Below are positions 1-64,000 of a stretch of DNA of 64,000 bases, in pieces. Within the stretch, counting starts at the first letter, position 1. Every line of letters starts with the position of its first letter. The notes beneath the pieces were generated by a model. It did no database searches, was not told the DNA's origin, and saw nothing but the letters and a program-made list of their open reading frames with translations. The stretch comes from Sphingopyxis sp. (GTDB taxonomy: Bacteria; Pseudomonadota; Alphaproteobacteria; Sphingomonadales; Sphingomonadaceae): assembly GCA_016793775.1 (NCBI GenBank), contig JAEULK010000043.1, positions 62,001 through 126,000 on the forward strand, given 5' to 3'. The position numbers and the translations under genes were made by a program.

Positions 1-1
1 G

Positions 2-442
2 ACCCATGTCGATGCGTCGAAAAAATCGGTGTCGCAGGCGCGTGAGAATGCGGTGCTCGCGGGCATGGCCGACAAGCCGGTGCGCTGGATCGTCGACGAT
101 GCCGGCAAGTTCACCGCGCGCGAGGTGCGGCGCGAGAAGCGCTATGACGCGATCCTGCTCGATCCCCCCAAATTCGGGCGCGGGCCGAACCAGGAACGCT
201 GGCAGCTCGAAGAGGGGCTGGCGCCGCTGCTTTCGGACTGTCGCCAATTGCTCGATGCCGACAGCCGCGCGCTGTTCCTCACCGTCTATGCGGTGCGCAT
301 GTCGGCGCTGGCGATCGGCGAATTGCTCGGCCAGCTTTTCGCCGACCTGCCCGGCAAGGTCGAGTGCGGCGAACTTGCGGTGCGCGAAGAGGCGCGGGGG
401 CTGTTGCTGCCGACCGCGATCTTTGCGCGCTGGAGCCGCTGA
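2..442 (+). CDS. Class I SAM-dependent rRNA methyltransferase (RlmI-like), 3' part
   Basis: Only the last 146 residues are in the window; the 5' end is cut off and the first complete codon is at base 2. The reading starts inside the SAM-binding Rossmann fold with HVDASKKSVSQAREN, the segment that follows motif I in RlmI-type enzymes, and continues to LLDPPKFGRG, the DPPKF motif of large-subunit 23S rRNA cytosine-C5 methyltransferases. Such enzymes act in the cytoplasm on naked 23S rRNA. The normal TGA stop and full C-terminal strand/helix pattern suggest an intact gene that extends upstream. The family assignment is firm; the exact target base (C1962 in E. coli numbering) is by family analogy only. 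Confidence 0.85.
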   Translation, partial: THVDASKKSVSQARENAVLAGMADKPVRWIVDDAGKFTAREVRREKRYDAILLDPPKFGRGPNQERWQLEEGLAPLLSDCRQLLDADSRALFLTVYAVRMSALAIGELLGQLFADLPGKVECGELAVREEARGLLLPTAIFARWSR

Positions 443-568
443 CCGCACATCCGCCACCTTTTGCGGCGAGCCGCGCAACCCCCGCCGCCGCCCGCCGTTG
501 CTGGGGCAGGGGGCGGCGTGGGCCACTTCCGTCCCGCGATCCGCCTCCGTCCGCAAAGGAGACGCATC

Positions 569-940
569 ATGGCCGACACGCTCGAACGCAGCGAAACCAA
601 CCGCCTCATTTCCTCCGACAAGGTCGAAGGGACCGCCGTCTATAACCCTCAGGACGAAAAGCTGGGCACCATCGCCAATGTCATGATCGACAAATATTCG
701 GGCAAGGCCGACTATGCGGTGCTGCAATTCGGCGGGCTGTTCGGCCTAGGCAGCGACCATTATCCGATCCCTTGGGACATGCTGCGTTACGACACCGACA
801 AGGGCGGCTATGTCGTCGATATCGGCAAGGAACAGGTGACCGGCGCGCCGCGGTACGGGCGCGACGACACTCCCGAATATACCGACGAATATGGCCGCAC
901 CATCCATGGCTATTACGGGCTGAGCTATCCGATGCTCTGA
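569..940 (+). CDS. PRC-barrel domain protein
   Basis: A 123-residue soluble protein. The ATG at 569 is chosen because AAGGAG lies about 8 bases upstream; in-frame extension upstream would read through a low-complexity Pro/Ala stretch. Residues about 15-95 form a PRC barrel: VEGTAVYNPQDEKLGTIANV followed by KADYAVLQFGG and the hydrophilic tail YGRDDTPEYTDEYG. PRC-barrel proteins of this short type are common in sphingomonads and are usually considered stress- or membrane-associated; the molecular role is unknown. It stands alone between the methyltransferase and the promoter region of the TonB receptor. Confidence 0.85.
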   Translation: MADTLERSETNRLISSDKVEGTAVYNPQDEKLGTIANVMIDKYSGKADYAVLQFGGLFGLGSDHYPIPWDMLRYDTDKGGYVVDIGKEQVTGAPRYGRDDTPEYTDEYGRTIHGYYGLSYPML

Positions 941-1035
941 CCCGATCGCGTTCGCCGACCGATGCTCACCGCGCATCGGTCGGTTCGCGGCTGCAATTTG
1001 CTCCCCGATTGCATAGGAATGCAATGAGACCCGCG

Positions 1036-1064
1036 TTGACAATGAGAACGTTCTCATTTAGATA
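1036..1064 (+). promoter_or_regulatory. Candidate promoter of the TonB receptor gene
   Basis: TTGACA at 1036-1041 and TAGATA at 1059-1064 are separated by 17 bases. The -35 box is a perfect match to the sigma-70-type consensus; the -10 box is weak. The whole spacer is occupied by an 18-bp palindrome, so a bound repressor would block polymerase directly. Confidence 0.5.
1041..1058. promoter_or_regulatory. LacI-type operator O1 before the TonB receptor
   Basis: Perfect 18-bp palindrome AATGAGAACGTTCTCATT with the central CG typical of LacI-family operators. It fills the gap between the -35 and -10 boxes. The LacI regulator encoded at 9085-10143 is the obvious candidate to bind it (inference). 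Confidence 0.65.
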
Positions 1065-1074
1065 ACGTTCACAT
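1061..1074. promoter_or_regulatory. LacI-type operator O2 before the TonB receptor
   Basis: GATAACGTTCACAT, an imperfect AACGTT-centred palindrome immediately downstream of O1. The same 14 bases recur exactly at 11388-11401 before the GH3 glucosidase gene, which links the two genes to one regulator. Confidence 0.65.
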
Positions 1075-1121
1075 TAGGGAAATGTCGCCGAAAATGAGCG
1101 ACTAAACGGGAGGAAACAGGG

Positions 1122-4100
1122 ATGCAGGCTCCGCATAAGCTTTGGCTCGCGAAGATTCTGGCCGGCACATCGGCGGTAGCGCTGATGAGCATGGCGCAGG
1201 CCGCGATGGCGCAGGATGCGTCGGCCGAAGGCGTCGCCGATGGTGACGAAATCGTCGTGACCGGCATCCGGGCCAGCCTTTCCGCCGCAGCCGACATCAA
1301 GCGCGAGGCTCAGGGCGTGGTCGACGCGATTTCCGCCGAGGATATCGGCAAATTCCCCGACACCAACCTGGCCGAGTCGCTCCAGCGCATCACCGGCGTG
1401 TCGATCGACCGTTCGAACGGCGAAGGCTCGCTGGTCACCGTCCGCGGCTTCGGCCCCGAATTCAACCTTGTCACCCTGAACGGCCGCCAGGTGCCGACGG
1501 CGGTGATCGGTGACGGCGGCAGCGCGCCGGCGTCGCGCTCGTTCGATTTCGCGAACCTGGCGTCCGAAGGCGTCGCCGCGGTCGAAGTCTATAAGAGCGG
1601 TCGCGCCACGGTGGAATCGGGCGGCATCGGCTCGACAATCAACATTCGCACCCCGCGCCCCCTCGACAAGCCGGGTATGCGCGGCAGCATCTCGGCGAAG
1701 GCGGTGTACGACTCGTCGCGCAACAATGGCAATCCGGTTACGCCCGAAATCTCGGGCATTTTCAGCAGCACCTTTGCCGACGACACGATCGGCATCCTGC
1801 TCATCGGTTCGTATCAGAAGCGCAAATCGAGCACCAATTCGGCGAATGTCGGCTGGCGCGACGGCTATCTGGGCAGCGAAAACAACTGGGGCTCGCTGGC
1901 GCAGCCCGGCACCCAGGCGGCCACGCGGATCACCAATCGCCCCGACCCGACCGACGTCTATCAGGTGCCGCAGAATGCGTCCTACGACCTCAACGACATC
2001 AATCGCGAGCGTATCAACGGTCAGGCGGTGCTGCAATTCCGTCCGACCGACAGCCTGACCGCGACGATCGATTACACCTATTCGCGCAACACCGTCGAAA
2101 CGCGCAACAGCAATGTCGGCATCTGGTTCAACCATGAAAACACGACCAGCGCCTGGACCGACGGCCCGGTCGCCGGGCCGATCTTCTATTCCGAGGCCTT
2201 CCCGCAGCCGGCGAACCCGCCGAGCACGACCGCGCTCAACAGCGGCAAGGATCTGTCGTACAGCGGCTCGCTCACCGAAAACCGGGCCGAGAACAAGTCG
2301 CTGGGCGGCAATCTCCGTTGGGATGCGCCGGGCGGCGTGACGGTCGACCTCGACTTCCACCGCTCGACAGCGACGGTGAAGCCGGTCAATCGCTTCGGGT
2401 CGAGCACCTCGGTCGGCAACGCGATCTTCGGCATCGCGAACCAGACGGTCAATTTCGAAAACGACCTGCCGGTCCTCTCCTACAATATGCATCCCGGCAT
2501 CGACCCGCTGAACGCGGCGTTGATCCAGTCGACGGGCAATGCGTTCCGGGCCGCCTATTTCCGCGACCGGATCAATCAGGTCCAGCTGCGCGGCACCTAT
2601 GATCATGAGGGCGGTTTCCTCGACAGCATCGACTTTGGCGTGTCCTATGTCGACAACAAGGTCCGTTCGGCCTTCGGCACGATCCAGAACGACACCTGGG
2701 GCGGGGCGGGTCCGGCGGCAGATCTACCCGACGATATCTTCACGCTCGAAACGCTGCCCGACAAATTCCCGGGCCTCGCGCAGCCGGGCATGATCCAGAG
2801 CTTCTATAAATTCGACTATGAGCGCATGGTCGATCTGATCGAAGACCTGTATCAGGTTTGCAGCGATCCGCAGACAGGCGCGCAGGCCGTCCCCGGCACC
2901 TGTATCGCCGCCTATAACACCGATCGCCGCATCAGCGAGCGGACGCTTGCCCCCTATCTGCAGGTCGCGACGGTGTTCGACCTGTTCGAAAACCCGGCGC
3001 ATTTCGTCGCCGGCCTGCGCTACGAGGTCACCGACGTGTCGTCGGCGGCGCTGGTACCGGTGCCGGTCGACACGCGCTGGGTGGGCGACAATGAACTCAA
3101 CATCGTCTTTTCGGGCGACAGCGACTTCACCCGCTTCAAGGGGTCGTACAACAATTGGCTGCCGGCGTTCGACTTCGACATTTCGCCGATGGAAAATGTC
3201 AAGCTGCGCGCCTCCTACAGCCACACGATCACGCGGTCCGACTATGCCAGCCTGCAGGGCGGTCGCACGCTCGACACGCTGTTCCGCGTCGGCGGCGGCA
3301 CCGGTGCGCAGGGCAATCCGGGTCTCGTTCCCTATAAGTCGAAGAATATCGACCTGTCGGCCGAATGGTATTATGCGCCCGGCAGCTATGTTTCGGTCGG
3401 CTATTTCCGCAAGGGCGTCAGCAACTTCATATCGTCGACCCGTATCGATACCGAAGCGTTCGGGCTGACCACCCCGGTCGGCGGCACGCGCTGGAACGCG
3501 GCACTGGCGGCGCGGGGCGCGAATGCGACGGTCACCCAGATCCGCCAATATATCTTTGCCAACTTCCCCAATACGGTGACCATCACCGGCGGGACCATGG
3601 AGGGCAATTATGTCGGCGTGATCAACAGCGCGCCGGGCGACGTGCCGCTGAATTTCCAGATCACGACGCCGATCAACAGCGACCAGACCGCGTCGCTCAA
3701 CGGCTTCGAATTCGCGATCCAGCATAATTTCTGGGACACCGGCTTCGGCGTTCTGCTGAACTACACGATCGTCAACGGCGATGCGACCTACGACAATGCG
3801 CTGCCCTCATCGGTGCCGCAGTTCGCGCTCACCGGGCTCAGCGACAGCGCCAATGCCGTCGCCTATTACGACAAGAACGGGCTGCAGGCGCGCGTCGCGT
3901 GGAACTGGCGCGACGAATTCCTGGCGGGAACGGGTCCCAACCCCTTCTACACCGAGGAATATTGGCAGATCGACGCCAGCGCGAGCTATGAGTTCATCCC
4001 GGGCCTGACCGGCTTTGTCGAGGCGATCAATCTGACGGGTGAAAGCCGGCGCGGGCATCTGCGGGACAAGAACAACGTCACCTTCGCATCGCCGGGCTTC

Positions 4101-4136
4101 GCTCGCTACGCGGCGGGGGTTCGGTTCTCCTTCTAA
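1122..4136 (+). CDS. TonB-dependent outer-membrane receptor (sugar uptake type)
   Basis: A 1004-residue outer-membrane active transporter. A signal peptide (about residues 1-30, ending AQAAMAQD) is followed by a TonB-box-like segment DEIVVTGIRASL and a plug with IGKFPDTNLAESLQRITGV, the signature of the Xanthomonas/Caulobacter receptor subfamily that imports sugars and other bulky nutrients using TonB energy. The C-terminus ends RYAAGVRFSF, a normal beta-barrel terminal Phe. The start at 1122 follows GGGAGGAAACAGGG. Neighbours are a halogenase/SapC/cupin operon, a LacI regulator, MFS transporters and a GH3 glucosidase, so the ligand is probably a beta-glucoside or oligosaccharide (inference). 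Two operator-like sites overlap its promoter. Confidence 0.93.
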   Translation: MQAPHKLWLAKILAGTSAVALMSMAQAAMAQDASAEGVADGDEIVVTGIRASLSAAADIKREAQGVVDAISAEDIGKFPDTNLAESLQRITGVSIDRSNGEGSLVTVRGFGPEFNLVTLNGRQVPTAVIGDGGSAPASRSFDFANLASEGVAAVEVYKSGRATVESGGIGSTINIRTPRPLDKPGMRGSISAKAVYDSSRNNGNPVTPEISGIFSSTFADDTIGILLIGSYQKRKSSTNSANVGWRDGYLGSENNWGSLAQPGTQAATRITNRPDPTDVYQVPQNASYDLNDINRERINGQAVLQFRPTDSLTATIDYTYSRNTVETRNSNVGIWFNHENTTSAWTDGPVAGPIFYSEAFPQPANPPSTTALNSGKDLSYSGSLTENRAENKSLGGNLRWDAPGGVTVDLDFHRSTATVKPVNRFGSSTSVGNAIFGIANQTVNFENDLPVLSYNMHPGIDPLNAALIQSTGNAFRAAYFRDRINQVQLRGTYDHEGGFLDSIDFGVSYVDNKVRSAFGTIQNDTWGGAGPAADLPDDIFTLETLPDKFPGLAQPGMIQSFYKFDYERMVDLIEDLYQVCSDPQTGAQAVPGTCIAAYNTDRRISERTLAPYLQVATVFDLFENPAHFVAGLRYEVTDVSSAALVPVPVDTRWVGDNELNIVFSGDSDFTRFKGSYNNWLPAFDFDISPMENVKLRASYSHTITRSDYASLQGGRTLDTLFRVGGGTGAQGNPGLVPYKSKNIDLSAEWYYAPGSYVSVGYFRKGVSNFISSTRIDTEAFGLTTPVGGTRWNAALAARGANATVTQIRQYIFANFPNTVTITGGTMEGNYVGVINSAPGDVPLNFQITTPINSDQTASLNGFEFAIQHNFWDTGFGVLLNYTIVNGDATYDNALPSSVPQFALTGLSDSANAVAYYDKNGLQARVAWNWRDEFLAGTGPNPFYTEEYWQIDASASYEFIPGLTGFVEAINLTGESRRGHLRDKNNVTFASPGFARYAAGVRFSF

Positions 4137-4168
4137 GGCGGGCTTCCACCGGCGGATTTCCTGGCCAG

Positions 4169-4201
4169 AGAGCCGCGCTTCCATCGGGGCGCGGCTCTTT
4201 T
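4169..4201 (+). terminator. Rho-independent terminator after the TonB receptor
   Basis: Arms AGAGCCGCGC and GCGCGGCTCT (perfect 10-bp stem, 10-base loop) followed by a run of T. It begins 32 bases after the receptor stop codon and separates the receptor from the halogenase operon. Confidence 0.85.
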
Positions 4202-4228
4202 GCGTGACGCGGGCCGGCGAGTGGCTTA

Positions 4229-4238
4229 GGAACGTTCC
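4229..4238. promoter_or_regulatory. AACGTT-centred palindrome before the halogenase operon
   Basis: GGAACGTTCC is a perfect 10-bp palindrome directly before the start codon at 4241. It shares the AACGTT core of the three other sites in this locus but lacks their AT-rich flanks, so it may be a weaker LacI site or chance. Confidence 0.35.
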
Positions 4239-4240
4239 CA

Positions 4241-5761
4241 ATGGCAAAGATGGTCGAGAGGGTGGTCATTGTCGGCGGCGGCACCGCCGGTTGGCTCGCG
4301 GCCGCGCGGCTCGCCGCAGCGCGGCCCGCGCTCGACGTAACGCTGATCGAGGCACCCGATATTCCGACGATCGGTGTCGGCGAAGGTACCTGGCCGACGA
4401 TGCGCGCGACGCTCGCGGCGATCGGGATCGGCGAGGGAGAATTTCTCGCCGCGTGCGACGGCTCGTTCAAACAGGGGTCGCGTTTCGATGGCTGGGTCAG
4501 CGGCGAGACCGGCGACCGTTATCTCCATCCCTTCACCTCGCCGCCCGCAGTGCCGACGCGCGACCTGCTCGCCGCATGGCAGGCGGAAGCGGCCGACCAG
4601 AGCTTCGGCGCCGCGATGACCGCACAGGCGGCGGTGTGCGATCGCGACCTCGCGCCGCGCCAGCGCGCGATGCCCGACTATCAGGGCGCGGCGAACTATG
4701 CCTATCACCTCGACGCGGGGAAATTCGCGGCGCTGCTGTCGAGGCATGCGACACGGCGGCTCGGGGTCCGCCATGTCGCCGATCATGTCACCGGGGTACG
4801 ACGCGGCGAGGGTAGGACCATCGCGGCGGTCGCGACGCGTGAGCATGGCGAGATTTCGGGCGAGCTGTTCATCGACTGCACCGGGCACGCCGCGCTTATT
4901 GTCGGCGGTGAACTGGGCGTCGAATGGATCGACCGCAGCGACATTTTGTTCAACGACCGCGCGCTCGCGGCGCAGGTCCCGGTCGCCGAGGGCAGCCCGA
5001 TCGCCTCGCAGACGATATCGACCGCGCATCCGGCGGGCTGGATCTGGGACATCGGGCTACCGGGTCGGCGCGGCATCGGCTGCGTCTATGCGAGCCGCTT
5101 CATGGACGACGATGCGGCCGAGGCCGAGTTGCGCGCCTATATCGCGCGCGTCCTGCCCGACGCGCCCGACATGCCTGTCCGTCGCCTCAGCTTCCCGACC
5201 GGGCATCGCGCGCGCTTCTGGCAAGGCAATTGCCTCGCCATCGGGCTGTCGGCGGGCTTTATCGAGCCGCTCGAGGCCTCGGCAATCGTGATGATCGAAT
5301 TGTCGCTGAACGCGCTGATCGATAATTTTCCGGCCAGCGACGCCGCGATGCCGGTGCATGCCGAGCGCTTCAACATGCTGTTCCGCTATCGCTGGGACCG
5401 CATCGTCGAATTTTTGAAGCTCCACTATGTGCTGAGCCGCCGCAGCGACGCCTATTGGCTCGCACAGCGCGACCCCGCCTCGGTGCCGCCGCGCCTCGCC
5501 GAGATGCTGGCACTGTGGCACGACCAGCCGCCCTCGACCTGGGACTTCCCACAAGTCGATGAGATTTTCTCGGCCGAGAGCCACCAATATATCCTCTATG
5601 GCATGGGTTATCCGGTGCCGCCGGGATCGGCGCCCGGCGACCGCGCGCTCGCGGCGCTTGCCGAACAACGTCAGCGCGCGCGCTCGCTCGCCTCGGCGCT
5701 GCCCACCAACCGCGACTATCTCGATACGATCGCCGCCGCCAGCGCCACCGCGGCGGAATGA
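4241..5761 (+). CDS. Flavin-dependent (tryptophan) halogenase family protein 1
   Basis: A 506-residue cytoplasmic flavoprotein of the PrnA/RebH family. The FAD-binding GGGTAGW is at residues 12-18, the second FAD loop [10 protein letters not shown] follows, and Lys77 in SFKQGSRF corresponds to the lysine that forms chloramine in true halogenases. The EPLEA loop near residue 345 matches the family's catalytic-Glu loop. The diagnostic WxWxIP motif is altered: Trp267 and Trp269 are present but the Pro position is Gly272. Members linked to TonB receptors have no proven halogenation; the substrate is unknown. First gene of a four-gene operon, 10 bp before sapC-like. A second ATG three codons in (4250) could also serve as start. 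Confidence 0.88.
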
Positions 5762-5771
5762 GGGACCCCGA

Positions 5772-6494
5772 ATGACCCAGCATGCCGCGCTCGACTCCAA
5801 CCGCCACCGCGACCTGCGCGTGCGCACCGCTACGGGCGCCGAGCTGGGCGATGGGGTAATGGCGACGCTGACCGTGCCGAGCGAGTTTCGCCAGGTCCAG
5901 GCGCATTATCCGATCCTGTTCCGCCGCGAGACGGGGCAGGAGGCGTTCATCGCGATGGCGCTGTTCGGCTTCGAGCCGGGCGAAAATCTCTATCTCGACG
6001 CCGGTGGCTGGGACGCGCGCTATCGTCCCTTGTCGGCCGCGATCCAGCCCTTCCTCGTCGGGCGCCCGGCGAGCGGGGAGGGGCCGGGGCAGGTGCATAT
6101 CGACCTCGACCACCCGCGCATCGCCCGCAGCGGCGACGACGGCGTGCGGCTGTTCGACGGCGATGGTCAGGCCACCCCCTATCTGGAGGATATGGCCGAA
6201 AAGCTCGGCGCGCTCGACGAAGGTTACCGCGCGAGCGCCGGTTTTTTCGCGGCGCTGCGCGATCATGACCTGCTCGAACCCTTCACGCTCGAGGTGACGC
6301 TCGACGACGGTTCGGTCAATTCGCTCGTCGGTTTCCACATCATCGACGAGGCGAAATTGCAGGCGCTCGACGGCGAAACGACCGGCAAGCTTCACGCCGA
6401 CGGGCATCTGGTGCCGATCTTCATGGCGCTCGCCTCGCTGTCGCAGCTCGCACCGTTGATCGAACGCAAGAACCGCAGGCTCGGCCATGGCTGA
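5772..6494 (+). CDS. SapC family protein
   Basis: A 240-residue protein of the SapC family (named for an S-layer-linked Campylobacter gene; biochemical role unknown). It has no clear signal peptide. Family features visible are the early PSEFRQVQAHYPILFRR segment, a central LGALDEGYRASAGFFAALRDHDLLEPF stretch split here as LGALDEGYR and LLEPFTLEV, and the C-terminal VGFHIIDEAKLQAL. The start at 5772 lies 10 bp after the halogenase stop. Its 3' end overlaps the next gene by 8 bp, so the two are translationally coupled. SapC proteins recur beside halogenase-like genes and TonB receptors in Caulobacter and sphingomonads, implying a shared pathway not yet defined. Confidence 0.88.
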   Translation: MTQHAALDSNRHRDLRVRTATGAELGDGVMATLTVPSEFRQVQAHYPILFRRETGQEAFIAMALFGFEPGENLYLDAGGWDARYRPLSAAIQPFLVGRPASGEGPGQVHIDLDHPRIARSGDDGVRLFDGDGQATPYLEDMAEKLGALDEGYRASAGFFAALRDHDLLEPFTLEVTLDDGSVNSLVGFHIIDEAKLQALDGETTGKLHADGHLVPIFMALASLSQLAPLIERKNRRLGHG

Positions 6495-7518
6495 ACGCGA
6501 CGGCGCGATCTACGACCGCCTGGCCCGCGTGCCGGAGCGGGATTGGGATAAGGGGGCAGGGCTCGACGCGTTGCTGGAAGGCGCGCGCGAGCCCTTTGTC
6601 CTGCGCGGTCTCGTCGCCGACTGGCCGCTGGTGCAGGCGGCGACGCGCTCGGCGCGCGAGGCGCGCCAGCATCTGCTCGACCATGCCCGCGACCGCCCCT
6701 TCGCGGTGTCGATCGGCGCGCCGGGACATGACGGGCGGCTCTTCTACGATGCCGACATGGCGATGAACTTCCGTTCGGGCACCGGCAAGCTGCCCGACAT
6801 CTTCGCGGGGCTGGACACCGCCGAGGAACGGGGCGAGGCCCGCATCGTCTATCTCGCCTCGATCGACATTCCGGCGCATTTCGACGGCCTCGACGCGGCG
6901 AACCCGATCGACCTTGGCGACCGCAACCCGCTCAAGAGCATCTGGATCGGCACGAAGACGCGCATCGCCGCGCACAATGATTTTCCCGACAATCTTGCCT
7001 GCTGCGCCGCAGGCCGCCGCCGCTTCACGCTCTTTCCACCTGATCAGTTTGCCAACCTCTATCTCGGCCCGATCGACAATACCCCGGCGGGGCGGGCGGT
7101 CAGCATGGTCGATTTCGACGCCCCCGACATCGCCGCCTTCCCGCGCTTCGTCGAGGCGATGGCGCGGGCGATGACTGTCGAGCTAGACCCCGGCGACGCG
7201 CTCTTCATCCCGTCGATGTGGTGGCATCATGTCGAGGGGCTCGATCCCTTCAACATCCTCGTCAATTACTGGTGGCGCAGCACGCCCGCCTTCCTTGGCC
7301 AGCCGCAGGAGGCGCTCAACCATGCGATCCTCGCGATCCGCGACCTGCCCGACGCCGACAAGGCGATCTGGCACGCCCTGTTCGACCATTATGTGTTCGA
7401 GAATGACGGCGGGGTCACCGACCATATCCCCGAAGCGGCGCGCAGCATCCTCGCGCCGCTCACCCCCGAAAGCGCCGGGCGCCTCCGCGCCTTCCTCCTG
7501 AGGAGCCTCAGCCGATGA
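6487..7518 (+). CDS. Cupin-like / JmjC-type (Cupin_8) dioxygenase
   Basis: A 343-residue protein with the Cupin_8 fold of Fe(II)/2-oxoglutarate oxygenases related to FIH and JmjC hydroxylases. His163 and Asp165 in AHNDFPDN form the HxD metal motif and the distal His is in MWWHHVEG (residues 247/248). A basic patch after it (GRRRFTLFPP) resembles the 2-oxoglutarate-binding strand of the family. It overlaps sapC by 8 bp and the second halogenase by 4 bp (ATGA), so it is an internal operon member. It may hydroxylate the same unknown substrate that the halogenase-like flavoproteins act on, or a protein; this is inference. Confidence 0.85.
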   Translation: MAERDGAIYDRLARVPERDWDKGAGLDALLEGAREPFVLRGLVADWPLVQAATRSAREARQHLLDHARDRPFAVSIGAPGHDGRLFYDADMAMNFRSGTGKLPDIFAGLDTAEERGEARIVYLASIDIPAHFDGLDAANPIDLGDRNPLKSIWIGTKTRIAAHNDFPDNLACCAAGRRRFTLFPPDQFANLYLGPIDNTPAGRAVSMVDFDAPDIAAFPRFVEAMARAMTVELDPGDALFIPSMWWHHVEGLDPFNILVNYWWRSTPAFLGQPQEALNHAILAIRDLPDADKAIWHALFDHYVFENDGGVTDHIPEAARSILAPLTPESAGRLRAFLLRSLSR

Positions 7519-9011
7519 CCGACAAGAACCAGCGCATCGTCATCGCGGGCGGCGGCACCGCCGGCTGGATGGCGGCCGCCGCGATCGCGCGCACCATGGG
7601 CGCGGCGGTCGATCTGACCCTCGTCGAGTCCGAGGCGATCGGCACGATCGGCGTCGGCGAAAGCACCATCCCGCCGCTCGTCAATTACAACCGGCTGCTC
7701 GGGATCAACGAGGCCGATTTCATGCGCGCGACGCAGGCGACCTTCAAGCTCGGCATCCTGTTCGACAATTGGAAGGAGCCGGGTCACCGCTATTTCCACA
7801 GCTTCGGGCTGACCGGCAAGGATCACTGGTCGGCGGGCTTCCAGCACTTCTGGCTCCACGGCCGGACGCGCGGGCACGATCAGAGCTATGACGATTATTG
7901 CATGGAACTGGTCGCCGCGATGGAGGGCAAGTTCGCGCATCTTCCCAATGAGGGCATCAACTACGCCTATCAGCTCGACTCCGGCCTCTACGCCCGCTTC
8001 CTGCGCCAGATGGCCGAAGCCGACGGCACCAAGCGGATCGAGGGCAAGATCGCGCGCGTCGAACTCGACGGGGAAAGCGGCGACATCGCCGCGCTGATCC
8101 TCGACGGCGACCGGCGGATCGAGGGCGACCTCTTCCTCGACTGCACCGGCTTCCGTGCGCTGCTGATGGAGGGCGCGCTCCACGCGGGCTTCGACGACTG
8201 GACCCACTGGCTGCCGTGCGACAGCGCGATCGCGCTCCAGACGCCGAACGTCCGGCCGCCAGTGCCTTACACGCGCGCGATGGCGCATGACGCGGGCTGG
8301 CAATGGCGCATCCCGCTCCAGCACCGCACCGGCAACGGCATCGTCTATTGCAGCCGCTATCTCGATCGCGACGCCGCGCTTGAGCGATTGCTCGGCAATA
8401 TCGAGGGCGAGCCGCTGATCCAGCCCAATTTCCTGCGCTTCACCACCGGGGTGCGCCGCCGCCAATGGTATCGCAACTGCGTTGCGGTTGGGCTGTCGAG
8501 CGGCTTCATGGAGCCGCTGGAATCGACGAGCATCCACCTGATCCAGCGCGCCGTGCTGCGCTTCATCCGCATGCTGCCGCTCGGCAAGGTCAGCGAACGC
8601 GACATCGCCGAATATAATGACCAGCAGATGCAGGATAATTTGCAGATCCGCGATTTCCTGATCCTCCATTATAAGGCGACCGACCGCCGCGACAGCGCCT
8701 TCTGGCGCCAATGCGCCGCGATGCCGATCCCCGACAGCCTCGAACAGAAGATCGAGCTGTTCCGCGAAACCGGCCGCGTCTTTCGCAAGAATGAGGAACT
8801 CTTCGCCGAGAACAGCTGGGTGCAGGTGATGATGGGGCAGGGGATCGAACCGCAGAGCCACCATCCGATCGCGACCAAGCTTGGCGACGAGGAATTGGCG
8901 CGCTTCCTCGGCGGCATTCGCGACAATGTGCGCGACACCGTGGCAAAGCTGCCCGACCATCACGCCTATGTGGCGCGCTATTGCGGCGCGGCGGTGCCGC
9001 AGGCGGCATGA
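7515..9011 (+). CDS. Flavin-dependent (tryptophan) halogenase family protein 2
   Basis: A 498-residue PrnA-family flavoprotein, paralogous to the protein encoded at 4241-5761. It keeps all hallmarks: GGGTAGW at 12-18, TIGVGESTIPP, Lys78 in TFKLGILF, Trp262/Trp264/Ile266/Pro267 of WxWxIP, and the loop FMEPLESTSIHLIQ with the probable catalytic Glu. Translation is coupled to the cupin gene through an ATGA overlap. It needs reduced FAD from a flavin reductase, and none is encoded nearby. Compared with copy 1 it looks more like a catalytically complete halogenase, though a native substrate for this TonB-linked subgroup is not established. Confidence 0.9.
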   Translation: MTDKNQRIVIAGGGTAGWMAAAAIARTMGAAVDLTLVESEAIGTIGVGESTIPPLVNYNRLLGINEADFMRATQATFKLGILFDNWKEPGHRYFHSFGLTGKDHWSAGFQHFWLHGRTRGHDQSYDDYCMELVAAMEGKFAHLPNEGINYAYQLDSGLYARFLRQMAEADGTKRIEGKIARVELDGESGDIAALILDGDRRIEGDLFLDCTGFRALLMEGALHAGFDDWTHWLPCDSAIALQTPNVRPPVPYTRAMAHDAGWQWRIPLQHRTGNGIVYCSRYLDRDAALERLLGNIEGEPLIQPNFLRFTTGVRRRQWYRNCVAVGLSSGFMEPLESTSIHLIQRAVLRFIRMLPLGKVSERDIAEYNDQQMQDNLQIRDFLILHYKATDRRDSAFWRQCAAMPIPDSLEQKIELFRETGRVFRKNEELFAENSWVQVMMGQGIEPQSHHPIATKLGDEELARFLGGIRDNVRDTVAKLPDHHAYVARYCGAAVPQAA

Positions 9012-9038
9012 TGCGCGTCTGGTCATGCGGCGAAGATG

Positions 9039-9069
9039 CCGCTAGCAGGGCGCGTTGCTCAGCTAGCGG
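9039..9069. repeat. Inverted repeat before lacI
   Basis: Arms CCGCTAGC and GCTAGCGG (8 bp, perfect) around a 15-base loop, in the 73-bp gap between the halogenase operon and the regulator gene. There is no T tract, so it could be an operator, a leader hairpin or a weak terminator. Confidence 0.4.
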
Positions 9070-9084
9070 GGATCGGACGGAATA

Positions 9085-10143
9085 ATGGGGCGGCGGCGGC
9101 AGTCGGTAACGATCAAGCATGTGGCGGCCGACGCGGGCGTGTCGCTGCAGACGGTGAGCCGCGTCATCAACGACGAGCCCAATGTCCGCCCCGAGATGAA
9201 GGAACGCGTCCAGGCGTCGATCGACAAGCTGGGCTATGTCCCGTCGATCGCGGCGCAGCGGATGAGCGGATCGCGCTCCTACCTGATCCTTGCGATCAAC
9301 GACCGCGAACGCACCATCGCCGACTGGCACGCGCGCGAGGGCACCGACTGGGTCGACCAGATGCTGTTCGGCGGCATGCTGAAATGCGCCGAACTCGGGT
9401 ACCGGATGATCTTCGAGCTGGTCGACACGCACAATGACCATGTCGAGCGCGAACTACGCGCGATCATCGCCGCGCTCCAGCCCGACGGGGTAATTCTGAC
9501 CCCGCCGCATTCGGACAATCCGCTGATCGTCGATCTGCTGCATCATCAGAAAATCCCCTTCGCGCGTATCGGGTCGCACGGCGGCGACGCCGGGATCGCG
9601 CTGACGATGGACGACGAAGGATCGGCGGCGCGCGCGACGCGGCACCTGATCGACCTCGGCCACAAGCGCATCGGCTTCATCTCGGGTTCGGTCGAATATG
9701 ACCTCAGCCACTGGCGCATTGACGGCTGGCGCGCCGAGATGGCGGCGGCCGGTCTGCCCACCGACGATCTGCTGGCCGAGGGCGATTTCAGCGCCGCGTC
9801 GGGTGCGGTTGCGGCGCGTGAGCTGCTGGCGCTTGCCGACCGGCCCACCGCGATCATCGCCAGCAACGACCAGATGTCGCTCGCGACGCTGGCGGTCGCG
9901 CGCGAACTCGGGCTCGACGTGCCGCGCGACCTGTCGCTGGTCAGCTTCGACAATACCCCGATCGTCCGTTTCACCCCGCCGGGACTGACCGCGGTCGACC
10001 AGCCGATCGCCGCAACGGTGTCGCGCGCGGTCGAACTGATCATCGCGGCACAGCGCGGCGGACCGCGTCCCACCGAACCGACCGTGGTCCATGGCAGCCT
10101 GATCGAGCGCGGATCGACCGCGACGCCGCCCACCGATGGTTGA
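9085..10143 (+). CDS. LacI family transcriptional regulator
   Basis: A 352-residue regulator with an N-terminal helix-turn-helix (VTIKHVAADAGVSLQTVSRV, residues 8-27) and hinge IDKLGYVPSIAAQRM, followed by a periplasmic-binding-protein-like sugar sensor domain. The effector is probably a sugar released from the glucoside substrate. Position in the middle of the locus and AACGTT-centred palindromes before the receptor (two), the halogenase operon and the GH3 gene suggest it represses the whole locus until its inducer appears, much like Caulobacter SalR for salicin (analogy only). It overlaps the downstream MFS gene by 8 bp. Confidence 0.92.
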   Translation: MGRRRQSVTIKHVAADAGVSLQTVSRVINDEPNVRPEMKERVQASIDKLGYVPSIAAQRMSGSRSYLILAINDRERTIADWHAREGTDWVDQMLFGGMLKCAELGYRMIFELVDTHNDHVERELRAIIAALQPDGVILTPPHSDNPLIVDLLHHQKIPFARIGSHGGDAGIALTMDDEGSAARATRHLIDLGHKRIGFISGSVEYDLSHWRIDGWRAEMAAAGLPTDDLLAEGDFSAASGAVAARELLALADRPTAIIASNDQMSLATLAVARELGLDVPRDLSLVSFDNTPIVRFTPPGLTAVDQPIAATVSRAVELIIAAQRGGPRPTEPTVVHGSLIERGSTATPPTDG

Positions 10144-11332
10144 ACCGGCGGCCGGTCCGCGCCGCCAGTCTTCCGCTTTTCTGTTGCTCTACGGCCTCGC
10201 GGCCGCCGGCGGGGCGATCGCCTATGTGCCCTTCCTGACGATCCTGCTGCCGGTGCGGATGACCGCGCTGGCGGGGGCGGGCGATATTCAGGCGCTCGGC
10301 TATGTCACTTTTTTCGGCGCGATCGCCGCCAGCGTCGGCGGGGTGTTCTTCGGCTGGCTCAGCGATCGCACGCGCAACCGGCGCGGTTGGGTGGCGGCGG
10401 GCCTGCTGCTGACGATCGCGTTACTGCTCGCGGTGCCGCTCGCGACGGACGTGCCGACGCTGATCGCGATCATCATCGGCTGGCAGCTCGCGCTCAACAT
10501 GATGCTCGGGCCGCTCGCGGCCTGGGCGGGGGACTGTGTTCCCGACCATCAAAAGGGTCTGCTCGGCGGGCTGCTCGCCTTTTCGCCCGCGCTCGGCGCG
10601 GTGTCCTGCGCCTTCGTCACGCTGCCGGGGCTGGCGGGTGCCGACGGCCGATTGGCGCTTGTCGGCCTGCTCGTCGCCGTCGCGGTCCTGCCCGTCCTGC
10701 TGTTCGGCCGCCCGCGCGCCTTCCCCGCGTTGAACGAACCGGGTGCGGCCGAAGCGGTGCCCGATCAGCCCCGCCCCGCATCGCCGGTGATCCGCATGTG
10801 GTGCGCGCGGCTCCTCATCCAGATCGCCGAGGCGGCACTCTTTGCCTATCTCTTCTTCTGGTTCCGCTCGATCGACCCCGCGATCACCGACAGCGAGACG
10901 GCGCAGCTGTTCAGTCTGGTGCTGACGGTCGCGGTGCCCATGGCGTTGGTCGCAGGGCGCTGGGCGGACCGCCACGACCGCCCGATCCTGCCGCTCGGCG
11001 TCGCCGCCGCGATCCTCGTCGTCGGGCTCGTCGCGATGGCCTTTTCGACCGGCCTGTTCGCGGCGAAGCTCAGCTATGTCGTCTTCGGCATCGCGGCGAC
11101 GATCTTTCTGTCGCTGCACAGCGGTCAGACCTTGCGCGTGCTGCCACGCCCCGACCGGCGCGCGCGCGACCTCGGCCTCTTCAACCTGACCAACACCGTG
11201 CCGTCGCTGATCATGCCCTGGCTGACCATTTCGCTCGTGCCCGGCTTCGGCTTCGACGCGCTGTTCCTGCTGCTCGCCGCCTTTGCGAGCGTCGCGGTGA
11301 TCCTGCTCGCGACGATGCCGCGCCTGCGCTGA
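10136..11332 (+). CDS. MFS transporter (sugar-type)
   Basis: A 398-residue inner-membrane protein with about twelve hydrophobic segments and the MFS loop motif GWLSDRTRNRRG between TM2 and TM3. A central hydrophilic loop near residue 200 separates two six-helix halves. It overlaps lacI by 8 bp and so is made with the regulator. In this context it most likely carries the glucoside or a released sugar from periplasm to cytoplasm. The start ATG at 10136 is inside the 3' end of lacI and no better start exists. Exact substrate cannot be read from the sequence. Confidence 0.87.
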   Translation: MVEPAAGPRRQSSAFLLLYGLAAAGGAIAYVPFLTILLPVRMTALAGAGDIQALGYVTFFGAIAASVGGVFFGWLSDRTRNRRGWVAAGLLLTIALLLAVPLATDVPTLIAIIIGWQLALNMMLGPLAAWAGDCVPDHQKGLLGGLLAFSPALGAVSCAFVTLPGLAGADGRLALVGLLVAVAVLPVLLFGRPRAFPALNEPGAAEAVPDQPRPASPVIRMWCARLLIQIAEAALFAYLFFWFRSIDPAITDSETAQLFSLVLTVAVPMALVAGRWADRHDRPILPLGVAAAILVVGLVAMAFSTGLFAAKLSYVVFGIAATIFLSLHSGQTLRVLPRPDRRARDLGLFNLTNTVPSLIMPWLTISLVPGFGFDALFLLLAAFASVAVILLATMPRLR

Positions 11333-11387
11333 CGCAATCCGAATAGCGCGCTTGATTTCCTTTGCTTGCTATGCAAGAGCGTCATTT

Positions 11388-11401
11388 GATAACGTTCACA
11401 T
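11388..11401. promoter_or_regulatory. LacI-type operator before the GH3 gene
   Basis: GATAACGTTCACAT, identical over all 14 bases to the site at 1061-1074 before the TonB receptor. It lies 33 bp before the proposed start codon of the glucosidase gene, where a bound repressor would block transcription. Confidence 0.65.
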
Positions 11402-11433
11402 AAGACTTCGTACAAAGAGGGATGGGAGAGACG

Positions 11434-13920
11434 ATGCGGCGTTCCGCACTTGCCATGACGACGGCATTTTTGCTGGCGAGCACCGCCGCGGCTGTGGCTC
11501 CGCAGCCGTCGGACACCGGTGCCGCGGCGGTCCATCCCGACCTGTGGCCGGCGGCGAAAAGCCCGGCGACGATCACCGACCCCGCGACCGAAAGGCGCAT
11601 CGACGCGCTGCTCGCGAAAATGACGGTCGAGCAGAAGGTGGGCCAGCTCGTCCAAGGCGACATCAGCACGATCACGCCCAAGGATCTCGAAACCTATCCG
11701 CTTGGATCGATCCTGGCCGGCGGCAACAGCGGCCCGAACGGCAATGAGCGGTCGAGCGCCGCCGACTGGGCGAAGCTGGTCGGCGAATTTCGTGCGGTGT
11801 CGATGAAGCCGCAGGCGAACGGCGTCGCGATCCCGATCATCTTCGGCGTCGACGCCGTCCACGGCCATAACAATGTCCCCGGTGCGACGCTCTTCCCGCA
11901 CAATATCGGCCTCGGGGCGACGCACGACCCCGAACTGATCCAGCGCATCGGCGCGGTCACCGCCGCTGAAATCGCGGGCAGCGGCATCGAATGGACCTTC
12001 GCCCCGACGCTCGCGGTGCCGCAGGACTTGCGCTGGGGCCGCAGCTACGAGGGCTATGCCTCGGACCCCAAGCTGATCGCCGACTATGCCAAGGCGATGG
12101 TCATCGGGCTACAGGGGCCGCTCGCCGGGGGCAAGAGCGTCGGCCCCGCGCATGTCGCGGCGACCGCCAAGCATTTCCTCGCCGACGGCGGCACCTTCGA
12201 GGGCAAGGACCAGGGCGACGCCAAGATCGACGAGAAGGAACTGATCGCCAAGCATGCGATGGGCTATCCCGCCGCGATCGACGCCGGCGCGCTCACCGTC
12301 ATGGCCAGCTTCTCGGGCTGGCAAGGGGTAAAGCACCACGGCAACAAAGGTCTGCTCACCGACGCGCTCAAGCAGAAGATGGGCTTCGAGGGTTTCGTCG
12401 TCGGCGACTGGAACGGCCATGGCCAGGTTGCGGGATGCAGCGTCACCGACTGCGCCCAGTCGATCAACGCCGGGCTCGACATGTTCATGGCCCCCGACAG
12501 CTGGAAGGGCCTCTACGAAACCACGGTCAAGCAGGCCAAGGACGGCACCATCCCGCAGGCGCGCCTCGACGATGCGGTGCGCCGCATTTTGCGCGTGAAA
12601 TATAAGCTCGGCCTTTTCCCCGAAGGCCATGTCGATCGCAGCGTGGTGAAACCCGTCGGTTCGCCCCAACATCTCGCGGTCGCACGCGAGGCGGTGGCGA
12701 AATCGCTCGTCCTGCTCAAGAACAATGGCGGCATCCTGCCGATCAAGGCGGGTGCGCGGGTTCTCGTCACCGGCCCAGGGGCCGACAATATGGCGATGCA
12801 GTCGGGCGGCTGGACGATCAGCTGGCAGGGCACCGACGTAACGCATGCGGACTTCCCCAATGGCCAGACGATCTGGGAAGGGCTCGACAAGGCGGTGCGC
12901 GACGCGGGCGGCGTCGCGACCCTGTCCGATGGCGGGGTCTATAAGGAAAAGCCCGACGTCGCGATCGTCGTGTTCGGCGAGGCGCCCTACGCCGAGTTTC
13001 AGGGCGATGTGCCGACGCTGGATTATCAGCCGAGCGACGCGACCGACCTTACAACGCTCAAGAAGCTGAAGGCCGCGGGAATCCCGGTGGTCGCGCTGTT
13101 CCTGTCGGGCCGGCCGATGTTCACCAGCCCCGAAATCAACGCCGCCGACGCCTTCGTCGCGGGCTGGCTGCCGGGGTCGCAGGGCGCCGGGGTCGCCGAT
13201 GTGCTGGTCGCGGGCAAGGACGGCAAGACGGCGCGTGCTTTCACCGGAACGCTCTCCTTCGCCTGGCCCGCCGACGCGCGTTCGCCGGTCGAAAAGCCGC
13301 TCTTCGCGACCGGCTACGGCCTCAAATATGGCGAGAACAAGCAGGTCGGTGCGCTGTCCGAAGAGATGGGGATCGACGTCGCCGCCGCGCTTAATGTCGA
13401 AACCTATTTCGCGGGCGGGCGGTCGCGGGCGCCCTGGATGCTGACCGTGACCGACGCCGGCGGTTCGCGCCCCGTCGACTCGGCGCCGGTGTCGAGCCCC
13501 GGCGGGCTGATCGCGGCGCGCTCGGTCGATGTGAAGGCGCAGGAGGACGGCAAGAGCTTCGTCTGGACCGGCCCCGCCGCTTTCCACCTGTCGGGCCCCT
13601 ATGCCGACCTGACGCGCCAGCTCAACAACAGCTTTGCCTTGCGTGTCGAATGGCGCGTCGATGCGCTCGGCGCGGGGCCGGTGACGCTCGCGATGGGCGG
13701 ACAGAATTTCGACATCTCGGACTGGGTGAAGGCCGCGCCGAAGGGCGAGGTCGGTTCGTTCCGTATCCCGCTGCGCTGCTTCGCCGATGCGGGCGCGAAT
13801 TTGACCAAGCTCGACTATGCGCTCAGCGTCTCCGCCGACAAGGGCTTCGCGGCCACCTTGCTGCATACGAATGTGCAGGCGGTCGGCGAGAATCTGCCTT
13901 GCCCGCCCAAGGCAAAATGA
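11434..13920 (+). CDS. GH3 beta-glucosidase / exo-1,3(1,4)-beta-glucanase
   Basis: An exported glycoside hydrolase of family 3, about 828 residues, like the ExoP-type exo-beta-glucanases. A signal peptide starts MRRSALAMTTAFLLAS. The TIM barrel holds MTVEQKVGQLVQGD and GVDAVHGHNNVPGAT, and the nucleophile Asp is in VVGDWNGHG (residue 325 from this start). The beta-sandwich domain has GPGADNMAMQSGGWTISWQG. An extra C-terminal beta domain follows residue 680. The start 11434 is preferred over 11422 because GGGAGAGAC sits before it, the same leader seen at the genes starting 13965 and 37405. It would trim beta-glucosides in the periplasm; a LacI-type operator lies just upstream. Confidence 0.93.
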   Translation: MRRSALAMTTAFLLASTAAAVAPQPSDTGAAAVHPDLWPAAKSPATITDPATERRIDALLAKMTVEQKVGQLVQGDISTITPKDLETYPLGSILAGGNSGPNGNERSSAADWAKLVGEFRAVSMKPQANGVAIPIIFGVDAVHGHNNVPGATLFPHNIGLGATHDPELIQRIGAVTAAEIAGSGIEWTFAPTLAVPQDLRWGRSYEGYASDPKLIADYAKAMVIGLQGPLAGGKSVGPAHVAATAKHFLADGGTFEGKDQGDAKIDEKELIAKHAMGYPAAIDAGALTVMASFSGWQGVKHHGNKGLLTDALKQKMGFEGFVVGDWNGHGQVAGCSVTDCAQSINAGLDMFMAPDSWKGLYETTVKQAKDGTIPQARLDDAVRRILRVKYKLGLFPEGHVDRSVVKPVGSPQHLAVAREAVAKSLVLLKNNGGILPIKAGARVLVTGPGADNMAMQSGGWTISWQGTDVTHADFPNGQTIWEGLDKAVRDAGGVATLSDGGVYKEKPDVAIVVFGEAPYAEFQGDVPTLDYQPSDATDLTTLKKLKAAGIPVVALFLSGRPMFTSPEINAADAFVAGWLPGSQGAGVADVLVAGKDGKTARAFTGTLSFAWPADARSPVEKPLFATGYGLKYGENKQVGALSEEMGIDVAAALNVETYFAGGRSRAPWMLTVTDAGGSRPVDSAPVSSPGGLIAARSVDVKAQEDGKSFVWTGPAAFHLSGPYADLTRQLNNSFALRVEWRVDALGAGPVTLAMGGQNFDISDWVKAAPKGEVGSFRIPLRCFADAGANLTKLDYALSVSADKGFAATLLHTNVQAVGENLPCPPKAK

Positions 13921-13964
13921 CGACACAGCGGGAACAGACATAAAATAAGGTCGGGGAGAGAGAC

Positions 13965-15281
13965 ATGGCATTGGCGCCGAACGTCGCGACGAGTGCGAAT
14001 CCGGACGCGATCGAAGGGCAGGGGGGCAATATCGACGCGCCCCAGTTGCGCCTGTTCGTGTTTGGGCTGTTCTTCATCTTCGGTGGTATTACCAGCCTCA
14101 ACGACGTGATCATTCCAAAGCTGAAGGAACTCTTCACACTCAGCTTCTTCGAGGCGTCGCTGGTGCAGGTCTGGTTCTTCGTCGCCTATGCCATCATTGG
14201 TATTCCGGGTGCCCGCCTTATCAAACGGATCGGCTATATGCGCGGCGCGGTGGCGGGGCTGGTGACGATGATCGCAGGCTGTTTTCTCTTCATTCCTGCC
14301 AGCCAGACGGCGGTCTTCGGCCTGTTCCTTCTCGCATACTTCGTTCTTGCGAGCGGCGTGGTGCTGGTCCAGGTCGTGGCCAATCCGCTGATCAGTCTGC
14401 TGGGCCCAGCCGAAACGACGCATAGCCGCCTGACCTTTGCGCAGGCGTTCAATTCGCTTGGCACGACGATATTTCCGTACTTCGGAGCGATCCTGATCCT
14501 CGGCAGTCTCGCTACCGTCACGGCGGCCCAGCTGTCGGGCGCCGAACTGGACGCCTATCGTACCGCCGAAAGCCAGGCGATAGTCGGCGGCTATCTCGGC
14601 ATCGCGGCGGCACTGGCCGTTGTCGCCGCGGTTGTTTGGCTGTTCCGAAATCGACTGCAGGGTGAAAAGCACGAGGACACAAGCCTTGCCGAAGGCGTGG
14701 CGCTACTGAAACGGCCGCGCTTTGGATATGGCGCGCTTTGCATCTTTCTGTATGTCGGCGCCGAAGTTGCCATCGGCAGTTTCATCGTCAATTATCTCGC
14801 GCAGGCGCATGTGCTGAACCTTAGCGATGCAGAGGCCGGCAAGCTCATTCCCTTTTATTGGGGGGGCGCGCTGATCGGCCGCTTCATCGGATCCGGGCTG
14901 CTCCGCATGGTCAGCCCAGGCCTGCTGCTGAGCACAGTCGCCAGCGGCGCGATCATGCTCATCCTGATCTCGGCCAACAGCAGTGGTACGGTTGCGGGCT
15001 ATTCGCTGCTGGCAGTGGGTTTGATGAACTCGATCATGTTCCCGACGATCTTCAGCTTGGCATGCGAAAAGCTTGGCCCGCGCGCTGCCGACGGGTCAGG
15101 GATCATCAATGTCGCTATCGCGGGTGGGGCGGTCATCCCCGCGCTCTATGGCCTGCTCGCCGATCAGATCGGTCTCGGGCTGGCGCTCGCGCTTCCGGCT
15201 GCCTGCTATGCTGTCATAGCAGGCTTCGGATATTATGCCCGCCGGCCGGCCGAAGGGCTCGTCGAAAACGCTTTCAGCTAG
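13965..15281 (+). CDS. Glucose/galactose-type MFS symporter (FucP family)
   Basis: A 438-residue twelve-helix transporter of the FHS/FucP group, which moves hexoses with protons or sodium. Helix 1 begins LFVFGLFFIFGGITSLNDVI, a close match to FucP-group proteins, and RLIKRIGYMRG is the loop between helices 2 and 3. It follows the GH3 gene by 44 bp with a good GGGGAGAGAGAC ribosome-binding site, so it likely imports the glucose made by that enzyme. Base composition in its first half is slightly less GC-rich than its neighbours. Its TAG stop overlaps the stop codon of the convergent gene at 15278. Confidence 0.9.
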   Translation: MALAPNVATSANPDAIEGQGGNIDAPQLRLFVFGLFFIFGGITSLNDVIIPKLKELFTLSFFEASLVQVWFFVAYAIIGIPGARLIKRIGYMRGAVAGLVTMIAGCFLFIPASQTAVFGLFLLAYFVLASGVVLVQVVANPLISLLGPAETTHSRLTFAQAFNSLGTTIFPYFGAILILGSLATVTAAQLSGAELDAYRTAESQAIVGGYLGIAAALAVVAAVVWLFRNRLQGEKHEDTSLAEGVALLKRPRFGYGALCIFLYVGAEVAIGSFIVNYLAQAHVLNLSDAEAGKLIPFYWGGALIGRFIGSGLLRMVSPGLLLSTVASGAIMLILISANSSGTVAGYSLLAVGLMNSIMFPTIFSLACEKLGPRAADGSGIINVAIAGGAVIPALYGLLADQIGLGLALALPAACYAVIAGFGYYARRPAEGLVENAFS

Positions 15282-15844
15282 GTCGCCGCCGCCGCGTTCC
15301 ACCGCGTGAACAGCAGCGCCGCGAACAGCAGCTCGGCGCTGCCCACGGCCAGCGTGACATGGATGGGCAGCCGCGCGCCGTCGGCCGCGAGGAACCCGCT
15401 TGCCGCGAAGCCGATGCCGATCAGGAACAGGGCCATGCCGAGCAGCCAATAGAAGCGCTCGCGATAGAGGGTCGCAAAGCCGAAATAGCGCGCGCCGATG
15501 ATGGTCGCGAATGCGGCAAAGGCCAGATCGATCAGGTCGGGCGACAATCGCAACAGGCCATAAGCGATAAAGAGCCCGGCGAAGAGCGGGAAGGTCAACT
15601 CGAAACCAAGCGGATTGAGCGGGTTGCCCTTGCTGACCTTGGGCGCGCGGAACAGTCGCGCGATCAGCATCGCCAGCGGCACGATCAGCATACCGCCGAT
15701 GAACAGCGCGCCAAAGGCATAGGGCCCGCCCCAGATATAACGCGCGGCGTCCGCAGCGAGCCACACCAGGCCCGAAATGAACACGCCCGGCGCGCCGCCC
15801 TGATAGGCTGCGCGCAATTCATTCTGTGCCTGACCGATATCGAT
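15278..15844 (-). CDS. Multi-pass membrane protein of unknown function
   Basis: About 189 residues with six or seven hydrophobic segments (for example GVFISGLVWLAA, ALFIGGMLIVPLAMLIARL, FPLFAGLFIAYGLL, YWLLGMALFLIGIGF). I do not recognise the family. No ATG, GTG or TTG lies in frame near the natural N-terminus; the next ATG is 228 bp upstream inside non-coding-looking sequence. A strong AAGAGGAGG precedes codon ATC at 15844-15842 by five bases, giving a protein beginning IDIGQAQNELRAAYQGG, so an ATC start is proposed, or a mutation of an original ATG. The 3' end overlaps that of the convergent FucP-type gene by 4 bp. Confidence 0.65.
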   Translation of the reverse strand: MDIGQAQNELRAAYQGGAPGVFISGLVWLAADAARYIWGGPYAFGALFIGGMLIVPLAMLIARLFRAPKVSKGNPLNPLGFELTFPLFAGLFIAYGLLRLSPDLIDLAFAAFATIIGARYFGFATLYRERFYWLLGMALFLIGIGFAASGFLAADGARLPIHVTLAVGSAELLFAALLFTRWNAAAAT

Positions 15845-15927
15845 GACCGCCTCCTCTTGCTGACCGTCCGGCGCTAGAGGGAAATGCGGGTCGTTACAAC
15901 GGGTTTGGCGGCGGACATGCGATGCGG

Positions 15928-17424
15928 TCAGGCAGCCAGGATCGGGTTCCGTCCCATGCCGATATCGTCGCCATTGGCCCAGACGCTGTGGGTACCGGCG
16001 CAGATGCGCTCGGGCAGGATGATCCGGCACACCGGCCCCGCCACGATATTCCGGGCATCGATCAGCACACATTCGGACCGGTCGGCTTCGAGGTCGGCGA
16101 CGAACGAAACGAGATAGCCGTCGTCCTCGCCGGTCGCGCCGATGCGCGGCGCAAAGGGCGCCTCGCTGCCGAAACGCCCGGGGCCGAATTCATATTCCTC
16201 GCTCGTCCGCGCCTCGAGGTCGTGCTTGACGATACCGCGAAACAGGAACCAGCCCGGCTCGGGAATCGCGCTATAGGCATAGCGATAGCGCCGGCCCGCA
16301 TGCCGCTGGTTGAGCATGCCGAATTCGAGGTTGCGGTCGTCGAGCCGCTCTTCCTTCGTCGCGCCGGTCTTGAGGTTGAAGCGCCAGCGATGAAGCCGCG
16401 GCCGGATCAACTCCTGGTCGAGATAGGCCATCATCCGCTCATAGCCCGCGGGTGCGTCGGGCCGCGACTTGGGCATCGGCTCTTCCTGATAATAGCCGTC
16501 GAGGACGATCTCGTCGCCTTCCTCCCATGCGTTCAGCCAGTGGAGGGTGTAGGTCGGCTCGGCCTCGAACCAGCGGATATCCTCCGGCTGGCCCAGCCGC
16601 GGAATGATCGCGAAGCGCGTCTTTTCCTCGGGATGGAATTGCACGACGTGCAGCCGCTTTTCGAGCAGCTCGGGGCTCCAATAGAGCGGCATGTCGTTGA
16701 GGATCGCGTAATGTTCGGTGAAGGCCATGTCGTGCGGCAGGCGCGGCCCGGGCAGCGGCACCGGGATATAATGCTTCAGCCGATTGTCCGCGCCGACGAC
16801 GCCATAATGCATATAGGGCGCGTGCTTCGAGTAATTGAAGAACAGCAGCTCGCCGGTCGCGGGATCGACCTTGCAATGCGCCGAAATGCCGTCGAGCGGC
16901 ACCCAGGCTTCGGTGCCATGCTGTTCGAGCGTGAAGGGATCGAGCCGATAGGCTTCGCCGCACTGGTAAAAGGTCGAGATGATCTTGCCGGCGTGGATCG
17001 CGACGTCGGTCGAGCTTGAATCCTTCAGCCATTCCTGCGCCCCCCAGCCGTGGCGCGTCGATTTGTGCGGCGGCTCCATCAGCCCCGCCCACAAGGATCG
17101 CCCGGCTTCCTTCTCGGCCTCGAACCCCTTGGTCCGCACGAAGCGGCTGCGATAGCTGGCGCGCCCGTCGTTGAACGAAATCGCATGGATGAAGCCGTCG
17201 CCGTCGAAGGGATGATAGCGGCCGATCGGCTCATGCACCTGGTTCTCGCCGGTGCGCACATAGACGCCGTCGATGTCGCCCGGGATCGTGCCGATCACCT
17301 CGGCATCGCCATTGGCGAAGATCGCGTTCCATTCGTTGAACGTCGGCCGCCAGGCGCCCTGCATATAGGGATGGTCGTTGGGCTGGATCGTGGTCCGGAT
17401 CGTCTCGACGAGTTCCGCGGTCAT
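15928..17424 (-). CDS. Carotenoid oxygenase family protein (carotenoid/stilbene cleavage)
   Basis: A 498-residue Fe(II) dioxygenase of the RPE65/CCD/lignostilbene dioxygenase family, which cleaves a conjugated double bond with O2. The ATG at 17424 follows GGGAGGCCCTGT. Visible family segments are GVYVRTGENQVHEP, RYHPFDGDGFIHAISF, AHCKVDPATGELLFF, HDMAFTEHYAILNDMPL, LHWLNAWEEGDEIVLDGYY and the C-terminal GTHSVWANGDDIG, which supply the conserved iron-binding histidines. There is no signal peptide, so it is cytoplasmic. Sphingomonads use such enzymes on carotenoids and on lignin-derived stilbenes; which applies here is not clear. It is read alone, 80 bp from the sulfatase stop. Confidence 0.9.
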   Translation of the reverse strand: MTAELVETIRTTIQPNDHPYMQGAWRPTFNEWNAIFANGDAEVIGTIPGDIDGVYVRTGENQVHEPIGRYHPFDGDGFIHAISFNDGRASYRSRFVRTKGFEAEKEAGRSLWAGLMEPPHKSTRHGWGAQEWLKDSSSTDVAIHAGKIISTFYQCGEAYRLDPFTLEQHGTEAWVPLDGISAHCKVDPATGELLFFNYSKHAPYMHYGVVGADNRLKHYIPVPLPGPRLPHDMAFTEHYAILNDMPLYWSPELLEKRLHVVQFHPEEKTRFAIIPRLGQPEDIRWFEAEPTYTLHWLNAWEEGDEIVLDGYYQEEPMPKSRPDAPAGYERMMAYLDQELIRPRLHRWRFNLKTGATKEERLDDRNLEFGMLNQRHAGRRYRYAYSAIPEPGWFLFRGIVKHDLEARTSEEYEFGPGRFGSEAPFAPRIGATGEDDGYLVSFVADLEADRSECVLIDARNIVAGPVCRIILPERICAGTHSVWANGDDIGMGRNPILAA

Positions 17425-17504
17425 ACAGGGCCTCCCTGGTGGCGGCTCTGCACGGCCACGTCGCGACATCCTACCCCAGAATCACCCGATCGACGAGGGC
17501 CGCC

Positions 17505-19139
17505 TCAATTGGTCCAATAGATATAATCCTGCCCGTCCTGCCACGGCGTGTTGAGCGGCACGTCGATGCGCACCGGTCCCTCGATCAATCCCGGCCAGAT
17601 CGGTTTCGCCATGCCCTTGTTCTGCGCGTCGAGCATCGCGCTCAATTGCGCGACGCGCCGGGGCTCGCTCGCCGACAGATCATATTGTTCGGTCGGGTCC
17701 GCCGCGAGATTATAGAGGCGTTTCTTCGCGGGGCGCTTGGTCACCTGCAATTTCCAGTCGCCCGCGCGCACGACGCGATAATCGCCCGAGCGCCAGAACA
17801 TCGCCGTACGCTTGGCGGGGCCGGCAAGGATATCCTCGCTGTCGATCAGCCGGTCGCCCGGCAGCTTCGCCCCCGCCGCCGCCGCAATGGTCGAAAAGAT
17901 GTCGAGATGGCCCGTCGGGTCGGCGCGCGTCGATCCTGCCGCGATCGCCCCCGGCCAGCGCATGAAGAAGGGGGTGCGGATGCCGCCCTCGAAAAAGGTC
18001 GCCTTCCACCCGCGATACGGGGCGTTCAGCCGGTCGATCCCCGTGTACCAGGCGCCGCCATTGTCGCTGGTGAAGATCACCAGCGTATTGTCGTCGATGC
18101 CCAGCTCCTTGAGCTTCGCCATCACATCGCCGATCCGCCGGTCGAGCTGTGCGATCATCGCGCCATAGACGCGTGTCTTCTCGTCCTTGATCTGCGGCAG
18201 TCTGTCATACTCTTCGCGCGTCGCCTGCAGCGGCGTGTGCGGGGCGTTGAACGCGAGGTACAGGAAGAAGGGCCGGTTCTTGTTCGCCTCGATCGCCTTC
18301 ACCGCCTCATCGGCGAAATAGTCGGTCATATGCCCCTTGGGGTGGAAACGCTTGCCGCCGTTGAAGTTCACCGCATGGCGCAAATTGGCCCAGAGAAAAT
18401 GGTCGATGCGGTCCCAGGGCAATTTGGCGTTGACGACGTCGGGATCGTCCTCGGGCAGGAACATCGCCGCGCCGCCGAGCACCGCGAGGCTTTCATCGAA
18501 GCCTTGGGCATGCGGTTGCAGCGCGGGCGCCTCGCCCAGATGCCATTTGCCGATATGAAGCGTGTGATACCCCGCCGCCTTCACGGCCTCGGCGATCGTC
18601 ACCTCCTTCGCAGGCACGCCCATGTCGGGATAATCGGGAATGTCGGGGGTGATCAATTCCTTGTGAAAGATCGTCCGCAGCGGCCCGATGCCCTCGCCAT
18701 GCGCCATATTCTGCGCGAACTGGACGGGGACCGCAGTATATTCGAAACCGAAGCGCGTCGGGTAACGCCCCGTCATCATCGCGGCGCGCGACGGCGAGCA
18801 GGTCGCGTTGGCGGCATAGGCGGTGGTGAAATTCATGCCCTCGCGGGCGAGTGCGTCGATGTTCGGCGTCTTGACGATGCCGCCCGCGACCCCGCCGCCG
18901 TTCAGGCTGATGTCGTTATAGCCGAGATCGTCGGCGACGATCAGGATGATGTTAGGGGGGCGCTTGCCGACTGGAGCCGTTGCGGGGCCGGCTTCCCACT
19001 TGACCGGCTGGTTCGGCTGCACCGGATCGCGCCAGTCGGACATGAGGCCGGGCAGGCGATATGTGTTGGCCTTGTAGGTCCAATATCCGCCCGCCCCGAA
19101 CAAGGCGAGCACGCCGAGCGCCACCCATCTTTTCTTCAT
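17505..19139 (-). CDS. Arylsulfatase (type I sulfatase) 1
   Basis: A 544-residue exported sulfatase. The N-terminus MKKRWVALGVLALFGAGGYW is a signal peptide or anchor. Asp70-Asp71 in IVADDLGYND bind calcium, and Cys114 in CSPSRAAMMTGRYPTRFG is the residue converted to formylglycine. HIGKWHLGE and FTSDNGGAWYTG are further active-site motifs. It hydrolyses sulfate esters, probably in the periplasm. The formylglycine-generating enzyme needed for its activation is encoded at 19849-20772. It is divergent from a TetR regulator gene, with an inverted repeat in the 113-bp gap that matches one before the second sulfatase. Substrate unknown. Confidence 0.93.
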   Translation of the reverse strand: MKKRWVALGVLALFGAGGYWTYKANTYRLPGLMSDWRDPVQPNQPVKWEAGPATAPVGKRPPNIILIVADDLGYNDISLNGGGVAGGIVKTPNIDALAREGMNFTTAYAANATCSPSRAAMMTGRYPTRFGFEYTAVPVQFAQNMAHGEGIGPLRTIFHKELITPDIPDYPDMGVPAKEVTIAEAVKAAGYHTLHIGKWHLGEAPALQPHAQGFDESLAVLGGAAMFLPEDDPDVVNAKLPWDRIDHFLWANLRHAVNFNGGKRFHPKGHMTDYFADEAVKAIEANKNRPFFLYLAFNAPHTPLQATREEYDRLPQIKDEKTRVYGAMIAQLDRRIGDVMAKLKELGIDDNTLVIFTSDNGGAWYTGIDRLNAPYRGWKATFFEGGIRTPFFMRWPGAIAAGSTRADPTGHLDIFSTIAAAAGAKLPGDRLIDSEDILAGPAKRTAMFWRSGDYRVVRAGDWKLQVTKRPAKKRLYNLAADPTEQYDLSASEPRRVAQLSAMLDAQNKGMAKPIWPGLIEGPVRIDVPLNTPWQDGQDYIYWTN

Positions 19140-19164
19140 AGCCCCACCCGTTCCGCGATTCCTG

Positions 19165-19200
19165 TCGATATTATGGCACTATCTGTGTCATTATATATCG
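19165..19200. promoter_or_regulatory. Sulfatase-type operator between sulfatase 1 and tetR
   Basis: Imperfect inverted repeat with core TGGCA-N7-TGTCA (19174-19190) and AT-rich flanks ending CGATA/TATCG. Core and 7-base spacing match the palindrome at 22538-22572 before sulfatase 2. It lies in the divergent promoter region and is a likely target of the adjacent TetR regulator (inference). Confidence 0.6.
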
Positions 19201-19252
19201 CTGCGCGCAAGATCGCATTGACCCGGGCGCCAAGCTGGGCCAGCGGGGAGCT

Positions 19253-19852
19253 ATGGCAGCCAAGGCAAAACCGAAAAGCGAAGCGGAACCGCGCGTCGAC
19301 GGACGCCGCGAGCGCAGCCGGTCGAGCCGCGCGCGGATCGTCGCCGCGATGCTCGACCTGATCGACAGCGGCGACCTGACCCCCAGCGCGGCGCGCGTCG
19401 CCGAGGAAGCGGGCGTCGGCCTGCGCACCGTGTTCCGCCAGTTCGACGATATGGACACGCTGTACCGCGAAATGTCCGAAACGATCGCCGCGCGGGTGAT
19501 GCCGATCGTGTCCGCTCCTTATGCTGGTACCGACTGGCGCACCGATGTCCGCGACCTGGTCGGGCGGCGCGCGCGGGTGTTCGAGACGATGCTGCCGTTC
19601 CGGCTCGCCGCCAATATCAAGCGCTACCAGTCGCCGTTCCTGATGGGCCAATATGGCCAGGTCGTCGCGCTCGAACGCGACCTGCTGTTCCGGCTGCTCC
19701 CCGACGAAGTGCTGGCCGACCGGGTGGGGCGCGAGGCGCTGTGCGTCGCGCTGTCGTTCCAGACGTGGCGCGCGCTGCGCCACGACCAGGGGCTGGCGTT
19801 CGAGGAGGCGGCGCCCGTCGTCGCGCAGATGGTCGGGGCGCTGATCGCATGA
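19253..19852 (+). CDS. TetR family transcriptional regulator
   Basis: A 199-residue regulator with a TetR-type N-terminal helix-turn-helix: RIVAAMLDLIDSGDLTPSAA, then VGLRTVFRQFDDMDTLYREM (about residues 22-80), and a helical ligand-binding C-terminal half. It is divergent from sulfatase 1 and its stop overlaps the start of the formylglycine-generating enzyme gene (ATGA), so regulator and sulfatase activator are co-translated. Palindromes of the same TGGCA-N7-TG(C/T)CA pattern before both sulfatases make it the best candidate for controlling them. The ligand is unknown. Confidence 0.88.
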   Translation: MAAKAKPKSEAEPRVDGRRERSRSSRARIVAAMLDLIDSGDLTPSAARVAEEAGVGLRTVFRQFDDMDTLYREMSETIAARVMPIVSAPYAGTDWRTDVRDLVGRRARVFETMLPFRLAANIKRYQSPFLMGQYGQVVALERDLLFRLLPDEVLADRVGREALCVALSFQTWRALRHDQGLAFEEAAPVVAQMVGALIA

Positions 19853-20772
19853 AGCGCATCATCCTGTTCGCGACTGTTGGCCTGCTCGCGGCCTGCGGCG
19901 ACAAGCCCGAAGAAAAGGTCGCGGTTGCCAAGACGGTCTGCCCGGCAATGCCGAAAGCGGATTATGTCTGGATCCCCGGCGCGACATTCGCGATGGGCGC
20001 CGAGGCGCATCTGCCCGAGGAAGGGCCGGAGAAGCCGGTTACCGTCGCGGGCTTCTGGATGGCGACGCACGAGGTCACCAACGGCGAGTTCGCCGCTTTC
20101 GTGAAGGCGACGGGCTACAAGACGATCGCCGAGCGCGATCCGCCGAAGCTGCCCGGGGCGCCGCCCGAGATGCTGATCCCCGGCGGTGCGGTGTTCACCG
20201 CGCCGACCGACGGCAATCCGAACTGGTGGCGCTGGGTCGTCGGCGCCGAGTGGCGCCACCCGGCAGGACCCGACACCGCGATCGAGGGTCGCGATCGCGA
20301 GCCGGTGGTGCAGATCGCCTATGACGATGCGCTCGCTTACGCCAAATGGGCGGGCAAGGCGCTGCCGAGCGAGGAGCAATGGGAACTCGCCGCCGCGACC
20401 GGCGGCGCCGATCGCAACACCCCGATCGTCGATGGCAAGCCGCAGGCGAATTATTATCAGGGCGTATTCCCGGTGCGCGACATGGGCACCGACGGCTTCA
20501 CGAGCCGCGCGCCCGTGGCCTGCTTCCCCGCCGACAGGCATGGCGTCCACGACCTGATCGGCAATGTCTGGGAATGGACGACCGCAAGGGCGGCGGGCGA
20601 GACCAATGTCATCAAGGGCGGCAGCTTCCTTTGCGCGGCCAATTATTGCGCCCGCTACCGCCCCGCCGCGCGCCAGTTCCAGGAACGCAGTCTAGGCACC
20701 GATCACATCGGTTTTCGCCTGATCGACACGGCGCGCCCGGCGCCGGCGACGCCAGCCCCAGACAAGAGATGA
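19849..20772 (+). CDS. Formylglycine-generating (sulfatase-modifying) enzyme, lipoprotein form
   Basis: A 307-residue FGE/SUMF1-family protein that oxidises the sulfatase active-site Cys to formylglycine. MKRIILFATVGLLAACGDKP has a lipobox with Cys16, so it should be a membrane-anchored periplasmic lipoprotein. The FGE core runs from about residue 37: WIPGATFAMGAE, THEVTNGEF, LPSEEQWELAA, GNVWEWT. The two active-site cysteines Cys262 and Cys267 in GGSFLCAANYCARYRPAAR match the C-x4-C pair of aerobic FGEs. It is flanked by two sulfatase genes with CSPSR and CSPTR motifs, its presumed substrates. The last 81 bp overlap the tail of the convergent sulfatase 2 gene. Confidence 0.9.
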   Translation: MKRIILFATVGLLAACGDKPEEKVAVAKTVCPAMPKADYVWIPGATFAMGAEAHLPEEGPEKPVTVAGFWMATHEVTNGEFAAFVKATGYKTIAERDPPKLPGAPPEMLIPGGAVFTAPTDGNPNWWRWVVGAEWRHPAGPDTAIEGRDREPVVQIAYDDALAYAKWAGKALPSEEQWELAAATGGADRNTPIVDGKPQANYYQGVFPVRDMGTDGFTSRAPVACFPADRHGVHDLIGNVWEWTTARAAGETNVIKGGSFLCAANYCARYRPAARQFQERSLGTDHIGFRLIDTARPAPATPAPDKR

Positions 20773-22524
20773 TATCGCGACCAGCCCGCCGCCCACCCAC
20801 AGCCCGGCCTCGATCGCGCGCTTCTTGCCCTGCTGCTTCCACGCGAAGGCGTTGATCTGTTCGTCGGCGGTATAGCCCGCGGGCATGTCGAGCACGCCAT
20901 TGGCCTTCGCATAGGCGCGGTAGTCGGCCTTCATCGCCGCGAAACGATCGGGCATCGCGGCCGCCAGATTCTTGGTCTCGCCGGGGTCGTTCTTGAGGTC
21001 GTAGAGCCGCCAGCGGCCGTCGCCGGTCGGGGCGAGGTTGCGGACCAGCTTGTAATCGCCGCGGAACAGCGCGCTGTTGCCCGATAGCTCATAGCCCAGC
21101 GGATCGTCGCCATGGACGCTGCCCGCCGCGCCGCCGAGCATCGGGACGAGGCTGCGCCCGGTCACCGGCTCGACCGCGCGCCCGCGCCATTCATTGCCAT
21201 GATCGGGCACGCCCGCGAGTTCGGCCAGCGTCGGCAATATGTCGGTCACATGCGCGAGACCGCCGTTGATCGCCCCGGCGCGGATCTTTTCATTGCCCGG
21301 CCAGGCGATGATCAGCGGCACGCGCAGCCCGCCCTCGGCGGCGGTGAACTTGTAACCCGACAGCGGCGCGGCGGCGGCGCTCGCCCAGCCCGGGCCGATC
21401 GCGGCAAAGCTGCCGCGCCGACCGATATTCGCGGTCGCGGTGTCGTACTGCATGGTCAGGAACAGGCGGTTGCGCGTGCGGCTGTACGGATCGATGGGCT
21501 CGGCGCCATTGTCAGAGAGGAACACGAATATCGTATTCTCATATTGACCGGTGGCTTTCAGATGCGCGACCAGTCGCCCGACCTCGCGGTCCATAGCGGT
21601 CGCCATGCCGGCATAGGCCTGCATCACCCGCACCGCCGCCGCGCGCTCCTCGGCGTCGAGCTTCGCCCAGTCGGGGGTGGTTGCCATCGTCACCATCGGC
21701 GTGCCGGTGGGCAGGATGCCCAGCGCCGCCGCGCGCTTCGCTCGTGCTTCGCGCAGCTTCGTCCAGCCGTCCTTGTACATCGCTGCATAGCGCGCGATGT
21801 CGCTGTCGGGCGCCTGGATCGGAATATGGTTGGCGAGGAAGTTGATCGAGGCGAGAAAGGGTTTTCCGCTCGCGCGGTCGGCGTCGATATAGTCGATCAT
21901 CTTCTGGACGACGAAAGTCGAGGAATAGAAATTCTTCGGCAAGGTCGCGGGCTTGCCATTTTCGGTCCAGGCAGCGGTGTCGTACATGCCCTCGATCGGG
22001 CGCTGCTCGAAATTGTCGGCGCCCGCGTCGGCCAGACTGAAGGCGCGGGCATAGCCGCGCGCTTCGGGCAGCCGCGTCGCATCGCTCCCCAAATGCCATT
22101 TGCCGGTCAGGTACGTGTTGTATCCCGCGGCGCCGAACAATTCGCCGATCGTCACGACGCGGTGGTTCATCACCGTGTCGTATCCCGGCTTGCCGCGATG
22201 CGCGTCGGGGATCGTCTCGGGCATGTTGCCGAGGCCATTGCGGTGGTTCATCACCCCCGTCTGCAACATCGCGCGCGTCGGCGAGCACGAACCGGCGACA
22301 TGGAAGTTCGAGAAGCGCATGCCGGCATAGGCCAGCGCGTCGATATTTGGCGTCGCGAACTCGGCGCCGAAGGATCCGACGTCGCTGAACCCCCAATCGT
22401 CGGCGAGCAGGATCACGACATTGGGCTGGCGCGGGGCGGGGGATTTGGTCGCCGTCGGCGCGGCGCCCTGCGCGGGGACCAGCATCGATGCCGCGAGCAG
22501 CGCGGTCAGTCCAACCTTCTTCAT
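20692..22524 (-). CDS. Arylsulfatase (type I sulfatase) 2
   Basis: A 610-residue exported sulfatase. MKKVGLTALLAASMLVPAQG is a signal peptide; the start at 22524 has GAGAGGAA upstream. Asp42-Asp43 (LLADDWGFSD) bind metal and Cys80 in CSPTRAMLQTG is the formylglycine site. YLTGKWHLG and FLSDNGAEPIDPY follow. Near the C-terminus a single hydrophobic helix (GLWVGGGLVAISSLVWGW) and a basic RRRRRARR tail suggest anchoring in the inner membrane with the enzyme in the periplasm. Its final 81 bp overlap the convergent formylglycine-generating enzyme gene. A perfect AT-rich inverted repeat lies just upstream of its start. Confidence 0.93.
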   Translation of the reverse strand: MKKVGLTALLAASMLVPAQGAAPTATKSPAPRQPNVVILLADDWGFSDVGSFGAEFATPNIDALAYAGMRFSNFHVAGSCSPTRAMLQTGVMNHRNGLGNMPETIPDAHRGKPGYDTVMNHRVVTIGELFGAAGYNTYLTGKWHLGSDATRLPEARGYARAFSLADAGADNFEQRPIEGMYDTAAWTENGKPATLPKNFYSSTFVVQKMIDYIDADRASGKPFLASINFLANHIPIQAPDSDIARYAAMYKDGWTKLREARAKRAAALGILPTGTPMVTMATTPDWAKLDAEERAAAVRVMQAYAGMATAMDREVGRLVAHLKATGQYENTIFVFLSDNGAEPIDPYSRTRNRLFLTMQYDTATANIGRRGSFAAIGPGWASAAAAPLSGYKFTAAEGGLRVPLIIAWPGNEKIRAGAINGGLAHVTDILPTLAELAGVPDHGNEWRGRAVEPVTGRSLVPMLGGAAGSVHGDDPLGYELSGNSALFRGDYKLVRNLAPTGDGRWRLYDLKNDPGETKNLAAAMPDRFAAMKADYRAYAKANGVLDMPAGYTADEQINAFAWKQQGKKRAIEAGLWVGGGLVAISSLVWGWRRRRRARRVDQAKTDVIGA

Positions 22525-22537
22525 CGCGATTCCTCTC

Positions 22538-22572
22538 CGAATATATTGGCACTTATTATGCCAATATATTCG
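22538..22572. promoter_or_regulatory. Perfect inverted repeat before sulfatase 2
   Basis: 14-bp arms CGAATATATTGGCA and TGCCAATATATTCG with a 7-base spacer, 14 bp before the sulfatase 2 start codon. The TGGCA-N7-TGCCA core has the same spacing as the site at 19174-19190. Very AT-rich for this genome, so it may also contain the promoter. Confidence 0.7.
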
Positions 22573-22591
22573 ATACCGCAATTCCCTTCGA

Positions 22592-23599
22592 TCAGTCGAA
22601 GCCAGCCAGGAAGGCGGCGACGTTGCGGCCGAGGTCGCCGACGGCATAGCCGCCTTCCATCACGACAAGCGTCGGCAGTCCCAGGTCCGCGATCACCCGC
22701 GCCATCGTGGTATAATCTTGACGCTCGAGCTTGAAGTTCGAGATCGGATCGCCGCTGAAGGTGTCGGCGCCGAACGAAACGATCAGGCAGCGCGCGCCCC
22801 AGGCGGCGATCGCGCGCAGCGCGGTGTCGAGTGCCGGACGATAGGCAGCACCATCGGTGCCGCGCGGGAGGGGGAGGTTGAGCGTAGCGCCTTCGCCCGC
22901 CCCTTCGCCGCACTCGTCGGCATGGCCCCAGTAAAAGGGATAGTCGGTCACCGGGTCGGCGTGGATCGAGGCGAAGAAGATGGCGGGGTCCTCGTAGAAT
23001 ATGTCCTGCGTGCCGTTGCCGTGGTGATAATCGACATCGAGGATCGCGATCGGCCCCAAGCCCAGCGCCTGCGCGTGCCGTGCTGCGATCGCGGCGTTAT
23101 TGAGGTAGCAATAGCCGCCCATATAGTCGCGGCCCGCATGATGGCCGGGCGGGCGGCACAGCGCGAAGGCGTGGGCGTCGCCCTCGTTCAGCCGGTCGAG
23201 TGCGGTCAGCGCGCATTGCGCCGACCAATAGGCCGAGGTCCAGGTTCCCGCCGCGATCGGGGTCGAGGCGTCGAAGCTGTAGGCGCCGATGTCGGCGTCG
23301 ATGCGATTGAAGCGGAGCGGCCGGCGCCGGACGATCGGGAAGCTGTAGCCGATCGCATCGCCGCTGCGTCCCGCCGTGAGCCAGTCGTCATGGGCGCGTT
23401 CGAGGAAGGCGACATAGGCGGGATCATGCACCGCCAGCAGCGGTTCGCGCCCGAAATCGCGCACCGGCTGCCAGTCGTCCAGCGCGGCGACGATCGACTG
23501 CAGCCGGTCGATGCTTTCGGCATAAGGCACGAATTCGCCATTGTGCAGTTCGCGTTCGGGCGCGTGGCCCGTTTGCCGATCGTCGAAAAAGAGTTTCAC
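22592..23599 (-). CDS. Histone deacetylase-family amidohydrolase (acetylpolyamine-type)
   Basis: A 335-residue zinc amidohydrolase of the arginase/deacetylase fold. The GTG at 23599 is chosen because GAGGAG lies 10 bp upstream and the protein then begins VKLFFDDRQ as family members do. The active-site sequence RPPGHHAGRDYMGGYCYLNN contains the paired histidines, ILDVDYHHGNGTQDIFY holds zinc ligands, and FGADTFSGDPI carries the third metal Asp. C-terminal MEGGYAVGDLG completes the pocket. Bacterial members remove acetyl groups from polyamines or other small amides. It is divergent from an alpha/beta hydrolase gene 115 bp away and not obviously tied to the sulfatases. Confidence 0.9.
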   Translation of the reverse strand: MKLFFDDRQTGHAPERELHNGEFVPYAESIDRLQSIVAALDDWQPVRDFGREPLLAVHDPAYVAFLERAHDDWLTAGRSGDAIGYSFPIVRRRPLRFNRIDADIGAYSFDASTPIAAGTWTSAYWSAQCALTALDRLNEGDAHAFALCRPPGHHAGRDYMGGYCYLNNAAIAARHAQALGLGPIAILDVDYHHGNGTQDIFYEDPAIFFASIHADPVTDYPFYWGHADECGEGAGEGATLNLPLPRGTDGAAYRPALDTALRAIAAWGARCLIVSFGADTFSGDPISNFKLERQDYTTMARVIADLGLPTLVVMEGGYAVGDLGRNVAAFLAGFD

Positions 23600-23713
23600 G
23601 GGTTCGTTGCTCCTCTGGTCCACCAGCCTAGAGCCGGCTTCGGGCGAAGCAAAGCAGCTTGCAGGAATCGTGCGGGCCGCGCATCGCGGCGCGCTGAGGA
23701 TGAGGAGGAAAGC

Positions 23714-24403
23714 ATGACGGTTCCGGTGATCGCAATCTGCGGCATCGCCAGCGACGAAGCGAGCTGGCTCGGCATGCCGATCGATCGTATCGTCATCCCA
23801 CGCGGCGAGAGCATCGCCGCGATGGCCGACGCGATCGTCGCCGACCTGCCCGACCGTTTTGCGCTCTGTGGCCATTCGATGGGCGGCTATGTCGCGCTTG
23901 CCATCGCCGCGCTGGTGCCCGATCGGCTCGCGGGCCTCGCCATGCTGAGCAGCGCCTGCGCCGCCGACAGCGAAGAGCAGGGAGAGGGGCGGCGGCAGGT
24001 GATCGCGCAGGCCGGGCTGGACTATGACGCGGTGGCCGACCGGTTGGCGCGCGCGGTGCTGTCGCGGTCCAGCCGTTCCGATGCCGCGCTGCTCGCCGAG
24101 ACAAAGGCGATGCTGCTGCGCACCGGCGTGACGCTTTTTGTCGAGCATCAGCGCGCTGCGGCAACGCGCGTCGACCGCTGCGACCTGCTGGCGACCATCG
24201 CCGCCCCGGCGCTGGTGCTGGCGGGGGAGGAGGATATCATCGTGCCGCCCGAGCGTGCGCGCGACATGGCCGCGCGGCTGCCCGATGCGATGCTGCATAT
24301 GATCCCCGGTTGCGGCCATATGCCCCAGCGCGAAGCGCCCGCCATCACCCGGTCGGTGATCGCCGCATGGCGCGCGCGCTGCGACAGGCCTGAACCCGTT
24401 TAG
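23714..24403 (+). CDS. Alpha/beta hydrolase
   Basis: A 229-residue cytoplasmic hydrolase. The nucleophile Ser55 is in GHSMGG, the acid is probably in LAGEEDIIVPP and the His in PGCGHMPQREAP. The start at 23714 follows GAGGAGGAAAGC. Size and the MPQREAP ending resemble small hydrolases of the MenH/esterase type; no substrate can be assigned. Its stop overlaps that of the convergent ACT-like gene by 4 bp. Confidence 0.85.
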   Translation: MTVPVIAICGIASDEASWLGMPIDRIVIPRGESIAAMADAIVADLPDRFALCGHSMGGYVALAIAALVPDRLAGLAMLSSACAADSEEQGEGRRQVIAQAGLDYDAVADRLARAVLSRSSRSDAALLAETKAMLLRTGVTLFVEHQRAAATRVDRCDLLATIAAPALVLAGEEDIIVPPERARDMAARLPDAMLHMIPGCGHMPQREAPAITRSVIAAWRARCDRPEPV

Positions 24404-24639
24404 CCGATGGCGAAGGCGCAATCGATCGGCATCGCCGCGATCTTGCTGCGGATGATCGCCACCGTTGCGTCGTCGATGTCGCCCGCGTCGATCGATAGGT
24501 CATAGCCTTCGCCGACCAGACTCAGCGCGATCGACCGCGGTGCCAGCCCGCGCTGCGCGAAAAGGTTGAGGATGCGCAGCGCGCCGGCGAATTCGCCGCT
24601 GCGGAGCGTCAGCCGTCGGCCGTCCTCCACCGCGCTCAT
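24400..24639 (-). CDS. Small ACT-domain-like protein
   Basis: A 79-residue protein that looks like one ACT regulatory domain: a beta strand (RRLTLRSGEFAGALRILNLF), helix, strand (PRSIALSLVGEGYDLSID), helix and final strand. This resembles the small regulatory units of acetolactate synthase. Its ATG overlaps the stop of the dehydrogenase gene (ATGA), so the two are co-translated and it may be an amino-acid-sensing partner of that enzyme. Family membership is inferred from pattern, not from a clear motif. Confidence 0.6.
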   Translation of the reverse strand: MSAVEDGRRLTLRSGEFAGALRILNLFAQRGLAPRSIALSLVGEGYDLSIDAGDIDDATVAIIRSKIAAMPIDCAFAIG

Positions 24640-25694
24640 GCCGCGCGCCGCCGCGACCACCCCTCGGCGACGATCCGCCGTGCCTGCCGGTCGACAAGCA
24701 GGTTCGGGGTTCCGCCATGCTGGTCGGCGGCGCGCATCGTCGCGACCAGCCGCGGCCCGATGTCGGCGACCTTCGCCTCGATGGCGGCGACATCGCCGCC
24801 GCGATATTCGGCGCAGACGGCGATGATGCCGCCCGCATTGACCAGATAGTCGGGTGCATAAAGGATGCCGCGCCGGGCGAGTTCGAGTCCGAGCGCCGGG
24901 TGCGCCAGCTGGTTGTTCGCGCCGCCGCAGATTAGGCGCGCCTGCACCCTGTGGACGGTGGTCGTATCGATGGCGCCGCCGAGCGCGCAGGGGGCGAGGA
25001 TATCCATCGGCGCGGTGACGATCTTGTCGGGTGCGACGCGTTCGGCGCCGAAGCGCGCGACGGCGTGCGCCACCCGCGTTTCGTCGATATCGCTGACGAG
25101 CAGTTTGGCACCGGCGCCGTTGAGCAGGTCCGCGAGCACCATGCCGACATGGCCGAGTCCCTGAACCCCGACGACCGCGCCGTCGAGACCGCCACCGCCC
25201 TGTTCGGCGACGGCGGCCCGCATTGCCAGAAAGACCCCGCGCGCGGTCCATGGCGACGGATCGCCGCCGAGCCCGTTTGCGCGCTGGGGCAAGCCCGCCA
25301 CATGAGGTGTCGTGCGCGCGACCGCCTGCATGTCGGCGACCGTGCTGCCCGCGTCCTCGGCGGTCACGAAGCGCCCGCAGAGCGACTGGACGCAGCGCCC
25401 GAAGGCCGCGAACAGCTTGGGGCGGTCGAACGCGCCATCGTCGGGCAACATGATGACCGCCTTGCCGCCGCCGAAATCCAGCCCCGCGAGCGCATTTTTA
25501 TATGTCATCGCTTCGGAGAGGCGCAGCGCGTCTCGCGTCGCGTCGCTTTCGCTGGCGTAGCGCTGGACGCGGCAGCCGCCGATTGCGGGGCCGAGCGCGG
25601 TCGAATGAATCGCGACCACGGCGCGCAATCCGGTCTCGTCGTCGTGGAACAGATGGACCGCTTCGTGCGGGAGTTCGACGGGGTACTGCAACAT
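24636..25694 (-). CDS. Leu/Phe/Val (Glu-family) dehydrogenase
   Basis: A 352-residue NAD-dependent amino-acid dehydrogenase that interconverts branched-chain or aromatic amino acids and 2-oxo acids. Substrate-binding Lys66 in MTYKNALAGLDFGGGKAVIM and catalytic Lys78 match leucine dehydrogenase. The NAD-binding loop is VVGVQGLGHVG. Length fits the leucine/phenylalanine dehydrogenase branch. It is followed by a coupled ACT-like gene and is divergent from an Lrp/AsnC regulator, which fits control by a branched-chain amino acid. Leucine versus phenylalanine preference cannot be decided from the sequence. Confidence 0.9.
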   Translation of the reverse strand: MLQYPVELPHEAVHLFHDDETGLRAVVAIHSTALGPAIGGCRVQRYASESDATRDALRLSEAMTYKNALAGLDFGGGKAVIMLPDDGAFDRPKLFAAFGRCVQSLCGRFVTAEDAGSTVADMQAVARTTPHVAGLPQRANGLGGDPSPWTARGVFLAMRAAVAEQGGGGLDGAVVGVQGLGHVGMVLADLLNGAGAKLLVSDIDETRVAHAVARFGAERVAPDKIVTAPMDILAPCALGGAIDTTTVHRVQARLICGGANNQLAHPALGLELARRGILYAPDYLVNAGGIIAVCAEYRGGDVAAIEAKVADIGPRLVATMRAADQHGGTPNLLVDRQARRIVAEGWSRRRAA

Positions 25695-25780
25695 CGGGGC
25701 GGCTCCGAGATATGAGGAGCGCTATGAATGGAGTGAATTTGCTGGAATATCTGGTCGCATTTCCGCATGAGAGGGCAAAA

Positions 25781-25803
25781 ATGGGGTAAATATATCCCCA
25801 TTA
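25781..25803. promoter_or_regulatory. Inverted repeat in the ldh/lrp divergent region
   Basis: Arms AATGGGG and CCCCATT with a 9-base AT-rich spacer, followed at 25808-25816 by another ATGGGGAT-type half-site. It lies 20 bp before the regulator start codon and about 90 bp before the dehydrogenase start. AT-rich symmetrical sites like this fit an Lrp/AsnC binding region. Confidence 0.55.
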
Positions 25804-25824
25804 TGGCAATCATGGGGATTATTT

Positions 25825-26286
25825 ATGCAACTAGACCGACATGAAAAGGCGATATTGAACATCCTGCAGGACAATGCCGACATTTCCACCGCCGAACTCG
25901 CCGAGCGGGTCGGGCTGTCGCAATCGCCCTGCTGGCGGCGCGTCGCGGCGCTCGAACAGGCCGGCATCATCCGCAAACGCGTGGCGCTCGTCGATCGCCG
26001 CAAGGTCGGGCTGAGTGCCCAGATTTTTGCGCAGGTGAAGCTGTCGGCGCACGGCCGCGCGCATCTCGCCGACTTCGAGGCGGCGATCGCCGACATTCCC
26101 GAAATTATCGAATGCCATGTCTTGATGGGGACGGTCGACTTCCTGCTGCGCGTCGTGGCGACCGATGTCGAAGCCTATGAAAAGCTGTTCTTCGAAAAAT
26201 TGTCGCGGTTGCCGGGGGTGCAGGAAATCAATTCGGCGATCGCCCTGTCGGAGATCAAGAGCACCACGGCCCTGCCGATAGGCTAA
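25825..26286 (+). CDS. Lrp/AsnC family transcriptional regulator
   Basis: A 153-residue regulator with an N-terminal winged helix-turn-helix (ILNILQDNADISTAELAERV, then SQSPCWRRVAALEQAGII) and a C-terminal RAM/ACT-like effector domain (ECHVLMGTVDFLLRVVATDV). Length and motif order are typical of the family. Divergent orientation from the dehydrogenase gene, with a symmetric AT-rich site between, suggests it controls that gene and itself in response to an amino acid such as leucine or phenylalanine. Confidence 0.92.
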   Translation: MQLDRHEKAILNILQDNADISTAELAERVGLSQSPCWRRVAALEQAGIIRKRVALVDRRKVGLSAQIFAQVKLSAHGRAHLADFEAAIADIPEIIECHVLMGTVDFLLRVVATDVEAYEKLFFEKLSRLPGVQEINSAIALSEIKSTTALPIG

Positions 26287-26410
26287 GGCCGCTGAACCGC
26301 AGTGCCGAGGGCGGAATCTTCCAGTCTGGCCCGTTTTTCGCCGCGCTTGCGCCTTGGAGACAGGACGGCCTATTTTGACGGTGTGTTCGGGGAGGGGCTT
26401 CACAGGTTTC

Positions 26411-28888
26411 ATGGCGGAAAAGACGTCCGATCCCGATCATGAGCGCCGCGCGCTCGATGAAGTCGAACGGCTGCTCGACCTCGAGGATGAGGCGGCGCGC
26501 GGCGAAGGGCTGCGCGCGCTTCGCGAGCGCGATGGCGAATTGGCGGCGACGGTCGAGCGCCTGCTGCGCCGCAACCCCGACGCACATGGCTGGATGCCGA
26601 CCGAGGGGCCCGGACTGTGCGCGGCCGAAGAGGATCGCGCGCCCGACCGCATCGGCCCCTTCGCGATCACCGGCATACTCGGGCGCGGCGGCATGGGGGT
26701 CGTGCTGCGCGGCGAGCGCGACGATGGGCTGTTCGCGCAGACGGTAGCGATCAAGCTGATGCGCAGCGGGCTGACCTCGCTGCGCTTGCAGGAGCGCTTC
26801 ATCCTCGAACGCCGCATCCTCGCGCGGCTCGACCATGGCGGCATCTGCCGCATCCTCGACGGCGGGACGTGGGAGGAGCGGCCCTTCCTGATCATGGATC
26901 ATGTCGATGGCCGGGGGGTCACCGAGCATGTCGCGGCGGCGGGGCTCGACCTTCAGGCACGGCTGCGGCTGTTCCTCGATATTTGCGCGGTCGTCCAATA
27001 TGCGCACCGCCAGTTGATCGTCCACGCAGATCTCAAGCCTTCCAACATCCTGATCACGCCAGACGGGCAGGTCAAATTGCTCGATTTCGGGATCGCGCGG
27101 CTGATCGGCGACGAAGTCGGCGAAGCTGCCCCGGCAACCGGCGGCGAGGCGAGCGGCACGTCGGGCAGCCGATCGGTCACGCTGACCCGCGCCTATGCCG
27201 CGCCCGAACGGCGCGACGGCGCGCGGCCGATGATCGAGGGCGATGTCTTCAGCCTCGGCGCGATCCTGTTCGAACTGCTCGCCGGGCGCCTGCCCGATGT
27301 GCCGGCCGGGGCGGACTGGCCTCCTGCGAGCAGCGCCGCCGCGGCGCCGCCGGTGACGCCCGCGATGCTCGCCGGCGATCTCGACGCGATCGTCGCCAAG
27401 GCGGTCTCACGCGATCCCGCTGATCGCTACCCCGACGTCGCGGCGCTGATCGCCGATATCGAGGCATGGTTTGGCCATTATCCGGTTGGTGCGCGCGCTG
27501 CCGGGTGGCGCGAGCGGTCGATGAAATTCGTCCGCCGCCACCGGTCGGGGTTTGCGGTAGCCGCCGGGGTCGGCCTGCTGCTCGCGAGCGCCGCGATCTT
27601 CAGCGCGGTCCAGGCGGTGCGCGCCGAGCGCGCGCGGGCGGTGGCCGAAGAGCGTTTCGACGACGTCCGAACCCTCGCCAATGCCATGTTGTTCGACGTC
27701 CAGGATGCGCTCGCGCGTTATCCCGGCACCGTCGACAAGCGCGCGGCGCTCGCGGCGACCGGCGCACGTTACCTTGCTGCCTTGCAGCTGTCGGCCGATG
27801 CCCCCGCCGACCTGCGGCTCGACGCGGCAAAAGCCTATCGGCGGCTCGCGGCCATCCAGGGTTATCCAGGGACATCGAACATCGGCGAACCCGATCAGGC
27901 GCGCGCGTCGCTGGGCCGGGCGCAGGCGCTGCTCGCCGCGCTGGTCGCCGATCAGCCCGATAATGCCGCCGCGCACGCCGAACTGGGATGGGTTCACGCC
28001 GATCGCTGGGCATCGGTCGCCGGCGATGGGCCATCGCAGGCCCAGATCGACGCCGCCGCCCGATCCTTTGCCGCCGCGCTGGCGCTGGCGCCGGATGACG
28101 CGTCGGCGACGCTCGGCCAGATCGCCCTCGACAGGGCGCGGGCGTTCGAGAAAATCTGGTCCGCCGATCGTCCTGCCGAGGCGATCCCGATCGTCCGTGA
28201 GGCGCTGACGCGGCTGCGTGCGCGGCGCTGGCCGACGTCGCTCGCCGCATCCGCCGCGCAGCTCGAAATCGGGCTGCTCAACCAGCAGGGCGACGCGACC
28301 TATTATAGCGGCGATCTGGCGGGCGCGTTGCTGCCTTATCGCGAAGCCGATGCGCTGATCGACCGGCGCATCGCGGCGGGCGGCGCGACCCCGACGCTGC
28401 TGATCGCCAAGGCGACATCGGCGTTCAACATCGGCGGCACGCTTGGCGACATGGACGGGCGCGACGCCGAGGCGCTGGCCATCGTCGATCGCTCGGTGGC
28501 CGCGATGGAGCGTTTGCTCGCCGCGGGGCGCGATTCCTCGGCCGAGAAGGCGCTGCTGACGCTGTACGGGCAACAGGCGGTGCTGCTCGAGAATATGGGC
28601 CGGCTCGATGTCGCGCTGGGGCCGTTGCTGCGCGGCAATGCGTTCCGCGAAGCGCGGCTCGCCGCGCATTCCGGCGACGGCGCCGCACGGCGCGACCTCG
28701 CGATCGGCTTGGCACAGCAGGCGCGCGTATCGGCGGGCGCGGGGCGCAAGGCCGAGGCGTGCGCGCTGGCGGAGCGGACACTGGCGCTATGGACAAAGCT
28801 GGAGGGGCAGGGTGCGTTGACACCGCGCGATGCCGCCAAGGAACGCCCGGTTGCCGAGGCACTTCGGCGCGCCAACTGCCAGCGCTAA
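26411..28888 (+). CDS. Hanks-type Ser/Thr protein kinase with TM and TPR-like C-terminal domain, non-RD (HAD)
   Basis: About 825 residues. The kinase domain spans about residues 83-370: glycine loop GRGGMGVV (91-98), Lys115 in AIKLM, HADLKPSN with Asp207, DFG at 225-227 and YAAPERRDG. The catalytic loop has Ala206 where most kinases have Arg (HRD), so it is of the non-RD kind. One transmembrane helix near 390-412 leads to a large alpha-helical, TPR-like exterior region. The ATG at 26411 is preferred; an upstream TTG at 26354 is possible. It converges with the ECF sigma gene, overlapping by 4 bp, the usual context for ECF43-type sigma/kinase pairs. Confidence 0.88.
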   Translation: MAEKTSDPDHERRALDEVERLLDLEDEAARGEGLRALRERDGELAATVERLLRRNPDAHGWMPTEGPGLCAAEEDRAPDRIGPFAITGILGRGGMGVVLRGERDDGLFAQTVAIKLMRSGLTSLRLQERFILERRILARLDHGGICRILDGGTWEERPFLIMDHVDGRGVTEHVAAAGLDLQARLRLFLDICAVVQYAHRQLIVHADLKPSNILITPDGQVKLLDFGIARLIGDEVGEAAPATGGEASGTSGSRSVTLTRAYAAPERRDGARPMIEGDVFSLGAILFELLAGRLPDVPAGADWPPASSAAAAPPVTPAMLAGDLDAIVAKAVSRDPADRYPDVAALIADIEAWFGHYPVGARAAGWRERSMKFVRRHRSGFAVAAGVGLLLASAAIFSAVQAVRAERARAVAEERFDDVRTLANAMLFDVQDALARYPGTVDKRAALAATGARYLAALQLSADAPADLRLDAAKAYRRLAAIQGYPGTSNIGEPDQARASLGRAQALLAALVADQPDNAAAHAELGWVHADRWASVAGDGPSQAQIDAAARSFAAALALAPDDASATLGQIALDRARAFEKIWSADRPAEAIPIVREALTRLRARRWPTSLAASAAQLEIGLLNQQGDATYYSGDLAGALLPYREADALIDRRIAAGGATPTLLIAKATSAFNIGGTLGDMDGRDAEALAIVDRSVAAMERLLAAGRDSSAEKALLTLYGQQAVLLENMGRLDVALGPLLRGNAFREARLAAHSGDGAARRDLAIGLAQQARVSAGAGRKAEACALAERTLALWTKLEGQGALTPRDAAKERPVAEALRRANCQR

Positions 28889-29493
28889 TCCTCGTCTTCT
28901 GCCATTGCATCGGCGAGCCACAGGCGCGCGGTCTGCCAGCGCCGCTTGACGGTACGGTCGGATTGGCCGGTCACCGCCGCAATTTCCTCGACCGTCAGCC
29001 CGACGAAGAAGCGCAGCTCGACGATCCGCGCGAGGTCGGGCGACAGTTCCTCGAGCCGGCGCAGCGCGGAGTCGAGCCGTTCGACGTCGATCGCCGGCCC
29101 GGCATCCTCGATCATCAGGCCGAGCGTCGGCATCTGGCGCTTGGCGGCGCGGCGCTTGCGGATCGCGTCGAGCATCGCCTGGCGCAGCAACCGCGAGCAG
29201 GTCGCGAACATATGCTGGCGGTCGTTCCACGCCATGCGGTCGAGATTCATCACGCGCATCACCGCTTCGTTGACGATTTCGGTCGGTTGCAACGTCAGAT
29301 AGGCGACCTCGCGCCGCAACATCCGCGCCGAGGCCCGGCGCAGCTCGTCATAAACCGATGCGAGAAGCTCGTCGCGGTCGGGTTGGTCAGGTTCGGCGTC
29401 GCCCACATCGTATTTGATAGCGGCGGGTGGTCGCGGCGCAAAGCCGTTAGTCGCGCGGTCCCGCACGCGGATCGTTCGATGCTTGCTCGACAA
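28885..29493 (-). CDS. ECF RNA polymerase sigma factor (kinase-associated type) 1
   Basis: A 202-residue ECF sigma factor. Region 2 is seen in YDELRRASARMLRRE, LTLQPTEIVNEAVMRVMNL and HMFATCSRLLRQAMLDAIRKR, and region 4 in ARIVELRFFVGLTVEEIAAV and SDRTVKRRWQTARLWL. The LTLQPTEIVNEA segment is typical of the group encoded beside Ser/Thr kinases rather than anti-sigma factors. The N-terminal 30 residues are unusual, and a later GTG near codon 29 could be the true start. It converges on the kinase gene and is divergent from the type I exporter at 29634, which it may regulate. Confidence 0.88.
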   Translation of the reverse strand: MSSKHRTIRVRDRATNGFAPRPPAAIKYDVGDAEPDQPDRDELLASVYDELRRASARMLRREVAYLTLQPTEIVNEAVMRVMNLDRMAWNDRQHMFATCSRLLRQAMLDAIRKRRAAKRQMPTLGLMIEDAGPAIDVERLDSALRRLEELSPDLARIVELRFFVGLTVEEIAAVTGQSDRTVKRRWQTARLWLADAMAEDED

Positions 29494-29633
29494 CGCCTAT
29501 GATTTCCTGTTTGGTCCGCCGCGACATATTGATTCCTATCTTGGATTTTGATGCAGCTTGCCGTTTCTTTTCCCAATAGGACGCGCCGCCGCCCGGTGAT
29601 TGCGGCGCGGCGGTTGCGCTTCGGGACGGTTGC

Positions 29634-31358
29634 ATGACCGCGCCGCAAACCCCGCTCGGCGCCGCCCTCGCCGCGTGCCGGCGCCATGTGATGGCGGCTG
29701 CGGGCTTCAGCGCACTCGTCAATATCCTCTATATCGTGCCGACGCTCTACATGTTGCAGGTCTATGACCGGGTGGTACCGACGCGCGGGCTGCAAACCTT
29801 GTTTTTCCTGACCGTCGTCCTGCTCCTCGCGCTCGCGACGCTGTCGCTGCTCGACCGATTACGCGCGCGATTGCTGGTGCGCATGGGCGTCCATCTCGAC
29901 CTGCTGCTGTCGCCCGCGATTCTCGACGCCACGGTCGGCCGGCCCGACTTGCCAGCGGCGCGCGCGGCGCTGCGCGATTTCGATGCCTTGCGCGGCGGGC
30001 TGACCGGCGCCGCGATCCTCGCGCTGTTCGACGCGCCTTGGGTGCCGATCTATATCCTCGTCTGTGCAATGGTGCATCCGTGGATCGGGTTCGTCGCGCT
30101 GCTCGGCTGCCTCGCATTGCCCGCCATCGCCTGGGCGAACGAATGCGCGACGCGCGAAAGGCTCGACGATGCCCAGGCGATCGCGAGCTCCTCTTACGCG
30201 CATCTGGATGCGATGCTGCATGCGGCCGAGGCGGTTCGCGCGCTCGGCATGCGCCGTGCGCTCGTCGCGCGCCAATTGCGCCAGCGCCAGACGATGCTCG
30301 GCGCGCAGACCGAGGCGAGCTTCGCCGCCGGCGGATATCTCACCGCGACCAAATTCGTCCGTCTTGCGCTGCAATCGCTCGCGCTCGGGCTCGGCGCGCT
30401 GCTTGCCGCCGACAATCTGATCTCGGTCGGGGCGATCTTCGCCTCCTCCTTCCTCATCGCCCGCGCGCTGGCGCCGATCGAGCAGTTGATCGGCAATTGG
30501 AAAGCGATCGGCCAGGCGCGGCAAAGCTATACGAACTTGGGCGAACTGCTCGCCGCGCAGCCGGTCGCGCATGACGCGACCGAACTGCCCGCGCCGCAGG
30601 GGGCACTCGCCATCGAAAATGCGACGATCCTCAACGAAACGCGCGACGCGGCGATCGTTCAGGCGGTGAGTTTCGACGTCGCGGCGGGCGAGGTGCTCGC
30701 GATCATCGGGCCGAGCGGGGCGGGCAAGTCGACCCTGGTGCGGCTGATCGCGGGCGCGATTCTCGCCGACCGGGGCACGGTCCGCATCGACCGCGCCGAC
30801 CGCCGCGACTGGAACCCCGAACGCCTGGCGCGGCATATCGGCTATCTGCCGCAGGACGCGTCATTGTTCGCGGGGACGATCGCCGAGAATATCGCGCGCT
30901 TCGGCCTCGAACTCGGCGCCGAGCGCAGCGCGGTCGATGCCGCGGTGGTCGCGGCGGCGCAGACGGTCGGGGCGCATGAGCTGATCCTGTCGCTGCCCGG
31001 CGGTTACGACCATATGCTCAAGCTGGGCGGGCGCGGGCTGTCGGCGGGGCAGGCGCAAAGGATTGCGCTCGCGCGCGCCGTCTATGGCGATCCCGCGATG
31101 CTCATTCTCGACGAGCCCAATGCGCATCTCGATGCCGAGGGCGATGCGCTGCTCGCCGCCGCGCTCCAGCGGTTGAAGGGCGAGGGCAAGACGATCCTGA
31201 TCGTGTCGCACAAGACGAGCATCTTGCCCGTCGTCGATCGTGTGCTGCTGATGCGCGCCGGGCGCCTCGAACTGATCGGGCCGCGCGACGAGGTGCTGAA
31301 GAAACTCGCGCCGCCGCCGCAACCGCGTGGGCAGGGCGGCAAGGTGGTGAGCCTGTGA
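29634..31358 (+). CDS. Type I secretion ABC transporter (PrtD-like permease/ATPase)
   Basis: A 574-residue inner-membrane ABC exporter without a C39 peptidase domain. The membrane half starts with FSALVNILYIVPTLYMLQVYDRVVPTRG, characteristic of PrtD/AprD-type type I secretion permeases. The ATPase has Walker A GPSGAGKST, Q-loop GYLPQDASLFAGTI, signature LSAGQAQRIALARAV and Walker B MLILDEPNAH. It would work with the HlyD-like adaptor overlapping its 3' end and a TolC-like channel encoded elsewhere to secrete an RTX-type protein. No substrate gene is adjacent. The 140-bp upstream gap is shared with the ECF sigma gene. Confidence 0.93.
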   Translation: MTAPQTPLGAALAACRRHVMAAAGFSALVNILYIVPTLYMLQVYDRVVPTRGLQTLFFLTVVLLLALATLSLLDRLRARLLVRMGVHLDLLLSPAILDATVGRPDLPAARAALRDFDALRGGLTGAAILALFDAPWVPIYILVCAMVHPWIGFVALLGCLALPAIAWANECATRERLDDAQAIASSSYAHLDAMLHAAEAVRALGMRRALVARQLRQRQTMLGAQTEASFAAGGYLTATKFVRLALQSLALGLGALLAADNLISVGAIFASSFLIARALAPIEQLIGNWKAIGQARQSYTNLGELLAAQPVAHDATELPAPQGALAIENATILNETRDAAIVQAVSFDVAAGEVLAIIGPSGAGKSTLVRLIAGAILADRGTVRIDRADRRDWNPERLARHIGYLPQDASLFAGTIAENIARFGLELGAERSAVDAAVVAAAQTVGAHELILSLPGGYDHMLKLGGRGLSAGQAQRIALARAVYGDPAMLILDEPNAHLDAEGDALLAAALQRLKGEGKTILIVSHKTSILPVVDRVLLMRAGRLELIGPRDEVLKKLAPPPQPRGQGGKVVSL

Positions 31359-32722
31359 CGATCGCCACCCCCATGCTGATCCAGTCGCCCGAACCGGCCG
31401 CCACCGACCTTGCGCAGATCGCCGATCCGGGCAGCGAAATACGCTGCGGGTCGATCATCGCGGGCCTGTTCTTCATCCTGTTTCTCGGCTGGGCGGCCTT
31501 TTTCCGGCTCGACGCCGCCGCCTATGCGCAAGGCGCGCTCGCGGTGTACGGCCAGCGCCAGTCGGTGCAGCACCGCGACGGCGGTATCGTGTCGGCAATC
31601 CATATCCGCGAGGGCGACCAGGTGCGTGCGGGTCAGATCCTCGTCGAACTCGCGTCGCCCGAGGTGAAGGCGCAGGAACGCGCGATGCAGGCGCAGGCGA
31701 TCCGCCTGCTTGCCCAGCGCGCGCGGCTGGAGGCCGAGCAGAACGGCTCGCGCAGCGTCGTGCCGCCGCCCGAATATTCCGAACTTGGTGGTGCCGACCG
31801 CGCCGCGGCAGCGCAGGCGCTGCGCCAGCAGCAGCGCGAACTGGGCGAACGGCTGGCGGTCCTTTCGGCGCAGCGCGGCTCGCTCGGCGAGCGCGCGGTC
31901 CAGTCGGGCGCACAGGGCAAGGGGTTCGGCGAACAGACGCGCTCGGCGCGCGAACAGATCCGCCTGATCGACGAACAGATCGCCGCGCTGGAACCGCTCG
32001 CCGAAAAGGGCTTTGTGTCGAAGACCCGCATTCGCGATCTGGAACGTCAGCGTGCCGCGCTCGAAGGCGACCGCGGCCGCTCCGACGCCGGTATCGCGCA
32101 GTCGGCGAGCGCCGCGAGCGAAAGCCGCATTCAGATCATCGAGGCCGAACGCAGCTTCGACGAACGCACTGCCGCGGACCTGCGCGATGTCGAAACGCGG
32201 CTCGGCGAATTGATGCCGCAGTTGCGCGCCGCGCGCGAGCAGCTGGCGCGGACGCAGATCCGCGCGCCGGCGACCGGCACCGTCGTCGGCCTCAGCGTAT
32301 TCACCCCCGGCGGGGTGATCGCGCCGGGGCAGAAACTGCTCGACATCGTGCCGCAGCGCGAGCCGCTCATCATTCAGGCGCGCATCGCGCCCGAGGATGC
32401 CGACGACCTGGTCACCGGCCAGCGCGCGATGATCAAATTTCCGGGTCTGCGCGAACGCTCCTTGCCCAATCTGGAAGGCACGCTGACCCGCCTGTCGGCG
32501 GACAGCTTCACCGACGAGAAATCGGGGCTGACCTATTTCACCGGCGACATCCGCGTGCCGCGCGATCAGATCGACGAGATCGCCAAGCTGCGCGGCAAGG
32601 ATTTCGAACTGCGCGCGGGCATGCCGGTCGAAATCTTGATCCCGCTGCGCAAACGCACCGCGCTCGATTATGCGCTCGAGCCGCTGGTCGGCAGCTTCTG
32701 GTCGTCGTTTCGCGAACATTGA
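31355..32722 (+). CDS. Type I secretion membrane-fusion protein (HlyD/PrtE-like)
   Basis: A 455-residue periplasmic adaptor. One N-terminal transmembrane helix (SIIAGLFFILFLGWAAFF, residues 30-47) is followed by a lipoyl half-motif (QHRDGGIVSAIHIREGDQV), a long alpha-helical hairpin (about 90-300) and the second lipoyl half (IRAPATGTVVGLSVFTPGG). The C-terminal barrel ends LRAGMPVEILIPLRKRT, as in PrtE-type adaptors. The GTG start overlaps the ABC gene stop (GTGA), so both are made together. It links the ABC exporter to an outer-membrane channel not encoded here. Confidence 0.93.
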   Translation: MTIATPMLIQSPEPAATDLAQIADPGSEIRCGSIIAGLFFILFLGWAAFFRLDAAAYAQGALAVYGQRQSVQHRDGGIVSAIHIREGDQVRAGQILVELASPEVKAQERAMQAQAIRLLAQRARLEAEQNGSRSVVPPPEYSELGGADRAAAAQALRQQQRELGERLAVLSAQRGSLGERAVQSGAQGKGFGEQTRSAREQIRLIDEQIAALEPLAEKGFVSKTRIRDLERQRAALEGDRGRSDAGIAQSASAASESRIQIIEAERSFDERTAADLRDVETRLGELMPQLRAAREQLARTQIRAPATGTVVGLSVFTPGGVIAPGQKLLDIVPQREPLIIQARIAPEDADDLVTGQRAMIKFPGLRERSLPNLEGTLTRLSADSFTDEKSGLTYFTGDIRVPRDQIDEIAKLRGKDFELRAGMPVEILIPLRKRTALDYALEPLVGSFWSSFREH

Positions 32723-32738
32723 GGCCCGCCTGCGGCGC

Positions 32739-34076
32739 TCATTTCCGATATGTTTTGGGCGCGATCCCGTGGCGCGCGATCTTGTCATAGAGCGTTTTGC
32801 GGGGAATTCGCAGATAGGCGAGCGTCGCCGCGATATCGCCGTTCGCCGCCACCAGCGCGTCCCGGATCGCCTGCGCCTCGAACTGCGCCACGCGTTCGGG
32901 CAGCGAAGGGACGGTGACGCCGGCGTCGATGGCGGGGAGTTCGACGCCCAAGATCTCGCCATAGGCGAAATTGCGCAGCTCGCGCACATTGCCGGGCCAG
33001 TCATGCTCGATCAGATGCGCGAGCGCGGCGTCGCCGATCGAGAAATCGACCACGCCCAGCTTGCTCGCGGCTTCTTCGGCGAAGGCGGCGAACAGCTGCG
33101 GGATGTCGGATTTGCGGTCGCGCAGCGGCGGCATGCGGATGCGCACGACATTCAGCCGATAGAAGAGGTCCTCGCGAAATTCGCCGGCCTGCACCGACAG
33201 TTGCAGGTCGCGCCGCGACGAGGCGATGATGCGCAAGTCGACCGCGCGGGCTTCGCTCGCGCCGATCGGCTGGACCTTGCGCTCCTCGACCACGCGCAGC
33301 AGCTTGGCCTGGATTGTCAGCGGCATAGTGTCGATGCCGTCGAGGAACAGCGTGCCCCGGTGCGCCTGTTCGATGCGTCCCTCGCGCGCGATGGGGCCAT
33401 AGCCGGGAGCGCCGCGGTCGTGGCCGAACAGCTCGACCTCGGCCAGTTGCTCGGGCAGCGCGCCGCAATCGACCGCCACGAAAGGCCGACCCGAGCGCGG
33501 CCCCTTGCGGTGGAGCAGCAAGGCGGCGAGTTCCTTGCCCGTGCCGGTCTCCCCCTCGACGAGCACGTCGATGTCGGCACGGGCGACCTGCTGGATCGTC
33601 GCGCGGAGCTGCGCCATCACCGGGCTGTCGCCGGTCAGCGGGCTGTCGACGCTGGTCTCGGCGGCAGCGCGCAGCATCCGGTTGTCGAGGACGAGCCTGC
33701 GGGTATCGAGCGCCTTGCGTACCGCGGCGATCAGATGATCCGTGGCAAAGGGTTTGGCGAGGAAGTCGAACGCGCCGCTCTTCAGCGCGCCGATCGCCAT
33801 CGGGACGTCGGCGTGGCCGGTGATCAGGATGACCGGAATCTCGGAATCGACCGCGCGGATGCGCGCGAAAAATTCGAGGCCGTCGAGGCGGGGCATGCGG
33901 ATATCCGTGACGACCGCGCCGGTGAAATCTTCCGCGATTTCGGCGAGCGCGGTCGCGGCATCGGCAAAGGCGCGCACGTCGATATCCGCCAGTTCGAGCG
34001 ACTGGACGGTCGCCGCGCGCAGCGCATCGTCGTCGTCGACGAAGATGACCTGCTGGCGGGTGACGAAACCGCTCAT
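32739..34076 (-). CDS. dctD: DctD-like response regulator with altered sigma-54 loop
   Basis: A 445-residue NtrC-family regulator: receiver domain (phospho-acceptor Asp58 in VVTDIRMPRLDG), AAA+ domain with Walker A GETGTGKE (175-182), and a Fis-type helix-turn-helix at the C-terminus (DIAATLAYLRIPRKTLYDKI). Two key elements are altered. The GAFTGA loop that contacts sigma-54 reads GAPGYG (222-227), and the Walker B Glu is replaced: LFLDG, Gly247. It is coupled to the sensor gene (ATGA overlap) and divergent from dctA. Context says C4-dicarboxylate control; the altered residues suggest it does not activate sigma-54 polymerase in the standard way. Confidence 0.85.
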   Translation of the reverse strand: MSGFVTRQQVIFVDDDDALRAATVQSLELADIDVRAFADAATALAEIAEDFTGAVVTDIRMPRLDGLEFFARIRAVDSEIPVILITGHADVPMAIGALKSGAFDFLAKPFATDHLIAAVRKALDTRRLVLDNRMLRAAAETSVDSPLTGDSPVMAQLRATIQQVARADIDVLVEGETGTGKELAALLLHRKGPRSGRPFVAVDCGALPEQLAEVELFGHDRGAPGYGPIAREGRIEQAHRGTLFLDGIDTMPLTIQAKLLRVVEERKVQPIGASEARAVDLRIIASSRRDLQLSVQAGEFREDLFYRLNVVRIRMPPLRDRKSDIPQLFAAFAEEAASKLGVVDFSIGDAALAHLIEHDWPGNVRELRNFAYGEILGVELPAIDAGVTVPSLPERVAQFEAQAIRDALVAANGDIAATLAYLRIPRKTLYDKIARHGIAPKTYRK

Positions 34077-35827
34077 GCGCGGCGGACCGTCAGCCGGAAC
34101 GCCGCGCCGCCGATCGGCGAAGCGACGGGATCGAGGGTGCCGCCGAATTCGCGCGCGATGTCACGCGCGATGCCGAGCCCCAGCCCCAGCCCGTCGGTCT
34201 TGCCGGTCACAAAGGGAGTGAAGAGATTGTCGGCGACATCGGCGGCGATGCCCGGGCCATTGTCGGCAACGGTTAGGGCGATGACTTCGCCGTTCTCCAC
34301 GTCGATCCGGATTCGGGGGTCGGCCCGGCCCCCGAGCGCGTCGAGCGCGTTCTGGAGCAGATTGACCAATATCTGTTCGAGCCGCACCCGGTCGGCGACG
34401 CAGCGGAGCGCTGCCCTGTCGCCGGCCCGCTCGATCGTCACGCCATTTTCGCGAATACGGTCGCCGACGAGCAGCAGGGCGCCGTCGATCACCGGCCCGA
34501 TCTCGACGGGGCCCAGCGCCGGCGTGCTGCGCCGTGCGAAGCTGCGCAGTTCGGCGGTGATCGCCCCTATCCTTTCGGTCAGCGAAACGATGATGCCCAG
34601 GTTTGCGCGCGCCTTGCCGGGGTCGCCGCGGCCCAGGAAGGTATCGGCATTTTCGGCGAAACTGCGGATCGCGGCGACCGGCTGGTTGATCTCATGCGCG
34701 ACGCCCGCGGTGATCTGGCCGATCGTGCCGAGGCGGCTGGCCTGCGCCAGTTCCTCGCGCGCCGAGCGGAAGCGCCGGTTGGCATCGACCAGATCGGCGG
34801 TACGCGCCGCAACCTCTATCTCCAGCATCCGCCGCGCTTCCTGTTGCAGCCGCTGCTTCTCGCGCGCGCGGAATACCCAGATCAAGAGAGCGGCGAGCAG
34901 GATGAAGGCGATCAGGATCGCGGTTCGCGCGGTGGCGTTCGCGCCCGCTTCGGCAGGCGCCAGGGGCTGGAAGGCGTGCAGCCGCGCGCCGGGCATCGGC
35001 ACCCCGACCGCCGCCTCGCGATAGCGGATATCGCCGCCGGTCCAGGTCGCGCCGTCGCGCTTGGGGGGCAGGGGCGTCAGCGGCAGATTGCCGAACTGCA
35101 GCGCCGCGCGGATCGCGGCGCGGGTTTTTTCGTCGAGCGGCGCCAGCGTTCGGAACCGCCAGTCTGGTCGGCTGGTGATGATCACCACGCCATGATTGTC
35201 GGTGACGAAAGTGGTCAGCGGCTGACGCGCCCATTCGGCCTCGAGCCGGTCGAACTCGACCTTCACGACGATCACCCCGAGCGTTCGGCCATCCTCCTCG
35301 ACTCGGCGCGCGATATAGAGGCCGGGGCGGCCACTGACCGTGCCGAGCGCGAAGAGTTCGGCGGCGCCCTTCGCCATCGCATCGCGGAAATAGGGGCGAA
35401 AGCCGTAATCCTGTCCGACGAAGCTTTGCGGCTGACGCCAGTTGCTCGCCGCGATCGTCACCCCTTCGCGCCCGATCAGATAGATGACCGCCGCGTCGGT
35501 GCGTTCGGCGAGCAGCTCGAGCTTGCTGTTCATCCGCCGCACCGCCGCCGCGTCGCCGCTGGCCAGCACCTCATGCGCTTCGGGATATTCGATCAGCACG
35601 AGCGGCAGCAGGCGGAATTTCTGAAGCTCGCCGGCGAGCCGGCTCGCGGCGCTGCGCGCCTGCTGACCGGCGGCGATATCGGACTCGGCACGGGCATGGT
35701 CGCGCGCCCAGCCGAAGGCGGCGACCCCGATCAGCGCGAGCAGGAGCGATGCCAGCAGCGCCGCCCAGACCAGGCGCCGGCCGAGGCCGGTAAAACGCGA
35801 ATCATCGGATGAGCTTGTCTCGATCAT
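34073..35827 (-). CDS. dctB: DctB-like sensor histidine kinase
   Basis: A 584-residue inner-membrane sensor kinase. TM1 is at about 16-40 (LVWAALLASLLLALIGVAAF) and TM2 near 300 (ILIAFILLAALLIWVF), enclosing a periplasmic double-Cache/PAS sensor like that of DctB, which binds C4-dicarboxylates. After a coiled linker comes the HisKA box with GVAHEINQPVAAIRSFAENA and a HATPase domain with NLLQNALDALG, VADNGPGIA and GLGLGLGIARDI. It phosphorylates the adjacent DctD-like regulator. Its start codon abuts the first palindromic site of the dctA control region. Confidence 0.9.
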   Translation of the reverse strand: MIETSSSDDSRFTGLGRRLVWAALLASLLLALIGVAAFGWARDHARAESDIAAGQQARSAASRLAGELQKFRLLPLVLIEYPEAHEVLASGDAAAVRRMNSKLELLAERTDAAVIYLIGREGVTIAASNWRQPQSFVGQDYGFRPYFRDAMAKGAAELFALGTVSGRPGLYIARRVEEDGRTLGVIVVKVEFDRLEAEWARQPLTTFVTDNHGVVIITSRPDWRFRTLAPLDEKTRAAIRAALQFGNLPLTPLPPKRDGATWTGGDIRYREAAVGVPMPGARLHAFQPLAPAEAGANATARTAILIAFILLAALLIWVFRAREKQRLQQEARRMLEIEVAARTADLVDANRRFRSAREELAQASRLGTIGQITAGVAHEINQPVAAIRSFAENADTFLGRGDPGKARANLGIIVSLTERIGAITAELRSFARRSTPALGPVEIGPVIDGALLLVGDRIRENGVTIERAGDRAALRCVADRVRLEQILVNLLQNALDALGGRADPRIRIDVENGEVIALTVADNGPGIAADVADNLFTPFVTGKTDGLGLGLGIARDIAREFGGTLDPVASPIGGAAFRLTVRRA

Positions 35828-35847
35828 TTGTGCGGATTATCGCACAA
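35828..35847. promoter_or_regulatory. DctD-type upstream activator site 1
   Basis: Perfect palindrome with arms TTGTGCG and CGCACAA and a 6-base centre, in the dctB/dctA divergent region. The TGTGCG-N6-CGCACA pattern closely resembles rhizobial DctD-binding sites upstream of dctA. Confidence 0.7.
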
Positions 35848-35858
35848 CTGGAGAGTAT

Positions 35859-35878
35859 GTAAGCGGGAAATCGCACAT
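35859..35878. promoter_or_regulatory. DctD-type upstream activator site 2 (imperfect)
   Basis: GCGGGAAATCGCACA keeps the GCG-N6-CGC centre of site 1 with a good right arm and a degenerate left arm. Its centre is 31 bp from that of site 1, about three DNA turns, the tandem layout usual for DctD. Confidence 0.5.
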
Positions 35879-36025
35879 TTATTTGCCGCAGATGACCGAA
35901 CTGTTCCACTAAATATTTTAATATCAGTAAGTTAGTTCGCTTTTCGAAAACTTTGGACCGGCAATGTTGCCGTCCATAATTTAGCGGAAGCAGCGGCTAA
36001 AGGCCGCGCTCGGGAGGATATACGC

Positions 36026-37366
36026 GTGGCCGTCATGACAATCGACCAGCCCGGACCGGCGGGCGCGGGGAGCAAGCCGCTCTACCGCCAGCTGTATGTC
36101 CAGGTCCTCGCCGCGATTTTTCTCGGGGTGATCATCGGCCATTTCTGGCCCAACACCGGCGAGGCGCTGAAGCCGCTGGGCGATGCCTTTATCAAGCTGG
36201 TAAAGATGATCATCGCGCCGGTTATCTTCCTGACCCTCGTCACCGGCATCGCGGGCATGACCGAATTGAAGTCGGTCGGGCGCGTCGCAGGCAAGGCCTT
36301 TGCCTATTTCCTCTTCTTCTCGACGCTGGCGCTGATCGTGGGGTTGATCGTCGCCAATACGGTGCAGCCGGGCGCGGGCATGAACGTCGATGTCGCGACG
36401 CTCGATACCGGCGCGGTCAAGACCTATGTCGACAAGGCGCAGCACAGCAGCATCGTCGATTTCCTGATGGCGATCATTCCGACGACCCTGGTGTCGGCGC
36501 TGGCCGGGGACTCGCTGCTCCAGGTCCTGCTCGTGTCGATCCTGTTCGGCATCGCGCTGTCGATGGTCGGCGAGCCCGCCGCGCCGGTGCGCGATATGTT
36601 CGAGCGCGCCGGGCTGGTCGTGTTCAAGCTGGTCGGCATATTGATGCGCGCCGCGCCGATCGGCGCGTTCGGGGCGATGGCCTTCACCATCGGCAAATAT
36701 GGTATCGAATCGCTCGCCAATCTCGCGGGGCTGGTCGCGACCTTCTATCTCACCTCGCTGATCTTCGTTATCGGGGTGCTCGGGCTGGTCGCGCGGCTAT
36801 CGGGCTTCTCGATCTTCAAGCTCATCCGTTACCTGAAGGCCGAATTGCTGCTCGTGCTCGGCACCTCGTCGTCCGAAAGCGCGCTGCCGAGCCTGATGGA
36901 GAAGATGGAGCGTGCGGGCTGCGCCAAGCCCGTCGTCGGGCTGGTCGTGCCGACCGGCTACAGCTTCAACCTCGACGGCACCAACATCTATATGACGCTC
37001 GCCGCGCTGTTCATCGCGCAGGCGTGCAACGTCGATCTGTCGCTCGGCGACCAGATCGCGCTGCTGCTCGTCGCGATGATCAGCTCGAAGGGGGCGGCGG
37101 GGGTGACCGGCGCGGGGTTCATCACGCTCGCCGCGACGCTGTCGATCGTGCCGTCGGTGCCGGTCGCGGGCATGGCGCTGATCCTCGGCATCGACCGTTT
37201 CATGAGCGAGTGCCGCAGCCTTACCAATTTCATCGGCAACGCGGTCGCAACGATCGTCGTCGCGCGCTGGGACGGGGCGCTCGACCGCGAGGAACTGCGC
37301 GCGGCGCTCGACGGCGAACCCGCCGCGACGATCGCGGCGCCGCCGGTCGAGCAGGACATGGATTGA
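36026..37366 (+). CDS. dctA: C4-dicarboxylate:cation symporter DctA
   Basis: A 446-residue inner-membrane transporter of the dicarboxylate/amino acid:cation symporter family, importing succinate, fumarate and malate. Motifs are [37 protein letters not shown] (the serine-rich re-entrant loop reads [10 protein letters not shown]), [25 protein letters not shown] and [13 protein letters not shown], all diagnostic for DctA. The GTG at 36026 is preceded by GGGAGGATATACGC; an ATG four codons later is a weaker choice. Divergent from dctBD, with paired DctD-type sites between. The next gene, a TonB receptor, follows after 38 bp in the same direction. Confidence 0.95.
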
Positions 37367-37404
37367 AACCCCGGGCCACGGGGTAGGACTATGGGAGAGA
37401 GACG

Positions 37405-40400
37405 ATGAAGGCATCACATTCGGCCATGTTGCTGGCAAGCACGGCATTCTGCCTGTTCGCCGCCGCGCCCGCGCAGGCCCAGGACACCGGGCCTGCGCCG
37501 ACCGGCAGCGAAAGCGCGCAGGACGGCGAAGACGCCGCGCAGCCCGAGATCGTCGTCGTCGGCACCCGCATCGAGGGCGCACGCGTGACCGAGGCGCTGC
37601 CGGTGGTCGTCGTCAATCAGGACAAGATCGATGCCGTCGGTGCGGTCAGCGGCGACGAACTGATCCGCTCGATCCCGCAAATGGGCGACGTCAGCTTCAA
37701 CCCCGGCAACAATGCGCAGACCAGCAATGCGGCGCGCGGCGACGTCGGATCGGTCAACCTGCGTTCGCTCGGCGTCGGCAACACGCTGGTGCTGCTGAAC
37801 GGGCGCCGCGTCGTCACCCACCCCGCCAGCCAGGGGCTGTCGGACACCGGAACGGTGCCGGTGCTCAGCTATAATTCCAACGCGATCCCGACGACGGGGC
37901 TCCAGCGGCTCGAGGTGCTGCTCGACGGCGCCGCCGCGCTTTATGGGTCGGACGCGGTGGCGGGCGTCGTCAACACGGTGCTCAAGGACAATTATGACGG
38001 GCTGCGCCTCCAGGCCCAATATGGCGGCGCCGAGGGCACGCATCTCACCGAGTTTCAGGGCAATATTCTCGCGGGCAAGAGCTTCGAGCGCGGCAACATC
38101 ACCATGTCGTTCGAATATACCGACCGCAGCGCGCTGCGCGCCGCGGATCAGGATTTCACCGCGTCCGCCAATTTGCGCCCGCTGTTCGCCGAATATCCCG
38201 ACTTCGCCGACTCGCTGGTGCCCGACTTTCGCGCGACGCGCGGCGCCTGGCCCGCGCTGATGGTGCCGGTGACCGGAGGGCGCCCGCGTCGTGGCACCAC
38301 CAACCTGACCACCGCGGCGGGTGCCTTCACCGTGCGTCCGACGCGGCTCGGCGGCTGTACCCAGGCGCTCACCGCCGATCTCTGCCTGGTCAACACCGCG
38401 CTCGCGACGAACAATGCCTTCCGCGACCTGCGCTACGACACTGCGGTCGGAACCACCGTGATGCCAAGCGTCAAGCGCTACAACGCCTTCGCCAACGGCC
38501 ATTACGACCTGACCGACACGCTGACCCTGTTCGGCGAGTTCGGCTATTACCGGTCCAACACGGTGCGCATCCAGCCGCCGGTCATCAACCTCAACCAGAT
38601 CTGGATTCCGGCGAGCAACTATTACAACCCCTTCGGCCCGGTCGGCAGTCCCAACCGGCTGCCGGGGTTGACCAACGTTCCCGACGCAGGCCTGCCGGTC
38701 CTGCTTACCACCTATCGCTTCGTCGATACCGGGCCGCAGGTGGTCAGGGTCAGCGGCGAGCAGATCCGCGGCCTCATCGGCGTGCGCGGGGAAACCGCCG
38801 GGTTCAAATGGGACAGCGCCTTCGTCTATTCTGAAGCCTCGGCGGTCGACAGCAGCGTCGCGGTGCGCAGCTCCGCATTGCAGCAGAGCCTCGCGCTGTC
38901 GACCCCCGACGCCTATAATCCGTTCAACGGCGGCTGCATCGACACGCTCAGCTTCGGCGATTGCACGCCCAGCTCGCAAACGGCGATCGACGCGATCACT
39001 TTCGAGCTCAAGCGCCGATCCAAGACGACGCTGACGATGGGCGACTTCCGCGCCTCGCGGTCCGACCTGCTGACGCTGCCCGGCGGCGACGTCGGCATGG
39101 CGTTCGGGGTCGAGGTGCGGCGCGAGACGCAGCGCGACGATCGCGATGCCGCGGTCGACGGGTCGCGTCCCTTCGTCGATGCGGTCACCGGCGCAGTCAC
39201 GATCAGCGACGCCGCGGCGGTCAGCGACAATCCCGACACCTATGGCAAGCGCACCGTTGCCGCCGCCTATGCCGAACTCGCGGTGCCGGTCGTGTCCGAA
39301 GACATGAACATCCCGCTCGTCCGCCGCTTCGACGTCCAGCTGGCGGGTCGCTATGAACGGTATAGCGATTTCGGCAGCGTCGCGCGGCCCAAGATCGCCG
39401 CCGCCTGGGACGTGTTCGACGGCCTGCGCTTTCGCGGTTCCTATTCGCAAGGCTTCCGCGCGCCGAACCTCGAACAGGTCAATGCGGTCGAATATGCGCG
39501 GCTGGCGACCAGCCAGGATTTCCTGCGCTGCGAGGTCGATCTGCGCGCCGGGCGCATCGCCAATTTCAACGCCTGCGGCAACAATGTCGGCTATTCGCGC
39601 CGGGTGTCGGGCAACCCCGACCTCAAGCCCGAAAAATCGACCAACTATAATCTCGGCGCGGTGATCGAGCCGAGCTTCCTGTCGGGCGACCTCGGCCGCG
39701 TGACCTTCACCGTCGATTATTGGTCGATCCGGCAAAAGGGCATCGTCGGCATCCTGGGCAACGATACCGCGATCGCGCTCGACTATCTGGCGCGGCTCAA
39801 TGGATCGTCGAACCCCAATGTCATCCGCGACGCCGCCAATGCCGACGATATCGCGGCTTTCGCGGGGACCGGCATTACGCCCGTGGGCCGCATCACCACG
39901 GTGCGCGACCAGTTCATCAACCTCCAGCCGCAGACGGTGCGCGGACTCGACCTCGCCTTGTATTGGGAATCACCCAAGACCGGCATCGGCAAGTTCGATT
40001 TCGCGATCAATGCGACGCGGCTGCTCAAATTCTCGCGCGATCCCGGCCCCACGGTCGATGCGCTCGTCGAGGCGCGTGCCAATGGCGACATCAACGCCGC
40101 GACGCCGCTGCCCGAAACGCAGAATCTGATCGAGGTCAATGGCCGTCCGAAATGGCGCGGCACCGCGTCGCTCACCTGGTCGCTCGGAAGTTTCCAGATC
40201 GGCGCGTTCGGACGCTATACCGGGGCGGTCGACGAAACGGCGCTCGTCGACCTGAACGGCAATCCGTGGCGCATCAAGTCGCAGTTCACCGCCAACCTCT
40301 ATGCGCAGATCCGCATCCGCGACGCAGCCGGCCTCGGCGGCGACATGCGCTGGCGCGTCGGGGTGCGCAACATCGCCGACAAGAAACCGCCCTTGTCGTC

Positions 40401-40473
40401 CGAGGGCTATCTGGGGTCGCTCTACAACCCCTATGGGCGCTATTGGTACACCTCGGTCACCACGGAGTTCTGA
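37405..40473 (+). CDS. TonB-dependent outer-membrane receptor
   Basis: A 1022-residue receptor. The signal peptide MKASHSAMLLASTAFCLFAAAPAQAQ is followed by a TonB-box region PEIVVVGTRIEG and a plug domain with GDVGSVNLRSLGVGNTLVLLNGRRV and DGAAALYGSDAVAGVVN, typical of the CirA/BtuB-like sphingomonad receptors. The barrel closes with YWYTSVTTEF. GGGAGAGAGACG precedes the ATG. It lies 38 bp after dctA and 2 bp before an SGNH hydrolase gene, with which it forms a unit. The ligand is not evident; closeness to dctA may mean shared transcription or simple adjacency. Confidence 0.92.
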   Translation: MKASHSAMLLASTAFCLFAAAPAQAQDTGPAPTGSESAQDGEDAAQPEIVVVGTRIEGARVTEALPVVVVNQDKIDAVGAVSGDELIRSIPQMGDVSFNPGNNAQTSNAARGDVGSVNLRSLGVGNTLVLLNGRRVVTHPASQGLSDTGTVPVLSYNSNAIPTTGLQRLEVLLDGAAALYGSDAVAGVVNTVLKDNYDGLRLQAQYGGAEGTHLTEFQGNILAGKSFERGNITMSFEYTDRSALRAADQDFTASANLRPLFAEYPDFADSLVPDFRATRGAWPALMVPVTGGRPRRGTTNLTTAAGAFTVRPTRLGGCTQALTADLCLVNTALATNNAFRDLRYDTAVGTTVMPSVKRYNAFANGHYDLTDTLTLFGEFGYYRSNTVRIQPPVINLNQIWIPASNYYNPFGPVGSPNRLPGLTNVPDAGLPVLLTTYRFVDTGPQVVRVSGEQIRGLIGVRGETAGFKWDSAFVYSEASAVDSSVAVRSSALQQSLALSTPDAYNPFNGGCIDTLSFGDCTPSSQTAIDAITFELKRRSKTTLTMGDFRASRSDLLTLPGGDVGMAFGVEVRRETQRDDRDAAVDGSRPFVDAVTGAVTISDAAAVSDNPDTYGKRTVAAAYAELAVPVVSEDMNIPLVRRFDVQLAGRYERYSDFGSVARPKIAAAWDVFDGLRFRGSYSQGFRAPNLEQVNAVEYARLATSQDFLRCEVDLRAGRIANFNACGNNVGYSRRVSGNPDLKPEKSTNYNLGAVIEPSFLSGDLGRVTFTVDYWSIRQKGIVGILGNDTAIALDYLARLNGSSNPNVIRDAANADDIAAFAGTGITPVGRITTVRDQFINLQPQTVRGLDLALYWESPKTGIGKFDFAINATRLLKFSRDPGPTVDALVEARANGDINAATPLPETQNLIEVNGRPKWRGTASLTWSLGSFQIGAFGRYTGAVDETALVDLNGNPWRIKSQFTANLYAQIRIRDAAGLGGDMRWRVGVRNIADKKPPLSSEGYLGSLYNPYGRYWYTSVTTEF

Positions 40474-40475
40474 GC

Positions 40476-41411
40476 ATGCGATACGGGCACGGCATCTGGT
40501 CGATCATCGGCTCCGCCGCGCTCGTCGTCGCGCCGGCGGCAACGGCAAAGGAGAGCGCGCCCGCGCCGACCGCCGCCGGCGCGGCGACCCCCGTCGCGGA
40601 ACAGAAAGCCGCGCCGCGCACGATATTGTTCGTCGGCAACAGCTTTACCCAGGGCGCCCATTCGGCGGCGCGCAATTGGGGCGCGGGCAAGGTCACCGAC
40701 CTCAACGGCGCGGGTTATGGCGGGGTGCCGGCGCTGTTCAAGACCTTCTGCGAACAGGCCGGGCTCGATTATGACGTCAGCCTGGAGACGCAGGGCGGCA
40801 AGTCGCTCGGTTTCCATTATGACGAACGGCGCCAACTGTTCGACCGCGCGTGGGATGTCGTCGTGCTGCAGGAATTCAGCACCCTCGACCGTGCCAGGCC
40901 GGGCGATCCCGCCGACTATCTGATGAATGTCGAGCGGCTGGTAAAGCTGTTTACCGCGCGCAATCCGGCGGTCGATATCCGGCTCGCGTCGACCTGGACC
41001 CGCGCCGACCAGGTCTGGCTGCCGAAGGGCCATTGGTACGGCAAACCCGTCACCGCGATGGCCGACGAGCTGCGTGCCGCCGCCGACCGCGCCCAGCGCG
41101 CCAACCCGGCGGTGAAGGGTATCCTGCCGGTGGGGCAGGCGTGGAACCGCGCCTTTGCCGAGGGGGTCGCCGATCCCAATCCCTATGACGGCATCGCTTT
41201 CGATCAGCTCGATCTGTGGGCCTATGACCATTATCATGCTAGCGTCGCGGGCTATTATCTCTCGGCGCTGGTGACCTTCGGCAGCATTACCGGCGTCGAT
41301 CCGACCAGCCTCGGCCCGCGCGAAAAGGGCGGCGATCAACTCGGTCTCGGCGCCAGTCAGATTTCGGCCTTACAGCGGGTGGCGCGCAACCAGCTCGCCG
41401 CTTCGCGTTAG
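40476..41411 (+). CDS. Exported SGNH/GDSL-like hydrolase
   Basis: A 311-residue protein with an N-terminal signal (MRYGHGIWSIIGSAALVVAP, cleaved after about residue 24). The catalytic Ser56 sits in the GDS-like motif LFVGNSFTQG, and the Asp-x-x-His dyad is probably in YDHYHAS near the C-terminus. SGNH enzymes cut acyl or acetyl esters, often from sugars. It begins 2 bp after the TonB receptor stop, so it is very probably co-translated and processes the receptor's ligand in the periplasm or at the surface. A large hairpin follows the stop codon. Confidence 0.82.
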   Translation: MRYGHGIWSIIGSAALVVAPAATAKESAPAPTAAGAATPVAEQKAAPRTILFVGNSFTQGAHSAARNWGAGKVTDLNGAGYGGVPALFKTFCEQAGLDYDVSLETQGGKSLGFHYDERRQLFDRAWDVVVLQEFSTLDRARPGDPADYLMNVERLVKLFTARNPAVDIRLASTWTRADQVWLPKGHWYGKPVTAMADELRAAADRAQRANPAVKGILPVGQAWNRAFAEGVADPNPYDGIAFDQLDLWAYDHYHASVAGYYLSALVTFGSITGVDPTSLGPREKGGDQLGLGASQISALQRVARNQLAASR

Positions 41412-41424
41412 CGACGTGCCAGAA

Positions 41425-41467
41425 CGGATCGGGCCAGCCACCGAAAGCCGGTGCCTGGCCCGATCCG
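41425..41467. terminator. Large hairpin between convergent genes
   Basis: Outer 12-bp arms CGGATCGGGCCA and TGGCCCGATCCG are perfect, with an inner CACCG/CGGTG stem. It fills the 74-bp gap between the SGNH hydrolase and adhesin stops. No T run follows on either strand, so it is a probable but unproven bidirectional terminator. Confidence 0.6.
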
Positions 41468-41485
41468 CTTCCGGATGATTTGCGG

Positions 41486-44400
41486 TCAGAAGCCGAACGC
41501 GACGCCGACGCGGCCGCCCGTTGAACCCTTGACGGTCGAGCCGGCGATGCCGCCACTGACGTAGACGCGCGGGGCGAGGCGGACGACCGCGGCGCCCGAG
41601 AAGCCCTGTTCGCCCCGATAGGTCGCGAGGTTGAACGAGACCGAGACGTCGCTGTCGGGGACGATCATCGTGCCGCCCATCGCCATTGCGGTCGCGATGC
41701 CGCCGTTCGCCTGCACCGCATGGCGTTCGAGAACGACGGTGCGGGCGTCGAGCGCGGCGGTTTGCTGTTCGAGCAGGTTCACCCGGTTCGGAATGCCGCC
41801 GAGCGTCGCGATGTCGAGCGCAGCGGTGCCCAGATTGCCCGACGCGTCGGTGGTCAGCAGCCGGAGCGTGCCGGTCTGCGCCGCATTGCTCGCCGCCGAG
41901 CCGACCCCCGCGAGCGTGTAGGTGCTCGTCGTCGTGCCGAGCGCGACCTGTCCGGCGCGGCTGGCCACCGCGCCATTGCCGATCGCCACCGACCCGTCGC
42001 CGGTCGCGCTGCTGCCATTGCCCAGCGCCACCGCGCCGGTGCCGACCGCATTGTTGTTCGCGCCGATCGCGACGGCGCCGATCCCGGTCGCGATATTCGG
42101 ATCGCCGATCGCCACCGCGCCATTGCCCGAGGCGACATTGCCAGCGCCGATCGACACCGCCTGGCCGTTGATCGCGCGCGCATTGGCACCCATCGCGACC
42201 GACTGGTTGCCGCTGGCGACCGCGCCAGGACCGACCGCAATCGAGTCCACACCGGTAGCCTGCGGCCCCGGTCCGGTGCTGTTGGCGCGGAAATAGGCAC
42301 CGTTGGCAAGTGCCGTGTTCGCGGTCGATTGCGCCGCCGCGGCCTCCGAGCGCGCCGTTGTGGCGGTCAGTTGCGCCGCCGCCGCTTCGGTGCGCGCGGT
42401 GTTGGCCGTCGCCTGCGCCGCGCCGGCGTTGGCGAAGGCGGTGTCGGCGCGGTCCTGCGCGGTTGCGGCTTCGGCGCGTGCCGTGTCGGCCTGCGCCTGT
42501 GCCGCCGCGGCTTCGGTGCGCGCGGTGTCGGCGGTGGCTTGGGCCGTCGCTGCGGCCGCGGCGTTGGCCTGACCGGCCGCTAGTGCCTGATCGGCGGTCG
42601 CCTGCGCCGCATCGGCGTTGGCGAAGGCCGCGTCGGCGCGGCTCTGCGCCGTCGCGGCCTCGACGCGCGCCGTATCGGCGGTGGCCTGCGCGTTCGCCGC
42701 CTCGAGCCGCGCGGTGTTCGCCGTGCCCTGTGCGGTCGCGGCGTTCACCAGCGCGGTGTTCGCGGTGCCCTGTGCCGCAAGCGCTGTCGATTGCGCGGTG
42801 GCGGCATTGGCGAGCGCAGTGTCGGCCGTACCCTGTGCGGTTGCGGCGTTTGCCAGGGCATTGTCCGCGGTATTCTGCGCCGCCGCCGCCGCCGCCGCAT
42901 TGCCGGCGTTGCCCGCGAGCGCCAGATTGGCATTGGCGAGCGCGGTGTTGGCGGTACCCTGAGCCGCCGCCGCCTCGGTGCGCGCCGTATCGGCGGTGTT
43001 TTGCGCCGTCGCGGCATTGGCCAGCGCGCTGTTCGCGGTTCCCTGCGCCGTTGCCGCATTGGCCAGGGCCGTATCGGCGGTTCCCTGCGCGACCGCGGCG
43101 TCGGCGAGCGCCGTGTCGGCGGTCCCCTGCGCCGTGGCGGCATTGGCGAGTGCCGTGTCCGCCGTCGTCTGCGCCGCAGCGACATTGGTCGTCTGCGTCG
43201 CCAGCGCCGCATTCAGCTGGTCCAGATTGACCGCGTCGGTGCCAAAGGTCCCGGTGGCAACATTGGTGATGGCGCGTTCGGTTCCGACGTCTCCAACCGA
43301 CACGGTGCCTTCGCGCCCGTTTCTGGAACCTGCACCGATCGCGACGCTGTTGCTCGCCAGCGCCCGGGCGTCGCCGCCCAGTGCATAGCTGTTATCCCCG
43401 ATGGCCGTGGCGAAATCGCCGATCGCCAGACTGTTGTTGCCCAAGACCTCTGCGCGGCGACCGATCGCGGTCGAAAAATCCCCGTTTGCGGAACTGAGCT
43501 GCCCGATCGCGGTGCTGAACTGGCCGTTCGTCTCGGCACCGGCCCCAATCGCCACGCTGCCGGCCAGCAACGCCTTGGCCTCGCTGCCGATCGCAACATT
43601 GTGAATGCTCCGCGCCTCGGCCCGGTCGCCCAGCGCGATCGTGCTTTCGCCATCGGCGACGCTAAGGTTGCCGAGTGCAATCGCGCCGGTTCCGGTCGCG
43701 CTATTGTCCGCGCCGATCGCCACCGCGCCGGTGCCGGTCGCCACGTTCGGATCGCCGATCGCCACCGCGCCGTCGCCCGACGCGACATTCTCGAACCCGA
43801 TCGAGGTCGCCTTGCCGTCTTTCGCGACCGCGCCCGACCCGATCGCGGTCGATCCGTCGGACTGTGCCTGCGCGCCGCCGCCGGCGGCGAAGCTGCCGTC
43901 ACCCATCGCCTGCGCCGCGGCTCCGCCGCCGCCCACGCCGACATAAGGGTTGCTACCCGCCGCAACCCCGGCGATCGCGGCATTGAGCTGCGAGACATTG
44001 ACCGCATCGGTCGCGGCAGTGCCGGTGTCGACGTTGGTGATCCGCCGCTGCACGAACTGCGACCCGACCGAGACGACATTATCCTCGATCGCTTCCGACG
44101 AGCGCCCCAGCGCGACCGAGTTGATGCCGGTCGCGACGGCGTTGTTGCCCAGCGCGGTGGCGTTGATGCCATTGGCGCGGGCCTGGCCGCCGATCGCGGT
44201 GCCGTTGGCACCGTCGCTCGACGCGCTTTGCCCGATCGCGACGCCCTGCTCGCCGATCACATTGCTGTTCGATCCGACCGCCACCGATCCGACGCCGTTG
44301 GCAAAGGCGATATAGCCCACCGCCGTGCCGTCTTCGCCGCCGGCCGCGCTCTCGGAACCGAGCGAGGTCCCCTTGTCGGCCGACGCGACCGCGTCGGCGC

Positions 44401-46030
44401 CCATCGCGATGGCGGAAACGCCCCGCGCAGACGAGCTTTGCCCGAGGGCGATGGCGTTGTCGGCAATCGCGCTGCTGTTCCGACCCAGCGCGATCGCGTC
44501 CTCTCCGGTCGCCGTCGTCGTGCCGCCGCTGCTGTTGACGCGCAGATATTGGGCGTTGTCGGCGACCGCCTGAACCGCATTGAGCTGGCCCAGATTCACC
44601 GCGTCGCCCAATTGGGTCCCGGCGGCGACGTTGACGATCTGCCGCGAACCGACGGTCGCATTGCCGACCGACACCGTGCCGCCGCGATCGGCAACCGATC
44701 CGGCGCCCAGGGCGACCGCGTTGTTCGCGCCGCCGAGCACCATCGCGCCGTCGCCGAGCGCGGTGCCGTTCGGCGCTACCGCTGACGAATTATTGCCCAA
44801 TGCGACGGTAAAGGTGCCCGAAGCGCGCGACATATAGCCGATCGCCATCGCCGAAAAATTGGTCGATTTGGCTGCCATGCCGATCGCCATGCCATATTGG
44901 CTCGATGCGAAGACGTCGCCCGCACCCGCCGGAGCCGACGTATCGACGCTGCCGATTACCAGCGTGCCATAAGCGTCGCCATGCGCCTTCGTGCCGATGG
45001 TGATCGAGTTTTCGAAACTGTTCCTCGCTTCGTTGCCGATGGCAATGCCGCCACCGCCGATCGATCCCAGTGATGCCTCGGCAAAGCTGCCGATCGCGAT
45101 CGCGCCATCGCCGTCCGCGGCGCTGCTGATACCCAGTGCGACGCTGCCTTGATCCATCGCCTCGGCCTGCGCACCGATGGCGGTAGCGAACACTCCGGTC
45201 GCTTTCGCAAAGCTGCCAAAGGCGACGCTCGATTGGCCGCTCGCTACCGAACTGTTGCCGACGGCGGCCGAATCGGCCGCATCGGCCAACGCACTCGGGC
45301 CGATGGCGGTGGATCGATCGCCACGAACCGTGACCCTCGATCCACCGCCGATCGCGACACCCCCGTCGCCGAACACGCTGCTGTTTGTGCCCATGGATAT
45401 CGCGCTATTCTTGGCCGCCTCCGCATTGGCGCCGACGGCGATCGATCCGATGAGAGCGGCGCGCGCGTTGCTGCCAACCGCGAGGGAGTTCGAGCCGGCC
45501 GCATTCGCATCGGCGCCAAAGGCCGAAGCGCTTTGGCCGACGGCATCGGCGCGCGCGCCGACTGCGGTGGAACTCAGGTTGGTTGCCGTCGTCCCGGTGC
45601 CTATCGCGATGCTGCTGCCGCCCGATGCGGTGGCCTGGAGGCCGATCGCCACGGCGTTCTGATCTTGCGCACTCGCGCGGTCGCCCAAAGCCAAAGCCGA
45701 ATTGCCGGCGGCGTAAGCCTGTTGACCGATGGCGGTGTTGCGCGACGTCAGCGGCACGCCGGTCGCCGGCCCCGTATTGGCGCCGGGTCCGACGGCAATG
45801 TCCTGCGTAGCGGCGGACACCGCCGAGACGCCAACTGCGACCGACTGGGTGCCCTTGGCCGTCGCGCCTGGGCCGCAGACGGTCGCGTCGGTGCCGGTCA
45901 CCGTCCCGGCGGGGGCCTCGGCGGTCGAATCGCACTGCACCTGTTCGGCCAGCGCGGCGCTCGGCAGGAGAAGCGATGCGGCGAGCGCGGCGGGAGCGGC
46001 AGTGAGAAGCAGTTTGGCGGTGTTATGCAT
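41486..46030 (-). CDS. Trimeric autotransporter adhesin (YadA/Hia-like)
   Basis: A 1514-residue surface adhesin. The ATG at 46030 starts a signal peptide (MHNTAKLLLTAAPAALAASL, cleaved near ALAEQ). Residues 30-900 are YadA-head left-handed roll repeats such as NAVALGAGSVADRGG and SVALGRSSEA. Three neck motifs of the type TNVATGTFGTDAVNLDQL are visible. A long coiled coil of 14-residue repeats (TADTALANAATAQG type) follows, then a short second head and a C-terminal membrane anchor (last 75 residues) ending GGRVGVAFGF. It forms trimers on the outer membrane for adhesion or biofilm. Divergent from an ECF sigma gene 82 bp upstream. Coding repeats create large spurious antisense open frames. Confidence 0.94.
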   Translation of the reverse strand: MHNTAKLLLTAAPAALAASLLLPSAALAEQVQCDSTAEAPAGTVTGTDATVCGPGATAKGTQSVAVGVSAVSAATQDIAVGPGANTGPATGVPLTSRNTAIGQQAYAAGNSALALGDRASAQDQNAVAIGLQATASGGSSIAIGTGTTATNLSSTAVGARADAVGQSASAFGADANAAGSNSLAVGSNARAALIGSIAVGANAEAAKNSAISMGTNSSVFGDGGVAIGGGSRVTVRGDRSTAIGPSALADAADSAAVGNSSVASGQSSVAFGSFAKATGVFATAIGAQAEAMDQGSVALGISSAADGDGAIAIGSFAEASLGSIGGGGIAIGNEARNSFENSITIGTKAHGDAYGTLVIGSVDTSAPAGAGDVFASSQYGMAIGMAAKSTNFSAMAIGYMSRASGTFTVALGNNSSAVAPNGTALGDGAMVLGGANNAVALGAGSVADRGGTVSVGNATVGSRQIVNVAAGTQLGDAVNLGQLNAVQAVADNAQYLRVNSSGGTTTATGEDAIALGRNSSAIADNAIALGQSSSARGVSAIAMGADAVASADKGTSLGSESAAGGEDGTAVGYIAFANGVGSVAVGSNSNVIGEQGVAIGQSASSDGANGTAIGGQARANGINATALGNNAVATGINSVALGRSSEAIEDNVVSVGSQFVQRRITNVDTGTAATDAVNVSQLNAAIAGVAAGSNPYVGVGGGGAAAQAMGDGSFAAGGGAQAQSDGSTAIGSGAVAKDGKATSIGFENVASGDGAVAIGDPNVATGTGAVAIGADNSATGTGAIALGNLSVADGESTIALGDRAEARSIHNVAIGSEAKALLAGSVAIGAGAETNGQFSTAIGQLSSANGDFSTAIGRRAEVLGNNSLAIGDFATAIGDNSYALGGDARALASNSVAIGAGSRNGREGTVSVGDVGTERAITNVATGTFGTDAVNLDQLNAALATQTTNVAAAQTTADTALANAATAQGTADTALADAAVAQGTADTALANAATAQGTANSALANAATAQNTADTARTEAAAAQGTANTALANANLALAGNAGNAAAAAAAQNTADNALANAATAQGTADTALANAATAQSTALAAQGTANTALVNAATAQGTANTARLEAANAQATADTARVEAATAQSRADAAFANADAAQATADQALAAGQANAAAAATAQATADTARTEAAAAQAQADTARAEAATAQDRADTAFANAGAAQATANTARTEAAAAQLTATTARSEAAAAQSTANTALANGAYFRANSTGPGPQATGVDSIAVGPGAVASGNQSVAMGANARAINGQAVSIGAGNVASGNGAVAIGDPNIATGIGAVAIGANNNAVGTGAVALGNGSSATGDGSVAIGNGAVASRAGQVALGTTTSTYTLAGVGSAASNAAQTGTLRLLTTDASGNLGTAALDIATLGGIPNRVNLLEQQTAALDARTVVLERHAVQANGGIATAMAMGGTMIVPDSDVSVSFNLATYRGEQGFSGAAVVRLAPRVYVSGGIAGSTVKGSTGGRVGVAFGF
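42300..43200 (-). repeat. Degenerate 42-bp tandem repeats (adhesin coiled-coil stalk)
   Basis: About twenty imperfect units of 42 bp, each encoding two heptads of the form TA(D/N)TALANAATAQ(G/N). The array is Ala/Gln/Thr rich and interrupted by small variants such as LALAGNAGN. It lies inside the adhesin gene, between the third neck and the distal head. Repeat number could change by slippage or recombination without shifting the frame. Confidence 0.85.
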
Positions 46031-46112
46031 GACATATCCCCTTCGTGTCGCCGCGTGGCGCGGCCTTGGCGGTTCGATCGTTCGACCCCGGGCGCCCGCT
46101 CTGTCGGCAGGA

Positions 46113-46769
46113 ATGTCCCATCGCGCGACGACAGCGGAGCTGCGATCGCGCTTGCCAAAGCCTTGGCCCGCCCTCATAAAATCCGGCGACCAAAGTGGTT
46201 GGCAAAAGGTAAGACGGGAAAAGTCGATCGAACCGGACACGCCCCCTCAAGAAAAATTTCCGGGGGGTGCCGATGCGCTGGTCGCGGCCCTTTATGATGA
46301 GCTGCGGACGATCGCGCGGCGCGAGCATTATCGCGCCGGCGGGCCGCAGACCTTGCAGACGACGGCGCTGATCAACGAGGCCTATGTAAAGCTCCGCCGC
46401 GCCGACGGTTGGGAAAGCCAGTCGCATTTCCTGGCCTGCGCCGCGACCGCGATGCGGCATATCCTGATCGACGCGGCGCGGGCGCGGCTGGCGTCGAAGC
46501 GCGGCGGCGCGGGCGACTATAGCTTTACCCAGAGCCTCGATTCACTCGCCGCCGCGGTGCCCGAAGACGAGCAGGTGCTGAAGCTCGGCGACGCGCTCGA
46601 GGGACTCAAACGCCTCGATGCCAATCTGGCGCAGGTCGTCGATTGCCGCTTCTTCGCAGGGATGGACGAGCGCGAGACCGCCGATGTGCTGGGTGTCACC
46701 GACCGCACCGTGCGCCGCTGGTGGGTGCAGGCGCGCGCGTGGATCCACCAAGAGATGGCGGCGGCTTAG
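46113..46769 (+). CDS. ECF RNA polymerase sigma factor (kinase-associated type) 2
   Basis: An ECF sigma factor of up to 218 residues. Region 2 has LYDELRTIARREHYRAG, LQTTALINEAYVKLRRADG and FLACAATAMRHILIDAARAR; region 4 has QVVDCRFFAGMDERETADVL and VTDRTVRRWWVQARAWIHQEM. The start is uncertain: ATG at 46113 gives an unusual N-terminal extension, TTG at 46152 is an alternative, and the conserved part begins near 46260. It is divergent from the giant adhesin gene and converges on a Ser/Thr kinase gene 9 bp away, mirroring the pair at 26411-29493. It probably controls the adhesin (inference). Confidence 0.85.
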   Translation: MSHRATTAELRSRLPKPWPALIKSGDQSGWQKVRREKSIEPDTPPQEKFPGGADALVAALYDELRTIARREHYRAGGPQTLQTTALINEAYVKLRRADGWESQSHFLACAATAMRHILIDAARARLASKRGGAGDYSFTQSLDSLAAAVPEDEQVLKLGDALEGLKRLDANLAQVVDCRFFAGMDERETADVLGVTDRTVRRWWVQARAWIHQEMAAA

Positions 46770-46778
46770 AGGGGGGCG

Positions 46779-49214
46779 CTATCCCGCCGCGGCGACCCGA
46801 GCGCGCAGCGCGGCAGCAGATTTGAGGTAGGATTCGCCGCCGGGCCCAGCTTGGCGGAAGACCTTTTCGGCGGCGTCGATTTCCTTGCGCGCTTCAGCGA
46901 TCCGGCCCTGTTTCAGGCGCAGGACGGCGCGGGCGCGGCCCAGCACGGCGGCGGGCAGGCCGGGCGGCAGCGCGTCGAACAGCGGTTGCAGCTGGACAAT
47001 CAGCGTCTGGGCCCCGGCGATGTCGCCGGTTTCGGCGCGGGCTTCGGCAAGCGATGCGCCGATGATGATTGTCGGCATGGCCTTGATCCCCAGATTTTCG
47101 GCGGCCATCGGATAGGCTTCTTCGAGCGCCTTGCGCGCGTCGGCATATTGGCCGAGCGGAATCTGGGCGCGGCTCAATTGCACGAGATCGACCGCAAGGC
47201 CCGCCGATTCGCCGAGCGTCGCCCGGCGCCGGGCAACGATCCCGCGGAGCAGCGGCTCGGCCTCGGCGGGTTTGCCGAGCCGGATCAGGCGCAGCGCCTT
47301 CAACTGCCGTATATTGAGGTCGGACGCGCTGTTCTTTTCGTCCGACCGGGCGATCAGCGCATCGGCACGCGCGAAGATCGGCGGCATCGCATCGAGCTGG
47401 CTGGTCTCGATCATATAGACGAGGATGTTGTTGTAGATGGCGATGACGTCGCGGTGGTTTTCCTTCCACACCACCTCGGCATCGGGGAGGGTCGAAATGA
47501 GGAGGGCGATCGCCTCCTCTGTCTTCCCAGTCCGGCGCATATATTGCGCCTGCGCCTGTTTCAGCTCGACGATCTCCAAGCGATAGCGGACCGGATCGGG
47601 GCTGAACACACGTTCGGCATAAGCGAGCAGTGCCGGCATTTCGTCGGTGTTGCCGATCACGGCGGCGGAGGCGGCCTTTTTGACCATGAGATTGGCAGTT
47701 GCGGCCGGGCTGTCGCTGCCGACGCCGCGTTCGAGCGCGCGGCTGACGAGCGCATAGGAGCCGGCATTGTCCTCCAGATTGACGTAAAGATTGAACAGCG
47801 TGCCGACGAGCACGGCCGACTCCTCGCTATGGTCGAGCGAATTGGCGAGTTTGTCGGCGGTGTGGTCGAGCATCTGCTTGACCGTCGCGGTCTGGCCCTC
47901 GTCGGTGGCGGCGGTGTCGCGCAGCATCACGGTGAGCAGGCGGTTGATCGCCTCCGACCTTTTGGCCTCGGCCAAGGCGGCGTCGCGTTCGATCGCGGTC
48001 GCGCGCGCCTGCCATGCGATGCCGCCGGCCCCGACGAGCAGCGCGGCGAGCACGGCGGCGGTCGCGGCGACGCCCCAGCGGTAGCGGCGGAGGAAGCGCC
48101 CGGCCATATAGCGGGTCGATCCTTCGCGCGCCTGCACCGGGAGGAATTGCTGATGGCGCGCGACATCCTCGGCCAGCGCGCTGACGCTCAGATAGCGTTC
48201 GGCAGGATTGCGCCGCATCGCCTTCATCACGATCGCGTCGAGGTCGCCGCCGATCTTGCTCGCCGGGACCGGCGTTGCGCCCCCAGCCGCCGCGCGGCTG
48301 GGGAGGGCGGCGTCTTCGTACAAGACGCGGCGGATCATCGCGGGAACCGACGATTTTTCACCCCGCCAGGGACTCTTGCCGCTCACCAACTCATAGAGCA
48401 CGACGCCGAGCGCATAGACGTCGGTCGACACCGTCGCTTCGTCGCCGTCGAGCTGTTCGGGCGCGGCATAATCGGGGGTGAGCATCGCCTGCGTCGTCGC
48501 GGGCAGCGCGGCGCTGTCGTCGAGCAACTTGCCGATCCCGAAATCGACGAGGCGCGGCTTGCCCGCGGGATCGATCAGGATGTTCGACGGCTTGATATCG
48601 CGGTGCACGACCAGATTGGCATGGGCATAGGCGACGGCGTCGCAGGTCTCGCGAAACAGCTTGAGCCGCGTGTCGAGGTCGGCGGCATGGCTGCGGCACC
48701 AGGCGTCGATGGGTTCGCCGTCGACATAGTCCATGACGATATAGGGCCGCCCGTCGGGGGCGACCCCCGCGTCGATCAGCCGCGCGATGCCGGGATGGTC
48801 GAGCCGCGCGAGCAGCCGCCGTTCGCGCGCGAAACTCTCGGCGCGCTCGGCGGCATCGACGCGCAGTAACTTGAGCGCGACCTTTTGGTCGAAATCGGCT
48901 CCGGCGCGGCGCGCGAGATAGACTTCGCCGAGGCCGCCGCGGCCGATCAGCCGGTCGATCGTGAAACCACCGACATCCTGCCCCGATGCGAGCGAGGTAT
49001 AGGTTGCGGGTCCCGCGTCACCGAGCGGCGGCGGGTTCATGTCGAGAATGCCTTCGCTCCGCGACGCGGTCAGCAGGCCGCGGACCGCGCCGAGGATTTC
49101 GGGCGACAGCGTCGAGCGCGTCAGTCGCTGGGTCTGGGTATCGGGGGGCAGGTCGACCAATTCGTCGAACAGCGCCTGGATGGCTTGCCAATCGTCCCGG
49201 TCGAGTGCGGCCAT
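46779..49214 (-). CDS. Hanks-type Ser/Thr protein kinase with TM and TPR-like C-terminal domain
   Basis: An 811-residue transmembrane kinase. The ATG at 49214 follows GGGGGACAATGAC; TTG at 49229 is an alternative. Kinase domain: GRGGLGEVYLARR (91-103), Lys115, HRDIKPSN (204-211), DFG (224-226), YAAPEQLDG. A transmembrane segment (VAATAAVLAALLVGAGGIAW) is near residues 390-410, and the C-terminal half is helical and TPR-like (for example LRLIRLGKPAEAEPLLRGIV). The catalytic residues are complete. It converges on the ECF sigma gene, the arrangement of kinases thought to govern ECF43-type sigma factors by phosphorylation. Confidence 0.9.
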   Translation of the reverse strand: MAALDRDDWQAIQALFDELVDLPPDTQTQRLTRSTLSPEILGAVRGLLTASRSEGILDMNPPPLGDAGPATYTSLASGQDVGGFTIDRLIGRGGLGEVYLARRAGADFDQKVALKLLRVDAAERAESFARERRLLARLDHPGIARLIDAGVAPDGRPYIVMDYVDGEPIDAWCRSHAADLDTRLKLFRETCDAVAYAHANLVVHRDIKPSNILIDPAGKPRLVDFGIGKLLDDSAALPATTQAMLTPDYAAPEQLDGDEATVSTDVYALGVVLYELVSGKSPWRGEKSSVPAMIRRVLYEDAALPSRAAAGGATPVPASKIGGDLDAIVMKAMRRNPAERYLSVSALAEDVARHQQFLPVQAREGSTRYMAGRFLRRYRWGVAATAAVLAALLVGAGGIAWQARATAIERDAALAEAKRSEAINRLLTVMLRDTAATDEGQTATVKQMLDHTADKLANSLDHSEESAVLVGTLFNLYVNLEDNAGSYALVSRALERGVGSDSPAATANLMVKKAASAAVIGNTDEMPALLAYAERVFSPDPVRYRLEIVELKQAQAQYMRRTGKTEEAIALLISTLPDAEVVWKENHRDVIAIYNNILVYMIETSQLDAMPPIFARADALIARSDEKNSASDLNIRQLKALRLIRLGKPAEAEPLLRGIVARRRATLGESAGLAVDLVQLSRAQIPLGQYADARKALEEAYPMAAENLGIKAMPTIIIGASLAEARAETGDIAGAQTLIVQLQPLFDALPPGLPAAVLGRARAVLRLKQGRIAEARKEIDAAEKVFRQAGPGGESYLKSAAALRARVAAAG

Positions 49215-49263
49215 GTCATTGTCCCCCAAGGATTATGGGTAAAGCAAAGGCCGCTTCGGTCAA

Positions 49264-50592
49264 TTAATGTTTGTCCAGTGAGCCTCGCGCAATTCCCGCG
49301 ACCCCGTGCCGCGATACGGCGCCGTTGATCGTGCTTGCGTCCCGCCGGAGCAGTGCGGCGTGAGTAGCGGCCGCCAACGGCACGTCGGCGGGCGGGTCGG
49401 CGGGAACTATCTCGCCAGCCATGAACAGCGCGTCCAGGGCGTTGAACAGATCGGCTTGGCCAATGTCGCACACGGCCGTCAGCGGTTGCGGTCCGTTTTC
49501 GAGCGTTTTGACGATGGCGCGCGCGGCATCATTGTCGAAGCGGATCGTGCCGGCCGCGGTGCGCGCCTCGAAACAGGCTTCGTTGGCCGGGCGTATCGCC
49601 GACCACCATCCTCGCATACGCGCCTCGGCCTGCGCGGTTCGCGAAAGCCGCGCGAAAGGCTGCTTGACGAACAGATCGGTGCGGAACCAGTTTCGCGTCA
49701 GCAGGTCGACCGCGCTTTCGCGAGCGGCCGGGTTGACGATCGTCGCCAGCGTGTCTCGCCACGCTGCTTTCAGCGCAAAATCGGCGCGGAGGCGGTTGGC
49801 CCGCGCTTGCCCCGCCAGCGTCAGCCCGCGTGCCGCCGCGGCCTCCAGAACCGCGCCCGACCAGAGCGGACTCCAATGGCGATTGAGATATTCATGCGCG
49901 AAATAATCGGTCGGCAACGTCGCGCGCAGTCCGTCGATCCATTCCCATTGGCTGGTCTCGAATATCCCAGTCGCGCGCAGCTGTTCGAGCGCCGTTTCAA
50001 ACCGCTGGGTCGGCGTACCAGGCAAGCCGTCCGCCAGCGTCCACAGCATCTGCTGGAACGCAACCATCGGCGTCCAGCCGGGCAGGCAATTATAGCCGAC
50101 GGCGAACACGCCGCCGGGTTTCAGCATATGCGCGGCAAGATCGAGGACATGGGTGCGATTGGTCTCGCTGACCCACGCCAATACGCCCTGGCATTGGACA
50201 TAGTCCGCCACGGCGCCGGGCACGGCGGCCAGCGCGGCGTCGAAATATTGATGGTGGAATGCGATATTATCGAGGCCGATTTCGACCGCGATCGCGGTAC
50301 CGCGCGCGACATGGTCCGGGTTGCCGTCGATGCCGATGAAATGCCCCTCGGGGTGCGCGGCGGCGTTGAGGATCAGCCCGACGCCGTCGCCGCAGCCGAT
50401 ATCGGCCATCGTGAAGGGCGCACGCGTAGCATGGCCGCGCGGCGACGCGATCCCGGCATGGACCAGCATCGCGTCGATATTAGGCGGCGCGAAGTTCGGA
50501 TGGAAGCTGCTGGGATAGAGCGAGTCGCCGACATAGCCGTCGATGCTCTGCGATGCCGCGGTTCGATCCATCTCGCCGTCGCTTCGTGCCAT
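49264..50592 (-). CDS. SAM methyltransferase with methyltransferase regulatory domain (PKMT-like)
   Basis: A 442-residue protein with an N-terminal class I SAM fold (motif I MADIGCGDGVGL near residue 65, GIDGNPDHV motif II) and a large C-terminal region containing ARMRGWWSAIRPANEACFEA and a winged-helix-like end. This two-part layout with a methyltransferase regulatory domain is that of Rickettsia protein-lysine methyltransferases that modify the OmpB autotransporter. Starts at 50592 or 50571 are both possible. It begins 26 bp after the stop of the 64-residue double-glycine peptide gene and is read with it, so that peptide is the prime candidate substrate. The NHLM-like exporter is divergent from this pair. 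Confidence 0.8.
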   Translation of the reverse strand: MARSDGEMDRTAASQSIDGYVGDSLYPSSFHPNFAPPNIDAMLVHAGIASPRGHATRAPFTMADIGCGDGVGLILNAAAHPEGHFIGIDGNPDHVARGTAIAVEIGLDNIAFHHQYFDAALAAVPGAVADYVQCQGVLAWVSETNRTHVLDLAAHMLKPGGVFAVGYNCLPGWTPMVAFQQMLWTLADGLPGTPTQRFETALEQLRATGIFETSQWEWIDGLRATLPTDYFAHEYLNRHWSPLWSGAVLEAAAARGLTLAGQARANRLRADFALKAAWRDTLATIVNPAARESAVDLLTRNWFRTDLFVKQPFARLSRTAQAEARMRGWWSAIRPANEACFEARTAAGTIRFDNDAARAIVKTLENGPQPLTAVCDIGQADLFNALDALFMAGEIVPADPPADVPLAAATHAALLRRDASTINGAVSRHGVAGIARGSLDKH

Positions 50593-50618
50593 GCTCGTCG
50601 CCGCCCCCAGCTACGCCG

Positions 50619-50813
50619 TCACAGCTTCACCGGCGTATATATTTTTGCGGTCGTGGGCGAGAGCTTCACCTCATTGACCTTCTGGACGACGTTGCCGAAG
50701 TCGGGGTCGAGCTTGATATAGGTCGGACCCGCGCCGCCCGACGCCCGATCGAGCGCGTCTTCGCTGAGTTCGACGGCGCCGGCCTTGGTCACATTGTCGG
50801 TATTCCTGGTCAT
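50619..50813 (-). CDS. Double-glycine leader peptide precursor 1
   Basis: A 64-residue peptide. The leader (1-27) contains VELSEDALDRASGG, a classic double-glycine processing site with hydrophobic and acidic spacing, so the C39 peptidase transporter at 52279 should cut after Gly27. The 37-residue core begins AGPTYIKLDPDFGNVV and has lysines at 34, 45, 50, 57 and 63, no cysteine and few Ser/Thr, so lanthionine or thiazole formation is unlikely. GAGGAGAA precedes the ATG. A methyltransferase gene follows 26 bp downstream. I do not recognise the core family; role as bacteriocin, signal or structural peptide is open. Confidence 0.8.
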   Translation of the reverse strand: MTRNTDNVTKAGAVELSEDALDRASGGAGPTYIKLDPDFGNVVQKVNEVKLSPTTAKIYTPVKL

Positions 50814-50870
50814 CGCAATTCTCCTCGCAGCGCCGCGAAGAGGCGGCGGATCGACAGGTTGCGGCCCGAA

Positions 50871-50888
50871 TCGGACTATCCTGTCCGA
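50871..50888. promoter_or_regulatory. CGGAC-N6-GTCCG inverted repeat before precursor 1
   Basis: Arms TCGGAC and GTCCGA around 6 bases, 58 bp before the precursor 1 start and in the 223-bp region shared with the divergent exporter operon. The same CGGAC-N6-GTCCGA pattern occurs at 57576-57592 before precursor 2. The rest of this gap shows no other gene. Confidence 0.55.
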
Positions 50889-51036
50889 CGGCCCCCTGCA
50901 TAACCGATTCGGCGCCCGATGGTGTGGCCCCAGTCACAGCGGCGCCGACGCCCTTGTCACAGCAGGGGAAATCGGTTCATGTGCGCGGACAAAATAATAT
51001 TGGTCGCGCGCGCATGGCAGCAGGGGCAGCACGCGG

Positions 51037-52275
51037 ATGAGCGAAACCATCTATCGCCAGACGGCACTGGATCGCATGGCGAATCCGGAGCGGCTCGACG
51101 CCCCGCTGGCGCTGGTGCCGCGCCCTTCGTGGATATTGCTCGGCGCCTTTGCCGTCGCGCTGGTCGCGGGACTGGTCTGGGCGAGCGTCGCGCGGGCGCC
51201 GGTAACCGTGGGCGCGAGCGGGATCTTGATCAACCGCTCAGGCCTCGCAGAGATCGCCGCGGCGCAGGATGGCCGTATCCAGACGATGCTCGTCATTCCC
51301 GGCGACGCGGTGCGCATCGGCCAGCCGATCGCGACCATCGCCCGCACCGAACTCACCCGCGAACTCGCCGATGCCCGCATCGACCTGCGCGACGCCCAGG
51401 CGCGGCTGGCGCGGTTGCAGGGCTTTTATGGCGAGCAGGGCGGGCGCGAGCGGGGCGCCGACAGCGCCCGGCTCGCGACGATTTCCGAGAGTCGCCGCGC
51501 GCTCCTGAGCCGCGAGACCTATCTCGAGCAGCGCGCGGCGCGGATGGCGAAGCTGATCGAGCGCGGCTTCATCACCCAGGATCAGCTGGTCGATGTGCAG
51601 ATCGAGCTCGCGGCGGTGCGCGAGCAATTGTCGAACCTCAGCGAAGCGGCGCTGCGCGTGCGCATCGACGCCGACAAACGATCGGGCACCAGCGGACTCG
51701 CGCTGCTCGACGAACAGCGCGCGGTCGATACCCAGCGGCGGCTGATCGAGCGGCTCGAAGCGCGGCTCGGCGACGAGGAGGTCATCCGTGCCACCGTCGC
51801 GGGACGCGTCACCGAGGTCAAGCTGGGCAGCGGCGACATCGTCGGCCCCGGCACAGCGCTGGCGACCGTCGCGCCCAACCAGGGCGGGCTGGTGGCTTTG
51901 CTTTATGTGCCCGCCAGCGAAGGGAAGCGGATCGCGCCGGGCATGCGGGCAGAGGTCACCCCGACCGCGGTCGAGCGCGCGGTCTATGGCCATATCCGCG
52001 GCCGCGTCGCGTCGGTCGCGCCGCTGCCCGCGACCCCCGAAGGCATGCGGCGCATGCTGCGCAACGACCAGCTGGTGGCCGAACTCAACGCGCGCGGCGC
52101 GCCGATCGAGGTGCGGATATTGCTCGACCGCGACGCCGCCACGGCCAGCGGCTTTGCCTGGTCGGCGTCGAAAGGACCGCCGGGCGCGATCAGCGCGGGG
52201 TCGATCGTCGCCGGCCGCGTCGTCGTCGCCGACCGGCGCATCATCGGACTGCTCGTGCCGGGGGCGGGCGACTAG
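51037..52275 (+). CDS. HlyD-family secretion protein, NHLM-like peptide exporter
   Basis: A 412-residue adaptor: cytoplasmic N-terminus, one transmembrane helix (SWILLGAFAVALVAGLVWASVA, about residues 31-52), lipoyl halves near 75-105 (LAEIAAAQDGRIQTMLVIPG) and 245-275 (RATVAGRVTEVKLGSGDIVG), coiled-coil hairpin between, and a beta-barrel end. Shape and partners match the NHLM bacteriocin system secretion protein family. It starts the exporter operon: the two ABC genes follow at 3 bp and a 4-bp overlap. It would link the peptidase transporter across the periplasm. Confidence 0.9.
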   Translation: MSETIYRQTALDRMANPERLDAPLALVPRPSWILLGAFAVALVAGLVWASVARAPVTVGASGILINRSGLAEIAAAQDGRIQTMLVIPGDAVRIGQPIATIARTELTRELADARIDLRDAQARLARLQGFYGEQGGRERGADSARLATISESRRALLSRETYLEQRAARMAKLIERGFITQDQLVDVQIELAAVREQLSNLSEAALRVRIDADKRSGTSGLALLDEQRAVDTQRRLIERLEARLGDEEVIRATVAGRVTEVKLGSGDIVGPGTALATVAPNQGGLVALLYVPASEGKRIAPGMRAEVTPTAVERAVYGHIRGRVASVAPLPATPEGMRRMLRNDQLVAELNARGAPIEVRILLDRDAATASGFAWSASKGPPGAISAGSIVAGRVVVADRRIIGLLVPGAGD

Positions 52276-52278
52276 CGA

Positions 52279-54417
52279 ATGGCCCGGCGCCGATCCACGC
52301 CCACGGTGCTCCAGCTCGAGGCCGCCGAATGCGGGGCGGCGTCGCTGGCGATGATCCTCGCCGCGCACGGGCGCCACATGGGGCTGGACGAATTGCGCGC
52401 GCTGTGCGGCGTGTCGCGCGACGGGACCAAGGCGTCGAGCCTGCTGCGCGCCGCGCGCTCGCTGGGGCTGGAGGCCAAGGGGCTGAAGGCCGAGCCCGAG
52501 CATATCGCCGACCTGCCGCTGCCGGCGATCGCCTTTGTCCATTTCAACCATTTCCTCGTCGTCGACCATATCGACGCGCGCCACGTCTGGCTCAACGATC
52601 CGGCTTCGGGGCGGCGCCGCGAGACGATCGCCGAATTCTCCGAGGGCTTTACCGGGGTCGTGCTGACCTTCGTCCCCGGCGCCGACTTCGTTCCGGGCGA
52701 CAGCCGCCCCAGCCTGGCGCAGTCGCTGCGCCAGCGGTTCGACGACGTCCGCACCGCGCTGTGGTTCGTGGTCCTGACCGCGTTGGCGCTGGTGGTGCCG
52801 GGGATTGTGCTGCCGGTGTTCAGCCGCATCTTCGTCGATTATGTGCTGGTCAGGAACCTGTCCGACTGGTTGCTGCCGCTGCTGATCGGCATGGCGCTGA
52901 CCGCGCTCGTCCGCTTCATCCTGCTCGAACTCCAGGAACGCGCGCTGCTCCGCGCGCGCATGGCGATGAGCCTCAATACGGGCGGCGCGCTGATGCGCAA
53001 GCTGCTGACCTTGCCGGTGGCCTTTTTCGACCAGCGCTTCGCGGGCGAGATCGCCGACCGGGTGCGGCTCAACGAAGCGCTGGCGACGCTGCTGACTGGC
53101 CAGTTGGCACAGGCGGCGGTCAATCTGGTCAGCGCGCTCTTCTTCCTGATCGTGCTGCTTTTCTATCATTGGGCGCTGACGCTGGCGATCGCGGCGCTGG
53201 CGCTGCTCAACGCGGCGGTGCTGCTCCTGTCGAACCGGCTGCTGTCCGACCGCTATCGCAAGATTTCGATCGATCGCGGCAAACTCGCCGGCGCGCGCGT
53301 CGCGGGGCTCAAGGACATGGAGACCTTCAAGGCGTCGGGCGGCGAGGACATGTTGTTCGCCCGCTGGACCGGGCTGACGATCGCAGTGCAGAACGGCCAG
53401 CAGCAAGTCGCGCGGCTCGCTGCCTTCGTCCAGCCGATGCCGGGCCTGATCTCGGCGCTGATAACCACGACCATTTTGGTGTGGGGCGGCTTTGCGGTGA
53501 TGGGCGGGATGATGACGCTGGGCGAGCTGGTCGGCTATCAGACACTGGCGGCGAGCTTCGTCGCGCCGGTCGCGGCGCTGGCGGGCTTCGGGGCCGAACT
53601 GCACCAGATCCGTTCCTACACCGGACGGCTCGACGATGTGCTGGCCGAGGCGAGCGACCCGCGTTTTGATCGCCCCGACCCAAGTTCCGACGGGCGGCTG
53701 CCGCAGGGCGCGGTCAGCATCCGCGATTTGTCTTTTGGTTATGCGCCGCTCGACCCGCCGCTGATCGACGGGCTGAGCTTCGACCTTCATCCCGGCGAAC
53801 GCATCGCGCTGGTCGGGCCGTCGGGGTCGGGCAAGTCGACCGTCGGCAAGCTGATCGCCGGGCTGGAGCAGCCGCGCGGCGGCGAGTTGCTGCTCGACGG
53901 CCGTGCTTTGCTCGACTGGCCGCGCGCCGCGCTCGCGCACCGGCTGGCTTATGTGCGTCAGGATGTGATGCTGTTCGAGGGGACGGTGCGCGACAATCTG
54001 ACCCTGTGGAACGAGGCGCTGCCCGAACCCGACATGATCCGGGCGGCGCGCGATGCGATGATCCACGACATCATCGCCGCGCGACCCGGCGGCTACGATG
54101 CGCCGATCGCGCAAGGCGGCGGTAATTTTTCGGGCGGCGAGCGGCAGCGCATGGAAATCGCGCGCGCGCTGGCCAGCGATCCCAGCCTGATCGTCCTCGA
54201 CGAGGCGACCAGCGCGCTCGATCCGGTTACCGAACATGGCGTGATGGAGGCGATCCGGCGGCGCGGCATCAGCTGCATCATCATCGCGCACCGGCTGTCC
54301 GCGATCCGCGATTGCGACCGCATCTTCGTGCTCGAACAGGGACGGGTGGTAGAGGTGGGCGACCATGGCGAACTAATGGCCGGGCGCGGCGTCTATGCCC
54401 GGTTGGTCGAGGCGTGA
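52279..54417 (+). CDS. C39 peptidase-containing ABC transporter (NHLM-like ABC1)
   Basis: A 712-residue bifunctional peptidase/exporter. The N-terminal C39 peptidase has a full triad: Cys18 in LEAAECGAASLAM, His91 in HFNHFLVVD and Asp107 in LNDPASG, so it should cleave double-glycine leaders. Five or six transmembrane helices follow (about 160-430), then the ATPase with Walker A GPSGSGKST, signature FSGGERQRMEIARAL and Walker B LIVLDEATSALD. Architecture and the paired second ABC gene match NHLM bacteriocin ABC1. Two genes encoding double-glycine peptides flank the operon and are its likely cargo. Confidence 0.93.
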   Translation: MARRRSTPTVLQLEAAECGAASLAMILAAHGRHMGLDELRALCGVSRDGTKASSLLRAARSLGLEAKGLKAEPEHIADLPLPAIAFVHFNHFLVVDHIDARHVWLNDPASGRRRETIAEFSEGFTGVVLTFVPGADFVPGDSRPSLAQSLRQRFDDVRTALWFVVLTALALVVPGIVLPVFSRIFVDYVLVRNLSDWLLPLLIGMALTALVRFILLELQERALLRARMAMSLNTGGALMRKLLTLPVAFFDQRFAGEIADRVRLNEALATLLTGQLAQAAVNLVSALFFLIVLLFYHWALTLAIAALALLNAAVLLLSNRLLSDRYRKISIDRGKLAGARVAGLKDMETFKASGGEDMLFARWTGLTIAVQNGQQQVARLAAFVQPMPGLISALITTTILVWGGFAVMGGMMTLGELVGYQTLAASFVAPVAALAGFGAELHQIRSYTGRLDDVLAEASDPRFDRPDPSSDGRLPQGAVSIRDLSFGYAPLDPPLIDGLSFDLHPGERIALVGPSGSGKSTVGKLIAGLEQPRGGELLLDGRALLDWPRAALAHRLAYVRQDVMLFEGTVRDNLTLWNEALPEPDMIRAARDAMIHDIIAARPGGYDAPIAQGGGNFSGGERQRMEIARALASDPSLIVLDEATSALDPVTEHGVMEAIRRRGISCIIIAHRLSAIRDCDRIFVLEQGRVVEVGDHGELMAGRGVYARLVEA

Positions 54418-56795
54418 CGGACACGATCGCCTTGCCCGCGGGCGCGACCCGGAAGCTGCCGCACGGCGGCACCGGCTGGCGCATCGCGGCGGGTCGGCTC
54501 GAACTCCATCTGGTGACCGCCGAGCGGAGGCGCTTCGTCGATCTGGTCGAGACGGGCGGGCAGGTTGCACCGCTGCCCGAAGGTGCACGCTGCTTCCTCG
54601 TCGTCGCGCTCGACGATTGCAGCCTGGCGCCGCTCGCCGCCGGTACGTTCGACGACGGTGATGCCGGCGCCGCCCTCGACGCCCGTTTCGCTGCGGAAGC
54701 GGCGCAGCGCGATGCGTCGCTGATCGATCGCCTCGGCGCAGGGCCGCCCGACGGGGCCGAGGGCAATCGGTTGGCGCAGGCATTCGCCGCGCTCGGCGAA
54801 GCACTGGGGCATGCGGTCGATCCGGCTATCTTTCGCGGCGCGTGCATGGACTTCGCCCAGGCGCCTGTGCTCGCCCGCACCGCCGGGCTGCGCGCCGGGC
54901 GGACGATCCTGGCGCCGGGCTGGTGGAAAGACGATGCCGGCCCGATGCTCGTGCAGCGCGGCGAGGGTGATGTCAGCGCCGCGCTTTGGCAGCGGGGTGC
55001 CTATCGCGACGCCGATGGCATTCCGCTCGATGCGGGCGAGGTGCAACCTTTGTGCTGGCGCGTCTATGCGCCGCTTGCCGGCGACCTGTCGGCGTTCCGC
55101 CCGATGGCGGCGAGCGTCGCCGTCGGCATAAGGCGCGAATGGCCGCTGATTGCGGGCGCGGGACTTGGCGCGGCGCTGCTCGGGCTGATGGTGCCACTCG
55201 CCACCGCGTGGATTTTCGACGAAATCGTCCCCGGCGGCGCCGACGGATTGCTGATCGGTGTCGGCGTCGCGCTCGTCGTCGCGGCGCTGGTCGGTGCCGC
55301 CTTCACCGTCGTGCGGACGCTGGCGATTGCGCGCGTCACCGGGCGCGGGCAGGTCGCGATGGCGGCCGGGGTGACCGACCGGGTGCTGCGGCTGCCCGCG
55401 CGCTTCTTCAAGACTTTGTCGCCGGGCGATTTCAATCAGCGGATCGAGGCGTTGGAGGGCATCCGCGGACTTATCGCCGCCATCCTGCTCAGCGCCGGGC
55501 TGACCGCCTTTTTTTCGCTCTTCTACCTCGTGCTGCTGTTCCTCTACGAACCGCGCATGGCGCTCGCGGGGCTGAGCGTCACGCTCGTCTATATCGGCGC
55601 GGTGGCGGCCAGTCGGGTCGCGCAGGCGGCGCCGCTGCGCGAGGCCGCCGGACGCGACGGCAAACTGGCGGGCCTGACCTTCGAGATATTGGAGGGCCTG
55701 CCCAAACTGCGTTCCGCGGCGGCCGAGGATCGCATGCTGGCGCGCTGGACGCAGGCCTACGCCCTCGAACGCGCCGCCGATGCGCGCGGCCAGCGGATCG
55801 GCATCCATTTCGGTGCTTTTTCCGACGCCTGGGGGATCATCGGACTGATCGCGCTGTTCGCGACAGCGGCGCTACTTGTGTCTGGCGACGTGCCACCGGG
55901 ACAGTTCATCGGCTTCCTTGCCGCTTTCGCGATCTTTCAGGGCAGCCTCGTCTCGCTATGCGATTCCTTGCTCGCCATCTATACCGCGCGTCCGCTGGCC
56001 GAACGCGCGCGGCCGATTCTGACCGCCGAACTCGAGGCGGCGGGAGGGCGCGCCGATCCGGGACGGCTGACGGGTGACATCCAGGTGGCGGGACTCAGCT
56101 TCGGTTACGACCAGGCGATGGCGCCGTTGCTCGCCGACCTGTCGTTGAGCGTCGCACCCGGCGAGCATGTCGCAATCGTCGGCGGGTCGGGGTCGGGCAA
56201 ATCGACCGTGCTGCGGCTGCTGCTCGGTTTCGAGGCTCCGGCGACCGGCTCGATTGCCTATGACGGGCAGGAACTCGCCAGCCTCGATCCGGCGCGGCTG
56301 CGCAGTCAGATCGGCGTCGTGCTCCAGTCGAGCCAGTTGTTCGCGGGCACGATCATGGAGAATATCCGCGGCGCCAGCGATGCCGGGCTGGAGCAATGCC
56401 AGACGGCGGCCGAGGCGGCGGGGCTGGCGGGCGATTTGGCGCTGATGCCGATGGGGCTGCACACGATGGTCACCGAAGGCGCCGGCACGCTGTCGGGTGG
56501 GCAGCGCCAGCGCGTCCTGATCGCCCGCGCGCTCGCCGGGCGGCCGCGCATCCTGTTCTTCGACGAGGCGACGAGCGCGCTCGACAATGCGACGCAGGCG
56601 ATCGTCGCCACGACGCTCGATGGACTCGACGCGAGCCGCATCACGATCGCCCACCGCCTGTCGACGGTGCGTAACGCCGACCGCATCTGCGTGCTCGAAC
56701 GCGGGCGCTTCGTCGAGACGGGCACATTCGCCGAACTCATGGCGCAGAACGGCGCTTTTGCGGCGCTCGCGCGCCGCCAGTTGCTGGAGAACTGA
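54414..56795 (+). CDS. Second ABC transporter of the peptide exporter (NHLM-like ABC2)
   Basis: A 793-residue ABC protein. The GTG start overlaps the previous stop (GTGA). The first 270 residues are a non-peptidase domain, partly beta-rich (WRIAAGRLELHLVTAERRRF) as in NHLM ABC2 proteins, where it resembles a degenerate regulatory domain. A membrane domain (about 275-560) precedes the ATPase with Walker A GGSGSGKST, signature LSGGQRQRVLIARAL and Walker B ILFFDEATSALDN. It has no C39 triad, so it probably pairs with ABC1 as a heterodimer or regulates it. It is followed by a cyclic-nucleotide-binding protein gene 1 bp away. Confidence 0.9.
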   Translation: MTDTIALPAGATRKLPHGGTGWRIAAGRLELHLVTAERRRFVDLVETGGQVAPLPEGARCFLVVALDDCSLAPLAAGTFDDGDAGAALDARFAAEAAQRDASLIDRLGAGPPDGAEGNRLAQAFAALGEALGHAVDPAIFRGACMDFAQAPVLARTAGLRAGRTILAPGWWKDDAGPMLVQRGEGDVSAALWQRGAYRDADGIPLDAGEVQPLCWRVYAPLAGDLSAFRPMAASVAVGIRREWPLIAGAGLGAALLGLMVPLATAWIFDEIVPGGADGLLIGVGVALVVAALVGAAFTVVRTLAIARVTGRGQVAMAAGVTDRVLRLPARFFKTLSPGDFNQRIEALEGIRGLIAAILLSAGLTAFFSLFYLVLLFLYEPRMALAGLSVTLVYIGAVAASRVAQAAPLREAAGRDGKLAGLTFEILEGLPKLRSAAAEDRMLARWTQAYALERAADARGQRIGIHFGAFSDAWGIIGLIALFATAALLVSGDVPPGQFIGFLAAFAIFQGSLVSLCDSLLAIYTARPLAERARPILTAELEAAGGRADPGRLTGDIQVAGLSFGYDQAMAPLLADLSLSVAPGEHVAIVGGSGSGKSTVLRLLLGFEAPATGSIAYDGQELASLDPARLRSQIGVVLQSSQLFAGTIMENIRGASDAGLEQCQTAAEAAGLAGDLALMPMGLHTMVTEGAGTLSGGQRQRVLIARALAGRPRILFFDEATSALDNATQAIVATTLDGLDASRITIAHRLSTVRNADRICVLERGRFVETGTFAELMAQNGAFAALARRQLLEN

Positions 56796-56796
56796 T

Positions 56797-57303
56797 ATGC
56801 GCAAGGCGCTCTATATCCTGGGCGATCTGGAGGACAGCGACATCCTCTGGCTGTCGCGCCACGGCAGTGTCCGCAGCCTTGCGCCGGACGAGGTGCTGAT
56901 CCGTGCGGGGCAAGCACTCGGCGAATTGTTCTTCGTTACCGACGGAACGCTGACGGTGACCAGCCCGGCGGGCGCCCATGTCGCCGATCTCGCGCTCGGA
57001 GACGTGGTCGGCGAAATGTCCTTCGTGGAAAAGGCGCTGCCGTCGGCGACGGTGACCGCGCGCGACCATGCCAGGGTACTCGCGGTGCCGCGCGCAGCGA
57101 TCCTCGCCGAATTCGCGGTCGATAGCGGCTTCGCGGCGCGCTTCTATCGCGCGCTCGCGGTGTTCCTGTCCGACCGGCTACGCAGCCTGTCGATCCCGAC
57201 AGGGGGGCAGGCCGAACTCGACGAGGGCCTGCTCGACACGATCAGCGAGGCGGGCGATCGCTTCGTTCGCCTGATCGCCTTGCTCGAAGGGCGCGAGCAT
57301 TAG
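56797..57303 (+). CDS. Cyclic-nucleotide-binding domain protein (no DNA-binding domain)
   Basis: A 168-residue protein. Residues about 15-115 form a cNMP-binding beta roll: VLIRAGQALGELFFVTDGTLTV, then DVVGEMSFVEKALPSATVTA with the GE-S and PSAT phosphate-cassette-like residues. The C-terminal 50 residues are helical, and no Crp-type helix-turn-helix is present. It starts 1 bp after the second ABC gene, so it belongs to the exporter operon and may gate transport in response to cAMP or c-di-GMP (inference). Such solitary cNMP domains occur in NHLM-type clusters. Confidence 0.85.
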   Translation: MRKALYILGDLEDSDILWLSRHGSVRSLAPDEVLIRAGQALGELFFVTDGTLTVTSPAGAHVADLALGDVVGEMSFVEKALPSATVTARDHARVLAVPRAAILAEFAVDSGFAARFYRALAVFLSDRLRSLSIPTGGQAELDEGLLDTISEAGDRFVRLIALLEGREH

Positions 57304-57317
57304 GTTTGGCTTCGGGG

Positions 57318-57329
57318 GCGGGCGCCCGC
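57318..57329. terminator. GC palindrome between convergent exporter and precursor 2 genes
   Basis: GCGGGCGCCCGC, a perfect 12-bp palindrome in the 30-bp gap between the cNMP-protein stop and the precursor 2 stop. There is no loop or T tract, so any terminator role is weak. Confidence 0.25.
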
Positions 57330-57333
57330 GTAT

Positions 57334-57558
57334 TTAACCGCCGACGATGGGCTTCACCGATCCGTCGTCGGGCATCACCGATCCATCACCCGGCTTTACC
57401 GACCCGTCGCCGGCTTTCACCGATCCGTCCGCCATCGCCGTGTTGACGCTGATCCGGCGCGCGGCCTCGCGCGCGGCCTGTATGGCGGGCAGTCCGCCGC
57501 TGACGTCGTCGAGGGCTTCGTCGCTGATCGCTTCGGCGGCCTGTTTTTTGTCGCTCAT
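57334..57558 (-). CDS. Double-glycine leader peptide precursor 2 with DGSV heptad repeats
   Basis: A 74-residue peptide. The leader (1-22) has EAISDEALDDVSGG, nearly the same leader signature as precursor 1, for cutting after Gly22. The core starts LPAIQAAREAARRISV (a short amphipathic helix) and then has four 7-residue units DGSVKAG, DGSVKPG, DGSVMPD and DGSVKPI (residues 44-71), ending VGG. No cysteine is present. It is convergent with the exporter operon at the opposite end from precursor 1. The ATG at 57558 follows a GAGACGGACA leader. The repeat family is not one I recognise. Confidence 0.8.
   Translation of the reverse strand: MSDKKQAAEAISDEALDDVSGGLPAIQAAREAARRISVNTAMADGSVKAGDGSVKPGDGSVMPDDGSVKPIVGG
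57349..57429 (-). repeat. 21-bp tandem repeats in precursor 2
   Basis: Almost four units of 21 bp coding DGSV(K/M)(A/P)(G/D). Synonymous differences between units, while the protein repeat is kept, suggest the sequence is selected at protein level. Confidence 0.8.
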
Positions 57559-57575
57559 TGTCCGTCTCGTTGCCG

Positions 57576-57592
57576 CGGACGTTTTTGTCCGA
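57576..57592. promoter_or_regulatory. CGGAC-N6-GTCCG inverted repeat before precursor 2
   Basis: CGGAC, 6 bases (GTTTTT), then GTCCGA, 18 bp before the precursor 2 start codon. A further TGTCCG half-site sits at 57560-57565. It matches the site at 50871-50888 in arm sequence and spacing. Confidence 0.5.
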
Positions 57593-57670
57593 TGACATTC
57601 CGATAAGCGATGCGACCGGACCGTGCCGTGAGGCGAAGCGCAAGCAAAACAAGTCTGGCGCGCGCCGCTA

Positions 57671-58117
57671 ATGGCCTGCCGGCACGACGACCCGCTGGCG
57701 GCGATTCCCGAGCATCCCTGGTCGGTATTCGGCGACCGTCGCTTCCTTGCGATGTCGCCCGAAACCGGCCTGTGCAAGATGGCGGAAAGCGGCCTGGCGC
57801 AGGCCGGGGTCAGCGTCGAGCGGCTGTTCAACTGCAGCGCCGCGACCACCATGGCGGCGCTGGTAACGGCGGGGCTCGGCATTTCCGCCCTGTCGCGCCT
57901 CGTCATGGCGCAGCTGGCATCACCATCACTGGTCTGGCGGCCGCTGGTCGAGCCGGCGGTGGCCCGATCGATCGGGATCGTTCGCCACAAGGCCCGGTCG
58001 CTGTCGCCCGCGGCGCAGGCCTTTGTTCGCGAGCTCGAGAAACAGGCGCGCGCGATCCGGATGAGCGACCAGCTTTCGGCCAATGCGCCCGATCAGATGC
58101 CCGTGGGCTCCGCTTAG
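57671..58117 (+). pseudogene. Remnant of a LysR-type regulator (substrate-binding domain only)
   Basis: Coding-like sequence for about 148 residues resembling the last half of a LysR effector domain: AQAGVSVERLFNCSAATTMAALVTAGLGISAL split here as VERLFNCSAATTMAAL and VTAGLGISALSRLVM, then LSPAAQAFVRELEKQARAI. The N-terminal helix-turn-helix and first half of the effector domain (about 150 residues) are missing; the upstream 110 bp holds only the start region of the peptide precursor 2 gene. It therefore looks like a decayed 3' fragment left next to the peptide island. The stop overlaps that of the convergent esterase. Confidence 0.7.
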
Positions 58118-58983
58118 CGCGACACGAAACGCAGCGTGTCGGTCACCGCGCGGGCCGGCACCGTCATATGGATCTCGTCGTCATAACGGCGGTAGCGCGT
58201 ACCGAGCCCATAGGCCGACAGCGGATCGAGACGCGCGGCCAGCGCGCGCGCAGGTTCGGGGTCGTCGTCGGTGTCCTGATCGCCGACCACCAGCATCAGG
58301 CGGCTTGTCTTGACGATCTTGCCGTCGGCCAGCTTGGCCGCAAAGGCGCGCTCTTCGCGGAGAAGATCCTGCACATTCCATTCGAGCGAGGGACTCGCCG
58401 CGACGATCGACTGGAAGGCGCCGGGCCGCGCATAGAGCGTGTGCAGCGCGAACAGCCCGCCGAAGCTGTGGCCGAAGAGTGACTGACGATCGGGGGCGAT
58501 CTTGTAGCGCCTGCCGATCTCGGTCCGGAGCTTGCCGGTCAGGAAATCGAGAAATTTATCGCGGCCGGTGTTGGTTGCGCCCGGCTGCGATCTGGCCTGT
58601 GCTGGCGGGGCTTCGGTGGGTATTGGGTAAAGGAAATCGGCGGTGCGGCGCGCGTCATAGGCCTCGTTGGTCGGATAGCCGACGCCGACCACCAGCAATT
58701 TCCCCTTTTCGGCATATTCGAGCAATCGCCGCGTTTCGGCGAAGGACGCGAAATAGGCGTTGCCGTCGATGACGTAGAGAACGGGATAGCCGCCCGCCGG
58801 CGCTTCGCCCTTGGGGAAGGACACGAAGATGCGATAGGTCTCGCCGCTGTCCGATTTTGTCTCGAACATCTGCGTCGATGGCATGGCATAGGCGGGGCCC
58901 GGCGGCGGCGTCTGCGCGGCGGCGGTGGGCAGGGCGATCGCGAGGGCGGCGAGCGCGGCCGATATCTTCAAGCTGCTGGTCAT
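58114..58983 (-). CDS. Periplasmic alpha/beta hydrolase (IroE/Fes-like esterase)
   Basis: A 289-residue exported esterase. The signal peptide ends near LPTAAAQ. The fold matches the siderophore/trilactone-esterase-like group: YRIFVSFPKGEAPAGGYPVLYVIDGN (strands), nucleophile Ser in LFGHSFGGLFALHTLY, acid in LMLVVGDQD, and a C-terminal His in EIHMTVPARAV. These enzymes open enterobactin-type or other esters, but the family also includes general esterases, so siderophore hydrolysis is only a possibility. It lies 10 bp after the flavin oxidase gene and is probably co-transcribed with it and the small gene before that. Confidence 0.85.
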   Translation of the reverse strand: MTSSLKISAALAALAIALPTAAAQTPPPGPAYAMPSTQMFETKSDSGETYRIFVSFPKGEAPAGGYPVLYVIDGNAYFASFAETRRLLEYAEKGKLLVVGVGYPTNEAYDARRTADFLYPIPTEAPPAQARSQPGATNTGRDKFLDFLTGKLRTEIGRRYKIAPDRQSLFGHSFGGLFALHTLYARPGAFQSIVAASPSLEWNVQDLLREERAFAAKLADGKIVKTSRLMLVVGDQDTDDDPEPARALAARLDPLSAYGLGTRYRRYDDEIHMTVPARAVTDTLRFVSR

Positions 58984-58993
58984 CCTTCCTTAC

Positions 58994-60256
58994 CTAGCCA
59001 TGAACCTTGTGCGCCGCGAGCGTGAAATCGGGTTCGGCCTTGCCCGTGCCGAGCACAAGGTTGGTGACATAGCGGCCGAGCGCCGGGCCGTGCTTGAAGC
59101 CGTGGCCGGTGCCGCCGCCGACGATCCAGCAATTGGCCCAGTCGGGATGCCGGTCGATCAGCATATGGCCGTTGTCGCTATTCTCGTACTGGCAGACCTC
59201 GGATGCGGCGAGGGGGCGTTTGGCAAGCGCCGGGAAGCGTTTGGCCAGATAGGCGCGGACATCGGCCAGTCCCTGGTCGGTGATCCGCCGGTCGACGCCG
59301 TCGGGGTCATATTTGGGGCCATGACCGTCGAGTGCGATCTTGAAACCGCGCGCCTCGATATCGGGGAAGCCGTAATGGAGGTCGGGATCGCCGGCATCGA
59401 CCCAGGCGGGCATATGCGGCGCGGCGAAGCGGTCGTCGCCGGCATCGGGCGCGAAGTAGAAGACTTCCTGCCGCGTCGGCACGATCCGCGCGCCGACAAT
59501 TTCGGGAAACAGCTTCGGCAACCAGGGGCCGCAGGCGAAGACATATTTCTCCGCGTGCAAGGTCTCGCCATTGCCGGCGATGCCGGCGAGCGCGGCGCGG
59601 TCCGAGCGGGGCGCATCGACCGCCAGCGTGCGGAAGCCGCCGCCCGCCTTGACGAAATCCTCGACCAGCGTCTGCACGCTGCGCCGCGCCATCAGTGCGC
59701 CCATGGTGGGTTGCATCACGCCGACGGTCCGCCCGTCGAAGTCGATCTGCGGCCAGCGTTTCGCCATCTGTGCCTGCGTCAGCTTTTCGATCGGGATGCC
59801 GAGGCTGCGTTGCAGCGCGATGCTCTCGTCGATCTTGGCCGTATCCTTGGGGTAGAAATAGAGCGCGCCGACTTCCTGGAAGATGGGGCTTTCATGGCGC
59901 TTCGCAAGCGCGTGCCACTCGGCGAGCGATTCCCACGCCCAGCGTGTATAGAAGGCGTTGGCGGCATATTCGGTGCGGATCAGCCGCGTTTCGCCGCCCG
60001 ACGAGGAGCGGGCATGCCCCGCACCCCAAGCGTCGAGCAGCAACACTTTTTGGCCGCGGCGCTGGAGGTTCCACGCGGTCCAGGCGCCGAATACGCCCGC
60101 GCCGATCACGATCGCGTCCCAGCTGCGCGCTGCCTTGAGCTTGGCCGAAACGGGTGCGGCACCGGCGAGCGCGCCCGCCGTCGCCAGCCCGCCGAGCACT
60201 AGGCGCCGGGATACCGGTTCGGACAGGATTTGGCTGCTAGTCTCTTGATGCGCCAT
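58994..60256 (-). CDS. Tat-exported sarcosine/N-methyl amino acid oxidase-like flavoprotein
   Basis: A 420-residue FAD amine oxidase of the MSOX/MTOX group, which oxidises N-methyl amino acids to H2O2, formaldehyde and the free amine. A twin-arginine signal (SRRLVLGGLATAGAL) precedes the FAD-binding VIGAGVFGAWTAWNL and RSSSGGETRLIRTEY. Cys355 in VCQYENSDNGHMLIDRHP corresponds to the cysteine that binds FAD covalently in monomeric sarcosine oxidase. Tat export of a cofactor-loaded enzyme is consistent. It is followed by an esterase gene and preceded by a small exported protein gene, with gaps of 10 and 12 bp, so all three form one operon. Native substrate unknown. Confidence 0.88.
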   Translation of the reverse strand: MAHQETSSQILSEPVSRRLVLGGLATAGALAGAAPVSAKLKAARSWDAIVIGAGVFGAWTAWNLQRRGQKVLLLDAWGAGHARSSSGGETRLIRTEYAANAFYTRWAWESLAEWHALAKRHESPIFQEVGALYFYPKDTAKIDESIALQRSLGIPIEKLTQAQMAKRWPQIDFDGRTVGVMQPTMGALMARRSVQTLVEDFVKAGGGFRTLAVDAPRSDRAALAGIAGNGETLHAEKYVFACGPWLPKLFPEIVGARIVPTRQEVFYFAPDAGDDRFAAPHMPAWVDAGDPDLHYGFPDIEARGFKIALDGHGPKYDPDGVDRRITDQGLADVRAYLAKRFPALAKRPLAASEVCQYENSDNGHMLIDRHPDWANCWIVGGGTGHGFKHGPALGRYVTNLVLGTGKAEPDFTLAAHKVHG

Positions 60257-60268
60257 GCTCGCCGCGTC

Positions 60269-60742
60269 CTATTTCTGCGCCGCGACGTCGGCGCGCTGGG
60301 CGTCGAGCGCGGCGACCCAGGCTTCGGACAGCATCGGTCCTTTCATGACGAGATGGGCGTGGTCGGCGACCTTCTCGCGCAGCGCGATGAAGAAGAGTGG
60401 CCCGCCGACGAGGCCCAGTTCCTTCATCTTCGACGCCATCGCCGCATTCTGCTCCGCCGTGGGCGCGGCACGCGGGGGCTTGTAGAGCATGACGTCCCAG
60501 CCTTCGCCATCCTCGTGCAAATAGAGCTGGGTCTTGGGTTGGCCGCCGGCGGCGTTGACCTGATCCCAGATCGCGACGCTGCGGATGAAGGCCTCGGTCT
60601 GGCCCGGCACCAGCCGGAACAATTCGAAGGCGGGATCGGAGAGCGGCGCCGCTTCGGCGGCGGCGGGCTTTTCCTTCTTCGCCTGTGCCTGGGCGGCGAC
60701 CGGTGCGAGCAACGCACATGCCAATATCAAGCTTTTCATCAT
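60269..60742 (-). CDS. Small exported protein of unknown function
   Basis: A 157-residue protein with a signal peptide (MMKSLILACALLAPVAAQAQ). The mature part has FELFRLVPGQTEAFIRSVAI and WDVMLYKPP, patterns that may form a dimeric ferredoxin-like barrel as in NIPSNAP or ABM proteins, but I cannot assign a family. The ATG at 60742 (double Met) is used because it starts the signal peptide. It is the first gene of the oxidase-esterase operon. The 244-bp gap upstream holds only the divergent promoters and the possible N-terminal extension of the lipase gene. Confidence 0.7.
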   Translation of the reverse strand: MMKSLILACALLAPVAAQAQAKKEKPAAAEAAPLSDPAFELFRLVPGQTEAFIRSVAIWDQVNAAGGQPKTQLYLHEDGEGWDVMLYKPPRAAPTAEQNAAMASKMKELGLVGGPLFFIALREKVADHAHLVMKGPMLSEAWVAALDAQRADVAAQK

Positions 60743-60986
60743 GACCCGGATCTCCGCTTGGAATGCGCCCGATCTTTTCCGGATTTGGCGCTCTTCGCTA
60801 GTGGGCCGGCCCGCACTTACCCGCATCGGCGGCGACCTACCCGGAAAACAGAGCTGTGATCGGAGGAGCGAATTGGCAATGACGAATTGGATATCGCCTC
60901 ATACCAAGACGGGGCCGCGCGCTTTCGGCCGACTGGCGGGAAGCCTTGGACGGGACGGGGCATTCATTGGCGTGGAGGGACGGGAT

Positions 60987-62111
60987 ATGCGTGGTTTGAA
61001 GTCGATATTGCTGGGGGCGGTCGTCGTTTCAGGGCTTGCACTGCCGACGATTTCGCAAGGGCAATCCGCCAAGCCCGCCGCGCCGATCCGCCTCGACGGT
61101 CAGACGCTCGACCCAGGCATCCAGGCGATGCTCGAAAACGACAAGGTCAAGGAAGAAGCCGCCAAGGGCAAGCCCGGCAACGACCCGACCACGGCGGCGG
61201 GGATGAAGGCGATCCGCGCCGAAGTGAATGGCGACTGGGCCGCCGGCACCGCCGCGGCGCCGGAGATGGCGTCGGTCAAGGATGTCGTCATCAAGAGCGG
61301 CAATGGCGGCATCCCGGTGCGCATCTATCGCCCCAAGGCGAGCGGTCCGCTGCCGACCATCGTCTATTATCATGGCGGCGCCTGGTTCGTCGGCGGGGTC
61401 GAAGGATCCGACCTGTCGTCGCGCCAACTGGCGAACGACGCCAAGGCGAACGTCGTCAGCGTCGAATATCGCATGGCGCCCGAAAATCCCTATCCGGCAT
61501 CATGGGACGATGCCGAAGCCGCCTTCGAGTGGGTCGTTGGTGAGGCGAAGAGCCTGGGCGGCGCGCCCGACCGCGTGTGCGTCGCGGGCGACAGCGCGGG
61601 GGGCAATATGGCGATCGTTACCACCACCCGTCGGCTGGCCAAGGGCAAGCCCGCGCCGTTGTGCCAGATTCTTTATTATCCCGCGGTCGACAATCGTCCG
61701 GTCGATGCGATGCGTGCAACTTATAATTCTTCGCGGCTGTTCGGTGAGGGGTTCCGGCTCAACCGGTCGTTCACCGACTATATCCTGCCGATCGTGTTCC
61801 CCGATCAGGATCTGTCGCAGCCCGAAGTCTCGCCGCTGTTCGACGCGACGCGCAAGATGCCGCCGACGCTGATCGCGACCGCGGGCTTCGATCCGCTGCG
61901 CGATTCCGAACGCGCCTATGCGGCCAAGCTGGCCGAGGGCGGCAATTATGTCGTATATCGCGAGTTCCCGACGCTGATCCACGGCTTCCTGCAGCATACC
62001 AAGCTGTCCGAAGCCGCCGCGCGCGCCTCGCGCGAGACGGCGCAGGCGGCCGGCGTGCTGGCGCGCGAGGCGATCGCCGCGCAGGACGCGGCGGCCAAGC
62101 TGCCCAAATGA
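60987..62111 (+). CDS. Exported HSL-family esterase/lipase (alpha/beta hydrolase)
   Basis: A 374-residue hydrolase of the hormone-sensitive-lipase family. MRGLKSILLGAVVVSGLALP starts a signal peptide; the ATG has GGAGGGACGGGAT before it. The oxyanion motif YYHGGAWFVGG, nucleophile GDSAGGNMAI, acid in FDPLRDSERAY and His in TLIHGFLQ are all present. It would cleave short acyl esters in the periplasm. An in-frame start at 60873-60879 with a GGAGGAG site would add 36 residues before the signal peptide and is less likely. It is divergent from the small exported-protein operon. Confidence 0.9.
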   Translation: MRGLKSILLGAVVVSGLALPTISQGQSAKPAAPIRLDGQTLDPGIQAMLENDKVKEEAAKGKPGNDPTTAAGMKAIRAEVNGDWAAGTAAAPEMASVKDVVIKSGNGGIPVRIYRPKASGPLPTIVYYHGGAWFVGGVEGSDLSSRQLANDAKANVVSVEYRMAPENPYPASWDDAEAAFEWVVGEAKSLGGAPDRVCVAGDSAGGNMAIVTTTRRLAKGKPAPLCQILYYPAVDNRPVDAMRATYNSSRLFGEGFRLNRSFTDYILPIVFPDQDLSQPEVSPLFDATRKMPPTLIATAGFDPLRDSERAYAAKLAEGGNYVVYREFPTLIHGFLQHTKLSEAAARASRETAQAAGVLAREAIAAQDAAAKLPK

Positions 62112-62143
62112 CGCTGGGGCGGCGGCGCTTGCCGGCGTTGCCG

Positions 62144-63004
62144 CTAGAAACCAGCCAGTGAGAAGCTGGCCTCGGCGCGGAGACCGGGGACGATCGCATC
62201 GGCGATGCCGGGGTCGGCGGACGGTTCCGGATATAATGGATGCTCGGCTGGACCGCGAGCCTTGCGGCGATCGGCGCCCGATAGGTGGCCTCGATCGCGA
62301 CCTCGGATCGCGCCGCGCTGGTCGCGGCGCGATAGCTGTTTGAAGTGAAGGCTGCGGCGAGTGCGATCCCGAACTCATCCTCGTCGCGGCCGGGGCCCCA
62401 GCCGCTGAACTTCAGCCCGGTGCTGGCGAAGCCGCCGAACATGTTGAACCGACCGGCCGCCTTGCCGCGGCGGAAGAAGGCGTCGACCTTGCGCTCGGCG
62501 CGGCCCGTCGGCGGAAATTCGCAGCGAAAATAAGTGCCGGCATTGCCCTTGCCGGTTCCCGTGCCGTCGTTGCGGTCGAAGCGGGCGGTATAGTGCCAGC
62601 GCCCGAGCAGCAGCTTGCCGCCGCCCAACGGGGCCTCGAGTTCGCCGACGAGCAAAGCGCCGTCGTCATCGCCGAGCTTGATCGCGGTGCGCCCGGGATG
62701 GTTGGGGTTGCCCGGCACGACGTCGAGCACGGCGGCGCGCACTGCCCATCCGTCGGCTGGCGCCCATTGCGCGTATGGCAAGCGAGGTCGAAGGGAAAAT
62801 CGCCGGGCCGTTCCGGTCGCTCTGCGCAAAGTCGGTGCCGATGCCGTGCGGGCTGCTGACGAACATTTGCAGCAGGACGGGGCCGTGGGTTTCGTCGATT
62901 TCGGCCGGGGCGTGGATGTGGCTGTGCGGCGGATAGCCGAGATGCGCCGGCTGCGGCGCGCCATAGACCACGGAAGCGGCAAGAATCAGAGCGGATTTCG
63001 CCAT
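62144..63004 (-). pseudogene. Decayed carbohydrate porin (OprB-like)
   Basis: Sequence for the C-terminal half of an OprB-type porin, disrupted. The reading from 63004 gives SPHGIGTDFAQSDRNGPAIF and STSLAIRA, then must shift frame near 62770 to continue as QWAPADGWAVRAAVLDVVPG and on to VQPSIHYIRN, and shift again near 62226 to end as PSADPGIADAIVPGLRAEAS with final LAGF. The first change fits loss of two bases in a GCGC run, the second loss of one C; together they restore the original frame. The N-terminal half of a normal OprB (signal and first strands) is absent too. It overlaps the stop of the upstream porin by 1 bp. Confidence 0.8.
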
Positions 63005-64000
63005 CAGAAGCTCACCATGAAGGCGAGGCGGATGCGATCGAGCCAGTCGCTTGGCGACAGGCTGCCGGCATAGGCCGGATCGAGCGGACGATAATGATAC
63101 CAGAGTAGGTCGAGTTGGAGGTGCGGCGCGGGCACATAGCCGATGCCGAGGCCATGCAGCCGGTAGTTGGTAGACAGGTCGATATTGTCGTGGCTGAACG
63201 CCGCGAGTACCGAGTCCACTTCGACTTCGGAATAATTATAGGCGATGCGGACGTCGCCGGGCTTGGCGGTGCGGCCGGCGGCGAATTCGAGGTTGAAGGC
63301 GGTGTCGCCGGGGACAGCGGCGCCGAGGTTCTTCACATAATCGGCGGTGAAGGCGAGCGGCCAGCGGTCCGACAATCCCGACCAGCCGAGCGTGCCGATG
63401 CCCTCGGCCAAGTGGAAATCGGACAGATAGCGACCGCCCGCCAGCAGATTGCCGCGGAAGTCGCCGGCATCGGCCCCCGCGACCGAGCCCAGGCGGTAAT
63501 GATAATAGCTGCCGGTCAGGCCTGCCTTGAAATCGGATGACAGTGGCGCGGACAGGGCAAGCTGGCCGCCCAGCATGTCGCTGTCGCGGGCGACCGACGC
63601 CTCGTCGATGACGAACCATATGCCGCGCGCATCGATCCGCGCTTTGCCGACGTTGGCGCCATAGGCCGCCGCGACGCCCTGCGGCGATACGTCGCTGTCC
63701 CACAGCATATCGGTCCGCTGGAATTGCTGCGGGAATTTGCCGACATAGGTGGTGAAGCCGCCATTACTGTAGCGAATCCACGCTTGGTCCAGCGACACCT
63801 GGAAATCGTCGACGAAATTGCCGAGCGTGACGTCGGTCGAATTGGGATCGTCGGGGTCGCCCGTCGCAATCTGTGTGCCGACCGCGAAATGATCGTCGAT
63901 CTTGTAGGTCGCGCGCAGCCGGGCGCGCACCGCGGAACGCGACCGGTCGCGGCCATCGACGAAATTCCACTCCTGCCGAACGCGCATGTCGCCGCTCACG
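63004..64000 (-). CDS. Putative porin (Porin_5-like), 5' end outside window
   Basis: The last 331 residues of an outer-membrane porin; the N-terminus lies beyond the window. Alternating beta strands such as ATYKIDDHFAVGTQIATGDP, DQAWIRYSNGGFTTYVGKFP and SYYHYRLGSVAG, and the terminal IRLAFMVSF (Phe end), indicate a 14-16-strand barrel of the putative-porin family common in Caulobacterales and sphingomonads. The stop codon overlaps the ATG of the decayed OprB remnant, so the two may once have formed an operon. Confidence 0.85.
   Translation of the reverse strand, partial: VSGDMRVRQEWNFVDGRDRSRSAVRARLRATYKIDDHFAVGTQIATGDPDDPNSTDVTLGNFVDDFQVSLDQAWIRYSNGGFTTYVGKFPQQFQRTDMLWDSDVSPQGVAAAYGANVGKARIDARGIWFVIDEASVARDSDMLGGQLALSAPLSSDFKAGLTGSYYHYRLGSVAGADAGDFRGNLLAGGRYLSDFHLAEGIGTLGWSGLSDRWPLAFTADYVKNLGAAVPGDTAFNLEFAAGRTAKPGDVRIAYNYSEVEVDSVLAAFSHDNIDLSTNYRLHGLGIGYVPAPHLQLDLLWYHYRPLDPAYAGSLSPSDWLDRIRLAFMVSF

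Follow-up and report, generated by a model that had tools for sequence, protein, structure and literature searches.

An NHLM-type small-peptide export locus in a Sphingopyxis genome with a PKMT-like methyltransferase beside a lysine-motif double-glycine precursor

The window, the whole stretch of DNA analysed here, comprises 64,000 nucleotides of contig JAEULK010000043.1 from Sphingopyxis sp. Four successive genes were identified on its plus strand by ORF and profile searches. The HlyD-type adaptor (NHLM_micro_HlyD, 51037..52275) scored 258.4 bits with TIGR03794 (cut-off 156.2) and the C39 peptidase/ABC exporter (NHLM_micro_ABC1, 52279..54417) 905 bits with TIGR03796 (cut-off 853.3) in the curated profile search. 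The catalytic residues C18, H91 and D107 of the C39 domain were invariant in all three proteins of alignment A1. The next gene, ABC2 (54414..56795, with a GTG start codon selected by the analyst), encodes an NHLM_micro_ABC2-like ABC transporter whose best family was TIGR03797 at 674.6 bits, slightly under the cut-off of 709.4. It is followed by a gene for a cNMP-domain protein (56797..57303) matching part of the TIGR03896 model at 107.5 bits, below its cut-off of 161.05. An earlier note on this DNA had described an NHLM-type exporter with an intact Cys/His/Asp triad at 49264-57558, and its gene positions, the triad and, once the NHLM models were run, the exporter type were all borne out. These results confirm that a sphingomonad-family bacterium carries a real and unusual NHLM-type small-peptide export locus together with a predicted lysine-methylating enzyme.

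The methyltransferase (MT, 442 aa, 49264..50592, minus strand) was assigned by Pfam, PDB profile and Foldseek searches as a PKMT-like SAM-dependent enzyme. A PF10119 regulatory domain (55.3 bits, gathering score 25.5) is located after its class I methyltransferase domain. PDB profile matches were to PKMT2 (5doo, 5.6e-35) and PKMT1 (5dnk, 2.4e-30), and the same two proteins headed the Foldseek matches, with TM-scores of only about 0.43-0.54. The Rickettsia protein lysine methyltransferases are thus the nearest solved relatives of the MT in both sequence and fold. The equivalent of the AdoMet-contacting residue D102 of RpPKMT1 was retained as Asp in all seven MT relatives compared; at the position of H146, six of them had Gln and one Asn, and this His of RpPKMT1 binds AdoMet according to the available part of PMC11784438. 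Distant relatives of the MT were observed within T6SS clusters, adjoining TssG, and others neighbour a DUF4214 protein (L133), a 2885-aa frame with an ABC gene (L142) or ABC/HlyD genes (L025). Located 34 bp downstream of the MT gene, a Ser/Thr kinase with TPR (46779..49229, minus strand; Pfam) is possibly co-transcribed with it. A related kinase lies after the MT in the T6SS locus L141 and beside it in L138, and no kinase was present among the called MT neighbours in L020, L029, L038, L131 and L139.

Two small minus-strand genes encode precursors with double-glycine leaders. P1 (64 aa, 50619..50813) is separated from the MT gene by 26 bp and was recognised by its ORF, the leader model and the lysine-motif test. 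Its 27-aa leader (50733..50813), delimited from sequence and alignment, ends in ...ELSEDALDRASGG and precedes the lysine-motif core (A)GPTYIKLDPDFGNVVQKVNEVKLSPTTAKIYTPVKL; the search pattern placed the cut after GGA, and a cut after GG leaves one extra Ala on the core. P2 (74 aa, 57334..57558) has a 22-aa leader (57493..57558), delimited in the same way and ending in ...AISDEALDDVSGG, and a DUF1559/H-X9-DG-like core beginning LPAIQAAREAARR... with four DGSV repeats.

A leader model made from 44 precursors of eight loci, P1 and P2 among them, scored P1 at 3.8e-11 and P2 at 5.1e-8. It also detected a third precursor, outside its training set, on another contig of the source genome (6.5e-7), next to which a fourth was found by eye. 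The scores of P1 and P2 and the untrained third precursor indicate that the two are not chance ORFs. At E<=1, bacteriocin_sig matched 27 and the CTB family 24 of the 44 precursors (best 3.1e-6), indicating that the leader type is not new; P1 and P2 themselves scored 12.2 and 12.9 bits with the CTB family (NF038167), below the cut-off of 32. Neither P1 nor P2 matched the NHLP or Nif11 models at E<=1. Among all 44 precursors, Nif11 matched one (E 0.1), and the 25 families listed out of 30 did not include NHLP. YcaO (PF02624) and LanC (PF05147) had no match in the source genome, which is 96% complete, and the same searches were positive in 5 and 1, respectively, of 14 named genomes used as controls. 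Membership of the NHLP/Nif11 or TOMM/lanthipeptide classes was therefore rejected, the leader models and the YcaO/LanC searches giving it no support. Cysteine-free cores were found in 43 of the 44 curated precursors. In these respects (leaders of neither NHLP nor Nif11 type, no YcaO or lanthipeptide enzyme, cysteine-free peptides) the proposals of the earlier note held. Its interpretation as a whole was supported in part: the suggestion of an undescribed peptide class was overstated, as the leader type is not novel.

Precursors also accompany related exporters, where up to 11 were found nearby. They were present in six of the seven related exporter loci of sufficient length, so that the small genes, which the earlier note had expected to recur with the exporter, did so; at the seventh (L028, genome G296), precursors were located elsewhere in the genome. 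L020 and L031 are one contig and were counted once, as were L028 and its genome G296. L030, L033 and L034, in which no precursor was seen, were excluded from the count because their contigs are just 4-7 kb long. These arrays are an addition to the earlier note, as are two features described below, mosaic cores and a lysine motif.

Close relatives of the MT pair with lysine-motif precursors. Six MTs were classed as close, namely that of the window and five others with at least 41% identity, and five of them (window, L020, L029, L038, L131) had a GG precursor within 2 kb. Among distant MTs (25-34% identity), by contrast, a precursor was found within this distance at one of 32 distinct places (L004-L015, L111 and L112-L130), namely L139, which equals L117 and whose precursor is contained in the leader model used for the scan. 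The 2 kb is an upper bound at the distant places, since most loci span about 1.5 kb on each side. With 31 of 32 distant MTs lacking a nearby precursor, the pairing characterises one subgroup and, in addition, L139, and not the family as a whole. The sixth close MT (L022) is preceded by two small proteins with Sec-like signals, as judged by eye, and no NHLM ABC1 was found at 1e-100 in its genome, G191.

The MT-linked cores differ from the others in their lysines. A Y[LI][KR][hydrophobic] start within six residues of the cut was present in 7/9 MT-linked cores and in 0/35 others (Fisher, 9e-7). Hydrophobic-Lys-hydrophobic motifs occurred 18 times in MT-linked cores compared with 4.6 in shuffles (p 2e-4), and 6 times compared with 7.3 in the other cores; these P values overstate independence because the nine MT-linked peptides are related. 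One MT-linked core has R for K, and two of the nine lack the Y-x-K start. The motifs were picked after viewing the window and L020, L022, L029 and L038. Among the precursors classed as unlinked is one of L131 (12531), located downstream of the MT there. L131 and L139 were obtained after the lysine idea had formed, and each has one precursor with a Y-x-K start. No NHLM-class exporter was found within the retrieved neighbourhood of either; In G296 such an exporter is located on a different contig; for G475, a C39 transporter below the cut-off (480 bits against 853) was all that was found. The PKMT-like assignment made in the earlier note was supported, and it was sharpened by the pairing of close MT relatives with lysine-motif precursors.

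Judged from profile matches, the cores appear to be a pool of mosaic modules, some of them clearly related to DUF1559 and eCIS core segments (matches at 1e-7 and 4e-6), and a relation to Hcp, tail tube and FG-GAP segments is suggested less surely. DUF1559 (PF07596) matched the orphan core L186 at 32.6 bits (cut-off 23.3; profile positions 1-25), and two cores exceeded the eCIS_core cut-off of 22, with 27.4 and 23.4 bits. P2 had no PF07596 match at E<=1; it passed the H-X9-DG C-terminal model TIGR04294 (20.7 bits, cut-off 19) and shares the segment LPA[IV]Q-AAREAAR with L186. For Hcp (PF05638), the best core reached 14.7 bits, under the gathering score of 23.5, and the likeness is one of segments only. 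With panels of real proteins, 7/57 cores matched Hcp at p<=0.01, compared with 0.6 expected. Its N-terminal, middle or C-terminal strands were matched by cores in L131, L021, L032 and L020, and no Hcp was found in six same-family genomes searched. Two cores aligned to the identical stretch of the gp19 profile. The motif [FY]IGETEKNL presumably resembles AAA+ proteins and QYNPET[IV] a CIS LysM protein, with no model match shown for either motif; for QYNPET[IV], core L032:6154 matched no family. ELFGAY(N) cores were rejected as a tube N-terminus; DUF4438 (0.052) was the sole family that any of them matched. PDB sequences likewise failed to connect the cores with the DUF1559, eCIS, Hcp or tube families, and this link was rejected: searches with five core profiles and three single cores did not match these families, the nearest match being a neutral protease at the HELTH motif (E 0.5). 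Since the PDB matches were unrelated, at chance level or absent, the evidence for the likeness consists of Pfam/NCBIfam matches, the tests with Hcp panels and the shared segments.

Taken together, we lean towards a reading in which P1 is lysine-methylated by the MT, cut after GG and exported, P2 is exported unmodified and the cores are mosaic. P1 and its relatives would be precursors of exported peptides. The adjoining PKMT-like enzyme is predicted to methylate lysines of the P1 core, the likeliest sites being the Y-I-K-L lysine right after the GG site and other lysines in a hydrophobic-Lys-hydrophobic setting. After methylation, the C39 domain of ABC1 would cleave P1 behind Gly-Gly, and the HlyD/ABC1/ABC2 exporter would secrete the processed core, with P2 probably using the same exporter and undergoing no lysine methylation. 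The genes, the leader family, the exporter class and the pairing of close MTs with lysine-motif precursors are observed, and methylation, cleavage, export and any activity of the peptides are predicted.

Other explanations were weighed against this one. That the likeness of the cores to DUF1559, eCIS core, Hcp and tube proteins is mere convergence on short favourable motifs, functionally meaningless, seems doubtful to us: DUF1559 and eCIS_core passed Pfam gathering scores, P2 passed TIGR04294, two cores share the gp19 stretch and the Hcp matches exceeded expectation, while one shuffle of each core gave matches to four other, unrelated families. It would nevertheless account for most single matches being short and marginal (0.005-0.3), for the PDB searches missing these families, and for comparably strong Pfam matches to DUF4438 (two cores), Peptidase_M60 and a ferredoxin transit peptide. 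It would also fit the tblastn searches of five cores against plasmids, three of which gave no match; of the other two, one gave six records at E 4-7 (including a Nostoc 'phage tail protein') and the other found a hypothetical protein of Borrelia (0.03) and a protein of Mameliella (9). A conventional double-glycine bacteriocin island of class II type, with P1 and P2 unmodified antibacterials and the MT acting elsewhere or only tuning production, seems unlikely to us. The lysine motif is enriched in MT-linked precursors only, and the cores, in which pieces of other families form polar mosaics, differ from the hydrophobic helices of class II bacteriocins; the weak leader scores to the bacteriocin_sig and CTB families, the weak ComC, Bacteriocin_IIc or L_biotic_typeA matches of some orphan precursors and the intact C39 exporter are nonetheless what such an island would display.

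It is distinctly unlikely, in our estimate, that the MT modifies a large surface protein and lies beside P1 incidentally. The precedent is KmtA, which methylates the adhesin AtaA (available part of PMC11784438), and the surroundings of the distant MTs in L133, L142 and L025 speak in the same direction. A YadA-type autotransporter at 41486-46240 is the window's candidate, with 34 YadA_head stretches by Pfam; it was rejected as the chief MT substrate for having just 12 Lys among 1584 aa. Moreover, head motifs numbered at most two per protein in L020, L029, L038, L131, L139 and L022 (29 in the window's adhesin, taken as control), and GG precursors accompany five of the six close MTs.

If P1 is methylated before export, as the preferred reading predicts, an enzyme family so far tied, in the literature available, to large surface proteins would gain a peptide substrate, and its 64 residues would provide a model for settling MT specificity, for which the available text of PMC11784438 reports no consensus. 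The MT family members in T6SS clusters beside TssG would make Hcp methylation a direct question. The mosaic cores are possible, putative decoys of extracellular machines. In the fuller form of this idea, combinatorial exported peptides made from extracellular-machine modules, some PKMT-methylated, would act as decoys or ligands against the appendages and injection devices of competitors, which we hold to be quite unlikely. The modules it names are prepilin-like DUF1559, Hcp and CIS tube, eCIS core and FG-GAP adhesins, and its producers are bacteria in which the Hcp search found none. Were the mosaic cores to mimic appendage or injection-tube parts, they would introduce a new principle into interbacterial interference; in the absence of such mimicry, they still show that recognisable pieces from unrelated protein families can make up precursor cores. 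Literature searches on NHLM with a methyltransferase returned no paper, which does not prove unpublished status. None was found joining double-glycine leaders with contractile injection systems or DUF1559 with a leader peptide, nor any on Hcp decoy or inhibitor peptides, and results for lysine methyltransferases with Hcp or with RiPPs, and for the methyltransferase regulatory domain, appeared unrelated.

Compared with Hcp, the cores are short (22-56 aa) and score under the Hcp gathering score. P2 resembles DUF1559 proteins with an H-X9-DG C-terminus in its TIGR04294 match and L186 segment, but only short segments occur here, behind a GG leader. With CTB and double-glycine bacteriocins (NF038167, TIGR01847), the locus shares the E-L-x-E-x-E-L-D-x-V-x-GG-type leader and the C39 exporter, although P1 and P2 fall under the NF038167 cut-off. 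NHLP/Nif11 systems, as presented in the available part of Haft, Basu and Mitchell 2010 (PMC2887384), have the TIGR03794/TIGR03796/TIGR03797 exporter, a conserved leader with hypervariable cores and many precursors per genome, all features shared here, the TIGR03797 match with a score just short of its cut-off; unlike theirs, the present leaders are short, acidic and of GG type, not derived from nitrile hydratase or Nif11, and the genome has a PKMT-like methyltransferase instead of a YcaO or LanC match. Like PKMT1 and PKMT2, the MT combines a class I domain with PF10119, but it is shorter (442 aa; PDB chains of 535 and 554) and has Gln at the AdoMet-binding His position. The substrates of Rickettsia PKMT1/PKMT2 and Acinetobacter KmtA are, in the portion of PMC11784438 available, exported surface proteins with many methylated lysines, giant adhesins or OmpB, whereas the neighbour of the MT here is a 64-aa precursor.

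The NHLM-like peptide-export island (49264-57558) that the earlier note had proposed, with two double-glycine (GG) precursors and a PKMT-like methyltransferase, was confirmed by NHLM-type model matches and gene spacing. The genes for HlyD, the C39-peptidase ABC transporter ABC1 (52279-54417, plus strand), ABC2 and the cNMP protein form a tight operon with intergenic gaps of 3, -4 and 1 bp. Two of the NHLM-type matches were over the curated cut-offs, that of ABC2 was 5% short, and that of the cNMP protein was partial and below. The precursors P1 (50619-50813) and P2 (57334-57558) flank the operon, one per side and both on the minus strand. A 26-bp gap separates P1 from the methyltransferase gene that follows it (MT; 49264-50592, minus strand), and a further 34 bp on comes a Ser/Thr kinase gene. 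Elsewhere in the window, a YadA-type adhesin (41486-46240) carries 34 YadA_head stretches and just 12 lysines in 1584 aa.

Profiles of the MT (METHYLTRANSFERASE) matched Rickettsia PKMT2 (5.6e-35) and PKMT1 (2.4e-30) in the PDB, and a seven-row profile matched the same two enzymes at 6.9e-41 and 8.6e-35. Foldseek with the AlphaFold model (mean pLDDT 73) returned PKMT2 and PKMT1 as top matches (4e-17) and then the lysine methyltransferase Rv2067c; because the TM-scores were 0.43-0.54 and the rmsd 8-11, it is uncertain how the domains are arranged. Of the two AdoMet-binding residues, the Asp is conserved and the His is replaced by Gln or Asn.

Besides that of the window, close MTs were found at loci L131 (55% identity), L020 (49%), L038 (47%), L022 (45%) and L029 (42%). 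A GG precursor lies within 2 kb of five of these six MTs versus 1 of 32 distinct distant places (25-34% identity), the sole one (L139/L117, genome G475) belonging to another family. At L022 (genome G191), the MT is preceded by a tandem pair of small proteins (7990-8974) whose signals look Sec-like by eye; only the second was counted, and it is Lys-rich (15 Lys, 5 hydrophobic-K-hydrophobic sites). The first contains pieces like P2 (GDGSVKPG) and like the core of L192, an orphan precursor. No NHLM ABC1 was detected at 1e-100 in G191, nor in G346, which carries a distant MT without a precursor.

The nine MT-linked cores, from six loci, hold 45 Lys in 320 residues. Lys is followed by a hydrophobic residue in 62% of cases; for the 35 remaining cores the share is 21% (Fisher 3.6e-7, the nine being related to each other). 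Hydrophobic-K-hydrophobic sites numbered 18 against 4.6 expected from shuffles (other cores, 6 against 7.3), and a Y[LI][KR] start was found in 7/9 versus 0/35, in a set whose nine members are mutually related and with lysine motifs picked on five initial loci. Of the loci added after the lysine idea had arisen, L131 and L139 each supplied one fitting precursor; in the ten others of that later set, the 2 kb around the MT held none.

Most likely, P1 would be lysine-methylated in the cytoplasm, then cleaved after GG by ABC1 and exported, and P2 would be exported without methylation. Since a Y-x-K start is common to MT-linked cores and Hcp, and MT family members occur in T6SS clusters, the comparison suggests that the MT may recognise a strand with such a start. 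Among 20 class-level MT places listed, the window included, the MT lies directly beyond TssG in three (L135, 9019-10713; L138, 9256-10773; L141, 9494-11056) and adjoins a VipB-like gene in one (L134). Hcp is encoded about 6 kb from the MT at L135, and the MT of L141, like that of the window, is followed by a Ser/Thr kinase gene. Hcp methylation by MTs in T6SS clusters is possible. Hcp was not found at E<=0.001 in the six same-family genomes searched (the window's own genome G000 plus G195, G243, G296, G191 and G346). The secreted peptides may act as bacteriocins, signals or decoys of extracellular machines.

Likeness of the cores to other families was seen in Pfam searches of 43 cores (E<=0.1), with eCIS_core in four, DUF4438 in two, and gp19 tail tube, Hcp, PG_binding_3, ferredoxin transit peptide and Peptidase_M60 in one each; shuffling every core once gave four single matches in all, to unrelated families. 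In single-core runs, eCIS_core scored 27.4, 23.4, 21.7 and 17.5 bits (cut-off 22; a fifth core, E 0.17), gp19 matched two cores (E 0.016 and 0.26) in one shared stretch of its profile, Hcp gave E 0.037 and 0.17, and PG_binding_3 gave 0.021. NCBIfam added one TIGR02241 phage tail match (0.019), and P2 was over the TIGR04294 cut-off. Among orphan precursors, L186 matched DUF1559 above the gathering score (1.1e-7) and L192 its C-terminus (0.11); FG-GAP matches below cut-off were obtained for L187 (0.095) and for the window genome's fourth precursor (0.026). Against four Hcp proteins, p<=0.05 was reached by 8/43 cores with shuffling and by 12/57 (7 at <=0.01) with random panels of real proteins. 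The clearest likenesses were YIKFEGIDGES with Hcp YMKYEGIDGEA and PTENFSLNYEKIKF with PSESFSLNFTDIEY; P1 itself had no significant Hcp match by shuffling (p 0.29). PDB searches with the cores added nothing to family likeness and plasmid searches hardly anything. In the window's own genome, eCIS_core matches once (C59, 25899-26117), over almost the full model and within a frame of 628 aa; at E<=0.001 none was found in G195 and G296, and the sole G243 match is a precursor peptide.

Across 57 cores (44 curated, 13 orphans), 190 pairs had a common ungapped segment scoring at least 30 versus 52-63 in six shuffles, an excess that includes plain orthology between loci. Different segments were shared with partners not sharing among themselves by 37 cores versus 9-15 in shuffles, a rise that likewise includes orthology. 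Judged by these segments, the precursor cores are mosaics. A ~360-aa protein between precursor array and HlyD at four array loci (L020, 15563-16657; L021, 12661-13734; L032, 7536-8609; L038, 3688-4809), with a weak peptidyl-arginine deiminase match (PF04371) in 2/4 (0.0047, 0.23), is possibly a second modification enzyme for Arg-rich cores. In Parasphingopyxis marina, an orphan precursor carrying the same leader is followed by a radical SAM/SPASM protein (L188, 3513-5020; Radical_SAM 1.2e-9, SPASM 1.7e-5).

Few family genomes encode a close relative of ABC1 (4/249 at E<=1e-180, own counted, one at just 44% identity). An ABC1 alignment was scanned against named genomes, the best 80 loci of 138 relatives being retained, and seven exporter loci of at least 58% identity on contigs long enough to judge were compared. 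GG precursors lie nearby in six: L020 (= L031, P. marina GrpM-11; 10), L021 (G243; 11), L032 (11), L038 (Sphingorhabdus MAG; 4), L029 (Novosphingobium sp. PC22D; 1) and the window (2). The seventh, L028, is identical with contig G296:C133; G296 carries its MT and four GG precursors on contig C146 and more leader matches on other contigs. In the window's genome, contig C93 (L185) encodes a third precursor (4776-4973, minus strand) and a fourth with an FG-GAP-like core (5207-5440, plus strand), spotted by eye and missed by the leader model. The MT was found in 5/397 family genomes, own counted, and in 0/10 other same-genus genomes listed (E<=1e-70); it is not general in the genus.

In the literature searched, no published account was found of the exporter, leader type and MT family combined, nor of cores made from other families' pieces; the exporter, the leader type and the enzyme family are each already known (PMC2887384, PMC11784438).
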